A stretch of 64,000 nucleotides of DNA from positions 4,110,501-4,174,500 of the forward strand of contig NZ_BSDR01000001.1 in the NCBI RefSeq assembly GCF_027925305.1. Reading direction: 5' to 3'. A program made the translations under genes and the position numbers. This DNA is from Desulforhabdus amnigena. Lineage in GTDB: Bacteria; Desulfobacterota; Syntrophobacteria; Syntrophobacterales; Syntrophobacteraceae. The notes below the pieces were generated by a model. That model did not search any database, was not told where the DNA came from, and saw nothing but the letters and a program-made list of their open reading frames with translations. Position 1 is the first letter of the stretch. Every line of letters begins with the position of its first letter. This document shows, one piece after another, positions 1-64,000 of the stretch.

Positions 1-1184
1 ACACATCCTGCGCCAATGATTCCGGCAGTGGGCTGCGCTTTGAGGATAAATCCATTGTCATCGTATGCGGCATCCGCCGGGATTTTAGTGGTGGCGGAGC
101 TGGGCACCATTCCGGTGGCGAGCACCACGAGGTCGTACTGTTCCTTGAGAATTTTGCCGGTAGCCTGGTCTTCCACCTGCACGGTGACCAGGCCGGTGGC
201 AGGATCTTCGGTGATTTCTCCAGCCTTTCCCTTGATGAGGGTAACCCGGTCGTCGGATTGAACTTTATTGAAAAAGTCTTCGTACTTTCCAAGAGCGCGG
301 ATGTCGATATAGTAAATGGCGGCCTGTGCCTGTGGGTTTTGTTCCAAAAGATAGGTCGCCTGCTTGAGAGAAGCCAGGCAGCAGACGCCCGAACAATAGG
401 GCAGGTGGTTTTCATCGCGGGACCCGGCGCACTGGATGAAAGCGATTTTGTTGACTTGCGTGCCGTCCGAGATGCGGGTGATTTTGCCGTTGGTCGGCCC
501 GTTGTAGGAAGCGAGGCGCTCCATCATGACATTGGTGATGACATTTCGGTGTTTGCCTGCGCCGTAGTAGATGATTTTTTCCGCCGCGTATGGCTCCCAG
601 CCCGTTGCCCAAACGATGGCTCCGACCTTCAGGTCGAATTGCTCCGGTTGCATGGTGAGATCAATGGCGTCATAGGGACAGGATGCTTTGATTTTTTCCG
701 CTTCAGGCGTTCCAATGACTTCCGGAGCCAAAACGTACCGCATGGGAAATGCAAATTCGTGGGGCAAATACGCAGCCTTTACTTTATCCATCCCGTAATT
801 GAAGTCGTTTGGGATTTCTGTTTCCGCCGCCGCAGCGCAAAGGCCGCATCCGGTGCATTTTTCATTTACGAAGCGAGGACTGGTTTTAATGGTCACGTCA
901 AAGTCTCCCGCTTGACCTTCGATCTTTTGAACTTCCGCCATAGTGAAAAATCGTATAAGGGGGTTGCTTTTGATGCGGCGAAAGTTGATTTCCAATCCAC
1001 AGTTGGGAGGACATAATTTGGGAAAATACTTGTTCATCCGTGTAACACGTCCGCCCAGATAGGGCTGTTTTTCTACCAGATAGACCTGGCAACCAGCTTC
1101 AGCGGCCTCCAAAGCGGCGCTCAAGCCACTCATGCCGCCTCCCACCACTAGAATGCTCCGGTTTCCGCTCAACGAATCGGCCAT
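1..1184 (-). CDS. qmoA: QmoA, FAD/Fe-S subunit of the Qmo complex (3' end cut by window edge)
   Basis: HdrA-like flavoprotein of the quinone-interacting membrane-bound oxidoreductase, which in sulfate reducers is thought to pass electrons between the quinone pool and APS reductase. My translation starts at ATG 1184, 6 nt after a GGAGG site, and reads open to base 1. A Rossmann FAD motif GGGMSG is at residues 15-20. A ferredoxin-like cluster has Cys110, Cys113 and Cys116, and another Cys-Pro motif is near residue 170. About 394 residues are visible, so only a short C-terminus should be missing. It lies downstream of aprBA on the same strand, the usual aprBA-qmoABC order, but a terminator separates it from aprA. 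Family assignment is secure; the distinction from HdrA rests on the neighbours. Confidence 0.9.
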   Translation of the reverse strand, partial: MADSLSGNRSILVVGGGMSGLSAALEAAEAGCQVYLVEKQPYLGGRVTRMNKYFPKLCPPNCGLEINFRRIKSNPLIRFFTMAEVQKIEGQAGDFDVTIKTSPRFVNEKCTGCGLCAAAAETEIPNDFNYGMDKVKAAYLPHEFAFPMRYVLAPEVIGTPEAEKIKASCPYDAIDLTMQPEQFDLKVGAIVWATGWEPYAAEKIIYYGAGKHRNVITNVMMERLASYNGPTNGKITRISDGTQVNKIAFIQCAGSRDENHLPYCSGVCCLASLKQATYLLEQNPQAQAAIYYIDIRALGKYEDFFNKVQSDDRVTLIKGKAGEITEDPATGLVTVQVEDQATGKILKEQYDLVVLATGMVPSSATTKIPADAAYDDNGFILKAQPTAGIIGAGC

Positions 1185-1403
1185 ATAATTCCTCCGTGGT
1201 CTGTGTTTTATCCAGGTTGCATGGATTCATGGAAATGGGCAGGGATGCCTCTTTTGGTGCTGCAGTTCCCGAAAGAACAACAAACAAGAAAGACTAACTC
1301 ACTTGTGAAGACATTTTCAATACAAAAATTCCAGCCGGGTTCACATGAGACGAGCAAGGAGGAAGAGGGGCAGCAAGGGAACGAAGCACAATACGGAAAG
1401 AGC

Positions 1404-1440
1404 AAAAAAAAACCTCCGAGTGTAGAACACACCCGGAGGC
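1404..1440 (-). terminator. Intrinsic terminator after aprA
   Basis: On the minus strand a stem with CCTCCG/CGGAGG arms and an inner GTG/CAC (one bulge, loop TTCTA) is followed by a run of nine T. It begins 20 nt after the aprA stop, so most aprBA transcripts should stop before qmoA. Confidence 0.85.
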
Positions 1441-1460
1441 CAATTATCCAAGGTTCGCTA

Positions 1461-3365
1461 TTACACGATGTTTACAACAGGAACCTTCTTCATCGTCCAC
1501 TCACCGGTCTTGGGATTGTACACTGAGTTGACGAATACCTTCCAGTTCGCTTCATCCATATTGGGATAGTCAGCGCGGAAATAGTAACCGGGCCAACGGC
1601 TTTCCTCACGGAAGAGCACGTGACGCAGATGGCTTTCTGCAATCCACATACGGTGGGTATTTTCCCAGCAACGAAGCAGTTCGTGCAGGCTGGATGCAGC
1701 CAGCTTCTCGGAGTCTTCCTTCAGCATGCCAAGGAGTTCAAGACCTTTTTCCAGGAGAGCCTTGTTGGTGGTGAACTGTGCGCTAACGCCGGCGACATAT
1801 TCATCCATGATCTTCTGGAGGCGGAACATGAACATCTTGGGTTTGATGAAGTTGGGGTTGATGTCGGGATCGCTGGAGAGTGCGCCAAATTTCTCGAAGA
1901 GAGCCAAAGGTGCAAGGATTTTCTCTTTCCATGCAGCGATGGTCGCATCGTCAACCTGAGGAGCAACGTTGTTGTCCAGGATGTATGCGATAGCGCCCTT
2001 GGCTGCGATACGGCCTTCTGCGTGCGAGCCGGAGGAGAACTTGTGGCTGGATGCACCGGCGCCGTCACCAGCGGTGAAGAGACCCTTGACGGTGGTCATG
2101 TGGTTGTATACGCCAATGGGTTCCCACTGCTTCTTGTATTCTGCAGGCATAACATCTTCGGGACCGCACACCCAGGCACCGGAAGCGCCGGAGTGAGAAC
2201 CGATGAAGTAAGGCTCTGCAGGAGCGATTTCAGAAGATTTCTCTTCGGGCTGGATGTTGCTGCCCGCCCAGAGGAGAGCCTGGCTGATGGTCATATCCAG
2301 GAAGTCTTCCCATGCTTCTGCTTCCAGTTCCTTCATCTTTTTCTTGAAGGCCTTGGGATCGTCTTTGTACTTGGCTGCCAGGTTGGCGATGGCCTCTTCC
2401 GTTCTCATGTAGATGGGGCCTTTACCTGCCATGATGTCTTCCATACCCAGCCAGTTACGAAGGTTGGCGGGGATGGGCTTGGCCAAGCCGTAGGGAGCCC
2501 AATTGGGAAGCTCGTTGGCGCGGGTTACCATGTATTCCTCACCCAGAGCGTTGGTTGCACGGGATTTGAACAGGAGGAACCAGGCGCCTACAGGGCCGTA
2601 ACCATCTTTGAAACGTACGGGGATGAAGCGTACTTCCTGGCAGGTCATTTCTGCACCGGCCTTGATGGTGAAATATGCGGTAGAACCGGAGTTCCAGGGG
2701 GGATACCATGCACGACCCAAACCTTCACCTACTGAACGGGGACGGAAAACGTGCACCGCGCCACCCATCATAGCGATGGTTGCTTTTGCCTTGAAAACGT
2801 AGAACTTGTCTTCACGTACGCTGAAGCCTACACCACCGATGCACTTGTCACCGTCCATGAGGGGCTCAACAATGAAAACACGTTCGTACAGCCAATCCTT
2901 GAAGCCGGCTTCGTTCATGGCGTTCTTGGCGGCTTCCGCAACGATGACCTTGTAGGATTCACCGTTGATCATGATCTGCCAGCGGCCTTCATGAACATAC
3001 TCGCCCTTTTCATCTTTCCAGATGGGAAGACCCCATTTTTCAAAAAGATGAACGGAAGAGTCAACGTGGCGTGCGATATCATATACCAGGTCTTCACGGG
3101 AGATGCCCATGAGGTCCTGACGTACGTATTTTACGTAATCTTCAAGGGTGTTCTTGCCCTTGGCGTAGCCAATGTACTGGTTGATGGCGGAAAGACCCAT
3201 AGCAACAGCGCCGGAACGGTCCATAGCTGCCTTATCAACCACGGTTACCTTCAGACCATGTTTTTTTGCCCAGTAAGCAGCTTCGAAGGTAGCGCCACAG
3301 GCGGACATACCACCGCCAATGATCAGAAGATCGGTATCGACGACTACGGTTTCAAAATTAGGCAT
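1461..3365 (-). CDS. aprA: Adenylylsulfate (APS) reductase, alpha subunit
   Basis: Catalytic flavoprotein of dissimilatory APS reductase: in the cytoplasm it reduces APS to sulfite and AMP using FAD. The 634-residue product opens with the FAD dinucleotide motif (GGG at 17-19) and continues through the fumarate-reductase-like fold, with a conserved His in a GSHAEG motif near residue 450. Length and sequence fit sulfate-reducer AprA rather than the assimilatory enzyme. The start at 3365 follows AAGGAGG by 4-5 nt. aprB is 26 nt upstream and the two form one transcription unit ending at the terminator 1404-1440. Confidence 0.97.
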   Translation of the reverse strand: MPNFETVVVDTDLLIIGGGMSACGATFEAAYWAKKHGLKVTVVDKAAMDRSGAVAMGLSAINQYIGYAKGKNTLEDYVKYVRQDLMGISREDLVYDIARHVDSSVHLFEKWGLPIWKDEKGEYVHEGRWQIMINGESYKVIVAEAAKNAMNEAGFKDWLYERVFIVEPLMDGDKCIGGVGFSVREDKFYVFKAKATIAMMGGAVHVFRPRSVGEGLGRAWYPPWNSGSTAYFTIKAGAEMTCQEVRFIPVRFKDGYGPVGAWFLLFKSRATNALGEEYMVTRANELPNWAPYGLAKPIPANLRNWLGMEDIMAGKGPIYMRTEEAIANLAAKYKDDPKAFKKKMKELEAEAWEDFLDMTISQALLWAGSNIQPEEKSSEIAPAEPYFIGSHSGASGAWVCGPEDVMPAEYKKQWEPIGVYNHMTTVKGLFTAGDGAGASSHKFSSGSHAEGRIAAKGAIAYILDNNVAPQVDDATIAAWKEKILAPLALFEKFGALSSDPDINPNFIKPKMFMFRLQKIMDEYVAGVSAQFTTNKALLEKGLELLGMLKEDSEKLAASSLHELLRCWENTHRMWIAESHLRHVLFREESRWPGYYFRADYPNMDEANWKVFVNSVYNPKTGEWTMKKVPVVNIV

Positions 3366-3391
3366 ATCGTTACCTCCTTATGGGGTTGTTG

Positions 3392-3832
3392 TTACTTCAG
3401 GGTGGGAAGGGTATCCTGGCCAGTAGAAGCAGGTTCGGTACAGAGGATGGGGCTCTTGATGTCATCCGTACCCGTTGCATACCCTGCCAAAGGATTCGCC
3501 TTGCCTTCCGGGGTGGTCCGGATGGGGAACTTGAAGCGTTTTACCTGGCCGTTACGGAACTTAACGGTCCACATAATGTCTTCGGAACCACGGAGGGGCA
3601 CCACTGAAGCTCCCATAGGAACGAAGTCGGCGTAGGCGCGTACGTCAATGGCCTGCTGGGGACAGATCTTAACGCAATTGTAGCATTCCCAGCACATTTC
3701 GGGAGCGCGGTTGTAACCTTTCATTTTCTCTTTGTCGAGAACCATCAGGTCCTGGGGGCAGATGTACATGCATGCTGTCTTGTCTTGGCCTTTGCAGCCA
3801 TCGCACTTTTCAAGGATTACATAACTTGGCAT
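3392..3832 (-). CDS. aprB: Adenylylsulfate (APS) reductase, beta subunit
   Basis: Electron-transfer subunit of APS reductase, carrying two [4Fe-4S] clusters that feed the FAD of AprA. The ligands are visible: Cys10, 13, 21, 25 for one set and Cys47, 50, 53, 57 for the other. The rest of the 146 residues is the C-terminal tail that wraps around AprA in known structures. The start ATG at 3832 follows AGGAGG. It is first in the aprBA unit, behind a roughly 290 nt leader and a consensus promoter. Confidence 0.97.
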   Translation of the reverse strand: MPSYVILEKCDGCKGQDKTACMYICPQDLMVLDKEKMKGYNRAPEMCWECYNCVKICPQQAIDVRAYADFVPMGASVVPLRGSEDIMWTVKFRNGQVKRFKFPIRTTPEGKANPLAGYATGTDDIKSPILCTEPASTGQDTLPTLK

Positions 3833-4128
3833 AACTATCCTCCTAAGAGTTTATACTTTATCCTTAAGCCTATCGTTCACAATTGTCTGGAAGCCCTATC
3901 TGTGCCCTACACCTCCCTTCTTGAATCCGCACTCACCCTCTTGCCGAGAGCAAGCTGTTTGGTAGAAATGATCACTGCTGTGTTTTACTTATCTCTTCTT
4001 CACGTCCCAAGCGATTCCAACGTGAAGTTTGATCGCCAGTCTTAATGCTGTACCCCGAGCCTACCCTTCATGCCGGTAATTCTTTCCGAAAAAAAGGACC
4101 GCTTGCTTGTGCATTATATTGCAAGCTC

Positions 4129-4156
4129 ATTATAGGGACGGTCTTCCCATTGTCAA
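4129..4156 (-). promoter_or_regulatory. Consensus sigma-70 promoter for aprBA
   Basis: Read on the minus strand, TTGACA (4151-4156) and TATAAT (4129-4134) are both perfect hexamers with a 16 bp spacer. The start would be near 4121, giving aprBA a leader of about 290 nt (3833-4121). Apart from this promoter I see no gene in 3833-4383. Confidence 0.75.
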
Positions 4157-4383
4157 GGGAAAAATATGCAAATTTTCACAAGTGCAAAAACTGACATGCC
4201 GAAAGGGAGGAAAGAGACGATTTCGGCCGTATGACGGCCACCAAACGCACATGTCTTTATAAATCATGCGGGCGGATAATTAGCACGGATGAATCAAAAA
4301 TGCAAGGCCGGAGAAAATGAGATCAGGTGCCTTTTGTGCTTGAATCTACAGGCGCAGGAGCTGTTTTGGTTGTCGCTTCTCAT

Positions 4384-4435
4384 GAGAAAAAACGAACGAT
4401 ACCCGCTTTCCAGGGAATGGAAAGCGGGTATCGTT
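4384..4435 (-). terminator. Intrinsic terminator after sat
   Basis: A perfect 17 bp stem (AACGATACCCGCTTTCC and its complement, 4395-4435) is followed on the minus strand by a T run. It begins about 37 nt after the sat stop. Confidence 0.9.
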
Positions 4436-4471
4436 AAAACAAAGCCACCAGTGATGCAGGCAATGGCGAAC

Positions 4472-5665
4472 TTATTTTACGGTAGACTGGTAATAGGCCA
4501 TGAGAATCTTTGCCACTTCCGGACGGGAGAATTCCGGTGGAGGAGCCTGACCCTCAGAAAGCATGGCGCGTACTTTGGTTCCGGAGAGCAGAATGAAATC
4601 ATCTTTTGTATGGTCGGGAACGTCGCGCATCATGACAACGCGTCCGAGCTTCTTGGACCATGCGGTGTGGTCTGCCATATAGATTTCGATTTCGAGTGCA
4701 CCCTTGGGTACCTCTTCGGTGAAAATGGTTTGAGCGTCAAACGGGCCATAGTAGTCGCCGACGCCGGCATGGTCACGGCCGACGATGAAATGGGTACAGC
4801 CGCAATTCTGACGGAAGAGAGCATGCAACACGGCTTCGCGGGGACCGGCGTAGAGCATGTCGAAGCCGTAACCCGTGATCAGAACCGTATTGGGTTCAAA
4901 ATAGAGTTCCACCATCTTCCGGATGCATGCATCACGAACATCTGCAGGGATATCCCCTGGTTTCAGGCGGCCAAGCAGCATGTGGATGAGAATACCATCG
5001 GCCTTGACATCGTTGTAAGCCATGCGGCAGAGTTCTTCGTGGGCGCGGTGCATGGGGTTACGTGTCTGGAAGGCAACCACTTTTTCCCATCCGAGCTTCT
5101 GCATCTCTTCACGGATCTGGTAGGCGGTGCGGAAGGTTTCAGGGAAATCCAGCTCAAAATAGGAAAAGTTGAGCACTTTGATGGGGCCGGAAATGGCGAA
5201 ATTGCCCACTGTATTGAAAGCCTTCACTCCCGGGTGTTCCATATCGGTCGTGCGGTAGACTTTCTCTGTCATGAACTTCATCTGGTCGGCGGTGACTTCT
5301 TCGATATCTTCCACATCCATGATCGCCAGAACAGGCTGGCCGGCGACGTTGGGATCACGCAGAGCGATTCTTTTGGCACCTTTGATGCGAGCAGCCTCTT
5401 TTTTCACCATGTTCAAAATGGGAACAGGGAAAAAGATCCCCTTTGTCGTCATCATCTTTTCTGCACAGCTCATGGCATCCGCGACATTCATGAAGCCGGT
5501 CAGCGGGTTGAAATATCCGCCACCCAGCATGACGGCGTTTCCGGCTGCTGCAGAAGACACGACGATTGAAGGCAACTCAATCGCTTCCTTGGCCAATTCC
5601 GCGCGTATCTTCGGGTCCATAACGTAAAGCGGGTTCAACGTTTTCGATCCATGTGGCTTAATCAT
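4472..5665 (-). CDS. sat: Sulfate adenylyltransferase (ATP sulfurylase)
   Basis: Activates sulfate with ATP to APS and pyrophosphate, the first step of dissimilatory sulfate reduction; the product is the substrate of AprBA encoded next door. The 397-residue homo-oligomeric type is recognised by QTRNPMHRAH (200-209), the nucleotide-binding loop, and by GRDHAGVGDYYGP further on. There is no APS-kinase domain, consistent with a dissimilatory role. It has its own terminator and about 270 nt of untranslated sequence before a possible TTGACA -35 box (complement of 5962-5967), so it is probably transcribed separately from aprBA. Confidence 0.97.
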   Translation of the reverse strand: MIKPHGSKTLNPLYVMDPKIRAELAKEAIELPSIVVSSAAAGNAVMLGGGYFNPLTGFMNVADAMSCAEKMMTTKGIFFPVPILNMVKKEAARIKGAKRIALRDPNVAGQPVLAIMDVEDIEEVTADQMKFMTEKVYRTTDMEHPGVKAFNTVGNFAISGPIKVLNFSYFELDFPETFRTAYQIREEMQKLGWEKVVAFQTRNPMHRAHEELCRMAYNDVKADGILIHMLLGRLKPGDIPADVRDACIRKMVELYFEPNTVLITGYGFDMLYAGPREAVLHALFRQNCGCTHFIVGRDHAGVGDYYGPFDAQTIFTEEVPKGALEIEIYMADHTAWSKKLGRVVMMRDVPDHTKDDFILLSGTKVRAMLSEGQAPPPEFSRPEVAKILMAYYQSTVK

Positions 5666-6189
5666 AATTCTTTCCTCTCTAACCTGATTCCTGATTGATG
5701 AATTTCTCCGCTAACACGTGAAACAAAACACTCATGCCAGACATGCAGCGTGCGCCTTGAGGCACTTGACAACCCTTCTGAACGACCTGCAGTAGGCCCG
5801 CCGCCTTTGATAGCATCCCTTCCAGACAGCCAACATTCAAGCTGGAGACGGGCGTTCCCTCGTACCTGAAACGCTCATCATACCCGCTGGATGAGAATAC
5901 CTGAAAGTCCGCTTTTCTTCCGCACTTCAATCGTGCTAACTGTTATCAAATTTTCCATTGATGTCAAGCTGAAACTGTTATGTTTTTCACAAACACGAAC
6001 CGAGAACCCATTCGAATTTCTTATTTATGTTCTTTGGCTGTGATCTTTTTAATGGATTTTACGGGAAGAGATGGGGCATTTATAGCGAATTCCATCTCAA
6101 TAACTGAAAGATTTCAGAGAAAGAGAGATGTGACACCCACAAAAAGAGATTTGGGAAGCGCACGCATGTATTTCATGATAAACGTACCG
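5666..6189. other. Intergenic region between divergent sat and K+ channel
   Basis: No convincing gene. Short open frames lack ribosome sites and family resemblance. A minus-strand TTGACA at 5962-5967 may be the -35 box of sat, but no good -10 stands at the right distance. Confidence 0.5.
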
Positions 6190-6300
6190 GGCAGATCTGG
6201 ATGAGGTATGAGTGCCCCACTCGTTTGATTTCGAAGATCGGGGGATTGGATCTGCCTGCGCAGGGGTGAGGCTTTCCCGGTGATGTGTCCACCTTGCAGG
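6190..6300 (+). promoter_or_regulatory. Structured 5' leader of the K+ channel gene
   Basis: Two consecutive foldable blocks. GGCAGATC (6190-6197) pairs with GATCTGCC (6249-6256) around an inner GAGTG/CACTC hairpin, and CCTGC (6255-6259) pairs with GCAGG (6296-6300). I could not match it to a known riboswitch; the c-di-AMP class, common before K+ channels, was considered and not matched. Confidence 0.35.
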
Positions 6301-6333
6301 TTCATGTTACCCCATTACATCAGGTTGAGTTGA

Positions 6334-7347
6334 ATGGCGGAAAAGTACTGGATGGCGACAACCGGCAGGCATGTGATTGTACTCATTTTGCTTTCGGTGC
6401 TTCTCATTGGTTTTGGAACCATGGGATACATCATCATTGAAGGGTATCCCTTTGTAGATGCCCTATATATGACGATCATCACTCTCACGACGGTTGGCTT
6501 CGGAGAGGTAAAGCCGCTGGATCAGAATGGGCGGATTTTCACGATTTTGCTCATTTTCTTGGGAGCCGGTTTTGTGGCATACAATCTGGCTTATTTCAGC
6601 CAACTTTTTCTCGATGGCGATTGGCTTGAGATTTACCGGAGGCGTAAGTTGGAAAAAACGCTCGAACAACTCAAAAACCATTATATCATTTGTGGTTATG
6701 GCCAGATGGGGCAGATCATCGTGCGGGAACTGCAACGCTATAACGTGCCCGCTGTGGTCATAGAAAATGACGATTCACTCCTCCTTAAAATAAAGGAGAA
6801 GGGGATACTTTATTTGGCAGGGGATGCTACGGAGGAAGAAAATCTCCTTGCCGCCGGCATCATGAAAGCCAAGGGACTGGTATCTGTTGTGAGCAAGGAT
6901 ACGGACAATGTTTTCATTGTCCTTACTGCCCGAGACCTCAAAAAGGATTTGTATATCTTCAGTCGTGCCGGCACCCAGGGCAGTGAGAAAAGACTGTGTA
7001 AAGCCGGAGCCAACCGGGTGGTCTCCCCATTTGCCATCGGTGCTACCCGCATCGCCCAAAATATCCTGCGTCCCACCGTGACCGACTTTCTGGAACTGGC
7101 CCTCTCGGAGGAAGGGATGGAATTGAGCATGGAAGAATTTTTCCTCTCCGATCAGTCCACCCTGATCGGAAAAAAGCTCATCGATTCGGGAATTCGAAGC
7201 CAATATAATCTGATCGTTGTCGCCATCAAGCATCACGATGGCAAAATGATTTATAATCCCTCGCCTCGACAGACGCTTGAAGCCGGCGATATCCTTGTGA
7301 TGATCGGTCCGAGGGAAAACCTGCGTCGTTTTTCCAGCGAACTTTGA
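6334..7347 (+). CDS. RCK-domain potassium channel
   Basis: Two-transmembrane K+ channel of the Kch/MthK type. TM1 is near residues 12-35, followed by the pore loop with selectivity filter TVGFGE (53-58) and TM2 near 66-90. After a basic linker comes a TrkA-N/RCK domain with the nucleotide-binding motif GYGQMG (121-126), then a TrkA-C domain at the C-terminus. The filter has Phe and Glu where many channels have Tyr and Asp; this variant occurs in bacterial channels. The start at 6334 follows AGGTTGAG. It stands alone behind a structured leader. Confidence 0.9.
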   Translation: MAEKYWMATTGRHVIVLILLSVLLIGFGTMGYIIIEGYPFVDALYMTIITLTTVGFGEVKPLDQNGRIFTILLIFLGAGFVAYNLAYFSQLFLDGDWLEIYRRRKLEKTLEQLKNHYIICGYGQMGQIIVRELQRYNVPAVVIENDDSLLLKIKEKGILYLAGDATEEENLLAAGIMKAKGLVSVVSKDTDNVFIVLTARDLKKDLYIFSRAGTQGSEKRLCKAGANRVVSPFAIGATRIAQNILRPTVTDFLELALSEEGMELSMEEFFLSDQSTLIGKKLIDSGIRSQYNLIVVAIKHHDGKMIYNPSPRQTLEAGDILVMIGPRENLRRFSSEL

Positions 7348-7533
7348 TAATGCAGCCATCCTCCCTTGATTTACGGAAGATTCAAGCACTTCAAAAGATT
7401 TGACAAGAACAAATTGATTTCCTATAAACAAACAAATTTTGTAGGAAAAGAGACCTGATTCAATTTTAGGCCCTCGATCTACCCCCGTAAAGCGGGGCAT
7501 TCACTTTTTCAGCTTCATCTTATGGAGGGACAA

Positions 7534-8715
7534 ATGCAACAGGCGGTCATTGTCAGCGCTCTAAGGACTCCCGTGGGCAGTTTTGGAAAGTCTTTAAACT
7601 CCGTTCCTGCTGTAGAGCTTGGAGTAACGGCTCTCAAGGAATCTCTGCGGCGTATTCCATTGGAAGCCGAGCAAATCGATGAGGTCATTCTGGGCAATGT
7701 GCTTCAGGGAGGTTTAGGGCAGAATCCGGCACGGCAAGTAGCCATACACGCCGGCCTTCCAAAAGAAATTCCTGCTTTTACCATAAACAAGGTCTGCGCC
7801 TCCGGTCTGAAATCCGTTTTTCTGGCAGCACAGGCGGTCATGCTTGGAGATGCGGATGTTGTCGTTGCCGGGGGAATCGAAAACATGTCCCGGGCTCCTT
7901 ATGTCCTGAACGGTTGCCGCTGGGGACAGCGCATGGGAGACGGCAAGTTGATCGACTTGATGATTCTCGATGGTCTATGGGATGCCTTTAATGGATACCA
8001 TATGGGCATTACCGCCGAGAATGTATCCGCCAAGTTTGGAGTGAGCCGTCAGGAACAGGACGAGTTTGCTCTGGCGAGCCAGCAAAAAGCCGAAGCCGCG
8101 ATAAAGAGTGGAAGATTCAAAGACGAAATCGTGCCCGTCGAAATCCCCCAAAGAAAAGGAAAGCCCGTCATTTTTGATACGGACGAACATCCCCGTTTTG
8201 GAACTACTCTCGAGGCCTTGAACAAGCTTCCACCTGCCTTCAAGCCCGATGGGACGGTGACTGCGGGCAATGCTTCGGGGATCAATGACGCAGCCTGTAT
8301 CATCATCGTCATGTCGGAAAAGAAGGCGGCATCTCTGGGGCTGAAGCCGCTGGCGGCGATCAGAAGCTATGCATCCAGCGGTGTAGATCCTTCGATCATG
8401 GGGATTGGCCCGGTGCGAGCGAGCCAGAAAGCATTGGCTCGGGCGGGATGGTCTCCTCAGGATTTGGATCTGGTCGAAGCCAATGAGGCTTTTGCCGCTC
8501 AGGCCATCGTTGTGAACCGTGAACTGGGATGGGATCTTTCGAAAGTGAATGTCAATGGTGGGGCCATTGCCTTAGGGCATCCCATTGGTGCTTCCGGCGC
8601 CCGCATTCTGACGACGCTTCTGCACGAGATGCAGAAACGCGATGCCAAGAAGGGGTTGGCGACCCTTTGCATCGGCGGAGGGCAGGGATCGGCCATTGTC
8701 GTGGAACGTCCATAG
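7534..8715 (+). CDS. Acetyl-CoA acetyltransferase (thiolase)
   Basis: Condenses or cleaves acetoacetyl-CoA in short-chain acyl-CoA metabolism. The three catalytic elements are present: the nucleophilic Cys88 in VCASGLKS, the His in [14 protein letters not shown] near residue 345, and the C-terminal Cys in CIGGGQG. I start at ATG 7534 (393 aa) because GGAGGG sits 5 nt before it; an in-frame ATG at 7522 overlaps that site and has none of its own. First gene of a three-gene unit with crotonase and acyl-CoA dehydrogenase, so the likely role is butyrate-type oxidation or synthesis. No 3-hydroxyacyl-CoA dehydrogenase is nearby. Confidence 0.93.
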
Positions 8716-8753
8716 GTTGCCAATGACTTTTTGGGAGAGAGGGAATTCACGTT

Positions 8754-9545
8754 ATGGCATATGAAAATATCCTTTTCGAAGTGAAAGATGGAGTCGGTGT
8801 TCTTACTTTCAACAGGCCGAAAGCCTTGAATGCTCTGAACCCGAAGACCTTGGAAGAAGTGGAATCGGTCATCGACGCGACTCGAAAAGACGAAAACATT
8901 CGAGTATTGGTGCTCACCGGCGCGGGGGACAAGGCCTTCGTTGCTGGAGCCGATATTTCTGAGTTTCCCAAAATGAATCCCCTTCAAGCCAGAATGTTTG
9001 CCGAGAAAGGGCAAGAGGTCTTTTTTAAGTTGGAACAATTGCCCAAACCGGTGCTGGCCTGTGTCAACGGGTTCGCACTGGGTGGAGGGTGCGAAATCGC
9101 CATGAGCTGCGATTTCATTTATGCAAGCGATAAAGCCAAATTCGGGCAACCGGAGGTCAATCTCGGTGTTATCCCCGGATTTGGTGGTACCCAGAGACTG
9201 GCTCGTCTGATAGGCCGGGCCAAGGCCAAAGAGCTTTGTATGACGGGAGAAATGATCGATGCGCAACAGGCCAAAGACCTTGGTCTGGTCGCAAAGGTCT
9301 TTCCTGCGGACCAACTCATGGAAGAAACCATGAAGGTGGCGAAACTGCTGTCTACAAGAGGGCAGGGGGTTCTACGCAGCATCAAACAAGTCGTGGATCG
9401 CGGCATGGATGTAGACCTCAAAACGGGATGTGCGCTGGAAGCAGAGGCATTTGGCGTCTGTTTTGCCAGTCAGGATGCAAAAGAGGGGGTCTCCGCTTTT
9501 CTTGAAAAGCGCAAACCCCAATTCAAAGGAAGCCTGGAAAGCTGA
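8754..9545 (+). CDS. Enoyl-CoA hydratase (crotonase)
   Basis: Hydrates crotonyl-CoA to 3-hydroxybutyryl-CoA. It is a standard 263-residue crotonase fold with both catalytic glutamates, Glu114 (in GGGCEIAMSCD) and Glu134 (in QPEVNLGV), and the oxyanion-hole motif AGADI at 65-69. Both acids being present favours a true hydratase over other superfamily members. Thiolase is 38 nt upstream and acyl-CoA dehydrogenase 118 nt downstream, all on the same strand. Confidence 0.93.
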   Translation: MAYENILFEVKDGVGVLTFNRPKALNALNPKTLEEVESVIDATRKDENIRVLVLTGAGDKAFVAGADISEFPKMNPLQARMFAEKGQEVFFKLEQLPKPVLACVNGFALGGGCEIAMSCDFIYASDKAKFGQPEVNLGVIPGFGGTQRLARLIGRAKAKELCMTGEMIDAQQAKDLGLVAKVFPADQLMEETMKVAKLLSTRGQGVLRSIKQVVDRGMDVDLKTGCALEAEAFGVCFASQDAKEGVSAFLEKRKPQFKGSLES

Positions 9546-9663
9546 GATGGGTACGGAGACTTCGAAAAATGCCAGGGGCGGAATGACGATTTCTGCCGCC
9601 GTGCACTGAGGTTTGTTGTAGAGGAAATTTGGTGAGGCAGCATTTTCACATGGAGGAGAGACC

Positions 9664-10812
9664 ATGAACTTTGAACTGACCGAAGAACAACAAATGATCC
9701 AGGATATGGCTCGAAAGTTTGCTGAACGTGAAATCAAACCCGTGGCCGCGGAATTGGACCGTACGCACAAACATCCCGCTGATCTGGTCGCAAAGATGGG
9801 CGAACTCGGACTGATGGGGGTGACCATCCCCGAAGAATATGGGGGAGCCGGAATGGATTATATCTGTTACGTACTCTCCATGATCGAGATCTCCAAAGCG
9901 TGTGCCTCCTGCGGTGTCATCATGAGCGTCTGCAACAGCCTCTACAATTTCCCCGTGAATGCTTATGGGACAGAAGAGCAGAAGAAAAAATATTTAACAC
10001 CCGTCGCCAGTGGTCAAGCCTTGGGCTGCTATGGTCTTACGGAGGCGGGTGCAGGTTCCGACCCGGCCAAGATGCGTACTACGGCCGTGCTGGACGGGAA
10101 TGAATGGGTCATCAACGGGGTGAAAAAGTTCATCACCAACGGCAACGTTGCAAAATACTGTGTATTGGCAGCCGTTACGGACAAAAGTGCAGGCTACAAA
10201 GGGATCAGTTCCTTCATCATCGACTTTGAAAATACCCCAGGTTTCAGGGTGGGAACTGTAGAAGACAAGTTGGGAATCAATGCTTCGGGAACGGCTGAAC
10301 TGGTTTTCGAAGATGCCCGTATCCCCAAGGAGAATCTCCTCGGAAAGCCCGGGGAAGGTTTCAAGCAAATGCTCACCACGCTGGATGGCGGCCGTATCGG
10401 TATCGCCTCGCAGGCGCTGGGCATCGGGTATGCCACTTTGGAAGAGGCCATTGAATACAGTAAGACGCGGGAACAATTCGACCGTCCCATTTCTTCTTTC
10501 CAGGCCATCCAGTGGAAGCTGGCGGATATGGCCACACAGCTGGATGCTGCGCTGCTTTTGACCCTTCGGGCCGCCTGGCTGGAACAGAATCACCGGCCCT
10601 ATGAAAAAGAAGCCGCCATGGGCAAGCTGCTCGCTTCCGATGTCGCCATGTGGGCCGCTGTGGAAGGGGTGCAAGTTCTGGGTGGATACGGGTTCTGTAA
10701 AGACTATCCCATGGAACGGCACATGCGGGATGCCAAGATCACTCAGATTTACGAAGGAACCAACGAAATTATGCGGCTGGTGATTGCTCGTAACCTCTTG
10801 AAACAGCGGTAA
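9664..10812 (+). CDS. Short-chain acyl-CoA (butyryl-CoA) dehydrogenase
   Basis: FAD enzyme interconverting acyl-CoA and trans-2-enoyl-CoA, normally with ETF as electron partner. At 382 residues it is full length. The catalytic base is Glu364 in the C-terminal IYEGTNEI motif, at the position used by butyryl-CoA dehydrogenases. GLTEAGAGSD and ITNG motifs of the FAD/substrate region are present. The start follows GGAGGAGA. Last gene of the thiolase-crotonase unit, ending at the terminator 10852-10892. ETF genes are not in the window. Confidence 0.93.
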   Translation: MNFELTEEQQMIQDMARKFAEREIKPVAAELDRTHKHPADLVAKMGELGLMGVTIPEEYGGAGMDYICYVLSMIEISKACASCGVIMSVCNSLYNFPVNAYGTEEQKKKYLTPVASGQALGCYGLTEAGAGSDPAKMRTTAVLDGNEWVINGVKKFITNGNVAKYCVLAAVTDKSAGYKGISSFIIDFENTPGFRVGTVEDKLGINASGTAELVFEDARIPKENLLGKPGEGFKQMLTTLDGGRIGIASQALGIGYATLEEAIEYSKTREQFDRPISSFQAIQWKLADMATQLDAALLLTLRAAWLEQNHRPYEKEAAMGKLLASDVAMWAAVEGVQVLGGYGFCKDYPMERHMRDAKITQIYEGTNEIMRLVIARNLLKQR

Positions 10813-10851
10813 AATTCCGTGTCGCGAAAGCCTTGAAAGTCTAAGAAAGCC

Positions 10852-10892
10852 AAACCCCCGAAAGACCGCAGTCTTTCGGGGGTTTCTTTTTG
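10852..10892 (+). terminator. Intrinsic terminator of the beta-oxidation unit
   Basis: A perfect 15 bp stem (AAACCCCCGAAAGAC and complement, tetraloop CGCA) is followed by TTTCTTTTTG, 39 nt after the acyl-CoA dehydrogenase stop. Confidence 0.92.
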
Positions 10893-11054
10893 TCAGCAAC
10901 TGACTTGATACTTTGAGGGTGCCTCGGGAGGCGGAGTGGCGCAGGCAACCAACGTTATACCCGAGTAAGTCTTTTTCCGTTGTTCATTTTTTGTCTTCCT
11001 CAGTTCATCCGTACGACCTGACGCCCCCGGGGTTCCAAGGAGAAAATCCCTTGC

Positions 11055-11246
11055 CTAGGATCTCATCATTCGGCGTTCCCGCCTCTGGATTCGCTTGATC
11101 GCTTTTTTCTTCTTGATGCGACGGCGTTCTCCTTTAGAAAGATAATAGTTGTGGCGACGCAAGACAGGTTGGACGTTCTTTTGAAAGTCTTTGCGGAGCT
11201 TACGTATTTTCTTTTCAATATTTTCTCTTGTTTCGGACTCCGACAT
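11055..11246 (-). CDS. Probable bS21-like small ribosomal protein
   Basis: A 63-residue, extremely basic protein. The C-terminal half (RRHNYYLSKGERRR followed by a Lys/Arg-rich helix) resembles the C-terminal half of ribosomal protein S21, whose pattern is a Tyr-containing turn followed by a long basic helix. The N-terminal half is less like S21. It sits 223 nt downstream of an EF-G gene on the same strand, consistent with a translation role. The family call is by pattern only; it could be another RNA-binding peptide. Confidence 0.55.
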   Translation of the reverse strand: MSESETRENIEKKIRKLRKDFQKNVQPVLRRHNYYLSKGERRRIKKKKAIKRIQRRERRMMRS

Positions 11247-11468
11247 TAAATATTCACCTACCTTTCCGCAAAAAACTTCGACGGTCTCAACATGCTTCTT
11301 TTTTCAAAAAAGCGCGAGTTGCTCTTTCCCGCCAGTCAGAGCAGTCTCAGCGCCCCATGGGTCTTTCGTTGGTTGCCTGCAAAAACCCCACAACCAAAAG
11401 AAAATAAATCAACTTTCTAAAGATATCAAGAAAATATAATTGATCCCCAGCACATTTTAAAAATATGC

Positions 11469-13511
11469 TCATCCCTGTGAAGCGAGATCGTAATGTGAGA
11501 AATGCATGGTGAAGGTTCCTCTTCCCTGGGTCGAAGACCGAAGTACGGTCGAATAGCCGAACATCTTTGAGAGAGGAGCGACGGCCTTGACGACCTGAAT
11601 GGCCTTACGCGCTGAAATGCTTTCTACTCTCCCTTTGCGCAGACTGATGTCCCCCAGCACTTCCCCGAGAAATTCCTCGGGAACGAGGATTTCCACTGCC
11701 ATGAAGGGTTCAAGCAGTATGGGGGCAGCCTGCTCGCACGCCTGTCTGAACGCCATAGTCGCAGCGACCTTGTAAGCCAATTCGCTGGATACGCCTTCCT
11801 GAAAGCTCCCTCCGAAGATCACTGCTTCCACATCTACGACCGGATAGCCGAGAAGGGGGCCACTGTTGAAGGCATCCTGGATCCCCTGTTCAAGTGCGGA
11901 GAAGTAAATTTCGGGGATGGAAGCGTCTCTGATCCTGTTTTCAATGAAATTGCCTTCTCCCCTTTGGCGTGGAGAGACACGGAGTTCCACCATGGCATAG
12001 TGCCTGGTCCCTCCGATCTCACGGTCGAAAACGGCTTGAGCCTGGGCCGCCTCGCGAATGGTTTCCCTGTAGACGACTTGTGGTTTTCCTGCATTGGCGA
12101 TTACATGAAAATCTCGCTCCAGGCGGTTCAAGACGATTTCCAGGTGCAATTCACCCATTCCGCTGATGATCGTCTGGCCGGTATCGGGATTTTCGGTGAA
12201 TCTGAAAGTCGGATCTTCCTCAGACAATTTGGCCAGGCTGTCCAGCAGTTTTTCCTGATCGGCCCTCGTGTTTGCCTCAACCGCGATGGAGATGACGGGT
12301 TCGTAGATATCAACGGGTTCAAGGAGGATGGGATGCCCCGGAGCGCATAAAGAATCGCCGGTTGTGGCGGATTTGAGCCCCATGAGGGCCACAATGTTTC
12401 CTGCCCCCGTTTGCTCGAGTCGATCGCGTTTGTTGGCGTGCATCTGGAAAATACGCGAGATCTTTTCTTTGGTGCCTTTGGTGACATTGAAGATATCACT
12501 GCCGACCTGTAGCTTTCCGGAATAAATGCGGGCATAGGTCAGTTTGCGTCCTTGGTCCATCTGAATCTTGAATGCCAGAGCTGCTAAAGGCGCTTGTTCA
12601 CTGCTCGGACGCTCTTCGATCTCTTTTGTTTGAGGATTTTCTCCTTTGATAGGGGGAACATCGAGCGGGGAAGGAAGAAAATCCACAATAGCGTCGAGAA
12701 GAGGCTGTATCCCCTTGTTTTTCAATGCAGAGCCGCACAATACGGGAACGGCTTTGAGCTGTAGGGTGATCTTGCGGATGACGGGGATCAATTCCTCGGC
12801 GGAGATCTCTTTTCCCTCCAGATAAAGATCCATGAGGTTGTCATCCCATTCAGCCACTTTTGCCACCAGATTATCGCGGGCTTCAATGGCTTCCTTCAGA
12901 AGATCCGGTTCGATATCCTGATATTGATATTCAGCTCCAAGGGTTTCGTCGAGCCAGGTAATCTGTTTCATGCGCAGCAGATCGATCACTCCACGGAAGT
13001 TAGCTTCCTGTCCAAGGGGAAGCTGCAAAATAAGGGGATTGGCTTTGAATTTTTCTTCAATCTGTTGAACGACATTTTTGAAGTCGGCGCCGAGGCGATC
13101 CATTTTGTTGACAAAAGCGATTTTTGGAACGTGATATCGGTCCGCCTGGTGCCAAACTGTTTCCGATTGCGGTTCCACACCTCCAACACCGCAGAAGACG
13201 GCAATGGCCCCGTCGAGGACACGCAGAGAGCGTTCCACTTCGATGGTAAAGTCCACATGTCCCGGCGTATCGATCAGGTGGAATTCATGATTGCGCCAAA
13301 GACAGGTGGTCACGGCCGAGGTTATGGTTATTCCTCGCTCCTGTTCCTGTTCCATCCAGTCCATCACAGCGGTGCCGTCGTGAACCTCCCCCATTTTGTG
13401 AGATCGACCCGTGTAATAGAGGATCCTTTCAGTGACTGTGGTCTTTCCAGCATCGATATGAGCTATGATGCCGAAGTTGCGAAATGTATTGAGGCGACGT
13501 GCTTCAGCCAT
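11469..13511 (-). CDS. fusA: Translation elongation factor G
   Basis: GTPase that moves tRNA and mRNA through the ribosome. The 680 residues carry the G motifs in order: AHIDAGKTT (G1), the T of GITI (G2), DTPGH (G3), NKMD (G4) and a [10 protein letters not shown]5 region, followed by domains II-V. It stands away from any ribosomal-protein operon, so it may be a second EF-G paralogue rather than the str-operon copy; the window cannot settle this. Start ATG 13511. Confidence 0.93.
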
Positions 13512-14308
13512 ATTTACTTTTCCCCGATTGGGAGGTCAAAGAATATCTTTTCCCATTGGTAACGCAAAATGCCGGTGTCTCTTTGTTGAGAACTTCGGGT
13601 TTCGTGCCCCCTTCCTGCTCCAGATTCCAAAGATTGAAAACTACATGTCATTTTGGCCGCACCCAAATCCATTACCCTGTTTTTTCTGAAAATAGAAAAA
13701 AGTAATGTAAAGAAAATTGCATAAAGTGTCAAGGTAATGGAAAAAATGGCAAAATGTATTCCTCTTATGCTTTCCGTTTTGCAGCCGTTCACCGCAGAGG
13801 GATTGAAAAGCTCAGAGAATAAGGAAAGTTCAAAGCCGGCTGTTTTTTTCTTTTCTGCGTAATCTGCGGATATGCAAAGGGTGGTGAACGGTCATTGCAT
13901 TTTTCCGCGGAAAATCCGGAAAACAAATCAAAATGCGTGCGATCGGCCGTTTTCCCACATGAAACAACGAACCCACTGACCAAATTCCCCACGTTCAAAA
14001 ACTATTCTTCCATAAAAATTCTGGTGTTTCTCATGTTGAAAAACCCGGTGCAATAAGGGGCTTTAGCCCACCAGTCCGTTAGAATGCGTTCAATAACTCT
14101 AAATAAGTCTACATAAGGCCGGATACTTCATCAATAAGATCCTCAGCCCGCACATTTTCAGAAAAATTCATCCTAATCCTTGAAAATCCCGATTTATGGG
14201 GGTTGTCACTGGCGAGACTATGCTGCTAAGTAAGGGGCAATCCTAAACTCTTACGGTCCACCGCGAGGGCGATGTTGATTTTCTTTGAAAAGATAAGGAG
14301 AAACCAGT
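13512..14308. other. Gene-free region with an inverted repeat
   Basis: About 800 bp with no credible gene. It contains a repeat-like structure at 13785-13891 whose ends CCGTTCACC and GGTGAACGG are perfect complements and whose inner bases (CGCAGAG, CTGCGG) also pair in part. It resembles the ends of the dispersed elements seen elsewhere in the window. Confidence 0.5.
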
Positions 14309-15379
14309 ATGGCGCCTGATTCCTCACTCTGTAGGCACCAGCTGGGGGAAGCTCAAACAAGTCATCAACGGCATTTGCTGTTGAAGGCTACCCTTCCGTT
14401 TTGTCTTGGTCTTACGTTTTTTGCCACTCAAATTGAGGCAAGGACTGAACCGATCCGGGACTCCTGGAGTGAGATTTCGGCTTCGTTCCATACTCACGAA
14501 AGGTCATCCATGAAAAACCCGGGGGCGCTGAATTCCTTGTCCCCCTCATCAAAGTTTTTCAATTCTTCCCCTGCTGGCGAACGATGGAGTAACAGAAGTC
14601 AGATACCCATCCCTAATCAACCTGCGATTCAAAGACAAATCCGCTTCTACGAAGGAAAGGGACGATCGGATTTTTCTGGAGCGCTGGAGCGTTCCTGGTC
14701 CTATTCCACCGTTATGGCCCAAATTTTAGATTCTGAGGGAGTGCCCCCCGAATTGATAGCGGTAGTGATGGTAGAAAGCTGCTTCAAGGGAAGGGCATCC
14801 CATAAAGGAGCGGTAGGCTATTGGCAGTTGCTTGCGTCGACGGCACGATCGATGGGACTGAGAGTCGATCGTTGGGTGGATGAGCGATATGATCCAGTAA
14901 AATCCACTCAAGCTGCTGCAAAATATTTACGTTCGCTTTATGATCAGTTTGGTTGCTGGACATTGGCCATCGCTGCGTACAATTCCGGAGATGCCCCTGT
15001 GATGAGCGCCATCAAAAAACATGGAGTGAATGATTTTTGGGAAATTTCCAAGCGTGGCAGCCTGCCTCGGATAACGCGGGCTTATGTTCCGAAGGTTCTT
15101 GCGGCCATTCGGATCATGCGAAATTTAGATGCTCATGGGTTCGAAAGTCCACAACAGTTTCCCATTTACGACTATGAGTCCGTTTCCATTAAATCGCCTT
15201 TGCAACTTGAGCAAGTGGCGAAATGGATCAATGTACCCACGAGTGATTTGAGGGACTTGAACCCATCTCTGCGTCACGACCGCTTACCCCCTAATGGTGG
15301 GGTGAAGCTAAACTTGCCTTCCGGAGCTAGAGATAAGTTCGATGTAGCTTACGCGCGTTACACTTCCGGGAGAAATTAA
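14309..15379 (+). CDS. Lytic transglycosylase, SLT/MltD-like
   Basis: Cleaves peptidoglycan glycan strands in the periplasm. After an N-terminal segment with a hydrophobic stretch at residues 24-42 (likely export signal), a low-complexity linker leads to an SLT domain with the catalytic glutamate in VESCF (Glu156) and the family motifs GAVGYWQL and AAYNSG. The C-terminal 60 residues look like a weak LysM-type repeat. 356 aa. The usual FMPGTA is replaced by LLASTA, a mild deviation. It stands alone. Confidence 0.82.
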   Translation: MAPDSSLCRHQLGEAQTSHQRHLLLKATLPFCLGLTFFATQIEARTEPIRDSWSEISASFHTHERSSMKNPGALNSLSPSSKFFNSSPAGERWSNRSQIPIPNQPAIQRQIRFYEGKGRSDFSGALERSWSYSTVMAQILDSEGVPPELIAVVMVESCFKGRASHKGAVGYWQLLASTARSMGLRVDRWVDERYDPVKSTQAAAKYLRSLYDQFGCWTLAIAAYNSGDAPVMSAIKKHGVNDFWEISKRGSLPRITRAYVPKVLAAIRIMRNLDAHGFESPQQFPIYDYESVSIKSPLQLEQVAKWINVPTSDLRDLNPSLRHDRLPPNGGVKLNLPSGARDKFDVAYARYTSGRN

Positions 15380-15444
15380 ACAATCACATAGTCCTACGGA
15401 TCGAGACTGGAAGAGTTATTGAGTGCTGAAAGAAGAGTTTGACC

Positions 15445-15630
15445 ATGAGTATTAGAATGCTGGCCGTTGAGCTTTACAGTGTAATGAAACGCGTCAAGGA
15501 GTTGGAGAAAAAGCTTGAAAACATGGCTCCCGGAACACCGGGAAGGGACGAAGTGGAAAGAGAGCTCAATAGAGAGAGAGCTGAACAAAAACGTCTGAAA
15601 AAAATGTTGGATGGCGCCAAAGAAGGCTAA
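15445..15630 (+). CDS. Small coiled-coil protein
   Basis: A 61-residue, highly charged, predicted helical protein (VKELEKKLE, then a Pro-Gly turn, then EVERELNRERAEQKRLKKML). I recall similar short conserved hypotheticals in deltaproteobacteria but cannot name a function. ATG 15445 is preferred over an in-frame TTG two codons earlier. The ribosome site (AGAAGAG) is weak. Confidence 0.6.
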   Translation: MSIRMLAVELYSVMKRVKELEKKLENMAPGTPGRDEVERELNRERAEQKRLKKMLDGAKEG

Positions 15631-15900
15631 AGACATTTCTTGCATGAAAAAGCTCAGAGGCAGCCGGCGGGAGTTCGTGCCCTTTCAGATTACAACGCGA
15701 GGGTGCCGGAAGAAGCGGCCTCAACATTGAGTCAAACAGCATCTCATCAGGATTGTAGTAAGCAGTTTATCAGGTTAAGGAAAAATTAGGGTATAGGTAC
15801 TTCATCAAGTTCAATGCGTTTGCCCTCTTCCTTCATTCCGGGGAAGGGGGCATTCCAGCCGCTCTGAGATCCTCCAATCTTCCCTCCGTGCCGAACCTTT

Positions 15901-16353
15901 TTATTCAACCACCCAGACAGCGCAATTCTTTGCTTCAGTGACGACCTTCTTGGATACGCTGCCAAATAGAAATTCCTGTCTCTTACTCACCCCTCGCCTC
16001 CCAATGACGATGGTCCCGTAATTTCCCTTTTGCTGTTCCTGCAGTATGAGTTCGGATACAGTGACGAATTGACCGCAGACCTGGATCTTGATGTGGATGT
16101 TGTCCTGGGGGATGCCCTGGGCAGAGAGTCTTTTGCCCGCTTCTTCCATGAGTTTCAGGGTTTGGGATTTCAGTTGTTCTACGTGGTTTTTCCGTTCATT
16201 TTCGTCGGGCATGATGTCGGGTGAAGGTTCACGGATTACGTTCAAGAGTGTTATCTGGGCGGTGGGTTGGCAGGACATCAGGCGCCCGACATAATCTACG
16301 GCTTTGAGTGAATTCTCCGACATATCAATTGCGACCAATATGCTATTTTCCAT
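15901..16353 (-). CDS. Universal stress protein (UspA family)
   Basis: 150-residue single-domain Usp. The ATP-binding signature is present as GRRGVSKRQEFLFGSVS in the C-terminal third, and the N-terminus carries the first strand ILVAID with the conserved Asp. It shares strand with the kinase-like gene 72 nt upstream and may be co-transcribed with it. Role is general stress; the specific signal is unknown. Confidence 0.9.
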   Translation of the reverse strand: MENSILVAIDMSENSLKAVDYVGRLMSCQPTAQITLLNVIREPSPDIMPDENERKNHVEQLKSQTLKLMEEAGKRLSAQGIPQDNIHIKIQVCGQFVTVSELILQEQQKGNYGTIVIGRRGVSKRQEFLFGSVSKKVVTEAKNCAVWVVE

Positions 16354-16425
16354 GATTCACCCCGTCTCCCCTTTTATCTATATTTAAAGGTGCCGATACT
16401 CTGTAGAGGCCCTCGGATCAGTGGC

Positions 16426-17385
16426 CTATATCTTTCGACAAGCTTTCAAATCATGCAAAAGTTCTTCGGTGGATTCATAGAAAACTTCTGCGCCATGGCT
16501 GAAATGAAGCAGGATGTGGTTCATCTCATCAGGAATGTATGGAAAAAGTTTCTTGAGGTTCATCACCCGGTGCTTGAAAAAGAGGGACATGTCGTCTTCC
16601 GTCAAACAGGTTTTCAACTGCATCCCCTCCGGACCGCATGCGCTCAAATCCTGCACTGTATGGAATCCTCCCCCTATCGTTAACAGCAGGACATTTCCCA
16701 GGCCAAACAGGTCAACCCCAAAAGGATTTTCTGCCCAGTCGTACGTATAGTCAAAATCGATCCATTTGTAGATTCCGGTTTCTTTATCGATGAATATGTG
16801 GTCGTTGCGGATGTCTCCGTGCAGCTCCTTGTAGGAATGGAGCCGCCGAATGGCCTCGATGCAAAGGAGGATGTTATCGAAAATTTCAGGGAATTTATTG
16901 TAAAAATAGGCTTCATGGTCCATTGCCAGATCCAGAATATAGTCAAAAAATCTCTTTCCCTGGATTCTGTCAATGATTCTTACGGAATTCCCCGCTTTGT
17001 CCTGTACGTTGAATCCTTGCATGAAGTAGGGATCATTGCGTATTTTTTCGAGAATCCTAGCCTCTTTTTGAGGACTGCGGAAGCATTTTATGCTCTCCGT
17101 ACCCAACTGTAGAAAAAAGGATTCGAAGAAGACGAGTTTCACGATCTTGGAGCTGCCATCATCCAGGTCGATCACCTTCTTGACCCAATACTTGGGGTCT
17201 CCGTCCATTCCGAATCTGCCTTCCACTTCTTCTCCACGGACAAAATAAAATTTGCCTCCAAGTTCCAGAACGTCCCCGGACCCTATTTTCATGTATTCCG
17301 TAGTATCTTGAAAGATGTTGAGTTTCTGGCGGATGGGGCGGTGAAGGTAGTGTTCAATTTTCTCTTTTATTTGGGATTCGTTCAT
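16426..17385 (-). CDS. Protein-kinase-fold phosphotransferase
   Basis: A 319-residue protein with kinase-fold landmarks: Lys83 in IVKLVF (candidate ATP lysine), Glu108 in KEARIL, HGD at 189-191 in place of HRD, and DFD at 210-212 in place of DFG. No glycine-rich P-loop of canonical type is obvious, so it belongs to the atypical kinase-like group that also includes small-molecule phosphotransferases. Substrate unknown. It is followed by a universal stress protein gene on the same strand. No transmembrane segment. Confidence 0.7.
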   Translation of the reverse strand: MNESQIKEKIEHYLHRPIRQKLNIFQDTTEYMKIGSGDVLELGGKFYFVRGEEVEGRFGMDGDPKYWVKKVIDLDDGSSKIVKLVFFESFFLQLGTESIKCFRSPQKEARILEKIRNDPYFMQGFNVQDKAGNSVRIIDRIQGKRFFDYILDLAMDHEAYFYNKFPEIFDNILLCIEAIRRLHSYKELHGDIRNDHIFIDKETGIYKWIDFDYTYDWAENPFGVDLFGLGNVLLLTIGGGFHTVQDLSACGPEGMQLKTCLTEDDMSLFFKHRVMNLKKLFPYIPDEMNHILLHFSHGAEVFYESTEELLHDLKACRKI

Positions 17386-17498
17386 CTCTTTTACCTGCTT
17401 GGTGAGAGAGAAAAAAGGCTGTCTGTTTTTTTATGATATAGATTGCAACCGTTTACCGCAGGGAGAGCGGAGAACACAAAAAAAGAGGCGGATCTTGG

Positions 17499-18086
17499 TT
17501 AAAAGCCCGCAGGGACGATTTTGCTGAAAGCCATGTGCAGGGCGTCTCTTTTTTGAGGATTCCTGTAATTGAAAGGGGAGGGATGATATGTGACCAAAAT
17601 CCTCAATGCCTGGATTGTATAAAAATTGCCGTTAGCTTTCTCCATCTTCAAGTTCTCGTCCATCAGAAGTGTTTTGGCAGCAGAAAGTCCAAGACATACA
17701 ACCAAAGGAGGTGCCAATATTTCCAGTTCCTGAAGAAGATAAGGCAGTGCATAGCGACTTTCCCTGGCTGTGGGTCTTCTGTTTTCCCCCTTTGGAGTAA
17801 AAGGTCTGTATTTCACCAAATTGGTGATGAAGACTCTTTTTCTCGATAATCCGATTTCTTCCAATAGTATGTCGAGATTTTTTCCTGCAGGCCCCACAAA
17901 GGGCAGGCGTTCTTTTTCTTCTTCCCTTCCAGGAGCTTCCCCTATAAAGACGATGGTATTTTCTTCAAAAAGACCCACTCCGGGTACAAAGATATCTCCC
18001 ATACTCCGACTTCTGTATTGTGGATCCTGAATAATCCTAGCATAGAGATCCATCAACTTCAGAGCCTTTTGCTCTGCTGCAGTCAT
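17499..18086 (-). CDS. Uracil-DNA glycosylase, family 4-like, without Fe-S cysteines
   Basis: Base-excision repair enzyme removing uracil from DNA. The family-4 motif A is GEAPG at 49-53 and the second motif is HPSP (His168). The 195 residues cover the catalytic domain. Family-4 enzymes normally bind a [4Fe-4S] cluster through four cysteines; here there is no cysteine before motif A, and the two positions around KYRPF and ESRYALPYL that usually carry Cys are Tyr. The only other Cys is in the VVCLGL strand. It is therefore a cluster-less variant. Confidence 0.82.
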   Translation of the reverse strand: MTAAEQKALKLMDLYARIIQDPQYRSRSMGDIFVPGVGLFEENTIVFIGEAPGREEEKERLPFVGPAGKNLDILLEEIGLSRKRVFITNLVKYRPFTPKGENRRPTARESRYALPYLLQELEILAPPLVVCLGLSAAKTLLMDENLKMEKANGNFYTIQALRILVTYHPSPFNYRNPQKRDALHMAFSKIVPAGF

Positions 18087-18252
18087 TCAGAATTCACTCC
18101 CCTCCTGTGCTTTTAGTTTCTAGTCGTGGCAAGTGTGTTTGAGCTGCTGCATTTTCGTGACCTTGGCCCGGCGAGAAGGTTCACGATTCTTGAGGAGCGT
18201 TTCCGCCCGTTAACCTGATAAAGACGGATTGCTTGAAAAGGGCATTTTGAAA

Positions 18253-18290
18253 CAAAAAAAGCGGGTTCAACCGACCCGCTCAAATTTTTT
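18253..18290. terminator. Bidirectional intrinsic terminator
   Basis: Stem AGCGGGT/ACCCGCT (18260-18280) has a T run on the minus-strand side and six T on the plus-strand side. On the minus strand it lies about 160 nt after the fmdB-like stop and before the glycosylase gene. Confidence 0.85.
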
Positions 18291-18439
18291 CATCCATCGG
18301 CTCTCAAAGCACCCTTGTCATATTTTCCTGGACCGTTTTGACAGCTTGAGCACCAGAGCCAGATATTTTTCAACATTCTATCCCTACGGCCCGGATCTTA
18401 CGGAGCCGAACTCAACCCCCACTCCCGTTTTACCGATCT
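18291..18439 (-). ncRNA. Possible 3'-UTR or standalone small RNA
   Basis: About 150 nt between the FmdB-like stop and a strong terminator, without a gene. Internal pairing is visible on the minus strand (CGGCTCCG with CGGGCCG, and an outer GGGCCGT with ACGGTCC). It matches no RNA family I recognise; the terminator placement is the main reason to list it. Confidence 0.25.
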
Positions 18440-18700
18440 CTATTCATCAGTGGAAGCGCTGCTGGATTTCTTTTCCGTGCTGGGTGTTTCCGCCGTTTTG
18501 CATGCACTGGTACTCTGGTTCTTACCGGCATAATCTGTGGTATACCAACCTGAACCTTTAAGGTGGAAAGTACTCATGGAAATAAGCTTACGCAACTCAC
18601 CCTTGCATTCAGAACATTCAGTCAATGGCGCATCCGAAAATTTTTGCATGGCTTCCATTGTTTTTCCACACTTCAAACATTCGTATTCGTAGATCGGCAT
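18440..18700 (-). CDS. FmdB-family zinc-ribbon protein
   Basis: Small putative regulator with the FmdB signature: MPIYEYEC, then CxxC (C8, C11) and a second CSEC pair, a likely zinc ribbon, followed by the conserved FHLKGSGWYTTDY segment and a Ser/Thr/Lys-rich tail. 86 aa. ATG 18700 is chosen because AAGGAGG precedes it by 8 nt; a TTG two codons upstream is less likely. Function of the family is not established. Confidence 0.88.
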   Translation of the reverse strand: MPIYEYECLKCGKTMEAMQKFSDAPLTECSECKGELRKLISMSTFHLKGSGWYTTDYAGKNQSTSACKTAETPSTEKKSSSASTDE

Positions 18701-18889
18701 CCCCAAAACCTCCTTGATTATATTTTGCGACTCACTAGAAATAAAAGCCTTTTAATGACCAGCTCAATCACTGCAAAATTATAAAACTCCTTTCCCCAAT
18801 GTCAAGACGTTCGAGAAGGAACTTTCGGATTCGCTTTTCAAATTCCTTATGTGCTTTTCCTTCGATTCCCTTGAAAATATACCGTCTGC

Positions 18890-18913
18890 AGGTCGGGAAA
18901 GGAATCCCGACCT
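18890..18913. repeat. REP-like hairpin, GTCGGGA family
   Basis: AGGTCGGGA and TCCCGACCT separated by 6 bp. Related inverted repeats lie at 21036-21054 and 33519-33574. Confidence 0.6.
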
Positions 18914-18949
18914 ACGATTTTCATTGTTGGATGTGAACATTCCGGGATG

Positions 18950-20884
18950 CTAGGGAGAAGACACCGGGACTAGTTCACCGTTTATGACCTGGAGGATTTG
19001 ATAGCTCCGGGTAAGATTTCCGTCGGGCGTAAATGAATAGACGCCGGCCACCCCTTCAAATTTGTGAATCTGGAAAAGACTCTGGAGCAACGAATACCTG
19101 TCTATGGAAGAGGGATCCAAAGCTGAGCGGGCGTTGAGCAAAAGCATGAGTGCATCATACGCCTGAGCCTCGAGGTAGGAGGGTTGAGACTGGTAAAGCT
19201 CCTGATAACGTTCTTTAAATGCCCGCACTCTTGGAGCCTGGCTGTCCGCATAAAAGGGAGTGGCGAAAATTGCCTGTTCCACGTAAACTCCTCCAGCCTC
19301 GACGATCGGGCCTTCTCCCCAAAGGTTGGTCCCCAAAAGCGTTACACCGACCACATTATTATAGGGTAACTGAGGGGCAATGAGTGAAACGGTCTGCACC
19401 TGGTCGGGGATGAATAAAGCTTCGAACGGAGTTGTTTGAACCCCCGTCGGAGGTGCGTTTTTCTCTGCAATGGTCATGAGCTTCTGGATTGGCTCTTTGA
19501 AGTCTGTACTCTTGTCCTTGTAGGAAACGCTGGCCATGAGCTCTCCTCCGAGTTCCCGCACCACTTCGCCAAAGATCTTCGAAAGGTTCTGGCCATAGCG
19601 GTCGTCAGGATACAGGGCGGCGAAACGAGTGTAGTGAAGCCTTTCCATGCAATATTGGACAAGGTTGCGTACCAGTTCCCGATTATCCAACATGAGGGGA
19701 ACTGCAAAAGTGTCGGGGTTGAGATCTTCTTCCCTTTGCGTCAATGAGAGCAGAGGAACGCCCAGTTTGTCGGCAACCGACGTCACAGCTTTTGCGGCTT
19801 TTGATCCCAAAGGCCCGACAACGGCCAGGACTCCATCTGTTTTGACCAACTCTTCAAATGACCGCACGGCTATGTTCGGGTCTGCCTGAGCATCTTTTAT
19901 GACCAGGGTGACCTGCTCATTGAAGTGTTGTGCGTTCCAATCGCCTTTAGCCAGGGAAATGCCCCTCAGAACCATTTCTCCGTAATTGGCGTAGGGACCA
20001 TTGACCGGTACAAGACAGCCCACCCGGTCCGGATTGAGGGGGAGAGATATTTCCGGAGCCGTTCCACGCAATGCAGCCTGAATAAAGGGTGCTATCGGAT
20101 GTGATGCATTCTGGCTCAGCAGAGTTCGTAAACGCTCTCGCGTCGCCTCGGATGGAGATTGCTGCATCTCGATTTGCGCTGCCCTGAAGTCGATGAAAAC
20201 TTGCATGAATGGATTGGGGTTCTTCTTGAGGAGCTTGTTCAGGGTTTGCATGTCTCTGTCCTTGAGAAGAGAATTCATCGCTTTGGTCAGAGCTTTTTTC
20301 TCTTCAGGGGTACGGGCAACCGCAAAACCGGCGGTCAACCAGTCGAAGGCAGTCTCAACGTCGCCTTCCGCTCCATAGTTGTCCGCCATGAACTCAGCCA
20401 GCTCAACCTGGACTTCGGGATGAGCAGAGGACGCCTCCCAAAGAGGAGATGCCTCTTTCATGACTTGCTTTTTCTTCCCTGTCATCCATTGAGCCCGGAG
20501 TTGATCTAAACGGGCGCGATGGATTCCATCCCATGAGGGGTAGGTATAAATCAAGTAATCATAATATTTTAATGCCTGTTCCGGCTGTCTCTGCTGCAAA
20601 TAAATATGGCCGATCTCATAGAGGGATTGGGCCGCGACGAGGTTATTGGGCCATGTTTGGGCAATGCGCTCCCATGTGCTGATGGCTTTTGGGATGTTCC
20701 CCATTTTTTTCTCTTTTTCCGCCTGCTGCAGCAGTGACTCCGCATCTCGGGGCGGTGCCTGAGTCGAAGCTGCTGGAGGAGCGGGTTCGTTATAAGAACG
20801 GGGAGCAGTTGCACAACTTGAAAGCAGAAAAAATGACAGGACAAAGAATACCCAGCAGTATTTTCTTCTCATAAGGCGCCTCAT
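18950..20884 (-). CDS. Lipoprotein with TPR and periplasmic-binding domains (LpoA-like)
   Basis: A 644-residue lipoprotein. The signal peptide ends in lipobox LSSC (Cys24). A Pro/Ala-rich linker leads to TPR-like helical repeats (about 45-260), then a type I periplasmic-binding fold (about 290-640) with motifs such as VGPLGSKAAKAV and YPDDRYGQ. This architecture matches LpoA-type activators of penicillin-binding proteins, though the binding domain is also that of branched-chain amino-acid ABC receptors. No ABC transporter is adjacent, which favours an envelope role. An alternative ATG at 20872 would shorten the signal by four residues. Confidence 0.75.
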   Translation of the reverse strand: MRRLMRRKYCWVFFVLSFFLLSSCATAPRSYNEPAPPAASTQAPPRDAESLLQQAEKEKKMGNIPKAISTWERIAQTWPNNLVAAQSLYEIGHIYLQQRQPEQALKYYDYLIYTYPSWDGIHRARLDQLRAQWMTGKKKQVMKEASPLWEASSAHPEVQVELAEFMADNYGAEGDVETAFDWLTAGFAVARTPEEKKALTKAMNSLLKDRDMQTLNKLLKKNPNPFMQVFIDFRAAQIEMQQSPSEATRERLRTLLSQNASHPIAPFIQAALRGTAPEISLPLNPDRVGCLVPVNGPYANYGEMVLRGISLAKGDWNAQHFNEQVTLVIKDAQADPNIAVRSFEELVKTDGVLAVVGPLGSKAAKAVTSVADKLGVPLLSLTQREEDLNPDTFAVPLMLDNRELVRNLVQYCMERLHYTRFAALYPDDRYGQNLSKIFGEVVRELGGELMASVSYKDKSTDFKEPIQKLMTIAEKNAPPTGVQTTPFEALFIPDQVQTVSLIAPQLPYNNVVGVTLLGTNLWGEGPIVEAGGVYVEQAIFATPFYADSQAPRVRAFKERYQELYQSQPSYLEAQAYDALMLLLNARSALDPSSIDRYSLLQSLFQIHKFEGVAGVYSFTPDGNLTRSYQILQVINGELVPVSSP

Positions 20885-20953
20885 TGCAGGTGGACTGATC
20901 CTCTCTTACTGATGATTCCAATACGTTGAAAAGAACGTATACCCCAAGAACAA

Positions 20954-20990
20954 GATTAAGGGCACATGAAAAATTCATGTGCCCTTAATC
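20954..20990. terminator. Perfect hairpin downstream of dnaK
   Basis: Two perfectly complementary 17 bp arms (20954-20970 and 20974-20990) around AAA. On the plus strand TTTT follows; on the minus strand the tail TTGTTCTTGG is only moderately T-rich. It lies about 140 nt after the dnaK stop and before the lipoprotein gene, so it probably ends the heat-shock operon. Confidence 0.65.
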
Positions 20991-21035
20991 TTTTATTGAA
21001 ATACCGGGTCCCGTTTACCTACCCGGCCTTCTCGT

Positions 21036-21054
21036 GTCGGGAACGAGTCCCGAC
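21036..21054. repeat. REP-like hairpin, GTCGGGA family
   Basis: GTCGGGA and TCCCGAC separated by 5 bp, in the dnaK 3' region. Confidence 0.5.
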
Positions 21055-21128
21055 CTGTCTTTTCATGGTTCGTCTTGACTGCCTGGTCATGTGACGGAAA
21101 AAGAACAACGCTCAGAAATATCTTTGAA

Positions 21129-23042
21129 TCATTTATCTTTCACTTCTTCAAAGTCAGCGTCCACCACATCCTCCTCGGGTTTTTTCCCAGCTCCGGCGGC
21201 CCCTTCACCAGCTCCTGCGGCGCCCGCCTGCTGCTCCGAAGCACGCTTATATGCCTCTTCCGCAACCTTATGAGAAATCTGCATCAGTTGATCCACTTCT
21301 CGCTGAATGGCGTCGCGGTCTTCGCCTTCCATCGCCTTTTTGAGTCTCTCTATTTGAGATTCGATGTCCTGGCGTGTTTTTGCATCGACTTTATCTCCCA
21401 TGTCCCGCATGGTCTTTTCTGTGCTGTAGATGAGGGAGTCCGCCTGATTCCTCGCTTCAATCAGTTCACGCTTTTTCTTGTCTTCAGCGGCATGTATTTC
21501 GGCTTCTTTCACCAGGTTTTTGATCTCTTCATCGCTGAGACCGCTGGATGCCGTGATTTGAATGGATTGTTCTTTCAGCGTGGCCATATCCTTGGCGGAG
21601 ACATGCACGATACCGTTGGCATCGATGTCAAAGGTCACCTCGATCTGGGGGATTCCGCGCGGCGCAGGTGGAATGCCCACCAGCTCGAATCTCCCCAATG
21701 TCTTATTGTTTGCAGCCATCTCCCGTTCGCCCTGGAGCACATGGATCGAAACGGCCGTCTGGTTGTCGGCTGCAGTCGAAAAGATCTGACTCTTTCGAGT
21801 GGGAATCGTTGTATTCCGCTCGATCAACTTGGTCATGACTCCGCCGAGAGTCTCAATGCCAAGAGAAAGAGGGGTTACGTCCAGCAAGAGTACGTCTTTG
21901 ACATCCCCTTTGAGCACTCCGGCCTGAATCGCGGCGCCAACAGCCACCACTTCGTCGGGATTCACTCCCTTGTGAGGTTCTTTTCCAAAAAATTCCTGAA
22001 CCTTCTGCTGAACACGGGGCATACGGGTCATACCGCCCACGAGAATGACTTCGTCGATGTCGGAACGGCTGAGACCTGCATCGCGCAGAGCTTGTTCCAT
22101 GGGGGGAACGACTCGATCGACGAGTTCTTCTACGAGGGATTCGAACTTGGCTCGACTGAGCTTGATATTCATGTGTTTGGGGCCCGAAGCGTCCGCAGTG
22201 ATGAAGGGGAGATTGATTTCCGTTTCCATGGTGGAAGAGAGTTCTATCTTGGCTTTTTCTGCAGCCTCTTTCAGCCGCTGCAGAGCCATCTTGTCGTTAC
22301 GCAGATCAATCCCATAGTCTTTCTTGAACTCGTCTGCCAGCCAGTCTATGACCCTCTGATCAAAGTCTTCACCGCCCAGGTGCGTGTCGCCGTTGGTCGA
22401 CTTGACCTCAAAAACACCTTCGCCGATTTCCAGGATAGAGATGTCATACGTTCCACCCCCCAAATCGAATACGGCGATCTTCTCATCTTTTTTCTTGTCC
22501 AGGCCGTAGGCCAGGGAAGCAGCGGTAGGTTCGTTGATGATGCGCAGTACATTGAGTCCCGCAATTTTGCCCGCGTCCTTGGTAGCCTGGCGCTGGCTAT
22601 CATTGAAATATGCAGGCACCGTGATGACTGCGTCCGTCACCTTTTCGCCCAGGTAATCTTCCGCGGTCTGCTTCATTTTCATCAGGATGAAAGCGGATAT
22701 CTCCGTAGGGCTGTAGTCTCGCCCGCGAATCCGCAGGTGAGCATCACCGTTGGCTGCTTTGACGATCTTATAGGGAAGGATTTTCACATCCTGCTGAATC
22801 TCTTTTGAATCGTACTTACGTCCGATCAGACGCTTTACCGCGAATATCGTATTTTCCGGATTGGTGATGGCCTGCCGTTTTGCAACCTGCCCAACCAGGC
22901 GTTCTCCACTTTCGGTAAAAGCTACCATCGAAGGAGTGGTGCGCCCTCCTTCCGAATTGGGCAGCACTTTGGGGTCTTTCCCTTCCATGATGGCAACCAC
23001 GGAGTTTGTGGTTCCAAGGTCAATGCCTATGATCTTGCTCAT
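21129..23042 (-). CDS. dnaK: Chaperone DnaK (Hsp70)
   Basis: ATP-driven protein-folding chaperone. The 637-residue product starts with GIDLGTTNS (phosphate-binding loop), has the conserved [13 protein letters not shown] and DLGGGTYD motifs, and ends with a Gly/Ala-rich segment and the EEVKDK tail (a variant of the usual EEV-type end). Start ATG 23042 follows AAAGGGAGG. Third gene of the hrcA-grpE-dnaK operon, 193 nt after grpE. No dnaJ follows in the window. Confidence 0.98.
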
Positions 23043-23235
23043 CCAAATAGCCTCCCTTTATTTTATGAATTCAGATTCCAAACGATTCAAATTGGTTTTG
23101 CCTTCGGTCTTCAACAAACCGAAGCGGAAAAAATCTTATCTCTTAAAACAAAATATCGTGAATGATACTTTTACTGCCAAATGACATCGTGTCATTGAAT
23201 GAATGTGAATGACCGCCTTCTGTATCGCATCCTCC

Positions 23236-23796
23236 TCATGAAGATGAGGAAGCCTTGGAAACTACGACCATAGCGGCACGGAGGAGACGATCGTTCAAAG
23301 TGTAACCTTTGCGAAACTCTTGTAATACAGTATTTTCCGGGTATTCCTCATTTTCCTGTTGCATGACGGCTTCGTGATAATTGGGATCGAAGGGTTTGCC
23401 GACCGATTCAAAGGAATTACACCCGAATTTGCTCAGTGTTTCGGCGAAAGCCTTCAGAGTCATGCGGACCCCTTCCAAGAGGCCCTCCAAATCCGAGTCG
23501 TTCTCCCCATGTTGAACCGCCCGTTCCAGGTTGTCTATCACTGGAAGCAGTTCACGGATGAGATTTTCATTGGCAAAACAAATTCCGTCGGATTTTTCAC
23601 GCTCCAGCCTCTTGCGCGTATTCTCATTTTCCGCAGCCATGCGCAACAAGCGGTCCTGAAGCTCTTTGAGTTCCTCGTTCTTTTTTGCCAGCAACTCTTC
23701 CAGGCTCTCTTCCTCAATGGGAGTTTCACCTACAGCTTCCTCTGACGGTTCCGCTTCCTCGTTGCTGCGCTCTTCCTGTTTTTCTTCATCGGCCAT
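23236..23796 (-). CDS. grpE: Nucleotide exchange factor GrpE
   Basis: Releases ADP from DnaK. 186 aa, with an acidic N-terminal tail (EEAEPSEEA), a long helical coiled coil through residue 90, and the conserved C-terminal beta domain (FDPNYHEAVMQ, YTLNDRLLRAAMVVVSK). The start follows GGAGG. It lies between hrcA and dnaK in the CIRCE-controlled operon. Confidence 0.96.
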   Translation of the reverse strand: MADEEKQEERSNEEAEPSEEAVGETPIEEESLEELLAKKNEELKELQDRLLRMAAENENTRKRLEREKSDGICFANENLIRELLPVIDNLERAVQHGENDSDLEGLLEGVRMTLKAFAETLSKFGCNSFESVGKPFDPNYHEAVMQQENEEYPENTVLQEFRKGYTLNDRLLRAAMVVVSKASSSS

Positions 23797-23887
23797 ATAT
23801 CGGTAACCTCCCTGCGGACAATTTAGCCTTTTTTAAGCATGAACATGCTTTATAACAAGGTTCCCCATCCCGCAAGATCATAAAAAA

Positions 23888-24934
23888 CTAATAGCCTTCA
23901 GGTTCTTCCATAAGCTGGCTCAGAAGGCTGGCTGTAAATTCAACCACGGGGATAATCCTTGAATAGTCCATTCTCACCGGCCCAATAACGCCCAGAACTC
24001 CCAAAAGGGTATCTCCCCGCCGATACGGAGAGGAGATCAAACTGATCTCCTGGAGTTCCTGAAGCTCGCTCTCCTGGCCCAAAATAATCTGAACCCCCTG
24101 AGAAACTTTCAGCGTTTTATCCAGAAGCCGTATGATCCTGGATTTATCCTCGAAAGCTTCGAAAAGACGACGCATTCGCTCCACATCGCTGAACTCGGGG
24201 TTATTGAGCAAATTGGTCTGCCCCTCAATGTAGATATCGCTTTTCTCCAGTGCGGATTGGAAAAAGTGCCGGGAAATCTTCAGCGCACGCGAGTAAAGCT
24301 GATCGAAGAGTACTTTCTCTTTCCGCATCTCGTTCAGAATGCGCTCTTTGGCTTCTCCCAAAGGGATATCCTCGAGGAGTTCATTCAGATAACGCCCATA
24401 CTTATCCAGCTCATCCTGGGTAATATCCTCTTCCCAGTCCAGAACCGCATGATGCACCAGCCCGGATTTCGAGATAAGGATAGCCATGATCTGGTGGGGT
24501 CTCAACCGAATGAATTCTATTTGCTTCAACCGCGTCAGCGAAATCTTTGGCCACAAAACAACGCCCGCCTGTTTGCAGAACCTGGAAAGTATTCGAGAGG
24601 TCCGCTGTAGCAGTGCCTTCATATCCTTTTGTGTTTCCTGCAAAGCTTGACGAATGAGGCGGCGTTCCTCTTCCTCCATTTCCTTAAATTTCATTATGGA
24701 GTCGAGATAAAATCTAAGGCCTTTTTCCGTGGGCACGCGCCCGGCAGAAGTATGAGGTTGCTGAAGGAAGCCCATCTCCTCCAAATCTGCCATGACATTC
24801 CGGATGGTCGCCGAACTCACCTTCAGCCCGTAGCGCTTGGATATGGTCCGCGATCCTACCGGCTCTCCACTCTGAATGTGGTCGGTAATGACAGCTTCCA
24901 GCACCTGTTGGTCACGTTTTGTAAGTTCGGTCAC
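23888..24934 (-). CDS. hrcA: Heat-inducible transcription repressor HrcA
   Basis: Represses class I heat-shock genes by binding CIRCE, with GroEL activity setting the level of repression. The N-terminal winged helix (VTELTKRDQQVLEAVI through SSATIRNVMADLEEMG) is followed by the GAF-like inserted dimerisation domain. I place the start at GTG 24934 (348 aa), 6 nt after GGAGAG; the frame remains open upstream to 24967, but that would begin inside CIRCE. First gene of hrcA-grpE-dnaK, autoregulated. Confidence 0.95.
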   Translation of the reverse strand: MTELTKRDQQVLEAVITDHIQSGEPVGSRTISKRYGLKVSSATIRNVMADLEEMGFLQQPHTSAGRVPTEKGLRFYLDSIMKFKEMEEEERRLIRQALQETQKDMKALLQRTSRILSRFCKQAGVVLWPKISLTRLKQIEFIRLRPHQIMAILISKSGLVHHAVLDWEEDITQDELDKYGRYLNELLEDIPLGEAKERILNEMRKEKVLFDQLYSRALKISRHFFQSALEKSDIYIEGQTNLLNNPEFSDVERMRRLFEAFEDKSRIIRLLDKTLKVSQGVQIILGQESELQELQEISLISSPYRRGDTLLGVLGVIGPVRMDYSRIIPVVEFTASLLSQLMEEPEGY

Positions 24935-24960
24935 GAGCGACTCTCCATTCAATAGATAAA

Positions 24961-24987
24961 TTAGCACTCCTTGAAGATGAGTGCTAA
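24961..24987. promoter_or_regulatory. CIRCE operator (HrcA binding site)
   Basis: TTAGCACTC, nine bases, then GAGTGCTAA: an exact match to the CIRCE consensus. It lies 26 bp before the hrcA start, so it controls hrcA-grpE-dnaK. Confidence 0.98.
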
Positions 24988-25448
24988 ACTAACCTAGTAA
25001 TGTCGCATCATTTTGTCAAGTCACACATGAACATTATCGCTGTTTGAACGATGAATTTATGATGCGCCTGAATTCAGGCTTTACTGGGAGGGCAGTCATG
25101 ACGCGAAAAAAGCAAAATTGAAGAAGGGGGGGAGTCAGGAAGGAGGAGGGGGAAACCTGACTCCCCCCGAGGAGGAAAGAGTTTTCTTTCCATTGATAAT
25201 GATAACTCATGAGTCAAGAGGTTTATAGGGGAAAAGGTTCATAGCTCATGGCAACAGCGGTCGTCAGGGTGACAGAGACAATGATTCTTGCCGATCAAGC
25301 GAATAGATTCATTTGACCTGAAGCGCTTTTGGGAGTAATCCGTGTTATCTGCTGACGTACGGCTCCTCTCGTAGGGGAGTGATGGGTTGAGACTGTTCTC
25401 CTGCGAAAATAACAATCCAGGAAGATCTGCTGAAGGGGGGTATCTAGG
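24988..25448. other. Intergenic region with a G-rich hairpin
   Basis: No gene seen. The main structure is a perfect 13 bp inverted repeat, GGGGGGAGTCAGG (25127-25139) and its complement (25156-25168), around a purine-only 16-base loop containing AAGGAGG. It is followed by a second GAGGAGG purine tract. It is upstream of the glycine-zipper lipoprotein gene, possibly in its leader. Confidence 0.6.
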
Positions 25449-25673
25449 ATGAAGTCCTGTAGGATTCTGGTGGTTCTGGTTTTGGTCTTCTCTCTTTTTG
25501 GTTGTGCCGGAATGTCACGGACTGAACAACGCATATTGAGCGGCAGCGCCATTGGGACGGCGGCCGGCGTTGGGGCTGCGGCCATTGTGGGCGGTTCTCT
25601 CGCTGTGGGCGCCGTAGCCGGGGCTGCTGCCGGGGCTGTTGGTGGAGTAGTGGTCGATCAGCTCCAAAAGTAA
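25449..25673 (+). CDS. Small glycine-zipper lipoprotein
   Basis: 74 residues: signal peptide ending in lipobox LFGC (Cys19), then a run of GxxxG/GxxxA repeats (AIGTAAGVGAAAIVGG through AAGAVGGVVV) typical of glycine-zipper outer-membrane lipoproteins such as OsmB or SlyB. A GGGGGG tract precedes ATG 25449. Probably envelope-associated and stress-linked; exact role unknown. Confidence 0.8.
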   Translation: MKSCRILVVLVLVFSLFGCAGMSRTEQRILSGSAIGTAAGVGAAAIVGGSLAVGAVAGAAAGAVGGVVVDQLQK

Positions 25674-25794
25674 GGTGATTCGCATCGGAGTCGTTGAATC
25701 CGGATGGCCTTCATTCATTGCGTGGCCATTTATATGGTGTGAAGGGTAGGCTGGATTCGGTGGTTGGGCCCGACTCATTGTTGACCGGAGATTG

Positions 25795-25843
25795 CCGAGC
25801 GAAACCCAAGATGAAAGCTTTCTTCTCGTTGGGTTTCGCTCGG
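25795..25843. repeat. Long hairpin between convergent genes
   Basis: CCGAGCGAAACCCAA and its perfect complement (25795-25809, 25829-25843) enclose a loop with GAAAGCTTTC. It sits between the convergent glycine-zipper and Nudix/desulfurase genes and may act as a bidirectional terminator or be a REP-type repeat. Confidence 0.6.
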
Positions 25844-25883
25844 AAGATGCGACTTGCAATTCCTGCCGTCCGTTTCAACCGGA

Positions 25884-27500
25884 CTACGCTTGTCTCGCGC
25901 AATCCCGTACGGCGGAAGAGATATCCTCCATTGCGCGATCGATTTCTTCTGCCGTAGTGAAACGCCCCACCGAAAACCGGATGGTCCCCATTGCATATTC
26001 CAGAGGGATGCCCATCGCTTTGAGTACGCTCGATACCTGCACTCCTTCACTATGGCATGCTGCACCGGCGGAAGCGGCAACGTTCCGCATCCCGGCAAGA
26101 ATAACGTTGGCTCCAACTCCCTTGAAGCTGACACTGGAAGTGTTGGGCAGTCTCATTTCCGGATGGCCGTTGATTCTGATGTCGGCAAATTCGCCCTTCA
26201 AACGGGTTTCCAGCAGATCTCGCATTTTTTGCAAGTGTTCCCGATAGCTTTGAGAATTCTCGCCGACCATCTGAAAGGCTTCTCCCAATCCCACAATTTC
26301 TATGACATTTTCCGTACCTGCCCGCATGTTCCTTTCGTGATTTGCACCATGAATCAGTTTTTCAAGTCGAACGCCCGATCGAATGAACAATCCTCCAATT
26401 CCTTTGGGAGCATAGAGCTTATGTCCTGCCACTGAAAGGAGATCCACTCCCAGGTCATCCACATGAACCGGGATTTTGCCTATGGACTGAGCGGCATCCG
26501 TGTGGACCAGGATTCCGTGCCGATGGGCAATGAGGCTGATTTCCCTGATGGGTTCAATGGTGCCCACTTCGTTGTTGGCATGCATGACGGTGATCAGAAT
26601 GGTTTTGGGTGTGATGGCTTCTTCGAGTTCTTGCAGGTTTACCCGGCCGTAGGAGTCGACGGGCAGATAAGTCACCTCGTAACCCAATCCTTCCAGGTAG
26701 CGGCAAACTTCTGTTACAGCAGGATGTTCCACGGATGACGTTATGATGTGATTGCCTTTGCCCAGATAGGCGCGCGCAACGCCCTTTATGGCGTAATTGT
26801 TGGATTCCGATCCGCCGCTGGTGAAAATGAATTCATCCGGGGTGCAGTGGAGCACTTCTGCAATCTGTTTTCGTGCTCTCTCGACAGCGGATTTGGCTTT
26901 GGTTCCAAAGACGTGGCTGCTGGATGGGTTCCCGAAGTGCTCATGGATAAAAGGCAGCATGGCTCCGGCGACTTGCGGATCAATGGGAGTGGTTGCGTTA
27001 TAATCCAAATAAATGGGTTTCAATTTTGACTCCTTTTTTAAGCATTCCCCGTTTGACTCGGTTTTTCTTTCGATCAGCTTCCTGACGAAGGGGATGTCTG
27101 CGGGGGCAAAATCATAATCCTTCATATCCTCCACGGAAACCCATTCGATAGCTTCATGAACGGTTGGGACCATTTCACCGCTTTCCCAAAAAGTCTCATA
27201 GGCAAGCAACCTTATGGAATCTTGAGAGTAATGGTAAATACTTTCCCAGAGAAAAGCACCGATACGGACTTCAATTTGAAGTTCTTCCTTGATTTCCCGC
27301 TTCAGACATTCTTCAGGGGTTTCCCCCACCTCGACCTTTCCCCCCGGAAATTCCCACTTGAATTCCTGGTGGGTTCCGGCCCTGCGTCGGGCAATGAGAA
27401 TACGGCCTTCTCGAATCAAAATAGCGGCTGTTACAGTTTTCAATAGATTTCCTTTCAAAAAACGATCAAAACATGAGGCTTTCAGTATAAACATTTTCAT
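25884..27500 (-). CDS. Nudix hydrolase / cysteine desulfurase in one reading frame
   Basis: 538 codons without a stop encode two complete domains. Residues about 20-150 are a MutT-like Nudix hydrolase with the Nudix box beginning GGKVEVGE at 53-60 and REIKEEL at 68-74. Residues 160-538 are a NifS/IscS cysteine desulfurase: His259 (SSVEHP), PLP lysine 361 (AGHK) and the catalytic Cys482 (AACHSEG). The first domain may really start at TTG 27443. AAGGAG at 27030-27035 stands 6 nt before TTG 27023, codon 160, where a free desulfurase would start. So a fusion, a free desulfurase, or both may be made. The desulfurase would supply sulfur for Fe-S clusters or tRNA thiolation. Confidence 0.85.
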   Translation of the reverse strand: MKMFILKASCFDRFLKGNLLKTVTAAILIREGRILIARRRAGTHQEFKWEFPGGKVEVGETPEECLKREIKEELQIEVRIGAFLWESIYHYSQDSIRLLAYETFWESGEMVPTVHEAIEWVSVEDMKDYDFAPADIPFVRKLIERKTESNGECLKKESKLKPIYLDYNATTPIDPQVAGAMLPFIHEHFGNPSSSHVFGTKAKSAVERARKQIAEVLHCTPDEFIFTSGGSESNNYAIKGVARAYLGKGNHIITSSVEHPAVTEVCRYLEGLGYEVTYLPVDSYGRVNLQELEEAITPKTILITVMHANNEVGTIEPIREISLIAHRHGILVHTDAAQSIGKIPVHVDDLGVDLLSVAGHKLYAPKGIGGLFIRSGVRLEKLIHGANHERNMRAGTENVIEIVGLGEAFQMVGENSQSYREHLQKMRDLLETRLKGEFADIRINGHPEMRLPNTSSVSFKGVGANVILAGMRNVAASAGAACHSEGVQVSSVLKAMGIPLEYAMGTIRFSVGRFTTAEEIDRAMEDISSAVRDCARQA

Positions 27501-27526
27501 CCATCTTCTCCATTACCCTCCATGAA

Positions 27527-27582
27527 CGGAGCGGTCGCAACGAAAAATGAAAAAACGCAAAGGAATGCAATGCAATAGGGAA
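27527..27582. repeat. Dispersed ~56 bp repeat, copy A
   Basis: Starts CGGAGCGGTCGCAACG and ends GCAATAGGGAA. A near-identical sequence lies at 37982-38036. Both are intergenic. Confidence 0.65.
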
Positions 27583-27763
27583 AGTGGGAAACGCTTTTGA
27601 AAAGCGATGTTATTACTATGAGCCATGAGCTATGAACCATGAGCCTTTTTTCATATAAAGAAAAGGGGCGTCATAGCCGACAGGATGGGATATTTTCTTT
27701 TGTGAGGGCATGAAAAACGAGCAGCATGATAGAAATCGCACCGTGAAGGGAGAAGAAGCCTGC

Positions 27764-28225
27764 ATGGATTTCAAACTGCTTTACTGGCACTGGCTTGTCT
27801 TTGGAATGGTCCTTGTGATCGCCGAATTGTTCATCCCGAGCTTTACCATTTTTTGGTTTGGACTGGGAGCTATTCTTCTCAGCGGGGTGCTCTGGTTGAT
27901 CCCGGATCTTGCTCTGAGCTGGCAGCTGTTCATCTGGGCTGTCGCTTCCAGCCTGTTCACGTTCCTTTGGTTCAAATTCTTCAGACCTCTGATGGCCGAC
28001 CGCACCAAGGCAGGTATTTCCAGGGAAGCCGTTCTGGGGGAAGTCGGACAGGTCATCAAGGTCCCAGAAGAAGGAAAGCGGGGCATCGTTCGTTTCACCA
28101 CGCCCATTTTGGGAGACGATGAATGGCCTTTTATCTGTGAAAGCAAAGTGAGTCTGGGGGAGCGGGTTGTTGTCAGGGATTTTTCCGGCAACACACTCAT
28201 TGTCGAGAGGAAGGAATCCGCGTAA
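27764..28225 (+). CDS. NfeD-like membrane protein
   Basis: Short-form NfeD: an N-terminal hydrophobic region with three or four transmembrane segments (about 8-80), then a C-terminal OB-fold domain (GEVGQVIKVPEEGKRG onward). These proteins pair with SPFH-domain proteins; the next gene, 42 nt away, is one. ATG 27764 (153 aa) gives the usual family N-terminus; an in-frame ATG at 27710 would add 18 polar residues. Start choice uncertain. Confidence 0.82.
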   Translation: MDFKLLYWHWLVFGMVLVIAELFIPSFTIFWFGLGAILLSGVLWLIPDLALSWQLFIWAVASSLFTFLWFKFFRPLMADRTKAGISREAVLGEVGQVIKVPEEGKRGIVRFTTPILGDDEWPFICESKVSLGERVVVRDFSGNTLIVERKESA

Positions 28226-28267
28226 TCATCTGAAGCATCTAAAAAATCTGGAGAGGAGGAGAAGGCT

Positions 28268-29122
28268 ATGGCGGGATTGGTTGTTGCAGGGGTTTTCTTT
28301 ATTCTGGTTTTGGTGACCATCGCTCTGGGGGTGAGAATCGTGCCTCAGGGCAGCAAGCAGGTTGTGCAACGGCTGGGGAAGTATCACAAGACCCTCGGAC
28401 CGGGCCTCAATGTCGTTGTGCCCTACATCGATACGGTCGCCTATAAGGTGACCACAAAAGACATCGTCCTGGATATCCCCTCGCAGGAGGTCATCACCAA
28501 GGACAATGCCGTCATCATAGTCAACGCGGTGGCCTACATCAATATCGTTTCCCCGGAAAAAGCCGTGTATGGGGTCGAGGACTACCGGTTTGCCATTCAA
28601 AACCTGGTGCAGACCTCTTTGCGTTCCATTGTGGGCGAAATGGACCTGGATGACGCTCTTTCTTCGAGGGACATGATCAAGGCACGGCTGAAGACGGCCA
28701 TCTCCGACGATATCGCCGATTGGGGAATCACTCTCAAAACGGTGGAAATCCAGGACATCAATCCTTCTGAAACCATGCAGAGGGCCATGGAAGAGCAGGC
28801 GGCCGCCGAAAGGCAGCGAAGGGCGACCGTGACGCGGGCGGACGGTGAAAAAGCTGCTGCCATCCTCGAAGCGGAAGGCCGCCTCGAAGCCTCCAAGCGC
28901 GATGCCCAGGCAAAGGTCGTTCTGGCTGAAGCAAGCCAGATCGCCATCAGGAAAATCACGGAAGCCGTCCAGGAAAATGACCTGCCCGTCATGTTCCTCC
29001 TGGGTGAAAGGTATATCGAGGCGGTCAAAAACCTTTCCACATCGCAGAACTCGAAGATCGTTCTCCTCCCTGCCGACATTCCTGCCGCGGTGAAAGGGAT
29101 CATGAGCGCTTTGAATAAATAG
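28268..29122 (+). CDS. SPFH-domain (stomatin/QmcA-like) membrane protein
   Basis: 284 residues: one N-terminal transmembrane helix (3-22), the SPFH domain (GVRIVPQGSKQVVQRLGKY onward), an Ala/Glu-rich coiled coil (EEQAAAERQRRA) and a C-terminal tail. It forms membrane scaffolds together with NfeD partners; its NfeD-like partner is directly upstream. A good GGAGAGGAG site precedes the start. Confidence 0.9.
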   Translation: MAGLVVAGVFFILVLVTIALGVRIVPQGSKQVVQRLGKYHKTLGPGLNVVVPYIDTVAYKVTTKDIVLDIPSQEVITKDNAVIIVNAVAYINIVSPEKAVYGVEDYRFAIQNLVQTSLRSIVGEMDLDDALSSRDMIKARLKTAISDDIADWGITLKTVEIQDINPSETMQRAMEEQAAAERQRRATVTRADGEKAAAILEAEGRLEASKRDAQAKVVLAEASQIAIRKITEAVQENDLPVMFLLGERYIEAVKNLSTSQNSKIVLLPADIPAAVKGIMSALNK

Positions 29123-29185
29123 AATTTATAACTGTATCGCTCAATGTCTGAGGTTGCCGGGCGAAAGCCTTTAACCCGTCAAAGT

Positions 29186-29340
29186 GATTCCCTAAAAGAA
29201 TTGGCGGATTTTCATATCTTGTTATTCACCACGGAGACACGGAGGGCACGGAGAACATTTTGGAATTCCTAAGGGATTCTTCCGTGATCTCTGTGCCTCC
29301 GTAGTGAATGGAGATTGCAAGAGCGACTCACTCCCTAAAA
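29186..29340. repeat. MITE-like dispersed element, copy 1
   Basis: A ~155 bp imperfect palindrome. Ends read CCTAAAAG inward on one side and the complement of CTCCCTAAAA on the other; the core has CACGGAGACACGGAGG and the complementary CTGTGCCTCCGTAGTG. Two further copies are at 38135-38280 and 57058-57207. The remaining bases to 29449 hold no gene. Confidence 0.75.
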
Positions 29341-29449
29341 TGAATACTACCTGTTGCGAAAAAGTGCGGGGATTTCTGGAAAAGAGGCTTGATCCGGCAT
29401 TCCCCTTATGTTAATAATCTTGGTGCCTTAATGTTTTAAGGCATTGCAG

Positions 29450-29594
29450 ACAGTGGTGATGGAGTCCACCCCGCTAATCGCCGATCCTGGCTGATGACTC
29501 CTACCAAGCCAACCAATTTTTGGACGCCTGGTGGGAGTTTTTCACTATCAAACGAAAGCTCCTACTTGGCTAAGGCCTGGAGGAGCTTTTTTTT
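29450..29594 (+). promoter_or_regulatory. Fluoride riboswitch (crcB motif) with antitermination platform
   Basis: Aptamer: P1 GTGG (29453-29456) with CCAC (29466-29469); the loop GATGG; GCC/GGC hairpin in TCGCCGATCCTGGCTGATG; and the conserved GATGACTCCTAC 3' block, whose ACTCC pairs with GGAGT (29461-29465) as in crystallised fluoride aptamers. Downstream, four segments can pair alternately: A CTCCTACCA (29498-29506), B TGGTGGGAG (29529-29537), C CTCCTAC (29559-29565), D GGAGGAG (29579-29585) followed by eight T. C:D is the terminator, B:C the antiterminator, A:B frees the terminator. Fluoride locking A into the aptamer would switch expression on. Aptamer identity is secure; the switching model is inferred. 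Confidence 0.93.
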
Positions 29595-29674
29595 ATGAGC
29601 ATCACTTTTTCGGATATCCTTACTTCAAGAGTAACACCGGAAGAATTGAACCCTTGCAGGAAAGGATTGCCACG

Positions 29675-30931
29675 ATGACTGAAACATGGCTGTTGGCAAC
29701 ACTTTGGCTGGGATTGGCCCTCATTGCGACACTGCTTTCCATCTGGTTCGGGATCGCAACCGCCCTTTCCGAAATTGTAGTGGGAACAGTCGCCCAATTG
29801 GTGATCGGAGCGCTCCTTGGCGGTGCTGTTCTGGGAGCCAATGATCCGTGGATCAAATTCCTTTCCGGAACCGGTGCGATCATTCTGACTTTCCTGGCCG
29901 GAGCCGAACTCGATCCGAGCGTCTTCAGGGAAAAATGGAAAGAGGCTGTAGGGATCGGCCTTGCAAGCTTTGTTGTTCCCTTCCTCGGGTGCGCCGCTGT
30001 TGCCCATTATCTTTTGCATTGGACTCCCCAGGCGAGCTGGCTTACCGGTGTGGCCCTTTCCACTACGTCGGTTGCCGTAGTCTACGCCGTCATGCTGGAA
30101 TTTGGTTTAAACACCAGTATCTATGGGAAAACCGTGCTTGCCGCCTGCTTCATAACAGATCTTGGAACGGTGCTTGCCCTAGGGCTCATCTTTGCGCCCT
30201 TTACCATGAAAACGGTTATCTTCGCTGGGGTGGGCGTAGTCGTGTTCACTTTGCTTCCTTATCTCACTCCCCGCTTTTTCAAACGCTATGGCGGAAGGCC
30301 TTCCGAGCTCGAAGCAAAGTACCTTCTTCTCTGCCTCTTTGGGATGGGGTTTCTCGCATCGTGGGCGGACAGCGAGGCGGTTCTTCCCGCTTATTTGATC
30401 GGAATGGTCCTTGCCGGTACCGTGGGCAAAGACCATATGCTCATACGGAGACTCAGGACCCTCACCTTCGGACTGCTCACCCCCTTCTACTTTATTCGAG
30501 CGGGCTCCTTCGTCTCGGTTCCTGCTCTCATCGCTGCCCCTGCCATTTTCCTGATCCTCCTCGTCACAAAGATTGTAACCAAGCTCGTTGCCGTCTATCC
30601 GGTGACCAAGGCTTTCAACGGTGCAGGTAAAGAGGGGATGTACACGACGCTCCTCATGTCCACCGGTCTTACCTTTGGGAGCATCTCAGCCCTTTTCGGA
30701 CTTTCTCATGGGATCATCGATACCTCACAATATTCCTATCTCGTTGCCACTGTGGTGGGAAGCGCCGTGGTTCCTACTTTGATTGCCAATGCCTTCTTCC
30801 TGCCCCTACATCTTCTCGAGGCATCGTCGGCATCTGTGAAGAAGACTTCCAGAAGGGCGGAAGGAGGCAAGAAGATTCTGCCCGTGCTAAAAAGAAAGCC
30901 CACCAAAACCAATAATGAAAAAGGAAATTGA
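29675..30931 (+). CDS. CPA2-type cation/proton antiporter
   Basis: A 418-residue integral membrane protein with about 12 hydrophobic helices and the sodium/hydrogen exchanger fold (FLAGAELDPSVF; STTSVAVVYAVMLEFG; an ITDLGT motif with the conserved Asp). It is the first gene behind the fluoride riboswitch. Antiporters of this class are a known fluoride-riboswitch regulon member and may export fluoride or correct proton and sodium balance. ATG 29675 is chosen: it follows AAAGGA and begins just before the first helix. The frame is open to 29531, but that stretch overlaps the riboswitch terminator. Confidence 0.88.
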   Translation: MTETWLLATLWLGLALIATLLSIWFGIATALSEIVVGTVAQLVIGALLGGAVLGANDPWIKFLSGTGAIILTFLAGAELDPSVFREKWKEAVGIGLASFVVPFLGCAAVAHYLLHWTPQASWLTGVALSTTSVAVVYAVMLEFGLNTSIYGKTVLAACFITDLGTVLALGLIFAPFTMKTVIFAGVGVVVFTLLPYLTPRFFKRYGGRPSELEAKYLLLCLFGMGFLASWADSEAVLPAYLIGMVLAGTVGKDHMLIRRLRTLTFGLLTPFYFIRAGSFVSVPALIAAPAIFLILLVTKIVTKLVAVYPVTKAFNGAGKEGMYTTLLMSTGLTFGSISALFGLSHGIIDTSQYSYLVATVVGSAVVPTLIANAFFLPLHLLEASSASVKKTSRRAEGGKKILPVLKRKPTKTNNEKGN

Positions 30932-30956
30932 ACCGTAGAGAAAGGAGATGAATCCT

Positions 30957-31373
30957 ATGTTCAGTAAATTGATTGTCGCCTATGACGGTTCCAAACAATC
31001 GGAAAAGGCCTATAAGCTTGCTCTCGATATAGCATCCAAATTTTCTGCCAAAATGATGGTGCTCTCCGTGGCCCATCCGCCCGAACCCCCCATTACTGTG
31101 GAGTTCGAAGCGGTGCTCGAGAGTGCTACCGAGTACTTCGAGGGACATTTCAAGTGTCTCAAGGAGTTGGCGGAGTCCGCAGGCGTTGATGCAACCTTTC
31201 TGGTAAAGGTGGGGCATCCGGCCGAACAGATCGTGCATCTGGCCAACGAGGAAAATGCGGATGCCATCGTGATGGGCCATCGCGGAGAAAGCCTTTTGCA
31301 AAGGTGGTTGCTCGGATCTGTGGCGAAACGGGTTATAAGTTATGCCCACTGCACGGTGATTGTGGTGCGATGA
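30957..31373 (+). CDS. Universal stress protein (UspA family)
   Basis: 138 residues, single Usp domain. ATP-binding signature GHRGESLLQRWLLGSVAKRV near the C-terminus. ATG 30957 is preferred: AAAGGAG lies 9 nt upstream, whereas ATG 30948 abuts the ribosome site. It is the second gene of the fluoride operon, a known association. The antiporter ends 25 nt upstream. Confidence 0.9.
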   Translation: MFSKLIVAYDGSKQSEKAYKLALDIASKFSAKMMVLSVAHPPEPPITVEFEAVLESATEYFEGHFKCLKELAESAGVDATFLVKVGHPAEQIVHLANEENADAIVMGHRGESLLQRWLLGSVAKRVISYAHCTVIVVR

Positions 31374-31667
31374 CCCGGCACGAGAGGAATATGCGGCTTT
31401 CCTTCTTCATGCCCTCTTCCGGAGGGCCGCGCATTGCATCCTCACCTCCAGAAACTGCTTAAAAGCAAGATCATCATCTATCGGCCCGAGTACCTAGCCT
31501 CGCTCATCAAAGAGCGGTTCCAATTCTTAGGGAGTGATCCAGTGGGGCGGAAATTACGAAAGCGTAAATCCTCACCGAGTCCAAAGGTGAGGCACGTTCA
31601 AAACAGAGAGTATGTGCAGAAGTGGAATTTTTGGCGCAAATTGGGGTTCATTCGGACTGATGGATGG
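31374..31667 (+). other. Untranslated gap before crcB
   Basis: 294 nt inside the operon. The crcB frame is open through it back to 31434, but those 78 codons resemble no known protein, and CrcB proteins start with the first helix. It may hold a small gene, a second regulatory RNA or decayed sequence; GCCCTCTTCCGGAGGGC is a small hairpin near its start. Confidence 0.4.
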
Positions 31668-32045
31668 ATGATGAAGATTTTTTTTGTCATGGTCGGCGGA
31701 AGCCTTGGAGCACTTTCCCGTTACGGTGTATCGCTGCTGGCTGCAAAGCTCTTTGGAAGCCGGTTTCCGTTTGGAACACTCATTGTAAACCTTTCGGGCT
31801 GTTTTCTCATCGGCCTCTCTTTTACCCTGGCCGATCGGGGGGTAAGCATCATGAATCCTTCGCTGCGGCTCTTTTTCATGACCGGGTTCCTCGGGGCTCT
31901 TACGACCTTTTCAACCTTTGCTTTGGAGACGGTCAACTCCATGCGTGCGGAAACATACCTCGTTACAGCGGCTAATTTTCTTTCCAACAACCTTATTGGC
32001 ACAGCCCTTGTTTTTCTTGGCATGTGGGTTGGTCGACTGAGATAG
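31668..32045 (+). CDS. crcB: Fluoride ion channel CrcB/Fluc
   Basis: 125-residue, four-helix dual-topology channel that lets fluoride leave the cell. Signatures: GGSLGALSRYG near the N-terminus, the pore Asn in TLIVNLSGCFLIG, and the Phe-box segment GALTTFSTF. I start at ATG 31668 (MMKIFF); the next ATG is also possible. It lies in the fluoride-riboswitch operon with a DUF190 protein 13 nt downstream, the usual partner. Confidence 0.95.
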   Translation: MMKIFFVMVGGSLGALSRYGVSLLAAKLFGSRFPFGTLIVNLSGCFLIGLSFTLADRGVSIMNPSLRLFFMTGFLGALTTFSTFALETVNSMRAETYLVTAANFLSNNLIGTALVFLGMWVGRLR

Positions 32046-32058
32046 GGAGAAGCTGACC

Positions 32059-33339
32059 ATGCTGCAGTACAAAGTCATCGAGATATTCACCAATGAGGAG
32101 GCCAGGTGGCAGGGACAGCCACTCTACAGCGCCGTCGTTCAGCATGTGAGCGATCTCAAAATCGCAGCGCGATGCATGGTTACGAGAGGAATAGAGGGTT
32201 CCTACGAGAGTGGGGAGATTGCCACCGGAAGGCTGGAGGTTCTTTCTTACAACATGCCTGTGCGTATAACCATCGTCTTGCCTGTTTTCGAATTCGAGCG
32301 CGTTCTTTCCACAGTGGAACGAATGGTCACGGACGGCATCATAGCAGCCAGGGATGTAGATGTCATATCCCATAAGACCCGTGGCCGATTCATACCAAGA
32401 CACGTTAAAGTCCGGGACATAATGACTCCTAATCCAAAGAAAGTCGCCACAGAAACGCCCTTGAGCGAAGTGACCAGGCTGCTGCTCTCTTCCGTCTTCA
32501 CTGGTCTTCCCGTGGTTGATGGGGAAAACCGCCCGGTTGGAGTCATTGCACAGGGAGACTTGATCTACAAAGCCGGTCTGCCCATGCGGCTGGGGCTCTT
32601 GTCCGAATCGGATCGTGAAAAGCGTGAGGCCATCCTCGAATCTCTTGCTCCGAAGCAGGCCCAAGAAGTCATGACGCAGCCGGCCGTTACCGTAGGAGAG
32701 GACAGACTGGTGACGGAGGCCGTAGGCCTCATGCTGGAGAAGAAGGTAAAACGCCTTCCCGTCGTGGACGAAGCAGGAAAGCTCATTGGCATACTGTCCC
32801 GCGTGGATGTCTTTCGCACCGTTATGAAAGAATGTCCGAACTGGCCCGCCCTGCAGGATAAAAACATTCTTGTCCGCGGACTGCGATTTGTTTCCGATAT
32901 CATGCGCCGGGACACCTCTATGGTGCTTCCGGATACCCCCGTCGAGGAGGTGATACGCATCATAGCTTGTAACGACATTCAGCGGGTTTGTGTCGTGGAC
33001 AAGGAAGGACATTTTCTCGGGCTCATTTCAGACCGGGATCTGCTCGCTTCTTTTTCGGACTACCATCCCGGAATTTGGGATTATTTCGTCAGCAAGATCC
33101 CCTTTACCGAGCGGGGCCAACGGTACAAGGAGTTGAGCGAGTATCTGCGTGCGAGGACGGCCGCCGATGTGATGAATACCAACATCGTGACGGTTCGCGA
33201 GGACACCCCCATCGAGGAGGCTATCAAACTCATGCTCGAGGGAGCCATTAAACGCCTACCGGTGCTCGACCTGGAGGGTAAATTCAAGGGGATGATCAAC
33301 CGCGATTCGCTTCTGCGTACGGGATTTGCCTCCTCATAG
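32059..33339 (+). CDS. DUF190 protein with four CBS domains
   Basis: 426 residues. Residues 1-110 form a DUF190 domain (IEIFTNEEARWQGQPLY; GIEGSYESGE; MPVRITIVLPVFEFE), a small fold often beside or fused to CrcB. Then four CBS repeats, beginning near VRDIMTPNP, AQEVMTQPA, VSDIMRRDT and AADVMNTNI, i.e. two Bateman modules that usually bind adenine nucleotides. Last gene of the fluoride operon. A role in sensing energy or nucleotide state to tune the channel or antiporter is a guess; no experiment supports it here. Confidence 0.88.
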   Translation: MLQYKVIEIFTNEEARWQGQPLYSAVVQHVSDLKIAARCMVTRGIEGSYESGEIATGRLEVLSYNMPVRITIVLPVFEFERVLSTVERMVTDGIIAARDVDVISHKTRGRFIPRHVKVRDIMTPNPKKVATETPLSEVTRLLLSSVFTGLPVVDGENRPVGVIAQGDLIYKAGLPMRLGLLSESDREKREAILESLAPKQAQEVMTQPAVTVGEDRLVTEAVGLMLEKKVKRLPVVDEAGKLIGILSRVDVFRTVMKECPNWPALQDKNILVRGLRFVSDIMRRDTSMVLPDTPVEEVIRIIACNDIQRVCVVDKEGHFLGLISDRDLLASFSDYHPGIWDYFVSKIPFTERGQRYKELSEYLRARTAADVMNTNIVTVREDTPIEEAIKLMLEGAIKRLPVLDLEGKFKGMINRDSLLRTGFASS

Positions 33340-33348
33340 AAGAAACGA

Positions 33349-33386
33349 AAATCCCCCTGCCAGGAAAAAACCTGGAAGGGGGATTT
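33349..33386 (+). terminator. Hairpin ending the fluoride operon
   Basis: AAATCCCCCT and CCAGG pair with CCTGG and AGGGGGATTT around AAAAAA, ten bases after the stop. The trailing T run is short, so it may work with Rho or serve both strands. Confidence 0.7.
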
Positions 33387-33518
33387 GGGTGGTCCGTACC
33401 TCTTCCATCCCTGCTGCATAATCGGAGAGGTCTTGTTTCATGGCGATGAAAGAGGCTCTCGATCGGTCCAACATGTCATGAACACATCCGGGAATATTCA
33501 TCCCCGACCATGAGAATT

Positions 33519-33574
33519 GTAGGTCGGGGTTTCCAAACTCGACATTCGACGTCGGGAAAGGAAGCCCGACCTAC
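33519..33574. repeat. REP-like inverted repeat, GTCGGGA family
   Basis: GTAGGTCGGG (33519-33528) and CCCGACCTAC (33565-33574) are perfect complements; a nested GTCGGGA also pairs. It lies between convergent operons. The rest of 33387-33640 holds no gene. Confidence 0.6.
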
Positions 33575-33640
33575 AGATGGCGCATTTTCAGGCAAAAATC
33601 CCGCCTGCCGGCTTTTTGCAGCATTTGGCATGAAGTCATC

Positions 33641-34444
33641 TCACCTGTCTGTCTTTGGATTGGCGTCTGCCGTTTTTATCGCCAGGCAGTCGTACAAAAT
33701 ACGGTCTCCCTGATAGGTTACTTCCCCTCGTTTCAAGACCCGCCATCCGTCGTTTTGAAATACCCCCTCGGTCGCAAGCTTCTCAACCAGCCCGCGGGCA
33801 GAATCGAGGAATTCGACGAGATGGCGGTTTTGAGCGAGCACGATGTGTTTGAGACCGGGACCAGTGACAATGGTCACCGGCTCCACGATAAGATTTGCCA
33901 GGTCGTAGGCCGGAATGGGAGCGACGCTTGGCCTGACCTGGAGTTGAATCATTCGTGCCCGCGCATCGGGGCCAACGCACTCCCTGGTGGAGCTGATCAG
34001 GTCAAGCAGATAATCTCGGATCTCGTTCAGTTCTCCGGCTGCGCTCAGTTTCTCCATGTCTGCGTAGGATTTCAAAGCCTTGGCCAGCATGGAGGCCTCT
34101 CGCAGGAACTGGTTTCGCTGGTTTTCCGGCACGAGATACATGACGATAATCGATACGGGAATTCCATCCGGAGCGCCGTAATCGATGCCCTGGGGGCTCC
34201 ACCCCACAACGCACATGAGGTCCTCTTCGAAGGGCACGCGCGTGTGGGGACAGGCCCAACCCTTCCCGAGAGCGGAATTCGCCGCGCGCTCCCTTGCCAT
34301 GACCCGCTCCATCACATCGGTTCCGGCTGGAAGAGATGGAATCGCTTCGATAATGTGTGCCAGGAACTGCAGAGCATCTTCCTTGTTGTTGTCAAGCAGT
34401 TCGATCAACCTGCCTTCCTGCAGGGCGTCGAGTAAGCTATCCAT
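33641..34444 (-). CDS. PTS EIIA (fructose/nitrogen type)-like protein
   Basis: The N-terminal 150 residues look like an EIIA type-2 domain: GKGWACPHTRVPF carries the phosphorylatable His (residue 67), followed by YGAPDGIPVSIIVMYLVP. The remaining ~115 residues are not recognised. 267 aa from ATG 34444, which follows GGGAG. It is 48 nt downstream of mgtA on the same strand; a regulatory role on transport is plausible. No other PTS genes are near. Confidence 0.75.
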   Translation of the reverse strand: MDSLLDALQEGRLIELLDNNKEDALQFLAHIIEAIPSLPAGTDVMERVMARERAANSALGKGWACPHTRVPFEEDLMCVVGWSPQGIDYGAPDGIPVSIIVMYLVPENQRNQFLREASMLAKALKSYADMEKLSAAGELNEIRDYLLDLISSTRECVGPDARARMIQLQVRPSVAPIPAYDLANLIVEPVTIVTGPGLKHIVLAQNRHLVEFLDSARGLVEKLATEGVFQNDGWRVLKRGEVTYQGDRILYDCLAIKTADANPKTDR

Positions 34445-34492
34445 GATCAATCACTCCCTTTCGGTGCATCGGTGAATCGGAAATCAGCCGAT

Positions 34493-37162
34493 TCACCGGC
34501 TTTCGTAATTTTTGAAAAACCACATCTTCACGGTATGGGTGAGTAGCGCATATGAAAGGAGGAAGACCGCAATCCAGACCCAGTAAACAGGCGGTAATGG
34601 GACCATGCCGAGTTTCCCTGCAAAGGGTGAATAGGGCAGCCATGCACCGATGCTCATGATAACAAGAGTGGTCAGCGTCAGGTGCAGGGAAGCGCGGCTC
34701 CCGAAGAAGGGTATCCGCTGTGTTCTTATGATGTGGACGATCAGCGTTTGAGTCAGAAGCGATTCCACGAACCAGCCGGTTTGGAAAAGGCTTGTGAGCG
34801 CCTCCTTTTGATGTGGCCCCGTAGCCGGATCAGTAAAGGCACTGCAGTGGAAAAAGAACCACATTAGAGCGAAGGTCGCATAGTCGAAAATGGAGCTTAT
34901 GGGTCCTATGGAGATCATAAAACGCTTAATGTTGCCGATGTCCCATTTGAGAGGCCTGGTGATCAGCTCCTCATCCACATTGTCGCTGGGAATTCCGGTT
35001 TGGGAAAAGTCGTAAAGAAGGTTATTCGTCAGAACCTGTACGGGCAGCATCGGCAGAAAAGGCAATAGATAGCTTGCGCCGACCACGCTGAACATATTGC
35101 CGAAGTTGGAGCTTGCACCCATGCGAATGTATTTGACGATGTTTGCAAAGACTTTCCTTCCTTCGATGATCCCCTCTTCAAGGACCAGGAGGCTTTTTTC
35201 CAGAAGCACGATGTCGGCGGCTTCCTTGGCCACATCAACAGCTGAGTCCACGGAAATCCCTACGTCGGCGGCTTTGAGGGCAGGTGCATCGTTGATGCCG
35301 TCTCCTATGAATCCCACTACATGGCCGCTGTCACGCAGTTCCTGGACTATTTGTTCCTTTTGAGCCGGACTGACCTTGACGAAAACGCAGGCTTCACCTG
35401 CAACGCGGGAAAAATCATCCTTTGAGAGGTGCAAGAGATCGGCACCGGTGACGATCCGTTTCGCCTCAATACCCACGTCCCGGCAGACTTTGCTGGTAAC
35501 GAGTCCATTGTCGCCAGTGAGGACCTTGACCGTGACACCTGCCGCTCTCAGGAGTTCAATGGCCTCGGCCGCCGAATCTTTGGGCGGATCGAAGAAGGCG
35601 ATGTAGCCGAGAAGGATCAACTCGCGTTCATCCGCAACGGTATAGGTGGTCCTGTCGCGTAGGAATTCTCGGTAGGCGATACCCAGCACACGGTAGCCGT
35701 CTTTGTTGAGTCGTTCGACCTCCTCGAAGAGGTCTTCCCGGATCATGTCGATCAGAGGATAGACTTCATCACCTATTTGATAACGGTTACAACAGGCGTA
35801 GATCTCTTCTACGGCTCCTTTGCAGATCAGTACATGATCGCCCTCGTAATCCACCACGACCGACATGCGGCGGCGTTGGAAATCAAATGGAAGCTCGTCC
35901 ACCAGAGTGCAGTTCTCTTCCACATCAAGATCGGTGTGATCGAGTATGGCCCGATCGATCAGGTTGCGCAGGCCGGTTTGGTAGTAACTGTTGAGATAGG
36001 CGTAGTTCAATACATCTTCGCTCACATGTCCGGTGATGTCCACATGTTGTTCGAGAACCACCTTGTCCTGGGTAAGGGTCCCCGTTTTGTCAGTACACAG
36101 GATATCTATGGCGCCAAAGTTCTGAATGGCTGGGAGCCTTTTGACGATGACCTTCTTCTTGGCCATGGTCAGTGCGCCCTTGGCAAGGTTTACGGTAACG
36201 ATCATCGGCAGCATTTCCGGGGTGAGACCCACGGCTATGGCGAGGCCGAACAAGAGGGCTTCCACCCAGTCGCCTTTGGTCATGCCGACGATAAAGAACA
36301 CGGCACAAACCATGACCACCATGAACCGGATCATGAGCCAGGTGAAGGATCGCACACCCCGATCGAAACTGGTTTCTTCACGGCGCTCGGTCAATCGCTC
36401 CGAGATGGCCCCGAACATGGTCCGCGTCCCGGTGTTTACTACAACCCCACGGGCCGAGCCACTGGTGACGCTGCTTCCAAGAAAGCAGGCGTTCGAAAGC
36501 TCCCATGCGTTGTTGTGCCCACGAACCGCACTGCCGTTGGCCGTTTTCTCGACGGCCATGGACTCTCCGGAAAGTGCCGACTGGCTCACGAAAAAGTCCT
36601 TGGCTGTGAGCAGTCTCAGGTCCGCTGGGATGATCGAGCCGGCATGAAGGAGAACGACATCACCCGGCACAATCTCCGATATTTTGACCTCCGCTTCCTT
36701 ACCGTCTCGCAAAACCAGTGTGCGTGACTGCACGCGTTTGCCGAGCGCCTCCACCGCGTTGTTTGAACGGCGATCGAGGATGAGGGAAAGTCCTACGCTG
36801 AGAAGCACCATTGTGCTGACGATAACCGTTGATTTGATCTCGCCGATCAAGGCCGAGACTGTGCCGATGAGCAGCAGTTGCACAACGAGAGGGCTTTTGC
36901 AGCGATGGAAGATGTCAACCCAAAACCCGGCGCGTCTTGCATGTGCCAGTTCGTTCGGCCCATATTCATCCAGGCGCCGGTCCGCCTCTTCAGAGCCCAA
37001 TCCCTGGGAACTGCTGCCAAGGGCATTGAGAGCATCTCGAATCGGGAGCGCACAAAGATCGATCAAATGGCGCTCGTGATTGGTCACTTCCTGAGGTCTC
37101 TTTCGATCGAGTGATTCAGCGGTGGAATCCCGAAAGAGCCTTTTGAGAAGACCTGTAATCAT
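34493..37162 (-). CDS. mgtA: Mg2+-importing P-type ATPase (MgtA/MgtB type)
   Basis: 889-residue P3B-type ATPase. Motifs: cation-ATPase N domain; GDVVLLHAGSIIPADLR and SALSGES (actuator domain); GLTPEMLP in TM4; phosphorylation site DKTGTLT; GDGIND near the hinge; and a C-terminal helical bundle. The PEMLP in TM4 and the overall length match MgtA. I start at ATG 37162 (7 nt after GGGAGG); the frame is open to 37306, but that would overlap a small upstream gene. The start codon overlaps the stop of that 79-codon gene (ATGA), so translation is probably coupled. Confidence 0.93.
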   Translation of the reverse strand: MITGLLKRLFRDSTAESLDRKRPQEVTNHERHLIDLCALPIRDALNALGSSSQGLGSEEADRRLDEYGPNELAHARRAGFWVDIFHRCKSPLVVQLLLIGTVSALIGEIKSTVIVSTMVLLSVGLSLILDRRSNNAVEALGKRVQSRTLVLRDGKEAEVKISEIVPGDVVLLHAGSIIPADLRLLTAKDFFVSQSALSGESMAVEKTANGSAVRGHNNAWELSNACFLGSSVTSGSARGVVVNTGTRTMFGAISERLTERREETSFDRGVRSFTWLMIRFMVVMVCAVFFIVGMTKGDWVEALLFGLAIAVGLTPEMLPMIVTVNLAKGALTMAKKKVIVKRLPAIQNFGAIDILCTDKTGTLTQDKVVLEQHVDITGHVSEDVLNYAYLNSYYQTGLRNLIDRAILDHTDLDVEENCTLVDELPFDFQRRRMSVVVDYEGDHVLICKGAVEEIYACCNRYQIGDEVYPLIDMIREDLFEEVERLNKDGYRVLGIAYREFLRDRTTYTVADERELILLGYIAFFDPPKDSAAEAIELLRAAGVTVKVLTGDNGLVTSKVCRDVGIEAKRIVTGADLLHLSKDDFSRVAGEACVFVKVSPAQKEQIVQELRDSGHVVGFIGDGINDAPALKAADVGISVDSAVDVAKEAADIVLLEKSLLVLEEGIIEGRKVFANIVKYIRMGASSNFGNMFSVVGASYLLPFLPMLPVQVLTNNLLYDFSQTGIPSDNVDEELITRPLKWDIGNIKRFMISIGPISSIFDYATFALMWFFFHCSAFTDPATGPHQKEALTSLFQTGWFVESLLTQTLIVHIIRTQRIPFFGSRASLHLTLTTLVIMSIGAWLPYSPFAGKLGMVPLPPVYWVWIAVFLLSYALLTHTVKMWFFKNYESR

Positions 37163-37398
37163 GGCATAGCCTCCCGCTCGGATAAGGATTTGCAAAGAAG
37201 GCTGTGAATGCCGTGGGATGGATGACGACCATTCCACCACCGCACTTCTTCGATGCTGCAGTGGAAAAAGTTCATGCCGGCTTGCGGCGCCATTCCGGCC
37301 AGACATTGGGTTAAAACTTCGAGAAAAAATCTGAGATCAGAGGGGGTCCAGGTTTCGATAAGCGAGCGAAATCCAGGAACGATGAATGGGTTTTTCAT
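37159..37398 (-). CDS. 79-aa protein, translationally coupled to mgtA
   Basis: ATG 37398 follows GGAGG by 6-7 nt, and the TGA overlaps the mgtA ATG by four bases. The protein (MKNPFIVPGFRSLIETW onward) is soluble, with four prolines in the first and last thirds. The N-terminus faintly resembles the first helix of MgtE N-terminal domains, which I treat as a hint only. It could be an accessory protein or a leader controlling mgtA. Confidence 0.6.
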   Translation of the reverse strand: MKNPFIVPGFRSLIETWTPSDLRFFLEVLTQCLAGMAPQAGMNFFHCSIEEVRWWNGRHPSHGIHSLLCKSLSEREAMP

Positions 37399-37460
37399 GG
37401 TTTACCTCCGTTTCAGCCGCTACCAGGGGGCAGGTGCGTTCGGAAGCAAACCGGCGGGCT

Positions 37461-37598
37461 TTACACTCGGATCGAGCGCCGACCGTTCAACTCACGAACC
37501 GCTGGCCGAACCTGTAGCGATCCAGGGTCATCGAGCTCATTTTGCGGCAGTTCTTGTATCACTAGCTGGCAACTATGACTGCCATCCGAGTCACTCAT
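37461..37598 (-). CDS. 45-aa ORF upstream of the mgtA operon
   Basis: ATG 37598 stands 5 nt after AAGGAA; the frame ends at TAA 37461, 62 nt before the 79-aa gene. The product is polar and acidic in its first half (MSDSDGSHSCQLVIQEL) and basic at its end (NGRRSIRV). No family recognised. The good ribosome site and position make it a candidate leader peptide. Confidence 0.4.
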   Translation of the reverse strand: MSDSDGSHSCQLVIQELPQNELDDPGSLQVRPAVRELNGRRSIRV

Positions 37599-38134
37599 AA
37601 AAGTTCCTTCCATTGGGGTTTTTATTTAGCGAGCGAGATAGCGCTCACCGGCGCTTTGAATTTTACACTTCTAAATATGGATTGCAATCCAGTTTTCGGC
37701 ATCGCATCCCTTCCCGTCGGGGCGGGTCGAGACAATGGCTCCTGGAGAGTCCTGATTCCTTCGGCGTCTATTGAGTTCACCAATAGACAAGCAGCATTCG
37801 AGTACCGCATTTAAACCAGTTTGTCTATTAAAAACATTATATTAAACAATGTTTATGCATGGGGGCATCGCTTAGCGGCGTTTAACTTTATGAGGTGCGT
37901 GAACTTGCTTGGAATGCGTCGGATATCGGCGAAACTAGGCCTGACAGATTTGAGCGAGACGACTTTTCGGCTCCCCAAGACCGGAGCGGTCACAACGAAA
38001 AATGAAAAAAACGGCAGAGATGCAAGGCAATAGGGAATGCGGAAAACCACAGAGACATGGAGAACACAGCGATTTCACTTGAAGATCTTTCTCACAAATT
38101 AAGAAGCCTCGTATCCAAGGTTGGTGGGATTTAT
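37599..38134. other. Intergenic region upstream of the mgtA operon
   Basis: No supported gene. It contains copy B of the 56 bp repeat (37982-38036). On the minus strand AATAGAC blocks and a GC-rich hairpin-forming stretch around 37700-37740 could be the operon leader, but an M-box Mg2+ riboswitch was looked for and not found. Confidence 0.45.
37982..38036. repeat. Dispersed ~56 bp repeat, copy B
   Basis: Near-identical to 27527-27582 (CGGAGCGGTCACAACG at the start, GGCAATAGGGAA at the end). Confidence 0.65.
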
Positions 38135-38280
38135 TTAAGGAGTTGGCGGATTCCAATATGCCGTTATTCACCATGGAGACACGGAGGGCACGGAGAAGAT
38201 TTTGGGATTCTTAAGGGATTCCTCCGTGATCTCTGTGCCTCCGTGGTGAATGGGGATTTCAAGAGCGACTCTCCCTTAGT
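38135..38280. repeat. MITE-like dispersed element, copy 2
   Basis: Same unit as 29186-29340 and 57058-57207: left end TTAAGGAGTTGGCGG, palindromic core, right end AGCGACTCTCCCTTAG. It lies 26 bp beyond the stop of the peptidase gene. Confidence 0.75.
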
Positions 38281-38305
38281 CTGTGCAATCTGTGTAAAGC
38301 GATGG

Positions 38306-39304
38306 CTAACTGCTGCAGAACTCTTCAGCCTCACACCTGATGCCCTCCAAATCCGCCAGGCATTTAAGGCCAAAGAGAGGAGAGGTTTTCTTTATGGCCG
38401 AAACGACAGCTCTTTCCATTACTCTTGCCGACAGCAGGCCGAGAGTACTCAAATCCGCTTCGACGTGTCCTGTCGCCATAGTGAATACGGTGTCCCCATC
38501 GAACATGGAATGCGCAGGCCGCATGGTTCTGGCATATCCGTTTTGAGCCATGGAGGCCAGTTTGGTGGCCTGAGATTTGGTCAGCATAGCATTGGTGACG
38601 ATGATTCCGATAGTGGTATTGCCGGCAAAGAGGTTTCTCTTGTCGGCAAAAGATTGAATCATAACTGCTTCCGTGTCGGCCAATCCCGTCAGATCTTCGT
38701 TCAAGAGGCCCGCCAGCCGCTCTCCGGTTTCGGGATCGATCACGTCGCCAAGGCAGTTGACCGCAACCATCGCGCCGATTTTCAAGGCGCCCACCTGGAC
38801 GGCATGACAGCCAAGGCCGCTTTTCATGGCCCGTTCCATGCCCAATACCTTGCCCACCGTTGCGCCGGCTCCGGCGCCCACATTGCCCTCTGCACACTCC
38901 AGATTCGTGGCATTTCGGCACGCCTGGTAACCCATTTCCCTGTCCGGTCTTATTTTGTGGTCGCCAATGGTCAGATCGAACAAAACCGCCCCGCAAACAA
39001 TCGGAACCCTGGTCACCTGGACGTCAAAACCGATATTCCTCTCTTCCAGATATTGCATCACGCCGGAGGCCGCATCGAGGCCGAATGCGCTGCCCCCTGC
39101 CAACATGACCGCATGGATGTTTTCCACGAGGTTGACGGGATGCAGCAGATCGGTTTCGCGTGTTCCGGGCGCTCCACCCCTAACGTCAACGCCGGCCGTT
39201 GCCCCTTTTTCGCAGATGACAACAGTGCAGCCCGTGGCGGCATCCAGGTTGTGCGCATGTCCTACTGTGATATCCTCTATATCCGTGAAGGCTATTTGCT
39301 GCAT
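38306..39304 (-). CDS. P1-family (DmpA/S58) aminopeptidase-like protein
   Basis: 332-residue Ntn-type hydrolase of the DmpA/endotype amidase family, which self-cleaves to form the active enzyme. The conserved motifs are present: VGHAHN near the start, GGSAFGLDAASGV, GNVGAGAGATVGK, and AGNTTIGIIVTNA with the putative nucleophile Thr near residue 238; many family members have Ser or Thr here. Substrate unknown. It stands alone, with a dispersed repeat at its 3' end. Confidence 0.88.
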   Translation of the reverse strand: MQQIAFTDIEDITVGHAHNLDAATGCTVVICEKGATAGVDVRGGAPGTRETDLLHPVNLVENIHAVMLAGGSAFGLDAASGVMQYLEERNIGFDVQVTRVPIVCGAVLFDLTIGDHKIRPDREMGYQACRNATNLECAEGNVGAGAGATVGKVLGMERAMKSGLGCHAVQVGALKIGAMVAVNCLGDVIDPETGERLAGLLNEDLTGLADTEAVMIQSFADKRNLFAGNTTIGIIVTNAMLTKSQATKLASMAQNGYARTMRPAHSMFDGDTVFTMATGHVEADLSTLGLLSARVMERAVVSAIKKTSPLFGLKCLADLEGIRCEAEEFCSS

Positions 39305-39413
39305 GCAAAGCGTCCTTTCCGCAGTGAACCTCGGTATCGATCCAGTTTTTGCTCATCTCTTTTATGCGGCGATTGAAGGTTATACCGTGAATGGTTGAAA
39401 TCAAGACTTTTCT

Positions 39414-39635
39414 TCATTTCATGGATTCCTGGGAGCGCGGCCATCCTGGCCGCCAGCTTCTTCTTTCATCCACGAACCGTAAGATTTTGAGATTAAAGTA
39501 CATTATGCTTAGACTCATTTGGATCACGGGAATGAAAGACGTGATGTATTCATAACAACGTTTCAAAGCCGTTTCGATATAAAGACTGCTGCACAGGCGC
39601 AATGTCGCCTCACGAAAGAACAGATTTTCATCCAT
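39414..39635 (-). pseudogene. Fragment of a sigma-54-dependent regulator (N-terminal GAF part)
   Basis: From ATG 39635 the product begins MDENLFFREATLRLCSSL, very like the N-terminus of GAF-containing sigma-54 activators of deltaproteobacteria. Resemblance fades after about 55 residues and the frame ends at 39414, with no AAA+ domain. The next gene leaves only 110 bp, so the rest has been deleted. A GCGGCC/GGCCGC palindrome lies inside its 3' end. Confidence 0.5.
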
Positions 39636-39998
39636 CCCGATCATCTTCCTTCCCATCCGAGCCTCAATTTTCCAAGGGCGCGATTGGACTCGGTTCTTAA
39701 CTATGAAGAAAAAATCAACTATAGCATAACGTATTTTACTCTATAGAGCAGAAATAGCCATTTCTGCGACCCGGTTGTTTTTTTAACCAATTTAATTAAT
39801 TGATAAAACAATCTTAGCATACCTTTTGCTTTTGTGGGCGAGCCGAAGGGAAGTTGTCATGAAAAGGATCTTTTTGTGTAACTTTTTTCTTCATCCGGAA
39901 CACTATAGAAATGGAAAGTTGATTCAATTGAAAAACGGCTGCAGAAAAAAAGAGGGGAGGCTTCGCCGCCTTCTGTCTTATTTTAGTGGATACAGAGC
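39636..39998. other. Intergenic region before the ECF operon
   Basis: No gene. A hairpin GCAGAAAT/ATTTCTGC (39748-39767) followed by a T-rich tract resembles a terminator on the plus strand. Promoter of the ECF operon should lie in 39800-39990; none stands out. Confidence 0.5.
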
Positions 39999-40718
39999 AT
40001 GTGGAGTATAGCCATCAGACGAAGGTGGGAGGAGGGCGGTGCAGCTCCATCCCTGTCTCGCACAAACTTTCAGCGGAACCTTAGCGTGGTCGCGGTACGA
40101 ACGGTTTCGGTGGAAGAGTGCTCGACAGGCGAGACCTCGGATGCGGAGATCATCCGCTGCGTCCTTTGTGGAGATGTCAATGCCTTTGAAAAATTGATGG
40201 GGCGCTACCAGTCCCGCGTCTTCAGTATCGTCATGAAGCACGTACCCGCCGAGAGCGTGGAGGACGTGGCCCAGGAGACCTTTCTGGAGGCGTACCGTTC
40301 CTTGAGGTCCTTTTCCGAGAAAAGTCCATTCAGCCACTGGCTTTCCAGGATCGCCACACGCTGTTGCTATCACTTTTGGCGCGAACGCAGCGGGAATCCA
40401 ACAGTGCCGGTGAGCAGCCTTTCTGATGACGCGGAGCAATGGATGGATCGTGTTCTAGCCGCCAGCTCGCATGAAGCCTTTGAACAGGAAGCGGAAAGGC
40501 AAGAAGCCGCGGAAGTTCTGGCCTATGCATTGGGTGAGCTCTCCATTGAAGATAGGATGGTCCTGACTTTGGTGCATCTCGACGGCTACCCGGTCAAAGA
40601 GGCTGCGACTCTCCTCGGCTGGAATATTGTTTCAGTCAAGGTACGCGCCCACAGGTCCAGGCGTAAGCTCCGCAAAATCGTCTCCGATTTGTTGAATGAG
40701 AAGCGAGGTGGAGTATGA
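39999..40718 (+). CDS. ECF-type RNA polymerase sigma factor
   Basis: 239 residues. Sigma region 2 is near residues 55-125 (GDVNAFEKLMGRYQSRVFSI; VEDVAQETFLEAYRSL) and region 4 near 165-230 (LSIEDRMVLTLVHLDGYPVKEAA; a helix-turn-helix ending VKVRAHRSRRKL). The first 45 residues are atypical and the true start may be downstream. Its stop overlaps the next gene, a putative membrane anti-sigma factor. The order sigma, anti-sigma, periplasmic sensor, efflux pump suggests it controls this operon. Confidence 0.9.
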   Translation: MWSIAIRRRWEEGGAAPSLSRTNFQRNLSVVAVRTVSVEECSTGETSDAEIIRCVLCGDVNAFEKLMGRYQSRVFSIVMKHVPAESVEDVAQETFLEAYRSLRSFSEKSPFSHWLSRIATRCCYHFWRERSGNPTVPVSSLSDDAEQWMDRVLAASSHEAFEQEAERQEAAEVLAYALGELSIEDRMVLTLVHLDGYPVKEAATLLGWNIVSVKVRAHRSRRKLRKIVSDLLNEKRGGV

Positions 40719-41044
40719 AAAAGCAGAGCGATGAGATCCGAAAAGTTGAAGAGGCTCTCATTCACTTTCACCGGAAGCCGCGTTGCCATTCCATCGATCC
40801 TGCCTGGCAGGAAGATGTGATGTCGCGCATTGTCAGGGAGGCTCCACCGCGCAGTGTTCCGGCCCTCAACGGCTCAGGAACAGCTCGAACTGCCTGGCGT
40901 TTTGCTCTGGCAGCCTCTCTGGTGGCGTTGCTTCTGGCCGGATACCTGATAGTCTCGAACCGGGATGTTCAATACCAGATGGCTGAGCTCATCCTGGACG
41001 ATTCAACCAATGCGGACCTCGCCGGTTCCTTCATAAACCGGTAA
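40715..41044 (+). CDS. Putative membrane-anchored anti-sigma factor
   Basis: 109 residues with one transmembrane helix (about 62-82, FALAASLVALLLAGYLIV), a soluble N-terminal part and a short C-terminal end. It overlaps the sigma gene stop by four bases. Position and topology are those of anti-sigma factors; no zinc-binding HxxxCxxC motif is present, so the function is inferred from context. Confidence 0.65.
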   Translation: MKKQSDEIRKVEEALIHFHRKPRCHSIDPAWQEDVMSRIVREAPPRSVPALNGSGTARTAWRFALAASLVALLLAGYLIVSNRDVQYQMAELILDDSTNADLAGSFINR

Positions 41045-41057
41045 AAGGGGGGCTGTA

Positions 41058-41498
41058 GTGAAAAAGCTGAAACTATGGACAGGACTCCTGGCGCTGTTCC
41101 TTTCAGGATGCTTCATTGGAGCTATGGGTGCCTGGATGGCCGGGGAATACCATATCATGAATGTTCTCCATCACGACAGGGGTGATATTCCACGGATCAT
41201 CATCGATAAGCTCACTCGCGAGCTGGATTTGAACGAGTCCCAAAAAGCGCGTATCACCGAAATTGTCTGCCGGACGCATGCGGAACTGATGGACCTTCAC
41301 CGGCGCACGCAACCCGAAAGGGAACAGATCCTGGAGCGGAGCACTCTCCAGATGAAAGCGGAGCTTTCACCCGAGCAGCAGAAAAAGCTGGATGCACTCC
41401 ACCAGGAGATGGAGGAGCGTCGGGCGAAGAGAAAGCCCGGAAGCAAAGACGAGAGTGGCAACCCCTGTGAATCATCGCCTCAGGAATTTAAAAACTGA
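41058..41498 (+). CDS. CpxP/Spy-like periplasmic protein
   Basis: 146 residues starting at GTG. A signal-anchor or lipoprotein-type N-terminus (LFLSGC) precedes a helical domain with LTRELDLNESQKARITEI and LSPEQQKKLDALHQEMEERR, the LTxxQ-like pattern of heavy-metal-sensor/CpxP-type proteins. It likely senses envelope stress or metals and feeds into the sigma/anti-sigma pair. 14 nt after the previous gene. Confidence 0.75.
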   Translation: MKKLKLWTGLLALFLSGCFIGAMGAWMAGEYHIMNVLHHDRGDIPRIIIDKLTRELDLNESQKARITEIVCRTHAELMDLHRRTQPEREQILERSTLQMKAELSPEQQKKLDALHQEMEERRAKRKPGSKDESGNPCESSPQEFKN

Positions 41499-41542
41499 CC
41501 CCCCCTCTGTTCCCTCTTTTCAAAGGAAAGTGAGAATACCAA

Positions 41543-42886
41543 GTGAATCGAACCATCAAGCGAACCTTCGTTGCAGGCATCCTCCTGGTGGGGGCGGGAG
41601 CCATGGCTCTCTTCTTTACCTCTGCTAAAAACCAATCCACACCTTCTTTCCGTCTGGCGTCCGTTACCCGGGGCGACCTTCAAACCGTCATCAGTGCTAC
41701 GGGCACGGTGGAACCCGAAGAACTGGTGGACGTTGGCGCTCAGGTAGCGGGGAAAATCCTCAGTTTTGGAAAAGATGCCGCCGGCAAGGTCGTCGACTAC
41801 GGCTCCCCCGTGGAAGTGGGGACGGTCCTGGCCAAGATCGATGACGCCCTCATTGCCGCGGATGTGGCCCAGGCGGAAGCGCAGTTGGGGCAGGAAAATG
41901 CGGCTCTGGAGCGAGCGCGAGCGGATCTCCTGCAGCTTCAAGCCAAGAGTGTGCAGGCGGAAAGAGACTGGAACCGCGCCCGGAAGCTGGGCCCTTCGGA
42001 CGCTCTTTCCCAGAGCGCCTACGATGCCGCCCTGTCGGCGCATGAAGTGGCTAAAGCCAATGTGGCTGTAGGACAGGCAGCCATCGAACAGGCGCGAAAA
42101 GCCGTCTCCCAGGCGGAAGCGGTCCTGAAGCGCGCCCGTCAGAACCTGGACTATTGCACCATCAAATCCCCGGTAAAAGGGGTGATCATCGACCGGCGGG
42201 TGAATATCGGCCAGACGGTGGTCGCCAGCCTCAACGCTCCGAGTCTCTTTTTAATTGCCAAGGACTTGAAACGCCTTCAGATCTGGGTGGCGGTGAACGA
42301 AGCGGATATCGGCAGCATCCGGGCCGATCAGCCGGCGGTATTTACAGTGGATGCCTTTCCGGGCGAAACCTTTGAAGGAAAGGTGGGCAAGATCCGCCTC
42401 AATGCCACAATGACGCAGAACGTGGTCACCTACACCGTGGAGGTCAATACGGACAATTCCAACGGCAGACTGCTTCCTTATCTCACAGCCAACGTGAAGT
42501 TCATCGTGAACGAACGCCAAAATGTTCTGGCGGTACCCAATGCGGCTTTGCGCTGGACCCCGGATCCTGAAAGGATCGCCCCCGAAAGTCGAAAGGCTTT
42601 CGAATTGGAACGGAAAACAGGAACGGAAGCCTCGGGTGAAAAGGCTTCCGGGAGAGGCAAGGCCGAGGGCGAGCGGGGAACCGTGTGGATTCCCGAGGGA
42701 AACTTCGTGCGGCCCGTTTTCGTTCGGACCGGACTCAATGACGGTCTTCAGACGGAGATCGAAGGCCAAGGCCTCGCGGAAGGAATGCAGGTTGTCATCG
42801 GGGAGCAGGCCAAGGGGGGGCCAGCGACCGCTCAAACGGTCAACCCGTTCACGCCCAAATTGCCCGCAAGGGGGCCGCGACATTAG
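41543..42886 (+). CDS. macA: MacA-like membrane fusion protein
   Basis: Periplasmic adaptor linking the MacB transporter to an outer-membrane channel. 447 aa from GTG 41543: N-terminal membrane anchor (about 9-28), biotinyl-lipoyl half motifs, a long coiled-coil hairpin (QAEAQLGQENAALERARADLL), beta-barrel and membrane-proximal domains. An Arg/Glu/Gly-rich insertion at about 345-380 (ESRKAFELERKTG) interrupts the C-terminal region. 26 nt before macB. Confidence 0.88.
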   Translation: MNRTIKRTFVAGILLVGAGAMALFFTSAKNQSTPSFRLASVTRGDLQTVISATGTVEPEELVDVGAQVAGKILSFGKDAAGKVVDYGSPVEVGTVLAKIDDALIAADVAQAEAQLGQENAALERARADLLQLQAKSVQAERDWNRARKLGPSDALSQSAYDAALSAHEVAKANVAVGQAAIEQARKAVSQAEAVLKRARQNLDYCTIKSPVKGVIIDRRVNIGQTVVASLNAPSLFLIAKDLKRLQIWVAVNEADIGSIRADQPAVFTVDAFPGETFEGKVGKIRLNATMTQNVVTYTVEVNTDNSNGRLLPYLTANVKFIVNERQNVLAVPNAALRWTPDPERIAPESRKAFELERKTGTEASGEKASGRGKAEGERGTVWIPEGNFVRPVFVRTGLNDGLQTEIEGQGLAEGMQVVIGEQAKGGPATAQTVNPFTPKLPARGPRH

Positions 42887-42912
42887 GTTTTATCAGTAAG
42901 AGGTCATATCCT

Positions 42913-45063
<2,151 letters not shown>

Positions 45064-45081
45064 ACTGTCACTCACGAAAGA

Positions 45082-46602
45082 ATGTTCATGCTGAAAAAAA
45101 ACCTCGAAGAAAAAACGCCTTGTCGAAAAGCGGAAGTCTTGAAATACGCATCCCTCGTGGTCTTTGGGTTCTGCTGGATAACGGGCTGCACTGTGGGACC
45201 TAATTTCAAGCCTCCCAACCCGAGTCTCCCGGCGGCATGGAAGGGAGCGACGGCCGCCGATTCCGCTCGCATCAGCACAACCGTTCCGGAACCGGTGACT
45301 CTCGTGGAATGGTGGAAGAGCTTCAATGACAGTACGCTCTCTTCCCTTATGGAACGAGCCATGCGGTCCAACCTCGATGTTCGACAGGCAAGTGCCCGCA
45401 TCCGGCAGGCAAGAGCTTCCCGCGGGGTGGGGGCCGCTGCCTTGTGGCCGACCCTGGATGCCTCGGCCCTCTATCGCCGCAGCGGGAGTGGAGATTCCTC
45501 GTCGGGGGGCAACACCACTGACACTTCCTCGCTCATCAGAGGGGGAGGAGACCAGAACCTCTTCAGTGCGGGCCTGGATGCTGCCTGGGAGCTGGATTTT
45601 TTCGGCGGAACACGCCGAAACATCGAAGCGTTGGACGCTGACCTTCAGGCAACGGTTGAGGATCGTCGCGATGTGTTGGTGACCCTCCTGGCCGAGGTCG
45701 GAGTGAACTATATCGACCTTCGAGGCCTCCAAGGGCAGAAGGCCATTGCCGAGGAGAATCTTCGGGCACAGCAGAAGACGGCGGATATCACGCGGAGACG
45801 TTTTGAAGCGGGGTTTGTGACCGGCCTCGACGTAGCCAATGCGGCAGCCCAGACGGCCACCACAGCATCCCGGATACCGGTCCTCGAAGCGAGCATTCAG
45901 AGTACCATTTACAATCTCAGCGTCCTGCTGGGTGAACCCCCGACCGCCCTGGCGCAGGAGCTCCAGGAGAAAGCCCCCATCCCGGTGACACCGCCGCAAA
46001 TCCCCATAGGGCTGCCGTCGGACCTGATTCGCCGTCGCCCGGACATCCGCCGCGTGGAAGCGCAGATACACGCGGCCACAGCCCGCATCGGAGTTGCCAC
46101 GGCCGACCTTTACCCGAAGTTCTCTTTGACCGGTAATCTCCAGTTTTCTGCCGATGATTTTGCCTCCGTCGCGAACTGGAACAACCGATCCTGGTCTGTC
46201 GGGCCGAATGTACTGTGGCCGATTTTCGATGCGGGGCGCATCCGCTGGAACATCGAGGTCCAGAAGGCGGTCGAGGAACAGACGCTTCTCGCTTATGAAC
46301 AGACAGTCCTTTCGGCGCTGAAGGATGTGGAAACGTCGCTGGTGGCCTATGCCAGGGAACAGGAAAACCTCAAGCTGCTGGGAGAGGCGGTCATGAACAA
46401 CCGCAAGGCTGTGGACCTGTCCATGGAACTCTATACCTCCGGACAGACGGACTTTCTGAATGTCATCACGGCACAGCAGTCCCTCTTCGTTTCAGAAGAA
46501 GCTCAGATTCTAAGCCGCCGCAACCTGGCCATTGATGGAGTCTCTCTCTACAAGGCTTTGGGTGGGGGATGGGAAAAAGGTGAGGAGGGGATGGTTCGAT
46601 AG
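45082..46602 (+). CDS. TolC/NodT-type outer membrane efflux lipoprotein
   Basis: 506 aa. Lipobox ITGC (Cys36) followed by TVGPNFKPP, the typical start of mature NodT-family proteins. Two OEP domains with long helical repeats follow. It forms the outer-membrane tunnel for the MacA-MacB pump encoded immediately upstream (18 nt gap), completing a tripartite exporter. Confidence 0.92.
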   Translation: MFMLKKNLEEKTPCRKAEVLKYASLVVFGFCWITGCTVGPNFKPPNPSLPAAWKGATAADSARISTTVPEPVTLVEWWKSFNDSTLSSLMERAMRSNLDVRQASARIRQARASRGVGAAALWPTLDASALYRRSGSGDSSSGGNTTDTSSLIRGGGDQNLFSAGLDAAWELDFFGGTRRNIEALDADLQATVEDRRDVLVTLLAEVGVNYIDLRGLQGQKAIAEENLRAQQKTADITRRRFEAGFVTGLDVANAAAQTATTASRIPVLEASIQSTIYNLSVLLGEPPTALAQELQEKAPIPVTPPQIPIGLPSDLIRRRPDIRRVEAQIHAATARIGVATADLYPKFSLTGNLQFSADDFASVANWNNRSWSVGPNVLWPIFDAGRIRWNIEVQKAVEEQTLLAYEQTVLSALKDVETSLVAYAREQENLKLLGEAVMNNRKAVDLSMELYTSGQTDFLNVITAQQSLFVSEEAQILSRRNLAIDGVSLYKALGGGWEKGEEGMVR

Positions 46603-46623
46603 ATACAAACAAGGAGCACCGCC

Positions 46624-46689
46624 ATGGAAGATAGCGCCGCCGGAGAAGAGATGAAATCACATTATGAAAAAGAGAGGAGCGTCCCGTGA
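46624..46689 (+). CDS. 21-codon ORF, possible gene remnant
   Basis: ATG 46624 follows AAGGAG by 7-8 nt and the frame closes at TGA 46687-46689, exactly where the transposase-derived sequence begins on the other strand. It may be the surviving 5' end of a sixth operon gene cut by the insertion. Confidence 0.3.
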   Translation: MEDSAAGEEMKSHYEKERSVP

Positions 46690-46705
46690 AATTTGTGGCG
46701 CCATG

Positions 46706-46978
46706 CTTGATCACTTCAGCATCACTCAACTTCCGCAGCTTGCCAACAACCAGAAGGGCAACCATCATTCGCAGCGACTTCCCGGTCCGTCCCTTTCCTT
46801 TGCGGTAAAAACCGGCCAGCCGCTCAATGACCTTCTGCCACGGAATGATCCGGCGCATGATCACCAACTCGTTTAAAAAATCTCTCACGTTCTGTCTGAC
46901 CCACTCTTCGGAAAATGCTTCTTTAAAGATTCCGAGTGAAGGAAGAAAGGATCTGGGGAAGACCTTGAAGGGGAAACC
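46706..46978 (-). pseudogene. IS5-like transposase N-terminal remnant
   Basis: Read on the minus strand, the frame from about 46978 gives FKVFPRSFLPS, then VRDFLNELVIMRRIIPW, then GRTGKSLRMMVALLVVGKL and KLSDAEVI, which resembles the N-terminus of IS5-family transposases. After codon ...EVIK (46706) the similarity stops, and no DDE catalytic domain remains. Confidence 0.65.
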
Positions 46979-46983
46979 ATCTA

Positions 46984-47063
46984 GTTCGGCAGATGAAAAA
47001 CAGGTCTGCCGAACCTGACCGCGCTTAGCTTTCTAAGCGTTTCATTCGGCAAGGTTCGGCAGA
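46984..47063. repeat. GTTCGGCAGA repeats and hairpin
   Basis: GTTCGGCAGA (46984-46993), its inverse TCTGCCGAAC (47005-47014), and a third copy in GGTTCGGCAGA (47053-47063). A CTTAG/CTAAG hairpin sits between. Probably the end of the transposase remnant or recombination debris next to the att site. Confidence 0.55.
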
Positions 47064-47112
47064 AATTTGGCAAAAGATGGCTTAAGAGCCGACTTTTCTA
47101 ATGATTTCAAGC

Positions 47113-47130
47113 ATGGTGCCGAAGGCCGGA
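47113..47130. repeat. att core repeat, tRNA-distal
   Basis: 18 bp identical to the 3' end of tRNA-Leu(GAG) at 55425-55442; identity breaks at the next base (T here, C in the tRNA). Confidence 0.88.
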
Positions 47131-47204
47131 TTCACTAAGAAGGCCTCAAGTTATTGAAATCATTAGATCCGACATGCTCAAAAATGCGGGTTTTTGACCC
47201 CAAT

Positions 47205-47223
47205 CCGCAACCTATACGCAACC
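47205..47223 (+). promoter_or_regulatory. Putative arm-type integrase sites (left)
   Basis: CCGCAACC (47205-47212) and CGCAACC (47217-47223), 75 bp inside the left core and in the same orientation as three copies at the right end. 47131-47376 holds no gene besides these and a CCCGG/CCGGG hairpin near 47311. Confidence 0.6.
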
Positions 47224-47376
47224 AAATTCAAGAATTTGCATTGAACATGAAAAGCGATTAGAATACGCACAATTTCCAAGGGATAGGGACGGATTAGCTA
47301 CCCTTCTCGAAAAGCCCGGTTTCCTGGCCGGGTTTCCCTTGGATTCCTCCCAGGGCGCTTACAGGAGGCGCAAGAA

Positions 47377-48111
47377 ATGAAGTGGATCAGCGGGCGGGAG
47401 TTACATGGAAGGTTTCAGGGCGACATATCAAAAATCATTGAGCCTGTAAGGCAAGGGGTTATCACTCCCTATCTTCTTGCCGAACCGATGACATGGAGTG
47501 ATCCCGATGAACATCAGGGGGCGCATAGACTCCTGCCCACGCGTTCAGATAGGTCGAAATACGACACGCTTCAATGGCTGAGATTCAGGCGGGCAAAATT
47601 GAGAGAATGGCTGAATCAAAGCGACGATGAGATTCGTGCGGCTGATGAATGGATGGAGAGGATACCGATCAGAGATCCAGTCCAACGGAGGGCCAGAAAA
47701 CAGAAGGAACTTGCTGACGTTAACCGGGACATAGAGAAGTTTGAGAACGAGCTTGAACCCGCGAAGATATGGAGGATCTTAAAGCAATCGGATTTGTCCC
47801 CGGCGAAAGAAGAGCAACTAAAGGCGCTTCTCCTCGAAAGCTATTACTTGACGGAAGAGGTTGAAAAAATAGATCGGGATAAAAAGCCCCCACAAAAGGC
47901 ACGGAAACGTGATGCAAAGGCGGCCGCAAACGAGGAAGTCCGGGAATTTGCCAAGAAAAAGTATCAAGAAGGGTTCAAGATGGAGATCATAGTGGACTTA
48001 CCGGAGATCCGTAAAATTTACAAAAAGCATCAAGTGGAGATTCCATCCTTATCGTATCTCAGGAAACTGATTCAAGGGCCGGGCAAACCTGGCCGACCCC
48101 GCAAAGAATAG
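47377..48111 (+). CDS. Hypothetical element protein with coiled-coil region
   Basis: 244 aa, good AGGAGG site. The N-terminus (ISGRELHGRFQGDISKIIEPVRQG) may form a small helical DNA-binding unit. The middle is charged and helical (DVNRDIEKFENELE), and the C-terminus is basic and ends PGRPRKE, an AT-hook-like tail. It resembles phage or plasmid accessory proteins but I recognise no family. First gene inside the left end, followed by a terminator. Confidence 0.75.
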   Translation: MKWISGRELHGRFQGDISKIIEPVRQGVITPYLLAEPMTWSDPDEHQGAHRLLPTRSDRSKYDTLQWLRFRRAKLREWLNQSDDEIRAADEWMERIPIRDPVQRRARKQKELADVNRDIEKFENELEPAKIWRILKQSDLSPAKEEQLKALLLESYYLTEEVEKIDRDKKPPQKARKRDAKAAANEEVREFAKKKYQEGFKMEIIVDLPEIRKIYKKHQVEIPSLSYLRKLIQGPGKPGRPRKE

Positions 48112-48145
48112 ACCCCCACCGAATCAAAAAAAACTGGATGATTTG

Positions 48146-48178
48146 GCCGCATGGAGTGAAACCATAGCGGCTTTTTTT
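48146..48178 (+). terminator. Intrinsic terminator
   Basis: Stem GCCGC-TGG with CCA-GCGGC followed by seven T, 34 nt after the 244-aa gene. A direct repeat AAAAAAACTGGATGATTT flanks it on both sides (near 48127 and 48193). Confidence 0.85.
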
Positions 48179-48313
48179 GTTGAAATGATTCAGAAAAAAA
48201 CTGGATGATTTCATAAAATCCAGATTTTCCGAATAAATCCAATTTTATATTAAAAATCAATTGCTTATGCTTGCACCATCTTGATTAACCCTTACGACTA
48301 AGGAGCTTTCAAA

Positions 48314-48550
48314 ATGGTGCATAAGAATCCTGCCGAACGAGAATACCTCGATAAGAAGCAGCTCGCCGACTACTTCGGCATGAGCGAGCGGACCATCAAT
48401 CATTTCCTGAAAAAAGGGCTTCCCCATTTCCGGGTAGGACGGAAGGCACTCCGTTTCAAACGGACGGAAGCGGACGTGTGGTTTGAGCGGTTCAGGGCGG
48501 ACGAAGCAAACGCGGTTGACAAGCTGGTTGCTGAGGTAATGGGCCAATGA
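48314..48550 (+). CDS. Excisionase/AlpA-like helix-turn-helix protein
   Basis: 78 aa. YLDKKQLADYFGMSERTINHFL is a MerR-like winged-helix (HTH_17) motif, followed by the wing GLPHFRVGRKALRFKR. This is the usual small DNA-binding protein of integrative elements, acting as excisionase or activator. ATG 48314 follows AAGGAG. The stop overlaps the start of the primase-helicase gene (ATGA). Confidence 0.85.
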   Translation: MVHKNPAEREYLDKKQLADYFGMSERTINHFLKKGLPHFRVGRKALRFKRTEADVWFERFRADEANAVDKLVAEVMGQ

Positions 48551-51471
48551 GCGAAATTTCCCTCTCCGTCATTACCGCAACGAAACCCGAACGACTCTCT
48601 AAGGGCTTCAAATACGTCAGCGGAGGCGTTTTACAGAAGATCCCAGGCGGGCAGCTTGTCGAAGGTATCATTGAGCTTCGCGGCGTTTCCGTTTCTGGCT
48701 TTGCCTCTCTCCTGAAATCTCTTCACCCCGGCCAGGCGCTTACATACGGGGTTTCTGCACATGACAGGGCGCGTATCGTCACTGCTGAGGCATTAACAAA
48801 GACATCGGACGACGGCGCATTGCCGACCATCGCACGGACCCGTGAACATCTTCATTGGCCGGAAGGCGCTGGCATTTTGATGCTCGACTACGATCCCCAG
48901 CCCGGCAAAGAACCGTTGACCCCCGACGAATTGCGACGGACGTTTTACAGTGTCTGCCCCGAGTTGAAGACGGCGCCGCACGTTTGGACCGCTTCGGCAT
49001 CAAGCTGTATTTGCCGGACGGACAACGGCGAAGAGTTGCGCGGGATCATGGGCCAGCGAATCTACATCTTCGTTCAGGATGCTTCCGACATCCCACGGGC
49101 CGGGCAAGTCTTTTTCGATCGGCTATGTCTTGCCGGGTACGATTTCTCTGTCATTTCAAAGAGCGGGGCATTCTTTTGGCGAACATTGATTGATGGCGCA
49201 GTCCATCAACCTGAACGGCTCGATTTCGCGGGCGGGGCGGCTTGCGGGCCAGGAATCGAACAGCGGCGGCCGGACCCAGTGATTTACAACCCGGATGGGG
49301 CTTTCCTCGATACTCGCACGGCGCTTCCCGACCTGACACCGGATGAAAAGAAACGGCTTGCAGAACTCAAACGGGCGGCACGGGCGGCGGCAAAACCGGA
49401 AGCGGACCAGGCGCGGGAGCTGTGGGTTGAAGACCGCCTTGCACAAATGGTCAAGGGGAATCCCGATCTTGACCGGGAACGGACCCGGGACGAACTGACA
49501 CGGGCTGTCAAAGAGCGGAGGCTCTTCGGAGACTTCCAGATCTGCACCGAAAAGCACGGCGTGCTGACCGTCGGACAGCTCCTCGACAACCCCAAAAAGT
49601 ACCACGGCATCCGCTGTCATGACCCGCTTGAACCGGACTATGGGAACGACCCGCGAATTGCCCAGGCGAATCTTCGGACGGCCGGGAAACCGTATATATG
49701 GAGCTTTGCTCATGGGGGGCAGCGATACACCCTCCATCGTGCTGTTACAACCGTTCGGATAGAGGGCGGCGAGCTGCAATCCATCACCGGGCGATGCCTG
49801 GAGCTCATGCGGCTTGATGGGACCATTTACGAGCGTGGAGGGGAGCTTGTCCGACTCGCCGAGGGCAAGCCCAATCCATTGAGCCCGGAATGGTTGCGCT
49901 GGTATTTGACCGGGCTGATTCGCTTCGAGAAATACGATGCCCGCGCCGGGGAGTGGCTGACGAAAGATTGCCCGGTAGACCTGGCTAAAACGGTCCTGGC
50001 GATGTCTGGATCGTGGGGGCTTCCGAGGCTGACCGGGATTATTACCGCACCGACAATCACCCCCGAGGGGCGCGTTATTGACCAGGAAGGACACGATGAA
50101 GAAACGGGCCTTTACCTGGACTTCCCGGACCCGGAAGGACGCTGGCGGGCCATTCCCGAGAAGCCGACCGAAACCGAGCTTAAAGCGGCGGCTGAAACCG
50201 TTTGGAAGCCGTTTGAACTGTTTCCGTTTGTCGATCCAGTTGCACGCGGCTCGATGCTCGCGGGGATTCTCACGGCGACTACGCGGCCGCTTCTTCCCAC
50301 GGCGCCGGGCTGTCTTTTAACCGCACCATCGGCCGGTTCCGGCAAGACCTTGCTGGCGCTTTGCCTGGCGGCATTGGCCGGGCAGGAACCCGAGGTATAC
50401 CCACGGGCGAAGGATGATGACGAGCTGCGCAAGCGGTTTTTGGCAGCATTTCGTGGCGGTGCGGGCTGCATCATTTTCGACAATCTATCCGGCCATTTTG
50501 AATCAGACACACTCTGTGCGGTCTCAACTACAGGGACCATCACCGACCGCATTTTAGGTGAATCCAGTACACTGACCGTGCCAGCGAACGCACTGATAGT
50601 GCTTACCGGCAACAATGTTTCCCTCGTCGGCGATTTGGGGCGGCGCTTCATTTCCGTTCGAATCGACCCTCAAATGCAAACGCCTTGGCAGCGGAGCTTT
50701 CCCTTCGATCCCCTGGAAGATTGCCGGACGCATCGCCTTGAGTTGATTCGGGCCGGGCTGATGCTTCTCAAGGGCTTTCTGGCAAGTGGGGCGCCGAAGC
50801 CACAAGACAGGCTCGCGAGTTTTGAAGCGTGGAGCGACTTCATACGCGGCTGCGTGTGCTGGATCGGAAAGAACGGATGGCTGGACGTGATGGACCCGGT
50901 TGCCTCGATCACGGAGAATTTCGAAGCGGACCCGGAAACGAGCAAACTCGCGGCGTTATTGGACGCATGGCACACGAATTTCGGGAAAGACGGAAAGACC
51001 GTCGCGCAAGTTATCCGAACGGCTGAAGCGGACAAAGACTCCGAACTTTGGGCCGCGTTGGATGAAATCGCGGGCGAGCGGGGCGTAATCAATTCCCGGC
51101 GATTGGGCCGATGGATCGAAAAACACCAAGGGCGGATAGTTGAAGGCTTGCGCTTCTCCAAAGAGGGAACCCGGCAAAAAATCGGAGTGTGGAAGGTGGG
51201 TTTGGTAGATTTAGTGGGTGTCGCTAAACCCTATACGGAAAACTGTCACGTGACATATTTATATAATGGGGGAAAACACCCCCACCAAACACCTAAAACC
51301 CACCTTTCAACCTGTGCCGACTGCCTGAACTTCACGGCGAACCGATCCGATCCCAAGAACAAACCGGGCACCTGTCCCGAAGCACCGGACGGTAAATTCA
51401 CCAAGATGCCGACCGATGGGGGCGATTGTCCCAAATTCAAGGCCGGGACACATAAAAGGGAGGCGGTTTAA
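48547..51471 (+). CDS. Primase-helicase replication protein
   Basis: 974 aa. The N-terminal 230 residues look like an archaeo-eukaryotic-type primase: ILMLDYDP (about 110-117) gives the DxD metal pair, followed by SASSC and QRIYIFVQDASD. A middle linker leads to an ATPase/helicase: Walker A APSAGSGKT near 595, Walker B CIIFDN near 640, sensor LIVLTGNN, and GRRF arginine finger. The C-terminus has CADC and two further cysteines, a possible zinc site. Such proteins start replication of satellites and plasmids. The primase call is by motif only. Confidence 0.8.
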   Translation: MSEISLSVITATKPERLSKGFKYVSGGVLQKIPGGQLVEGIIELRGVSVSGFASLLKSLHPGQALTYGVSAHDRARIVTAEALTKTSDDGALPTIARTREHLHWPEGAGILMLDYDPQPGKEPLTPDELRRTFYSVCPELKTAPHVWTASASSCICRTDNGEELRGIMGQRIYIFVQDASDIPRAGQVFFDRLCLAGYDFSVISKSGAFFWRTLIDGAVHQPERLDFAGGAACGPGIEQRRPDPVIYNPDGAFLDTRTALPDLTPDEKKRLAELKRAARAAAKPEADQARELWVEDRLAQMVKGNPDLDRERTRDELTRAVKERRLFGDFQICTEKHGVLTVGQLLDNPKKYHGIRCHDPLEPDYGNDPRIAQANLRTAGKPYIWSFAHGGQRYTLHRAVTTVRIEGGELQSITGRCLELMRLDGTIYERGGELVRLAEGKPNPLSPEWLRWYLTGLIRFEKYDARAGEWLTKDCPVDLAKTVLAMSGSWGLPRLTGIITAPTITPEGRVIDQEGHDEETGLYLDFPDPEGRWRAIPEKPTETELKAAAETVWKPFELFPFVDPVARGSMLAGILTATTRPLLPTAPGCLLTAPSAGSGKTLLALCLAALAGQEPEVYPRAKDDDELRKRFLAAFRGGAGCIIFDNLSGHFESDTLCAVSTTGTITDRILGESSTLTVPANALIVLTGNNVSLVGDLGRRFISVRIDPQMQTPWQRSFPFDPLEDCRTHRLELIRAGLMLLKGFLASGAPKPQDRLASFEAWSDFIRGCVCWIGKNGWLDVMDPVASITENFEADPETSKLAALLDAWHTNFGKDGKTVAQVIRTAEADKDSELWAALDEIAGERGVINSRRLGRWIEKHQGRIVEGLRFSKEGTRQKIGVWKVGLVDLVGVAKPYTENCHVTYLYNGGKHPHQTPKTHLSTCADCLNFTANRSDPKNKPGTCPEAPDGKFTKMPTDGGDCPKFKAGTHKREAV

Positions 51472-51932
51472 TGAAAGTCTTATGCGACACCAGGGAACAA
51501 CGGCCGTTTTCCTTCAAACGCTTTCCGGGGACCATCGTGGAGCGGACCGGGTTGAAGACCGGCGACTACTCGCTTCACGGATATCAGGATCGTGTGGCGA
51601 TTGAACGGAAGGAACTGAACGACCTGATCCAATGTCTCATGCCTCCAAACAGGGCGCGCTTTGAGCGGGAGCTTTGTCGGGCGCAATCACTGGAATGCTT
51701 CGCGGTTGTGGTGGAGGCGAGCATGGACGACGTGCGCCAGGGCCGATACATGAGCCAGATGAGGCCGCACAGCGTCCTTCAATCAATCGCGGCGTTTTCG
51801 GTGAGGTATCGCGTCCCCTTCATTTGGTGCGGCAGCCGGGCCGGGGCGGAATACTTGACCTTTTCCCTCCTGGAGAAGTTTCAAGCCGAGGACGAAAAGC
51901 GCACCGGAAGACTTGAGAAAGGAACGGCATGA
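51471..51932 (+). CDS. ERCC4-type nuclease
   Basis: 153 aa. XPF/ERCC4 catalytic residues: Asp6 with DTRE (6-9), GDYS (31-34) and ERKELNDL (45-52, the ERKxxxD signature). No HhH or helicase domain, so a stand-alone nuclease acting on branched or flapped DNA. It begins at the stop of the primase-helicase and is overlapped by the next gene, consistent with a replication or resolution role. Confidence 0.88.
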   Translation: MKVLCDTREQRPFSFKRFPGTIVERTGLKTGDYSLHGYQDRVAIERKELNDLIQCLMPPNRARFERELCRAQSLECFAVVVEASMDDVRQGRYMSQMRPHSVLQSIAAFSVRYRVPFIWCGSRAGAEYLTFSLLEKFQAEDEKRTGRLEKGTA

Positions 51933-52090
51933 AGAATCATTCAAAAGCTGGATGTGTTTGGGGGCGATACGGGCACCTGTGGGGCGCTCCGTTTTATCGA
52001 GACGGGGAACCTATCACATGCCTGGTATGTCAAGCCGTGATAGCGAAGCGGACCCGGCAGGGCAGAGGAAAGCGCAAGGGCAAAAAGTAA
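51929..52090 (+). CDS. 53-aa basic protein with CLVC motif
   Basis: ATG 51929 overlaps the nuclease stop (ATGA) and follows AAGGAA. The product has a CxxC (CLVC) and ends with a basic tail KRTRQGRGKRKGKK, consistent with a small nucleic-acid-binding protein. No family recognised. Confidence 0.65.
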   Translation: MKNHSKAGCVWGRYGHLWGAPFYRDGEPITCLVCQAVIAKRTRQGRGKRKGKK

Positions 52091-52168
52091 ACCCTGGCAG
52101 GCGGCGGACCTCCCAGGGCACGTGTAAAAGCTCAACGAGAATTTAGCACATAGAAGGGAACATAGACA

Positions 52169-52522
52169 ATGAGCGTAATCGAATTTCCCGTAAAACCTTG
52201 GTACGAAAAACTGTCATGGGAACGGGCTCAGAACGCCGCGCGGCTTGTGGGCTACGACGCTGAAGAGGCTCTTGAATCGTACCACGGCGGCGGCGGGATG
52301 AACTTCATACGACCGGACGACCGGCAGTTTTACATGACATCCCTTTTGACTCATATCTTCTGCATGATGGAAGAGGACGACCCGCCGACCAGGTGGGAGG
52401 ATTTGCCCGAGGAGGTGCGGGACTTCTACACGGAAGCCTCGCGGCTGGAGGCGGACGACCAGCGGCGAAGAGACCATGCGACATCCGATAGCTTTAAGCG
52501 CCATTTCGGGATGAAAATCTAA
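52169..52522 (+). CDS. Hypothetical element protein, 117 aa
   Basis: Acidic and probably helical, starting MSVIEFPVKPWYEKLSWERAQ. No motif recognised. AAGGGAA precedes the start, and codon use resembles the neighbours. An inverted repeat (GGGAGGCGG with CCGTCTCCC, 52529-52557) follows the stop. Confidence 0.7.
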   Translation: MSVIEFPVKPWYEKLSWERAQNAARLVGYDAEEALESYHGGGGMNFIRPDDRQFYMTSLLTHIFCMMEEDDPPTRWEDLPEEVRDFYTEASRLEADDQRRRDHATSDSFKRHFGMKI

Positions 52523-52572
52523 CTCAGATCGGGAGGCGGTTTTGTTGCCGTCTCCCAGGAAAGGGACGCCAT

Positions 52573-52959
52573 ATGAATTATGTGATCCGAAAACCAGCAC
52601 AAACCAAGCCGAGGGATGCAAAACCAGTGTTTCAACAAAAGCCAGCGGAGACGATCCCGCGCGTTGACCCTCCCACCAAGGAAGCCAGAAAGTCCGAGAC
52701 GCCGAAAGAGCAAGCCAAGCCGAAACGAAAGCCGTTCTCTGAGCTGTGCGGGCAAGACCTCACGTTTCAAACGCGGATAGGGACCATTGTGGAAGGGCAC
52801 GTAACCGGCACGGAAAGCGGCTATTTCCTGCTTAAAAACGTTCGAATCGTAGGGAAGGACCATGAAGCCCGTGTGCCCTGGACGTGGCTGAATCAGGCGG
52901 TTGTGGCGCATATTCACCCGGCAGGGGCGGCGGTGACGAGAAGGGAGGCGGACGCCTAA
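52573..52959 (+). CDS. Possible Sm/Hfq-like protein with disordered N-terminus
   Basis: 128 aa. The first 55 residues are Pro/Lys-rich and probably disordered. Residues about 58-117 (LTFQTRIGTIVEGHVTGTES, then YFLLKN, then VPWTWLNQAVVAHIHP) follow the Sm-fold strand pattern, with G-V-E-G and LLKN at positions resembling Hfq. This is a pattern-level resemblance and needs a structure prediction. Confidence 0.55.
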   Translation: MNYVIRKPAQTKPRDAKPVFQQKPAETIPRVDPPTKEARKSETPKEQAKPKRKPFSELCGQDLTFQTRIGTIVEGHVTGTESGYFLLKNVRIVGKDHEARVPWTWLNQAVVAHIHPAGAAVTRREADA

Positions 52960-53062
52960 CAGATGACGCTTTTTGTAACAAAATTGTATCATTTCTATAT
53001 GCTTTTTGATGTCAAAGATTTGACGATCCATTTGAAAACATTGCTCAATCATGAGGACACCC

Positions 53063-53272
53063 ATGGCTATACGATTGAAAACACTCGATGATGTGCGCCG
53101 ATACCTGGCAAATCTGATAAACCGGGTTGAACGGGGCGAAGTGGACCCGGCTATTTCCGGGCGCCTTGGATACTTGTGCAATATCCTGTCAGGGGCAATC
53201 AAGGACGGCGAGCTCGAACGGCGGCTTGAACAGCTTGAGGAGCTTGTGGAAAAGCAGGAGGCGAACCGATGA
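53063..53272 (+). CDS. Small helical element protein, 69 aa
   Basis: ATG 53063 follows GAGG; an upstream in-frame ATG at 53051 is less likely. Contains IRLKTLDDVRRYLANLINRV and a C-terminal charged coiled coil (ELERRLEQLEELVEKQ). Overlaps the next gene by four bases. Unknown family. Confidence 0.7.
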   Translation: MAIRLKTLDDVRRYLANLINRVERGEVDPAISGRLGYLCNILSGAIKDGELERRLEQLEELVEKQEANR

Positions 53273-53547
53273 ACTTGAAAGACCGGCTCAAGCGGCTTGA
53301 ACGGAAGATGACCGATGAAATGGAGGAATTCACACTGGATGATGGAACAACGGCGCGACTGCCGGCGGGGGCGGGCCTGGAAGCGTTTTGCGCGGTCATG
53401 GATAACGTCATGGCAAGCGGGACCGGGGCGCCACTTAAGCCCGTGCCCTACCGGGATGTTTTCCTGAAAGTATCCACTGAAAAGACACTCGACCTCGGGA
53501 CGGCGATCCGGGGACTCCTTGAGACTGAGGACGACGAGAACGAGTAA
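53269..53547 (+). CDS. Hypothetical element protein, 92 aa
   Basis: Starts MNLKDRLKRLERKMTDEMEEF, a short basic-to-acidic helix, and ends acidic. Coupled to the previous gene (ATGA). Followed by a terminator. Unknown family. Confidence 0.7.
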   Translation: MNLKDRLKRLERKMTDEMEEFTLDDGTTARLPAGAGLEAFCAVMDNVMASGTGAPLKPVPYRDVFLKVSTEKTLDLGTAIRGLLETEDDENE

Positions 53548-53548
53548 T

Positions 53549-53577
53549 CCCGGTCAGGAGGGGACCGGGTGATTTTC
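53549..53577 (+). terminator. Intrinsic terminator ending the element operon
   Basis: CCCGGTC and GACCGGG around a purine loop, then GATTTTC. It starts next to the stop of the 92-aa gene. Confidence 0.75.
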
Positions 53578-53650
53578 TGGACGTGTTTAGATATGGACCG
53601 ACCCGAGAAAGTGGATTCTAGGGGCAAAATTCGAGGCCGTTTTTTCACCG

Positions 53651-53869
53651 TCAAGGTTCTTCTTCAATGAGATCCACAATGGAAACCTCAAGGGCTTTCG
53701 CAATGCTGTATATTGACCGAACGGAGCATGTGTTTATCCGTTCATCACAGGCCTTTGTGATGGTTTGAAGTGAGACACCGGACATTTTTTGAAGCTCGCG
53801 GACCGTGACCTTTTTTTCTTTCATGACGCTCTTGAGTTTGCTTTTCAAATGCTCCCCTTTCGAAATCAA
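53651..53869 (-). CDS. XRE-family repressor
   Basis: 72 aa. A helix-turn-helix of Cro/C1 type (VTVRELQKMSGVSLQTITKACDE) and a C-terminal helix ending in acidic residues. Divergent from the int unit, with a palindromic operator between them, the usual layout of a lysogeny-type switch. The start is uncertain: TTG 53848 and ATG at codon 16 are alternatives. Confidence 0.8.
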   Translation of the reverse strand: MISKGEHLKSKLKSVMKEKKVTVRELQKMSGVSLQTITKACDERINTCSVRSIYSIAKALEVSIVDLIEEEP

Positions 53870-53881
53870 ATTTCTATTTTT

Positions 53882-53942
53882 TTAGAACATTTCCCTTGAC
53901 GTGTCAATGTGACCAGGCTATGTTCTATAAAACTAGAACATA
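53882..53942 (+). promoter_or_regulatory. Promoter with palindromic operator
   Basis: TTGACG (53896-53901) and TATGTT (53919-53924) with a 17 bp spacer. The -10 lies within the perfect palindrome TATGTTCTA/TAGAACATA (53919-53927 and 53934-53942), and a third TAGAACAT is at 53883-53890. It faces right toward the leader peptide, RHH gene and int. Binding by the XRE repressor is inferred. Confidence 0.75.
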
Positions 53943-53976
53943 TTAACAACCTGCTACCCACAAAGGAGAGAACGAC

Positions 53977-54015
53977 ATGACGAACCAAGAATTTAATGAA
54001 ACAGCGGCTTCATAG
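53977..54015 (+). CDS. 12-residue leader peptide
   Basis: Encodes MTNQEFNETAAS then TAG. AAAGGAG stands 8 nt before ATG. It is 35 nt after the operator and directly before a terminator, so it may be an attenuator peptide for the RHH-int unit. Confidence 0.5.
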   Translation: MTNQEFNETAAS

Positions 54016-54027
54016 GAAAGCGATCAT

Positions 54028-54057
54028 AAGCCCTTCGGGAAACCGGGGGCTTTTTTT
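54028..54057 (+). terminator. Terminator between leader peptide and RHH-int genes
   Basis: AAGCCC pairs with GGGCTT, with inner CC/GG pairs, followed by seven T. It would block readthrough to the RHH gene and integrase unless bypassed. Confidence 0.8.
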
Positions 54058-54097
54058 GGGCAAGCAAAGATAACGTTGATTATCAGGAGGGCACGCC

Positions 54098-54249
54098 ATG
54101 AAAAAGAATTTCCTGCTTCGGGACATCCCGCCGGCACTCCATCAGGAATTGAAACTTGCGGCGGTGCGGCAACAAATCACCATGCGGGAGTTGATCTTGC
54201 GGCTTATGGCCGATCACGTTGAAAAGAGGGGGGCGGCACATGGGCGTTA
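54098..54249 (+). CDS. Small ribbon-helix-helix-like protein, 50 aa
   Basis: FLLRDIPPALHQELKLAA followed by a turn and MRELILRLMADHVEK is the Arc/MetJ-type pattern (strand, helix, helix). AGGAGG precedes ATG 54098 by 8 nt. The stop lies 10 nt inside the integrase gene, so the two are coupled. Probably a regulator of int or excision. Confidence 0.75.
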
Positions 54250-55394
54250 AGGTGCGGGAGAAATCGGCAGGAAGCGGCGTTTGGTGGCTGTTCATCGACC
54301 ACAACGGACAACGGAAGGCGAAGAAGGTCGGCACGGACAAAAAGCTTGCACTGGAAGCGGCGAAGAAGATCGAGGCCAAGTTGACGTTGGGGGATATGGG
54401 ACTGAAAGACCCCGAGAAGAAAGCCCCCACGTTCAAAGAAGCCGCTGATCTTTGGTTGCATGGATACATTAAGCCCTTGAGACGGGAAACGACATTTGAG
54501 CGTTATTCCGACATGCTTAAGCGGCACGTATTGCCAACACTGGGGAGCACTCCCATAAACGAGATTGCGCGGAAGGATGTCAGGGAGCTTCTTCTTTCCG
54601 TTCGGGCAAAGGGGCTTTCAAAGGCGAGCGTGTGCCTTGTCCGTGACGTCATGAGCGGCGTTTTCAACCATGCCATTGACGATGAGATCATTGAAGTGAA
54701 TCCGGTTCTCGGGGTGGTGAAACGACTCAACCTTTCCAGGGACAAGCAGGAGGAAGTTGAACCCCTCACAAAAGAGGAAGTCGGTCTTTTCCTTGAGACA
54801 TGCAAGCAGAACCGGCCGGAATACTATCCGCTTTTCTTGACTGCTTTCCGAACGGGGATGAGACTCGGGGAGCTCTTGGGCCTCAAGTGGGGGGATGTCG
54901 ATTGGAACGGGAAATTTATCCGTGTGAGCAGGAGTGCCAAGCGTGGCAAGATAACCCCCACGAAGACGGGAAAGAACCGGCGGGTGGATATGTCGGACCA
55001 GTTGATGAACGTCTTGAAAGGGCTTCAAACGCAACGGAAGCGGGAAGCGTTGAAGAAAGGGCACGGCGTCGCTGATGGATTCATCTTTCTATCCAGGGAG
55101 GATGAAATCCTTTCACAGAACACTGTCAGGAACGTTTTTAAAGGTATTCTTCGCAAGGCAGGACTCCGGGATATCCGGTTACACGAAACCCGGCACACGT
55201 TCGCTTCCCTGCTTCTGACTGACGGTCAAAGCCCGGTTTACGTGAAGGAACAGCTCGGTCATTCTTCCATTCAGATGACCGTGGACATTTACGGGCACCT
55301 GATCCCGAGCAGCAACCGGGATGCCGTAAACCGATTGGACGAAACGCAACCATCCGCAACCCAGCCGCAACCAGCCAAAATAGAAAAAGCGTAA
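54240..55394 (+). CDS. Tyrosine recombinase (integrase)
   Basis: 384 aa from ATG 54240. N-terminal arm-binding/SAM-like region, then the catalytic domain with Arg208 (RTGMRLGE), His315 and Arg318 (HETRH), His341 (LGHSS) and nucleophile Tyr351 (DIYGHL). All five key residues are present, so it should be active. It lies beside tRNA-Leu(GAG), its integration target. Its last codons contain three CGCAACC repeats, probably arm-type sites. The frame is open 7 codons upstream; ATG 54240 has the better ribosome site. Confidence 0.95.
   Translation: MGVKVREKSAGSGVWWLFIDHNGQRKAKKVGTDKKLALEAAKKIEAKLTLGDMGLKDPEKKAPTFKEAADLWLHGYIKPLRRETTFERYSDMLKRHVLPTLGSTPINEIARKDVRELLLSVRAKGLSKASVCLVRDVMSGVFNHAIDDEIIEVNPVLGVVKRLNLSRDKQEEVEPLTKEEVGLFLETCKQNRPEYYPLFLTAFRTGMRLGELLGLKWGDVDWNGKFIRVSRSAKRGKITPTKTGKNRRVDMSDQLMNVLKGLQTQRKREALKKGHGVADGFIFLSREDEILSQNTVRNVFKGILRKAGLRDIRLHETRHTFASLLLTDGQSPVYVKEQLGHSSIQMTVDIYGHLIPSSNRDAVNRLDETQPSATQPQPAKIEKA
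55345..55372 (+). promoter_or_regulatory. Putative arm-type integrase sites (right)
   Basis: CGCAACC (55345-55351), CCGCAACC (55354-55361) and CCGCAACC (55365-55372), spaced 10-11 bp, inside the end of int and 53 bp from the core. Same orientation as the two left copies. Confidence 0.6.
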
Positions 55395-55424
55395 CCCGTT
55401 AAGATTACGCCTCATTTCATACGT

Positions 55425-55442
55425 ATGGTGCCGAAGGCCGGA
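55425..55442. repeat. att core repeat within tRNA-Leu
   Basis: 18 bp shared with 47113-47130; covers the acceptor 3' strand, CCA and part of the T arm of tRNA-Leu. Confidence 0.88.
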
Positions 55443-55511
55443 CTCGAACCGGCACGAGTTTCCCCACCACCCCCTCAAGATGGCGTGTCTACCAAGTTCC
55501 ACCACTTCGGC
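55426..55511 (-). tRNA. tRNA-Leu (GAG)
   Basis: 86 nt with encoded CCA. On the minus strand the acceptor is GCCGAAG/CTTCGGC, the anticodon stem CCATC/GGTGG holds loop TTGAGGG (anticodon GAG), a long class II variable arm follows, and the T arm contains GGTTCGAGTCC. It lies just downstream of secG, as leuU does in E. coli, and is the integration site of the element. Confidence 0.96.
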
Positions 55512-55570
55512 AAGCAGGATGGATTATACTCAAATCGCGTCTTTTGGCAAGCCCAAACTTAACTTTTTTT

Positions 55571-56023
55571 CTACTGCTTTTCCTGGGGCTGCGCTGATGG
55601 AGCCGTTTCTGTGGAGGGAGCAGCAGGCTGTTGAGCGGGGGGCTGCGAAGTTGCCTCGCTCTCCTGGGCCTTGGGGGCGGGCTCGGAAGATGCAGACGGA
55701 GCAGGAGCAACGGGTTTTGCTTCGGGAACCACTGGTCCCTGGCTCTGTTGTGCAGGAAGGCTATCCATGATGGATTTCTGTGGAGGCCCCGAGGAGAGTT
55801 TTGTCAGGCTGATGCAGGTCAGCATGAAGACAATGGCGGCTCCAGTCGTCAGCTTGCTCAGGAAAGTCGTTCCGCCGCTTCCACCGAAAAGTGTCTGTGA
55901 GGCTCCGCCGAAAGCGGCTCCCATGTCGGCACCTTTGCCGGTCTGAAGTAGGACGATCAATATAAGAGCGATACAGGCCAGGGTGTGAACAATAATGATT
56001 GCTGTGTACATCAGTTGACTCAT
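55571..56023 (-). CDS. secG: SecG, preprotein translocase subunit
   Basis: 150 aa. Two transmembrane helices (about 7-28 and 58-76) with the conserved LLQTGKGADMGAAFGG cytoplasmic loop and GGSGGTTFLSKLTTG. SecG assists SecYE. The C-terminal 65 residues are an unusually long Pro/Ala/Gln-rich tail. The start overlaps the tpiA stop by four bases, and tRNA-Leu follows. Confidence 0.95.
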   Translation of the reverse strand: MSQLMYTAIIIVHTLACIALILIVLLQTGKGADMGAAFGGASQTLFGGSGGTTFLSKLTTGAAIVFMLTCISLTKLSSGPPQKSIMDSLPAQQSQGPVVPEAKPVAPAPSASSEPAPKAQESEATSQPPAQQPAAPSTETAPSAQPQEKQ

Positions 56024-56790
56024 TTCTCCACGAATTGATATTGGACGATGCGTTTGAAAGAACTCACTTCCAGGCTTGCACCGCCTACCAGCAGTCCATC
56101 TATATCCGGTTGCGCCATGAGCGCATCGACATTGTCCGGTTTAACCGATCCTCCATATAATATTCTGAGCCTGTTTGCAACCTCTTTGTCGAATAAGGCG
56201 GCAATATGCTGCCTGATGGCAAGATGCACTTCCTGGGCCTGCCCCGGGGTTGCCGTTTTTCCGGTACCGATGGCCCAGACGGGTTCATACGCGATGACAA
56301 TCTTCCCGGATTCTTCCCTGCTCAGGCCTTGAACCGCTCTCTCCAGCTGTGTGCCTATGACTTCCAGGGTCCTGCCCGCTTCACGTTCTTCGAGAACCTC
56401 ACCGACGCAGAGGATGGGTAGAAGCCCAAATTTGAACGCTGCAGCCAGTTTTTTCTGTATCATTTCATCGGTTTCGCCAAACAGGTGACGCCTCTCCGAA
56501 TGTCCCAGAATGACACAGTCGCAGCCGAGGTCCTTGAGCATGGGGCCAGATATTTCTCCGGTATAAGCCCCTTTTTCTTCCCAATGGAAGTTTTGTGCAG
56601 CCAGCTTGTAACCCTCCATGGTCATTGCTTTGCGCGCCGCATCGAGCGCTGTATATGGCGGTGCGATCATGACCTCCCGATCCGTGCACGGACCGACTTC
56701 TTTTTGAAGAGTCTCGATAAAGGAGACCGTTTCTCCAATGGTTTTGTGCATTTTCCAGTTGGCTGCAATCAGTGATATTCTCTTGTCCAT
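56020..56790 (-). CDS. tpiA: Triosephosphate isomerase
   Basis: Interconverts dihydroxyacetone phosphate and glyceraldehyde 3-phosphate. 256 aa from ATG 56790; Lys in AANWKMH, His in GHSERR, and catalytic Glu in YEPVWAIGTGK. The frame is open upstream to 57090, but those residues match no TPI and cross the dispersed repeat. A GAGGGGG ribosome site precedes the chosen start. Upstream to 57057 there is no gene. Confidence 0.96.
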   Translation of the reverse strand: MDKRISLIAANWKMHKTIGETVSFIETLQKEVGPCTDREVMIAPPYTALDAARKAMTMEGYKLAAQNFHWEEKGAYTGEISGPMLKDLGCDCVILGHSERRHLFGETDEMIQKKLAAAFKFGLLPILCVGEVLEEREAGRTLEVIGTQLERAVQGLSREESGKIVIAYEPVWAIGTGKTATPGQAQEVHLAIRQHIAALFDKEVANRLRILYGGSVKPDNVDALMAQPDIDGLLVGGASLEVSSFKRIVQYQFVEK

Positions 56791-57057
56791 AGCCCCCTCT
56801 TCAGACATCGCTTTCAGGCCGTTCGCCTCTTGCCCACAGCCTAAAATGGGAAGGGAAAAAGGTTGTACCGCCATCGCCTCCCTCGAAGGGAAGGGTTTCG
56901 GCAGCTTCCAAGGCTGTTTAAAAGCGGTGTCGTGTCTTTGGTGGTTGAAGGTGCAACATTGCCGGGCGGATAGGCTGCAAATGCTGCACGTGGATATCTT
57001 TAAACGCCTATATGGAAAACCGCTCTTCTCGGATTGGGAAAGAGGGTTTCGGATAGC

Positions 57058-57207
57058 TTCTAAGGGAGTTGGCGGATTCCAATATCCCATTATTCACCAT
57101 GGAGACACGGAGGGCACGGAGAATATTTTGGCACTCTTATGGAATTCTTCTGTGATCTCTGTGTCTCTGCGGTAAATGGGGACTTCAAGAGCGGCTCACC
57201 CCCTAAG
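57058..57207. repeat. MITE-like dispersed element, copy 3
   Basis: Same unit as copies 1 and 2: left end CTAAGGGAGTTGGCGG, palindromic core with GGAGACACGGAGGGCACGG, right end GCGGCTCACCCCCTAAG. Its right end overlaps the pgk stop codon (57203-57205). Confidence 0.75.
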
Positions 57208-58396
57208 AACGTTGGCTGCATTCCTCCAGGGCTGCGATCCCTGGAAGGGTCTTTCCTTCCAGAAGTTCCAGAAAGGCGCCTCCTCCCGTTGAAACGTAAC
57301 TTACCTTGTCGGCCGCTCCGGCCTGCCGAACGGCTGCGGCCGAATCTCCACCTCCAATGACGGTGAGGGCGTCAAGACTACCCAGGAATTCGGCAACTGA
57401 AAAAGTTCCCTTATGGAAGGGGGGAGTTTCAAAAGCGCCCAGCGGCCCGTTCCAAACGATGGTTTTGCTGTTTTTGAGGACCGATTTAAAAATTTCGATG
57501 GTTTTGGGGCCTACATCCAAAATGAGATCACTGGAAGGAACGTTGTCGATGTCCACCTCTTTTATCGCCGTCCCACTTTCCAGCTTCGGAGCTACGACGG
57601 CGTCCACCGGGAGATAGACTTTTACTCCTTTCTGTTTTGCACGCTCCAGAAGGTTTGTTGCCGTTTCCATGTGATCGTCTTCCACAAGGGATTTTCCCAC
57701 ATTTTTCCCTTGTACCTTGAGGAAGGTATTGGCCATGGCGCCACCTATGATGAGATGATCGGCTTTGGAGAGGAGATTTTCCAGAACTCCGATCTTGGAT
57801 GAAACCTTGGCTCCGCCAATGATCATGGTCAGCGGGCGTTGGGGCGCTTCCATGGCCTGATGGAAGTATTTGATTTCGTTCTCGAGTTGATATCCTGCAG
57901 CACAAAGGGGCACGTGGCGGGTGATGCCGTGAACCGATGCATGGGCGCGGTGCGAAACGGCGAATGCATCGTTGACGTAGACGTCGGCCAGAGCGGCCAA
58001 CTGCCGGGAAAAGGCATCGTCGTTCTTCTCTTCTTCTGCGTGAAACCGAAGGTTTTCGAGCAAAAGGATTTCTCCCCCCTGCAGTTTGGAAACCAGAGCC
58101 TCAACAGCTGCCCCGATACAATCGGGGGCCATTTGAACCGGCTTTCCTAAAATTCTGGAAAGATATTCGCCTACCGGCTTCAAAGAAAAATCCTCAGCCA
58201 CTTTTCCCTTGGGTCTTCCCAGGTGGGATGCCAGTATGAGCCTACCACCCGCGTCCACCACCTTCCTGATGCTCGGCAAAACAGCCTGAATGCGCAGGTC
58301 ATCCGTCACCCGGCGCTGCTTGTCGAGAGGAACATTGAAATCCACCCGCATGAAAACGCGCTTTTCTGCAAGATCGAGCGTATCCAGGGTCTTCAT
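57203..58396 (-). CDS. pgk: Phosphoglycerate kinase
   Basis: Transfers phosphate between 1,3-bisphosphoglycerate and ADP. 397 aa, with MRVDFNVPLD at the N-terminus, SHLGRPKG, and GGGDSAAAVRQAG and TGGGAFLELLEG in the C-terminal domain. It follows gap (72 nt gap). The last few residues (EECSQRS) and the stop lie at the edge of a dispersed repeat. Confidence 0.96.
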   Translation of the reverse strand: MKTLDTLDLAEKRVFMRVDFNVPLDKQRRVTDDLRIQAVLPSIRKVVDAGGRLILASHLGRPKGKVAEDFSLKPVGEYLSRILGKPVQMAPDCIGAAVEALVSKLQGGEILLLENLRFHAEEEKNDDAFSRQLAALADVYVNDAFAVSHRAHASVHGITRHVPLCAAGYQLENEIKYFHQAMEAPQRPLTMIIGGAKVSSKIGVLENLLSKADHLIIGGAMANTFLKVQGKNVGKSLVEDDHMETATNLLERAKQKGVKVYLPVDAVVAPKLESGTAIKEVDIDNVPSSDLILDVGPKTIEIFKSVLKNSKTIVWNGPLGAFETPPFHKGTFSVAEFLGSLDALTVIGGGDSAAAVRQAGAADKVSYVSTGGGAFLELLEGKTLPGIAALEECSQRS

Positions 58397-58468
58397 GTAT
58401 ACCTGTCCTTTCCGTTTCTGTACGTGGAGCCTTCAAATGGAGAGTAGAGCTGTGAAGCCCGGTTCCAA

Positions 58469-59479
58469 TCAGTCGATGCTCTTGCCCACCATCACCGCCA
58501 AGTCGGCCAGGCGGCTGGAATAGCCGTATTCATTGTCGTACCAGCTGAATACTTTGACCATGCGGCCACCGATGACATTGGTGAGTTTCGCATCCACGCT
58601 GGACGAAAAGGACGTGTGGTTGAAGTCCGACGAAACCAGTTCTTCCGTTACAAAGTTCAATATCCCTTTGAGAGGTCCGTTGGCTGCTTCCTCGAGGACC
58701 TTGTTCACTTCTTCGATGGTGACATCCCTTCCGACTCGCGCCACGAGATCCACCAGCGAAACGTTGGGTGTAGGGACGCGAATGGCAACCCCGTCCAGCT
58801 TGCCCTTCAATTCAGGAATGACCTCGGCGACAGCCCTTGCCGCACCCGTGGTGGTGGGAATCATGGAGAGTGCCGCCGCCCTGGAACGGCGCCTGTCTTT
58901 GTGAAGAGCGTCCAGGAGCCGCTGATCCATGGTGTAAGAGTGAATCGTGGTCATGAGGCCGTGTTCCACCACGAAGTGGTCGTGCAGGAGCGCCACGATG
59001 GGTGCCAGGCAGTTGGTCGTGCAGGACGCATTGGAGATGATGTGGTGTTTTCTGGGGTCATAAGTATCTTCGTTGACTCCGATCACAAAAGTGGCGTCCA
59101 TGCCCTTACCCGGTGCTGAAAGGACAACTTTGCGGGCGCCCGCGTTGATGTGCTTCTGGCAATTGTCGCGGTCGGCGAAGCGGCCCGTGCTTTCCAGAAC
59201 GACATCTACTTTGAGTTCGTGCCATGGCGACTCGGCCGGATCTGAAACTTTGAGGCATTTATATACCTTCCCGTCGACGACCAGTTCATTTTCGGTGGCG
59301 GAAACTTCACGTGGCCACACCCCGTGGACGGAATCGTATTTAAGAAGGTAGGCCAGTTCCGGGGGAGCGGCCATGTCGTTGAGAGCGACTACTTCCAGGG
59401 GCGCATTTCTGTCGAGCAGGGCTTTGAAAATGGTGCGTCCGATACGCCCGAAACCGTTGATTGCGACTCGAATAGACAT
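58469..59479 (-). CDS. gap: Glyceraldehyde-3-phosphate dehydrogenase, type I
   Basis: 336 aa. NAD-binding INGFGRIGR at the N-terminus, catalytic Cys in SNASCTTNCLAP, and WYDNEYGYS near the C-terminus. It lies upstream of pgk and tpiA in a glycolytic cluster, and is the standard enzyme of glycolysis or gluconeogenesis here. Confidence 0.96.
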   Translation of the reverse strand: MSIRVAINGFGRIGRTIFKALLDRNAPLEVVALNDMAAPPELAYLLKYDSVHGVWPREVSATENELVVDGKVYKCLKVSDPAESPWHELKVDVVLESTGRFADRDNCQKHINAGARKVVLSAPGKGMDATFVIGVNEDTYDPRKHHIISNASCTTNCLAPIVALLHDHFVVEHGLMTTIHSYTMDQRLLDALHKDRRRSRAAALSMIPTTTGAARAVAEVIPELKGKLDGVAIRVPTPNVSLVDLVARVGRDVTIEEVNKVLEEAANGPLKGILNFVTEELVSSDFNHTSFSSSVDAKLTNVIGGRMVKVFSWYDNEYGYSSRLADLAVMVGKSID

Positions 59480-59613
59480 ATTCTATCCTTTCTTTGTATT
59501 CGTGAGTTGGCGCAGTTTCAGCGTGACAAATTTCAACCCGTTTTCGATACCGGTAATTCGGCACATCCCGCTTCTACTAAAAGCCTATCCGAAAACCTTC
59601 CTCGGCAGCGGAC

Positions 59614-59651
59614 CCTCCCTTAATTCCCCCTCGAAGGGGGACTAAGGGGGG
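59614..59651. repeat. G/C-rich palindrome between the two GAPDH genes
   Basis: CCTCCCTTAATTCCCCC pairs with GGGGGACTAAGGGGGG around TCGAA. May act as terminator for the second GAPDH gene on the minus strand. Confidence 0.6.
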
Positions 59652-59701
59652 CCAAAGTCCACAGGAAGTTTCTGGGTAGATTCTAAGCACTCTCACCCGG
59701 A

Positions 59702-61024
59702 TTACAACATTTTGGCAATGCTGACCGTCCGGTCCCCAAGCATATTGGTATAGCTGCCTAGTTCGTTGTCGTACCACCCATAGATCACGGCCTGCGTGAC
59801 GGGGATTTCCAGGATGTTATTTTTTTGAGCCTTTTCGGTTCCCTGGGGGATCTGGGTGATGTCAAACGACTTGGATGCTCCACCTTCACCCAGGGATTTT
59901 ACATAATCACACGCGCTCAAAACGCTCTCCATATTGATGCGCACAGCCGAAGTGCGGGTGTGGTTCTCATGACCTTCTATGACCGCGGCGGCCCTGGGGA
60001 TTCCAATGATATCCGAAGAAACATTCTGTTCTTCCGAATAAACCAGATACCCCTCCGGGAAATGCTTGGCAGCCTGCTGGTAAATGCCGTTGATCTTTTC
60101 CCTGTTGATGGGATTTCTCAGACTCTCGTCCTGAATCATCATGACCAGGATAATGAGCGACCCCGTGGTGACGGGAACACGCACGGACTCCGCAATGAAA
60201 CCAATGCGCTTCATCTCGGGGATGACCAGCCCGAGCGCCTTTGCGGCACCGGTGCTCGTGAGGATGATGTTGTTCATCACCGAACGGTTTTTTCTCAAGT
60301 CCGTCGCCTTGGTCTTAGGAGACCGGTCCAGTACCTGCTGAGAGCTGGTGGCTGCGTGCACCGTGGTCATGGATGCGGAGAGAATCCGGTCCGCCCCGAA
60401 GTAATCCAGCAGGGGTTTGACCATGTAAGAAAGACAGGTGGTCGTGCAGGATGCGTTGGAGATGAGCAAATGCCGGGTGGGATCGTAATCGGCGTCGTTG
60501 ATTCCCATCACGGTCGTTACGGCATCTGCCGGCATTTCCTTGCTCTTGTCCTTGATCTTGAAGGGAGCCGACGCGATGACTTTTTTTGCACCCGCCGCAA
60601 GATGGCCTCGAAGAGAACCTTTGGGATCATCGGCGGGAACCGTGGGATCCAGAAATGCTCCCGTGGCGTCTACCACCAGATCCACCCGGTGTTCGCGCCA
60701 GCCGATATTGGATGGATTGCGTTCTTTGCGAAGGAAAGTGGTCTTCACTCCATTGATGCGCATGCTTCCTTCTGCATCATTGATCTCCTCGATGACCCTA
60801 TTGGCCCGGCATCCGTAAAGGTAAGTATGGAGTGCGCCATAGGTGGAGTCCCTCTCGACAAAATGGGCGATGTCCTGAAGGCTGGTGCCGACGTCCCGGC
60901 CGATATTGACAACGAGTTCAGAGAAATACTGCCGTTCGACGTGGTGCCATATGGAAAGCTTGGCGATTCTTCCCAGACCGTTAATACCCAGTTTCATCGG
61001 CACCATTTTTTCCTGTTCGCTCAT
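59702..61024 (-). CDS. Second, longer GAPDH family protein
   Basis: 440 aa from ATG 61024 (after GGGAGG). GINGLGRIAK at the nucleotide-binding start, catalytic Cys in SNASCTTTC, and GWYDNELGSYTN at the C-terminus. It is about 100 residues longer than the neighbouring gap, with extra loops in the first half. Its cofactor preference and direction (oxidation or gluconeogenesis, as for GapB-type enzymes) cannot be told from sequence. Confidence 0.88.
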   Translation of the reverse strand: MSEQEKMVPMKLGINGLGRIAKLSIWHHVERQYFSELVVNIGRDVGTSLQDIAHFVERDSTYGALHTYLYGCRANRVIEEINDAEGSMRINGVKTTFLRKERNPSNIGWREHRVDLVVDATGAFLDPTVPADDPKGSLRGHLAAGAKKVIASAPFKIKDKSKEMPADAVTTVMGINDADYDPTRHLLISNASCTTTCLSYMVKPLLDYFGADRILSASMTTVHAATSSQQVLDRSPKTKATDLRKNRSVMNNIILTSTGAAKALGLVIPEMKRIGFIAESVRVPVTTGSLIILVMMIQDESLRNPINREKINGIYQQAAKHFPEGYLVYSEEQNVSSDIIGIPRAAAVIEGHENHTRTSAVRINMESVLSACDYVKSLGEGGASKSFDITQIPQGTEKAQKNNILEIPVTQAVIYGWYDNELGSYTNMLGDRTVSIAKML

Positions 61025-61257
61025 ATTTCCTCCCTGTAAGATCGTTTCCATTCATGGACACAGGCTAAGATGCAATAATCAGATAAAGATCAATGGAGAC
61101 CCGTTCAAAGAGTCTGGATTCTTGGGCAGATGCTCGCAAGAGTATTCATTGTTGCATGTGAATTCAAGGCCTTTCCCGCCTTTTGTCTTTCCGAAAAACG
61201 CAATAGGTTCAGCGGGGAACAAACAACCTTCACAATCCTCTCAAGGGGGGTAAAAAC

Positions 61258-64000
61258 TCAGTTGAGCACATCTACCTGGATTGTCTCATGATAGCCCATA
61301 TAAACGGCCCCGCTTCGACCGTCAATGGCGATGGAATCCCCCGTGTGAATAATATGTTCGGTTTGAGACGGGGAAGTGATGATGCATTTCTTCTCCTTTT
61401 CCCAAACCTTCATTTTACTCAGACCGACGACGCACGTCTTGCCCAGCCGGTGGGCGACAATGGCGGCATGAGAAGTGGCTCCTCCCTTGCCTGTCAGAAT
61501 ACCGTCGGATATAGAGATTTCACCGATGTCATCCGGTACGGTGTCCGCTCGAATGAGGATGATGGGTTGATTCAAATGTTCCTTTCGGAGACGAACAATG
61601 GAGTCCAGGTCGAAGGCCACGAGACCGGACAGAGCCCCACCGCTGACGCCTATCCCGCTTCCGATATGCATTTGCTGAAGTTCCGCGGAAGGCTTGAATA
61701 CGGGGTAAAGGCGGCGTACCCGTGGAGCCATGTTTCTGGATTGAAGGATATACACACCTTCTTCTCCATCTCCCTGGAAGGTGAATTCAATTTCCTGGGG
61801 AGCCCAGCTCCGCCTGGAGACGAGTTCCCTCGCTATGTCGAAGAGGCGCTGATAGACGCGGGGAAAAAGCTTTTCCAGTGAATACTCTTCTCTCTCGCCT
61901 TCAGCCAGGCGCTGCTTTTCCGAAAGAGGAAGCGTCTTCACCAATCCTCCCACCACGTCTTCGCCCTGGTTGCCCAGAGTGAAGTCTCCGACGGGATCGA
62001 TTTCATCTTCCGAAGTCTTTGGGTTGTGCGTAAACATCACTCCCGCCCCCGAGCGATTGTCCAGATTTCCGAAGACCATGGCCTGGATAGCCACGGCGGT
62101 TCCCCAATTTTCCGAAAGCATCATGATTTCTCTGTAGGTTTTGGCCTTCTCGGAATACCAGGATTCCATCACCTGGCCGATGGCGGTGAAAAGTTGTTCC
62201 TTGGGCGAGTCCGAAAAATCAATATGGTGCTCTTCCAGCTTTTTCCTGTAGGCGAGAGCCAGTTCGCGGATTTCTTCGGGCTTGAATTCTCTCTTTACGA
62301 GGCGGCCGTGAACCTTCTTGTAATATGCCATGATGGCATCGAATTCATCGCGCTGCATTCCGAAGGACATCCCCCATGACTGGATGAATCGCCGGTAATT
62401 GTCCCAGGCAAACCAGGATTGGCCCGTCTGCCGAATAAGCCCTTCGACCACCTGTTCGTTGATGCCGACGTTCAGAAAGGTGTTCATCATTCCCGGCATG
62501 GATACGGCAGCCCCACTGCGCACCGACAGGAGAAGGGCATTTCCAGGGCAGCCGAATCCCCGGCCCGTCTCTTCTTCGAGCTTGGTGATATGATTCATCA
62601 CCCGTTCCTCGAAGTCCTCCCTGGCCTGGGCGAAATCGGTGATAACGCTGCGGCAGCGAAAGTATTCCGTTGTGATGACAAATGCCGGCGGCACCTTGAT
62701 GCCGATGGAGTAAAGTTTGGCCAGGTTGTATCCTTTGTTCCCCATGTGTATGAGATCATAGGTCTTGGGGTTGGGCTTGTAGACGAGGGAAATGGTCTTT
62801 TCCGGATCATAGCTGAGGAGAAGATCGAGTTTATCGGTACTGAGTACTTCCCGCTGGGTGGCCAGGGTCGTCAGGATGCTCCCGATGAAGTGGTCGAAGT
62901 ATTGCAATCCGAAGGTGCGTGCGATGAGATCTCGCAGGAAACTCTCCGATACCCTCTGGTTGCGCTCCGCTTGCGATTCCGCATGGCCTTCCCGCTGGTA
63001 GCGGGGCAGGAGGTTTTCCGGCCCCAACTGCTTGATGACGAGATCCAGGTTCGCTTCATGGACCGAGTGGTAGTTGGTCTGGATGATCTGCTTGATGGCT
63101 TCCGAAAAACCTCGAAAAATATCCATGAATTGAGAGTGGGAAAACCGGCGGACTTCCAGGGATTTGAGGAATAATTCCGTCTGCAGTTCCAGGCGGTTGG
63201 AGGTGATGCCGTCGATTGCCAGGGCCTTGATGAAAAGAGGCAGGAACTTGGCAATGCGGAAAAATGTGGCTCTCGTGATGAAGCTCAGATTGAAGGAAAA
63301 GATGATTTCCTCAAAAAGCACATTGGCCAGGTTTTCCAGGCGGAAAGTCAGTCCGAGGGCGTCAAACTTGTGTTCGTTGTAGGTGCCGTACATGGAGGGA
63401 ATATCTACCGCAATGTGTCGTTTGTAATAGATGTTTTCCTGAATGTGAAGTTCGCTGGGGGTATGAATGACCTCCTTGAGCTCCATCAGGTAGTCCAATA
63501 TGGCTTCAAGTTTCATGCCCGGATCGGGGTATTCCAGAGCTTCCAAAAGATGGGTTGGATCCGGCAATCCCAGGTTGGCAGCCCTCTGGAGATGGATGTG
63601 AATGTCCTTGAAACTCAGAGCATATTTTTCATGCAGCAACTGATAAAGCTGGATGATTAAAAAGGCCCGTTTACGCTCCCTGTCGGAAAGATCCGGGACC
63701 TGTTGAATGAGCGACAGCGCATCTTCTTCGGACAAATCCAGAAGATCCTTGACGTGATGAATGGTCTTGGATTCGAAAATGAGAGTGAAAATACGGTGGA
63801 CTTCATCGACCAAAGGCCCTGACGTGACGATTTCCGAATAGATTTCTGCCGGGACAAGTTCCTTGAGTTTACTCTTGTCCAGGGTTCTCCAGAAATTGAT
63901 GATGGCTTCGATGAAGGAAACCACCACATTGTTGCTTTCCACATGGCTCTGCTTGCGGAGGAAGTGAATGAGCCGGTCACTTCTTCCCGTCAATTCATCC
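61258..64000 (-). CDS. PEP/pyruvate dikinase-like protein without the C-terminal PEP domain (5' end cut)
   Basis: At least 913 codons, open at the right edge. The first ~380 visible residues are unfamiliar and helical. Then the PPDK N-terminal ATP-grasp domain (GNALLLSVRSGAAVSMPGM; VMFTHNPKTSEDE) and the swivelling His domain (GKGGATSHAAIVAHRLG with the phospho-His) follow. The frame ends soon after it, so the C-terminal TIM-barrel PEP/pyruvate domain of true PPDK or PEP synthase is absent. It may be a phosphotransfer or regulatory relative. The gene follows the glycolytic cluster. Confidence 0.85.
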   Translation of the reverse strand, partial: DELTGRSDRLIHFLRKQSHVESNNVVVSFIEAIINFWRTLDKSKLKELVPAEIYSEIVTSGPLVDEVHRIFTLIFESKTIHHVKDLLDLSEEDALSLIQQVPDLSDRERKRAFLIIQLYQLLHEKYALSFKDIHIHLQRAANLGLPDPTHLLEALEYPDPGMKLEAILDYLMELKEVIHTPSELHIQENIYYKRHIAVDIPSMYGTYNEHKFDALGLTFRLENLANVLFEEIIFSFNLSFITRATFFRIAKFLPLFIKALAIDGITSNRLELQTELFLKSLEVRRFSHSQFMDIFRGFSEAIKQIIQTNYHSVHEANLDLVIKQLGPENLLPRYQREGHAESQAERNQRVSESFLRDLIARTFGLQYFDHFIGSILTTLATQREVLSTDKLDLLLSYDPEKTISLVYKPNPKTYDLIHMGNKGYNLAKLYSIGIKVPPAFVITTEYFRCRSVITDFAQAREDFEERVMNHITKLEEETGRGFGCPGNALLLSVRSGAAVSMPGMMNTFLNVGINEQVVEGLIRQTGQSWFAWDNYRRFIQSWGMSFGMQRDEFDAIMAYYKKVHGRLVKREFKPEEIRELALAYRKKLEEHHIDFSDSPKEQLFTAIGQVMESWYSEKAKTYREIMMLSENWGTAVAIQAMVFGNLDNRSGAGVMFTHNPKTSEDEIDPVGDFTLGNQGEDVVGGLVKTLPLSEKQRLAEGEREEYSLEKLFPRVYQRLFDIARELVSRRSWAPQEIEFTFQGDGEEGVYILQSRNMAPRVRRLYPVFKPSAELQQMHIGSGIGVSGGALSGLVAFDLDSIVRLRKEHLNQPIILIRADTVPDDIGEISISDGILTGKGGATSHAAIVAHRLGKTCVVGLSKMKVWEKEKKCIITSPSQTEHIIHTGDSIAIDGRSGAVYMGYHETIQVDVLN

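Follow-up and report, generated by a model that had tools for sequence, protein, structure and literature searches.

An 8.3-kb element inserted at tRNA-Leu(GAG) in Desulforhabdus amnigena is probably a functional, integrated phage satellite of the PICI-like kind and of an undescribed lineage. We analyzed it in a window of 64,000 nucleotides, by which we mean the whole stretch of DNA under study. Its integrative mobility is well supported by sequence comparison; its relatives and its architecture favor packaging by a helper phage as the best inference. Because those relatives carry one or two phage packaging genes, travel in the particles of other viruses is the most likely mode of transfer. 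We also advance a broader and more tentative proposal: Desulforhabdus and its relatives may share a distinct satellite family whose basis is a Pri-Rep-like PrimPol, frequently joined by an ERCC4 nuclease. In this family the target would evolve by exchange of the core-binding and catalytic part of the integrase alone, against an unchanged arm-binding domain and unchanged arm sites, and arm motifs with one and the same spacing would be used by integrases at tRNA-Leu, -Ala, -Arg, and -Met genes.

The limits of the element are sharp. An exact direct repeat of 18 of 18 nucleotides (20 of 21 over a longer stretch) joins its distal end to the 3′ end of the tRNA, with 8312 bp from start to start. The initial annotation had placed the ends at these 18-bp repeats, and its coordinates stand without correction; its worry that the repeat was a chance match does not hold, since in 1000 simulated regions (first-order Markov) exact matches to the tRNA reached at most 14 nt. 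Just inside both ends lie five CGCAACC motifs spaced 10 to 11 bp apart, which we read as putative arm-type integrase sites. No other copy occurs on the plus strand of the element, and simulated sequences had 0 or 1 near the ends. The copy of the element in Desulforhabdus sp. TSK has them at the same places; the right-end motifs are also present in a copy in genome G358, whose left end has one exact motif and a degenerate one. The features of the element are as follows.

47113–47130, no strand: distal attachment core repeat, 18/18 against the tRNA 3′ end
47206–47223, plus strand: left arm-type sites, two CGCAACC at 47206 and 47217, 11 bp apart, present in the TSK copy too
47377–48111, plus strand: orf244; in relatives, a different gene of similar size stands here
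48127–48144 and 48194–48211, plus strand: two identical 18-nt repeats, AAAAAAACTGGATGATTT, upstream of the HTH and PrimPol genes
48314–48550, plus strand: AlpA-like, excisionase-type HTH protein (PF12728, 3.5e-6)
48547–51471, plus strand: PrimPol with SF3-type helicase, 974 aa (phrog_16593, 1.4e-56; phrog_29234, 7e-89)
51471–51932, plus strand: ERCC4-family nuclease (PF02732, 1.4e-11; phrog_3490, 6.9e-25)
51929–52090, plus strand: small protein of 53 aa, 84% identical to the TSK copy over 42 residues
52169–52522, plus strand: orf117, helical; within the taxonomic order, seen in the two Desulforhabdus copies only
52573–52959, plus strand: orf128, no counterpart found in the TSK copy
53051–53272, plus strand: orf73, resembling the C-terminal part of DUF5681
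53269–53547, plus strand: orf92, coupled to orf73
53651–53869, minus strand: C1/Cro-type repressor, divergent from the integrase side (PF13443, 1.2e-11)
53871–53888 (one mismatch) and 53922–53939 (perfect), no strand: operator-like palindromes, GTTCTA-N6-TAGAAC
54098–54250, plus strand: ribbon-helix-helix (HicB-like) protein of 50 aa, overlapping int (PF05534, 1.3e-4)
54240–55394, plus strand: tyrosine integrase, 384 aa (PF00589, 1e-32)
55345–55372, plus strand: right arm-type sites, three CGCAACC at 55345, 55355, and 55366, within the 3′ end of int
55425–55442, no strand: tRNA-proximal attachment core repeat
55426–55511, minus strand: tRNA-Leu(GAG), the insertion target, intact, beside secG-tpiA

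The integrase gene abuts the tRNA and is oriented toward it; its product has Phage_integrase and SAM-like domains. Upstream of the repressor, the perfect palindrome GTTCTATAAAACTAGAAC and its one-mismatch copy flank a promoter-like site (53896–53924), and the repeat pair AAAAAAACTGGATGATTT is a possible operator or set of iterons. The ribbon-helix-helix protein is a candidate excision or regulatory factor. The match of the AlpA-type protein is weak, at 27.6 bits against a cut-off of 27. Pfam and PHROGs searches of the element's ORFs recovered no virion family, besides HTH cross-matches to TerS, and no relaxase; the family searches thus agree with the earlier reading of an integrase and replication module without structural or transfer genes. 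The suggestion that the small genes serve in defence found no backing: PADLOC returned weak HTH matches only. For orf117, a low-confidence single-sequence fold model had no viral match at E<=0.001.

In G008, a member of another genus of the same family, the secG-adjacent tRNA-Leu(GAG) runs uninterrupted into a flank like that on the left of the element; over 168 alignment columns this flank is 90.5% identical to window positions 46966–47133. We take this to be an empty site, with the qualification that the match covers little flanking sequence, including an inverted repeat that may be mobile in its own right. The initial annotation had also raised the objection that relatives without int might keep the region; G008, which has no int at this site, lacks the region entirely. 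A site-specific integrase, direct repeats at a known target, and a relative's empty site, which together define an integrative mobile element, are all present here. Exact core repeats, conserved arm sites, the empty site in G008, and relatives in other tRNA-Leu genes are thus the grounds for integrative mobility. The same comparison for the TSK copy located its flank in the genome of the window, without any tRNA nearby.

The secG-tRNA-Leu(GAG) site is, judging from its occupants, an insertion hot spot. In TSK it carries the remnant of an integrase end and, after it, a DUF4007/DndC-like island; in G007 it carries an integrase remnant, and in G002 a distantly related integrase. The TSK island (L134) comprises multiple genes and, named from sequence, is probably a phosphorothioation-type defence system. 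Several repeats and fragments lie around the insertion points. A large inverted repeat, TCTGCCGAACC...GGTTCGGCAGA, occupies the left flank (window 47005–47063, and L097); its conservation in another genus, at about 90%, exceeds that of neighboring genes, and it is perhaps a mobile repeat itself. Directly left of the element, a weak DUF772 transposase match below the cut-off (46466–46888, minus strand) overlaps the end of an efflux gene and is likely a fragment. A stretch of 28–33 nt in the distal flank of the TSK element (L011, 13620–13652) has at least 14 dispersed matches in the genome of the window.

The initial annotation proposed a search for the gene set at tRNA-Leu elsewhere, and such elements exist: five elements in four other genomes share the replication module and sit at tRNA-Leu, and one more genome has it at tRNA-Ser. 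The TSK copy, from the same genus, sits in tRNA-Leu(CAA) with an 18-nt repeat and an 83% identical primase. The G025 relative (primase 52%) is bounded by a 64-nt repeat in tRNA-Leu(UAA), and its integrase, a different one, lies at the opposite end. G358, of another family, holds two repeat-bounded elements (primase 48–49%): one in tRNA-Leu(GAG) with an integrase 62% identical to that of the window, the other in tRNA-Leu(UAA) with a G025-type integrase. The relatives in G467 and G245 adjoin tRNA-Leu(CAA) and tRNA-Ser(UGA), respectively.

Comparison with the TSK copy suggests how targets change: the insertion site seems to have been changed by swapping only part of the integrase. The two integrases are 98% identical over residues 1–50, 42.5% over 51–170, and 53% over 171–384 (about 49% for the whole remainder after residue 50); the 91% block that they share at the DNA level ends at 54389, which is codon 50 of int. 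The core of the window integrase is more like the G358 one (52% over 51–170, 66.5% over 171–384), whereas the primase is 83% identical to TSK and 49% to G358. Arm sites and residues 1–50 are thus kept and the remainder and the tRNA-Leu target differ, which points to retargeting by a core and catalytic-domain swap. In a tree of 24 integrase cores, 10 entries (9 beside tRNA-Leu, 1 beside tRNA-Ala) form one clade (100/99), and the TSK core groups with the tRNA-Ala entry (86/89), apart from the window core. Double or triple CGCAACC arms also occur at the 3′ ends of int genes beside tRNA-Leu, -Ala, -Arg, and -Met, although not all; the arm module thus persists as the core module and the target change. 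The natural chimera, with its junction at codon 50, the same arms, and a different tRNA-Leu, offers a clean and testable model for the origin of new insertion sites of tyrosine integrases.

Three of the relatives carry the genes that point to phage particles. The G467 relative has a TerS (PF03592, 6.8e-22); G358 copy 1 has a TerL (phrog_2, 1.1e-28), preceded by an HTH protein where TerS would stand; and G358 copy 2 has a prohead protease (phrog_4523, 6e-41; PF04586, 4.6e-6). No full virion gene set was seen in the relatives checked, only one or two isolated packaging genes in several. Such isolated TerL or protease genes are also what half-decayed prophages display, and the PrimPol occurs in viral contigs of 34–42 kb directly before TerS-like, TerL-like, and portal-like ORFs, as read from sequence. 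(Contig scans with a single protein and a narrow alignment returned nothing; a broader alignment retrieved these contigs.) The element could then be what is left of a temperate prophage after loss of its structural genes, with integrase, regulation, and replication retained. We regard this as unlikely. Compact units of about 8–13 kb that share the replication module and have intact repeats are found across several genomes and families, in various tRNA genes and with various integrases; the exchange inside int points to activity; and the gene set is intact, most of it under purifying selection. Between the window and TSK copies, dN/dS is about 0.16 for the primase, 0.19 for the ERCC4 gene, and 0.04 for orf73; it lies below 0.45 in six of the seven compared genes outside int, which argues against simple decay. 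The exception, orf92, has a dN/dS of about 1.2, based on few changes, and shows no hint of purifying selection. Some relatives of the element could themselves be shrunken prophages.

The PrimPol-helicase links the element to satellites by fold. The 974-aa protein has no Pfam family at E<=1. Its predicted model (pLDDT 80.9) gave Foldseek matches to primase-helicases of large DNA viruses, and a second fold comparison placed PriRep1 (7pds; Z 13.8, rmsd 8.2, 347 aligned) and the SaPI5 primase-helicase (7ola; Z 12.9, rmsd 6.2, 330 aligned) at the top. The match spans mainly residues 400–890, and the primase half rests on the PHROG matches and an LDYD motif in the sequence. The modeled fold thus appears closest to the SaPI primase-helicases, a shared fold that does not amount to family membership; sequences of solved structures gave no real match, and fold comparison alone gave one.

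Homologues of the PrimPol, 32–34% identical over most of the protein, also reside on plasmids, some of them small, so phage packaging does not follow from its presence. Separately, a related PrimPol lies beside an integrase in Camelimonas lactis (L026, 6872–20988), and the genes downstream of it, type I restriction-modification-like by sequence, are possible defence cargo. An IME identified by its relaxase gene is rejected for want of one among the element ORFs; an IME or CIME with an oriT and no relaxase, moved by helper conjugation, or an integrating plasmid, with replication as post-excision maintenance, is a possible but improbable account: 8 of the 25 plasmids with homologues type as mobilizable and 1 as conjugative, and no packaging gene is recognized in the window copy, but relaxase and transfer genes are absent from the element and the relatives bear phage packaging genes, for which conjugation has no use.

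The phage satellite reading, one of two offered by the initial annotation, therefore fares unevenly across its parts: mobility is borne out; the satellite part is supported indirectly, by the TerS, TerL, and protease genes of relatives and the SaPI-like fold; and the window copy has no recognized TerS in Pfam or PHROGs, nor a recognized cos or pac. One candidate is orf73, which matches one DUF5681 protein at E 4.4e-6. DUF5681 is presumably linked to terminases. In G245, a DUF5681 gene follows the ERCC4 gene, roughly at the TerS position of G467. We rejected DUF5681 as proof of TerS, since copies lie among housekeeping genes in relatives; a TerS-like role for orf73 is conjecture, and a search for phage homologues of orf73 and orf92 found none that convinced. 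A small element-like locus (L084 in G021, 1429–7760) combines an int, a HicB-like gene, a different replication-like gene, and an orf73 homologue; orf73 thus travels with different replication modules.

The life cycle that we envisage runs as follows. A helper phage would relieve the C1-type repression; the integrase, with the HTH or ribbon-helix-helix factor, would release an excised circle; and the PrimPol-helicase, with the ERCC4 nuclease, would replicate it. Helper particles would then take up the DNA by means of a satellite TerS-like function (candidates orf73 and orf92) or a helper-type cos or pac site, and the element would integrate at tRNA-Leu of the next host. Retargeting of related copies would occur when the core-binding and catalytic part of the integrase is replaced and the 50-residue arm-binding part and arm sites are kept. 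Two related prophage-like loci in the genome of the window (G000) could be helpers, at about 3.191–3.225 Mb (L125, L127) and 0.140–0.174 Mb (L128, L126); both have TerL, portal, or head genes, and each has an ERCC4 nuclease nearby, 35–38% identical to that of the element. No DNA common to the element and either prophage was detectable.

Among known systems, the PICI layout comprises an integrase, an AlpA-type regulator, and a primase-replication gene in one main direction, without virion or lysis genes (PMC6092414). The element has this layout, with a weak AlpA-type match and a primase of a different sequence family, and the predicted fold of its PrimPol is of the Pri-Rep type. Like Gram-negative PICIs and SaPIs, it is small, with int at one end, an AlpA-type HTH, a Pri-Rep-fold primase-helicase, genes mostly in one direction, no virion genes, and TerS in some relatives; unlike them, it has a primase of another sequence family without a Pfam match, a C1-type repressor turned toward the integrase side, and an extra ERCC4 nuclease. 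PICMI are minimalist satellites of Vibrionaceae, inserted in fis, with a DUF3987 and DUF5906 primase and PF12728 as one of two AlpA models in their definition (PMC10803314). The element shares with them a small set of int, AlpA-type HTH, primase, a small int-overlapping gene, and few others, but it sits in tRNA-Leu(GAG) and not fis, in other hosts, and its primase is not of the DUF3987/DUF5906 type; we do not place it among them. Nor is it a cfPICI: some relatives have TerL, TerS, or a prohead protease, but these are one or two genes and not a head module, and the window copy has none, its HTH cross-matches aside, and no capsid and packaging set of its own. The marine Tycheposons, likened here by description only, are tRNA-targeted tyrosine-recombinase elements proposed to include satellites. 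They are also mentioned in PMC11389934. If packaging is confirmed, PICI-like satellites would extend to sulfate-reducing and syntrophic bacteria, for which text searches of a limited open-access library returned no paper, and a SaPI-like primase-helicase fold would recur in a different sequence family. P4-type satellites are marked by Psu, Sid, and Delta, among other genes; such families are absent among the element's ORFs, and a P4-like assignment was rejected.
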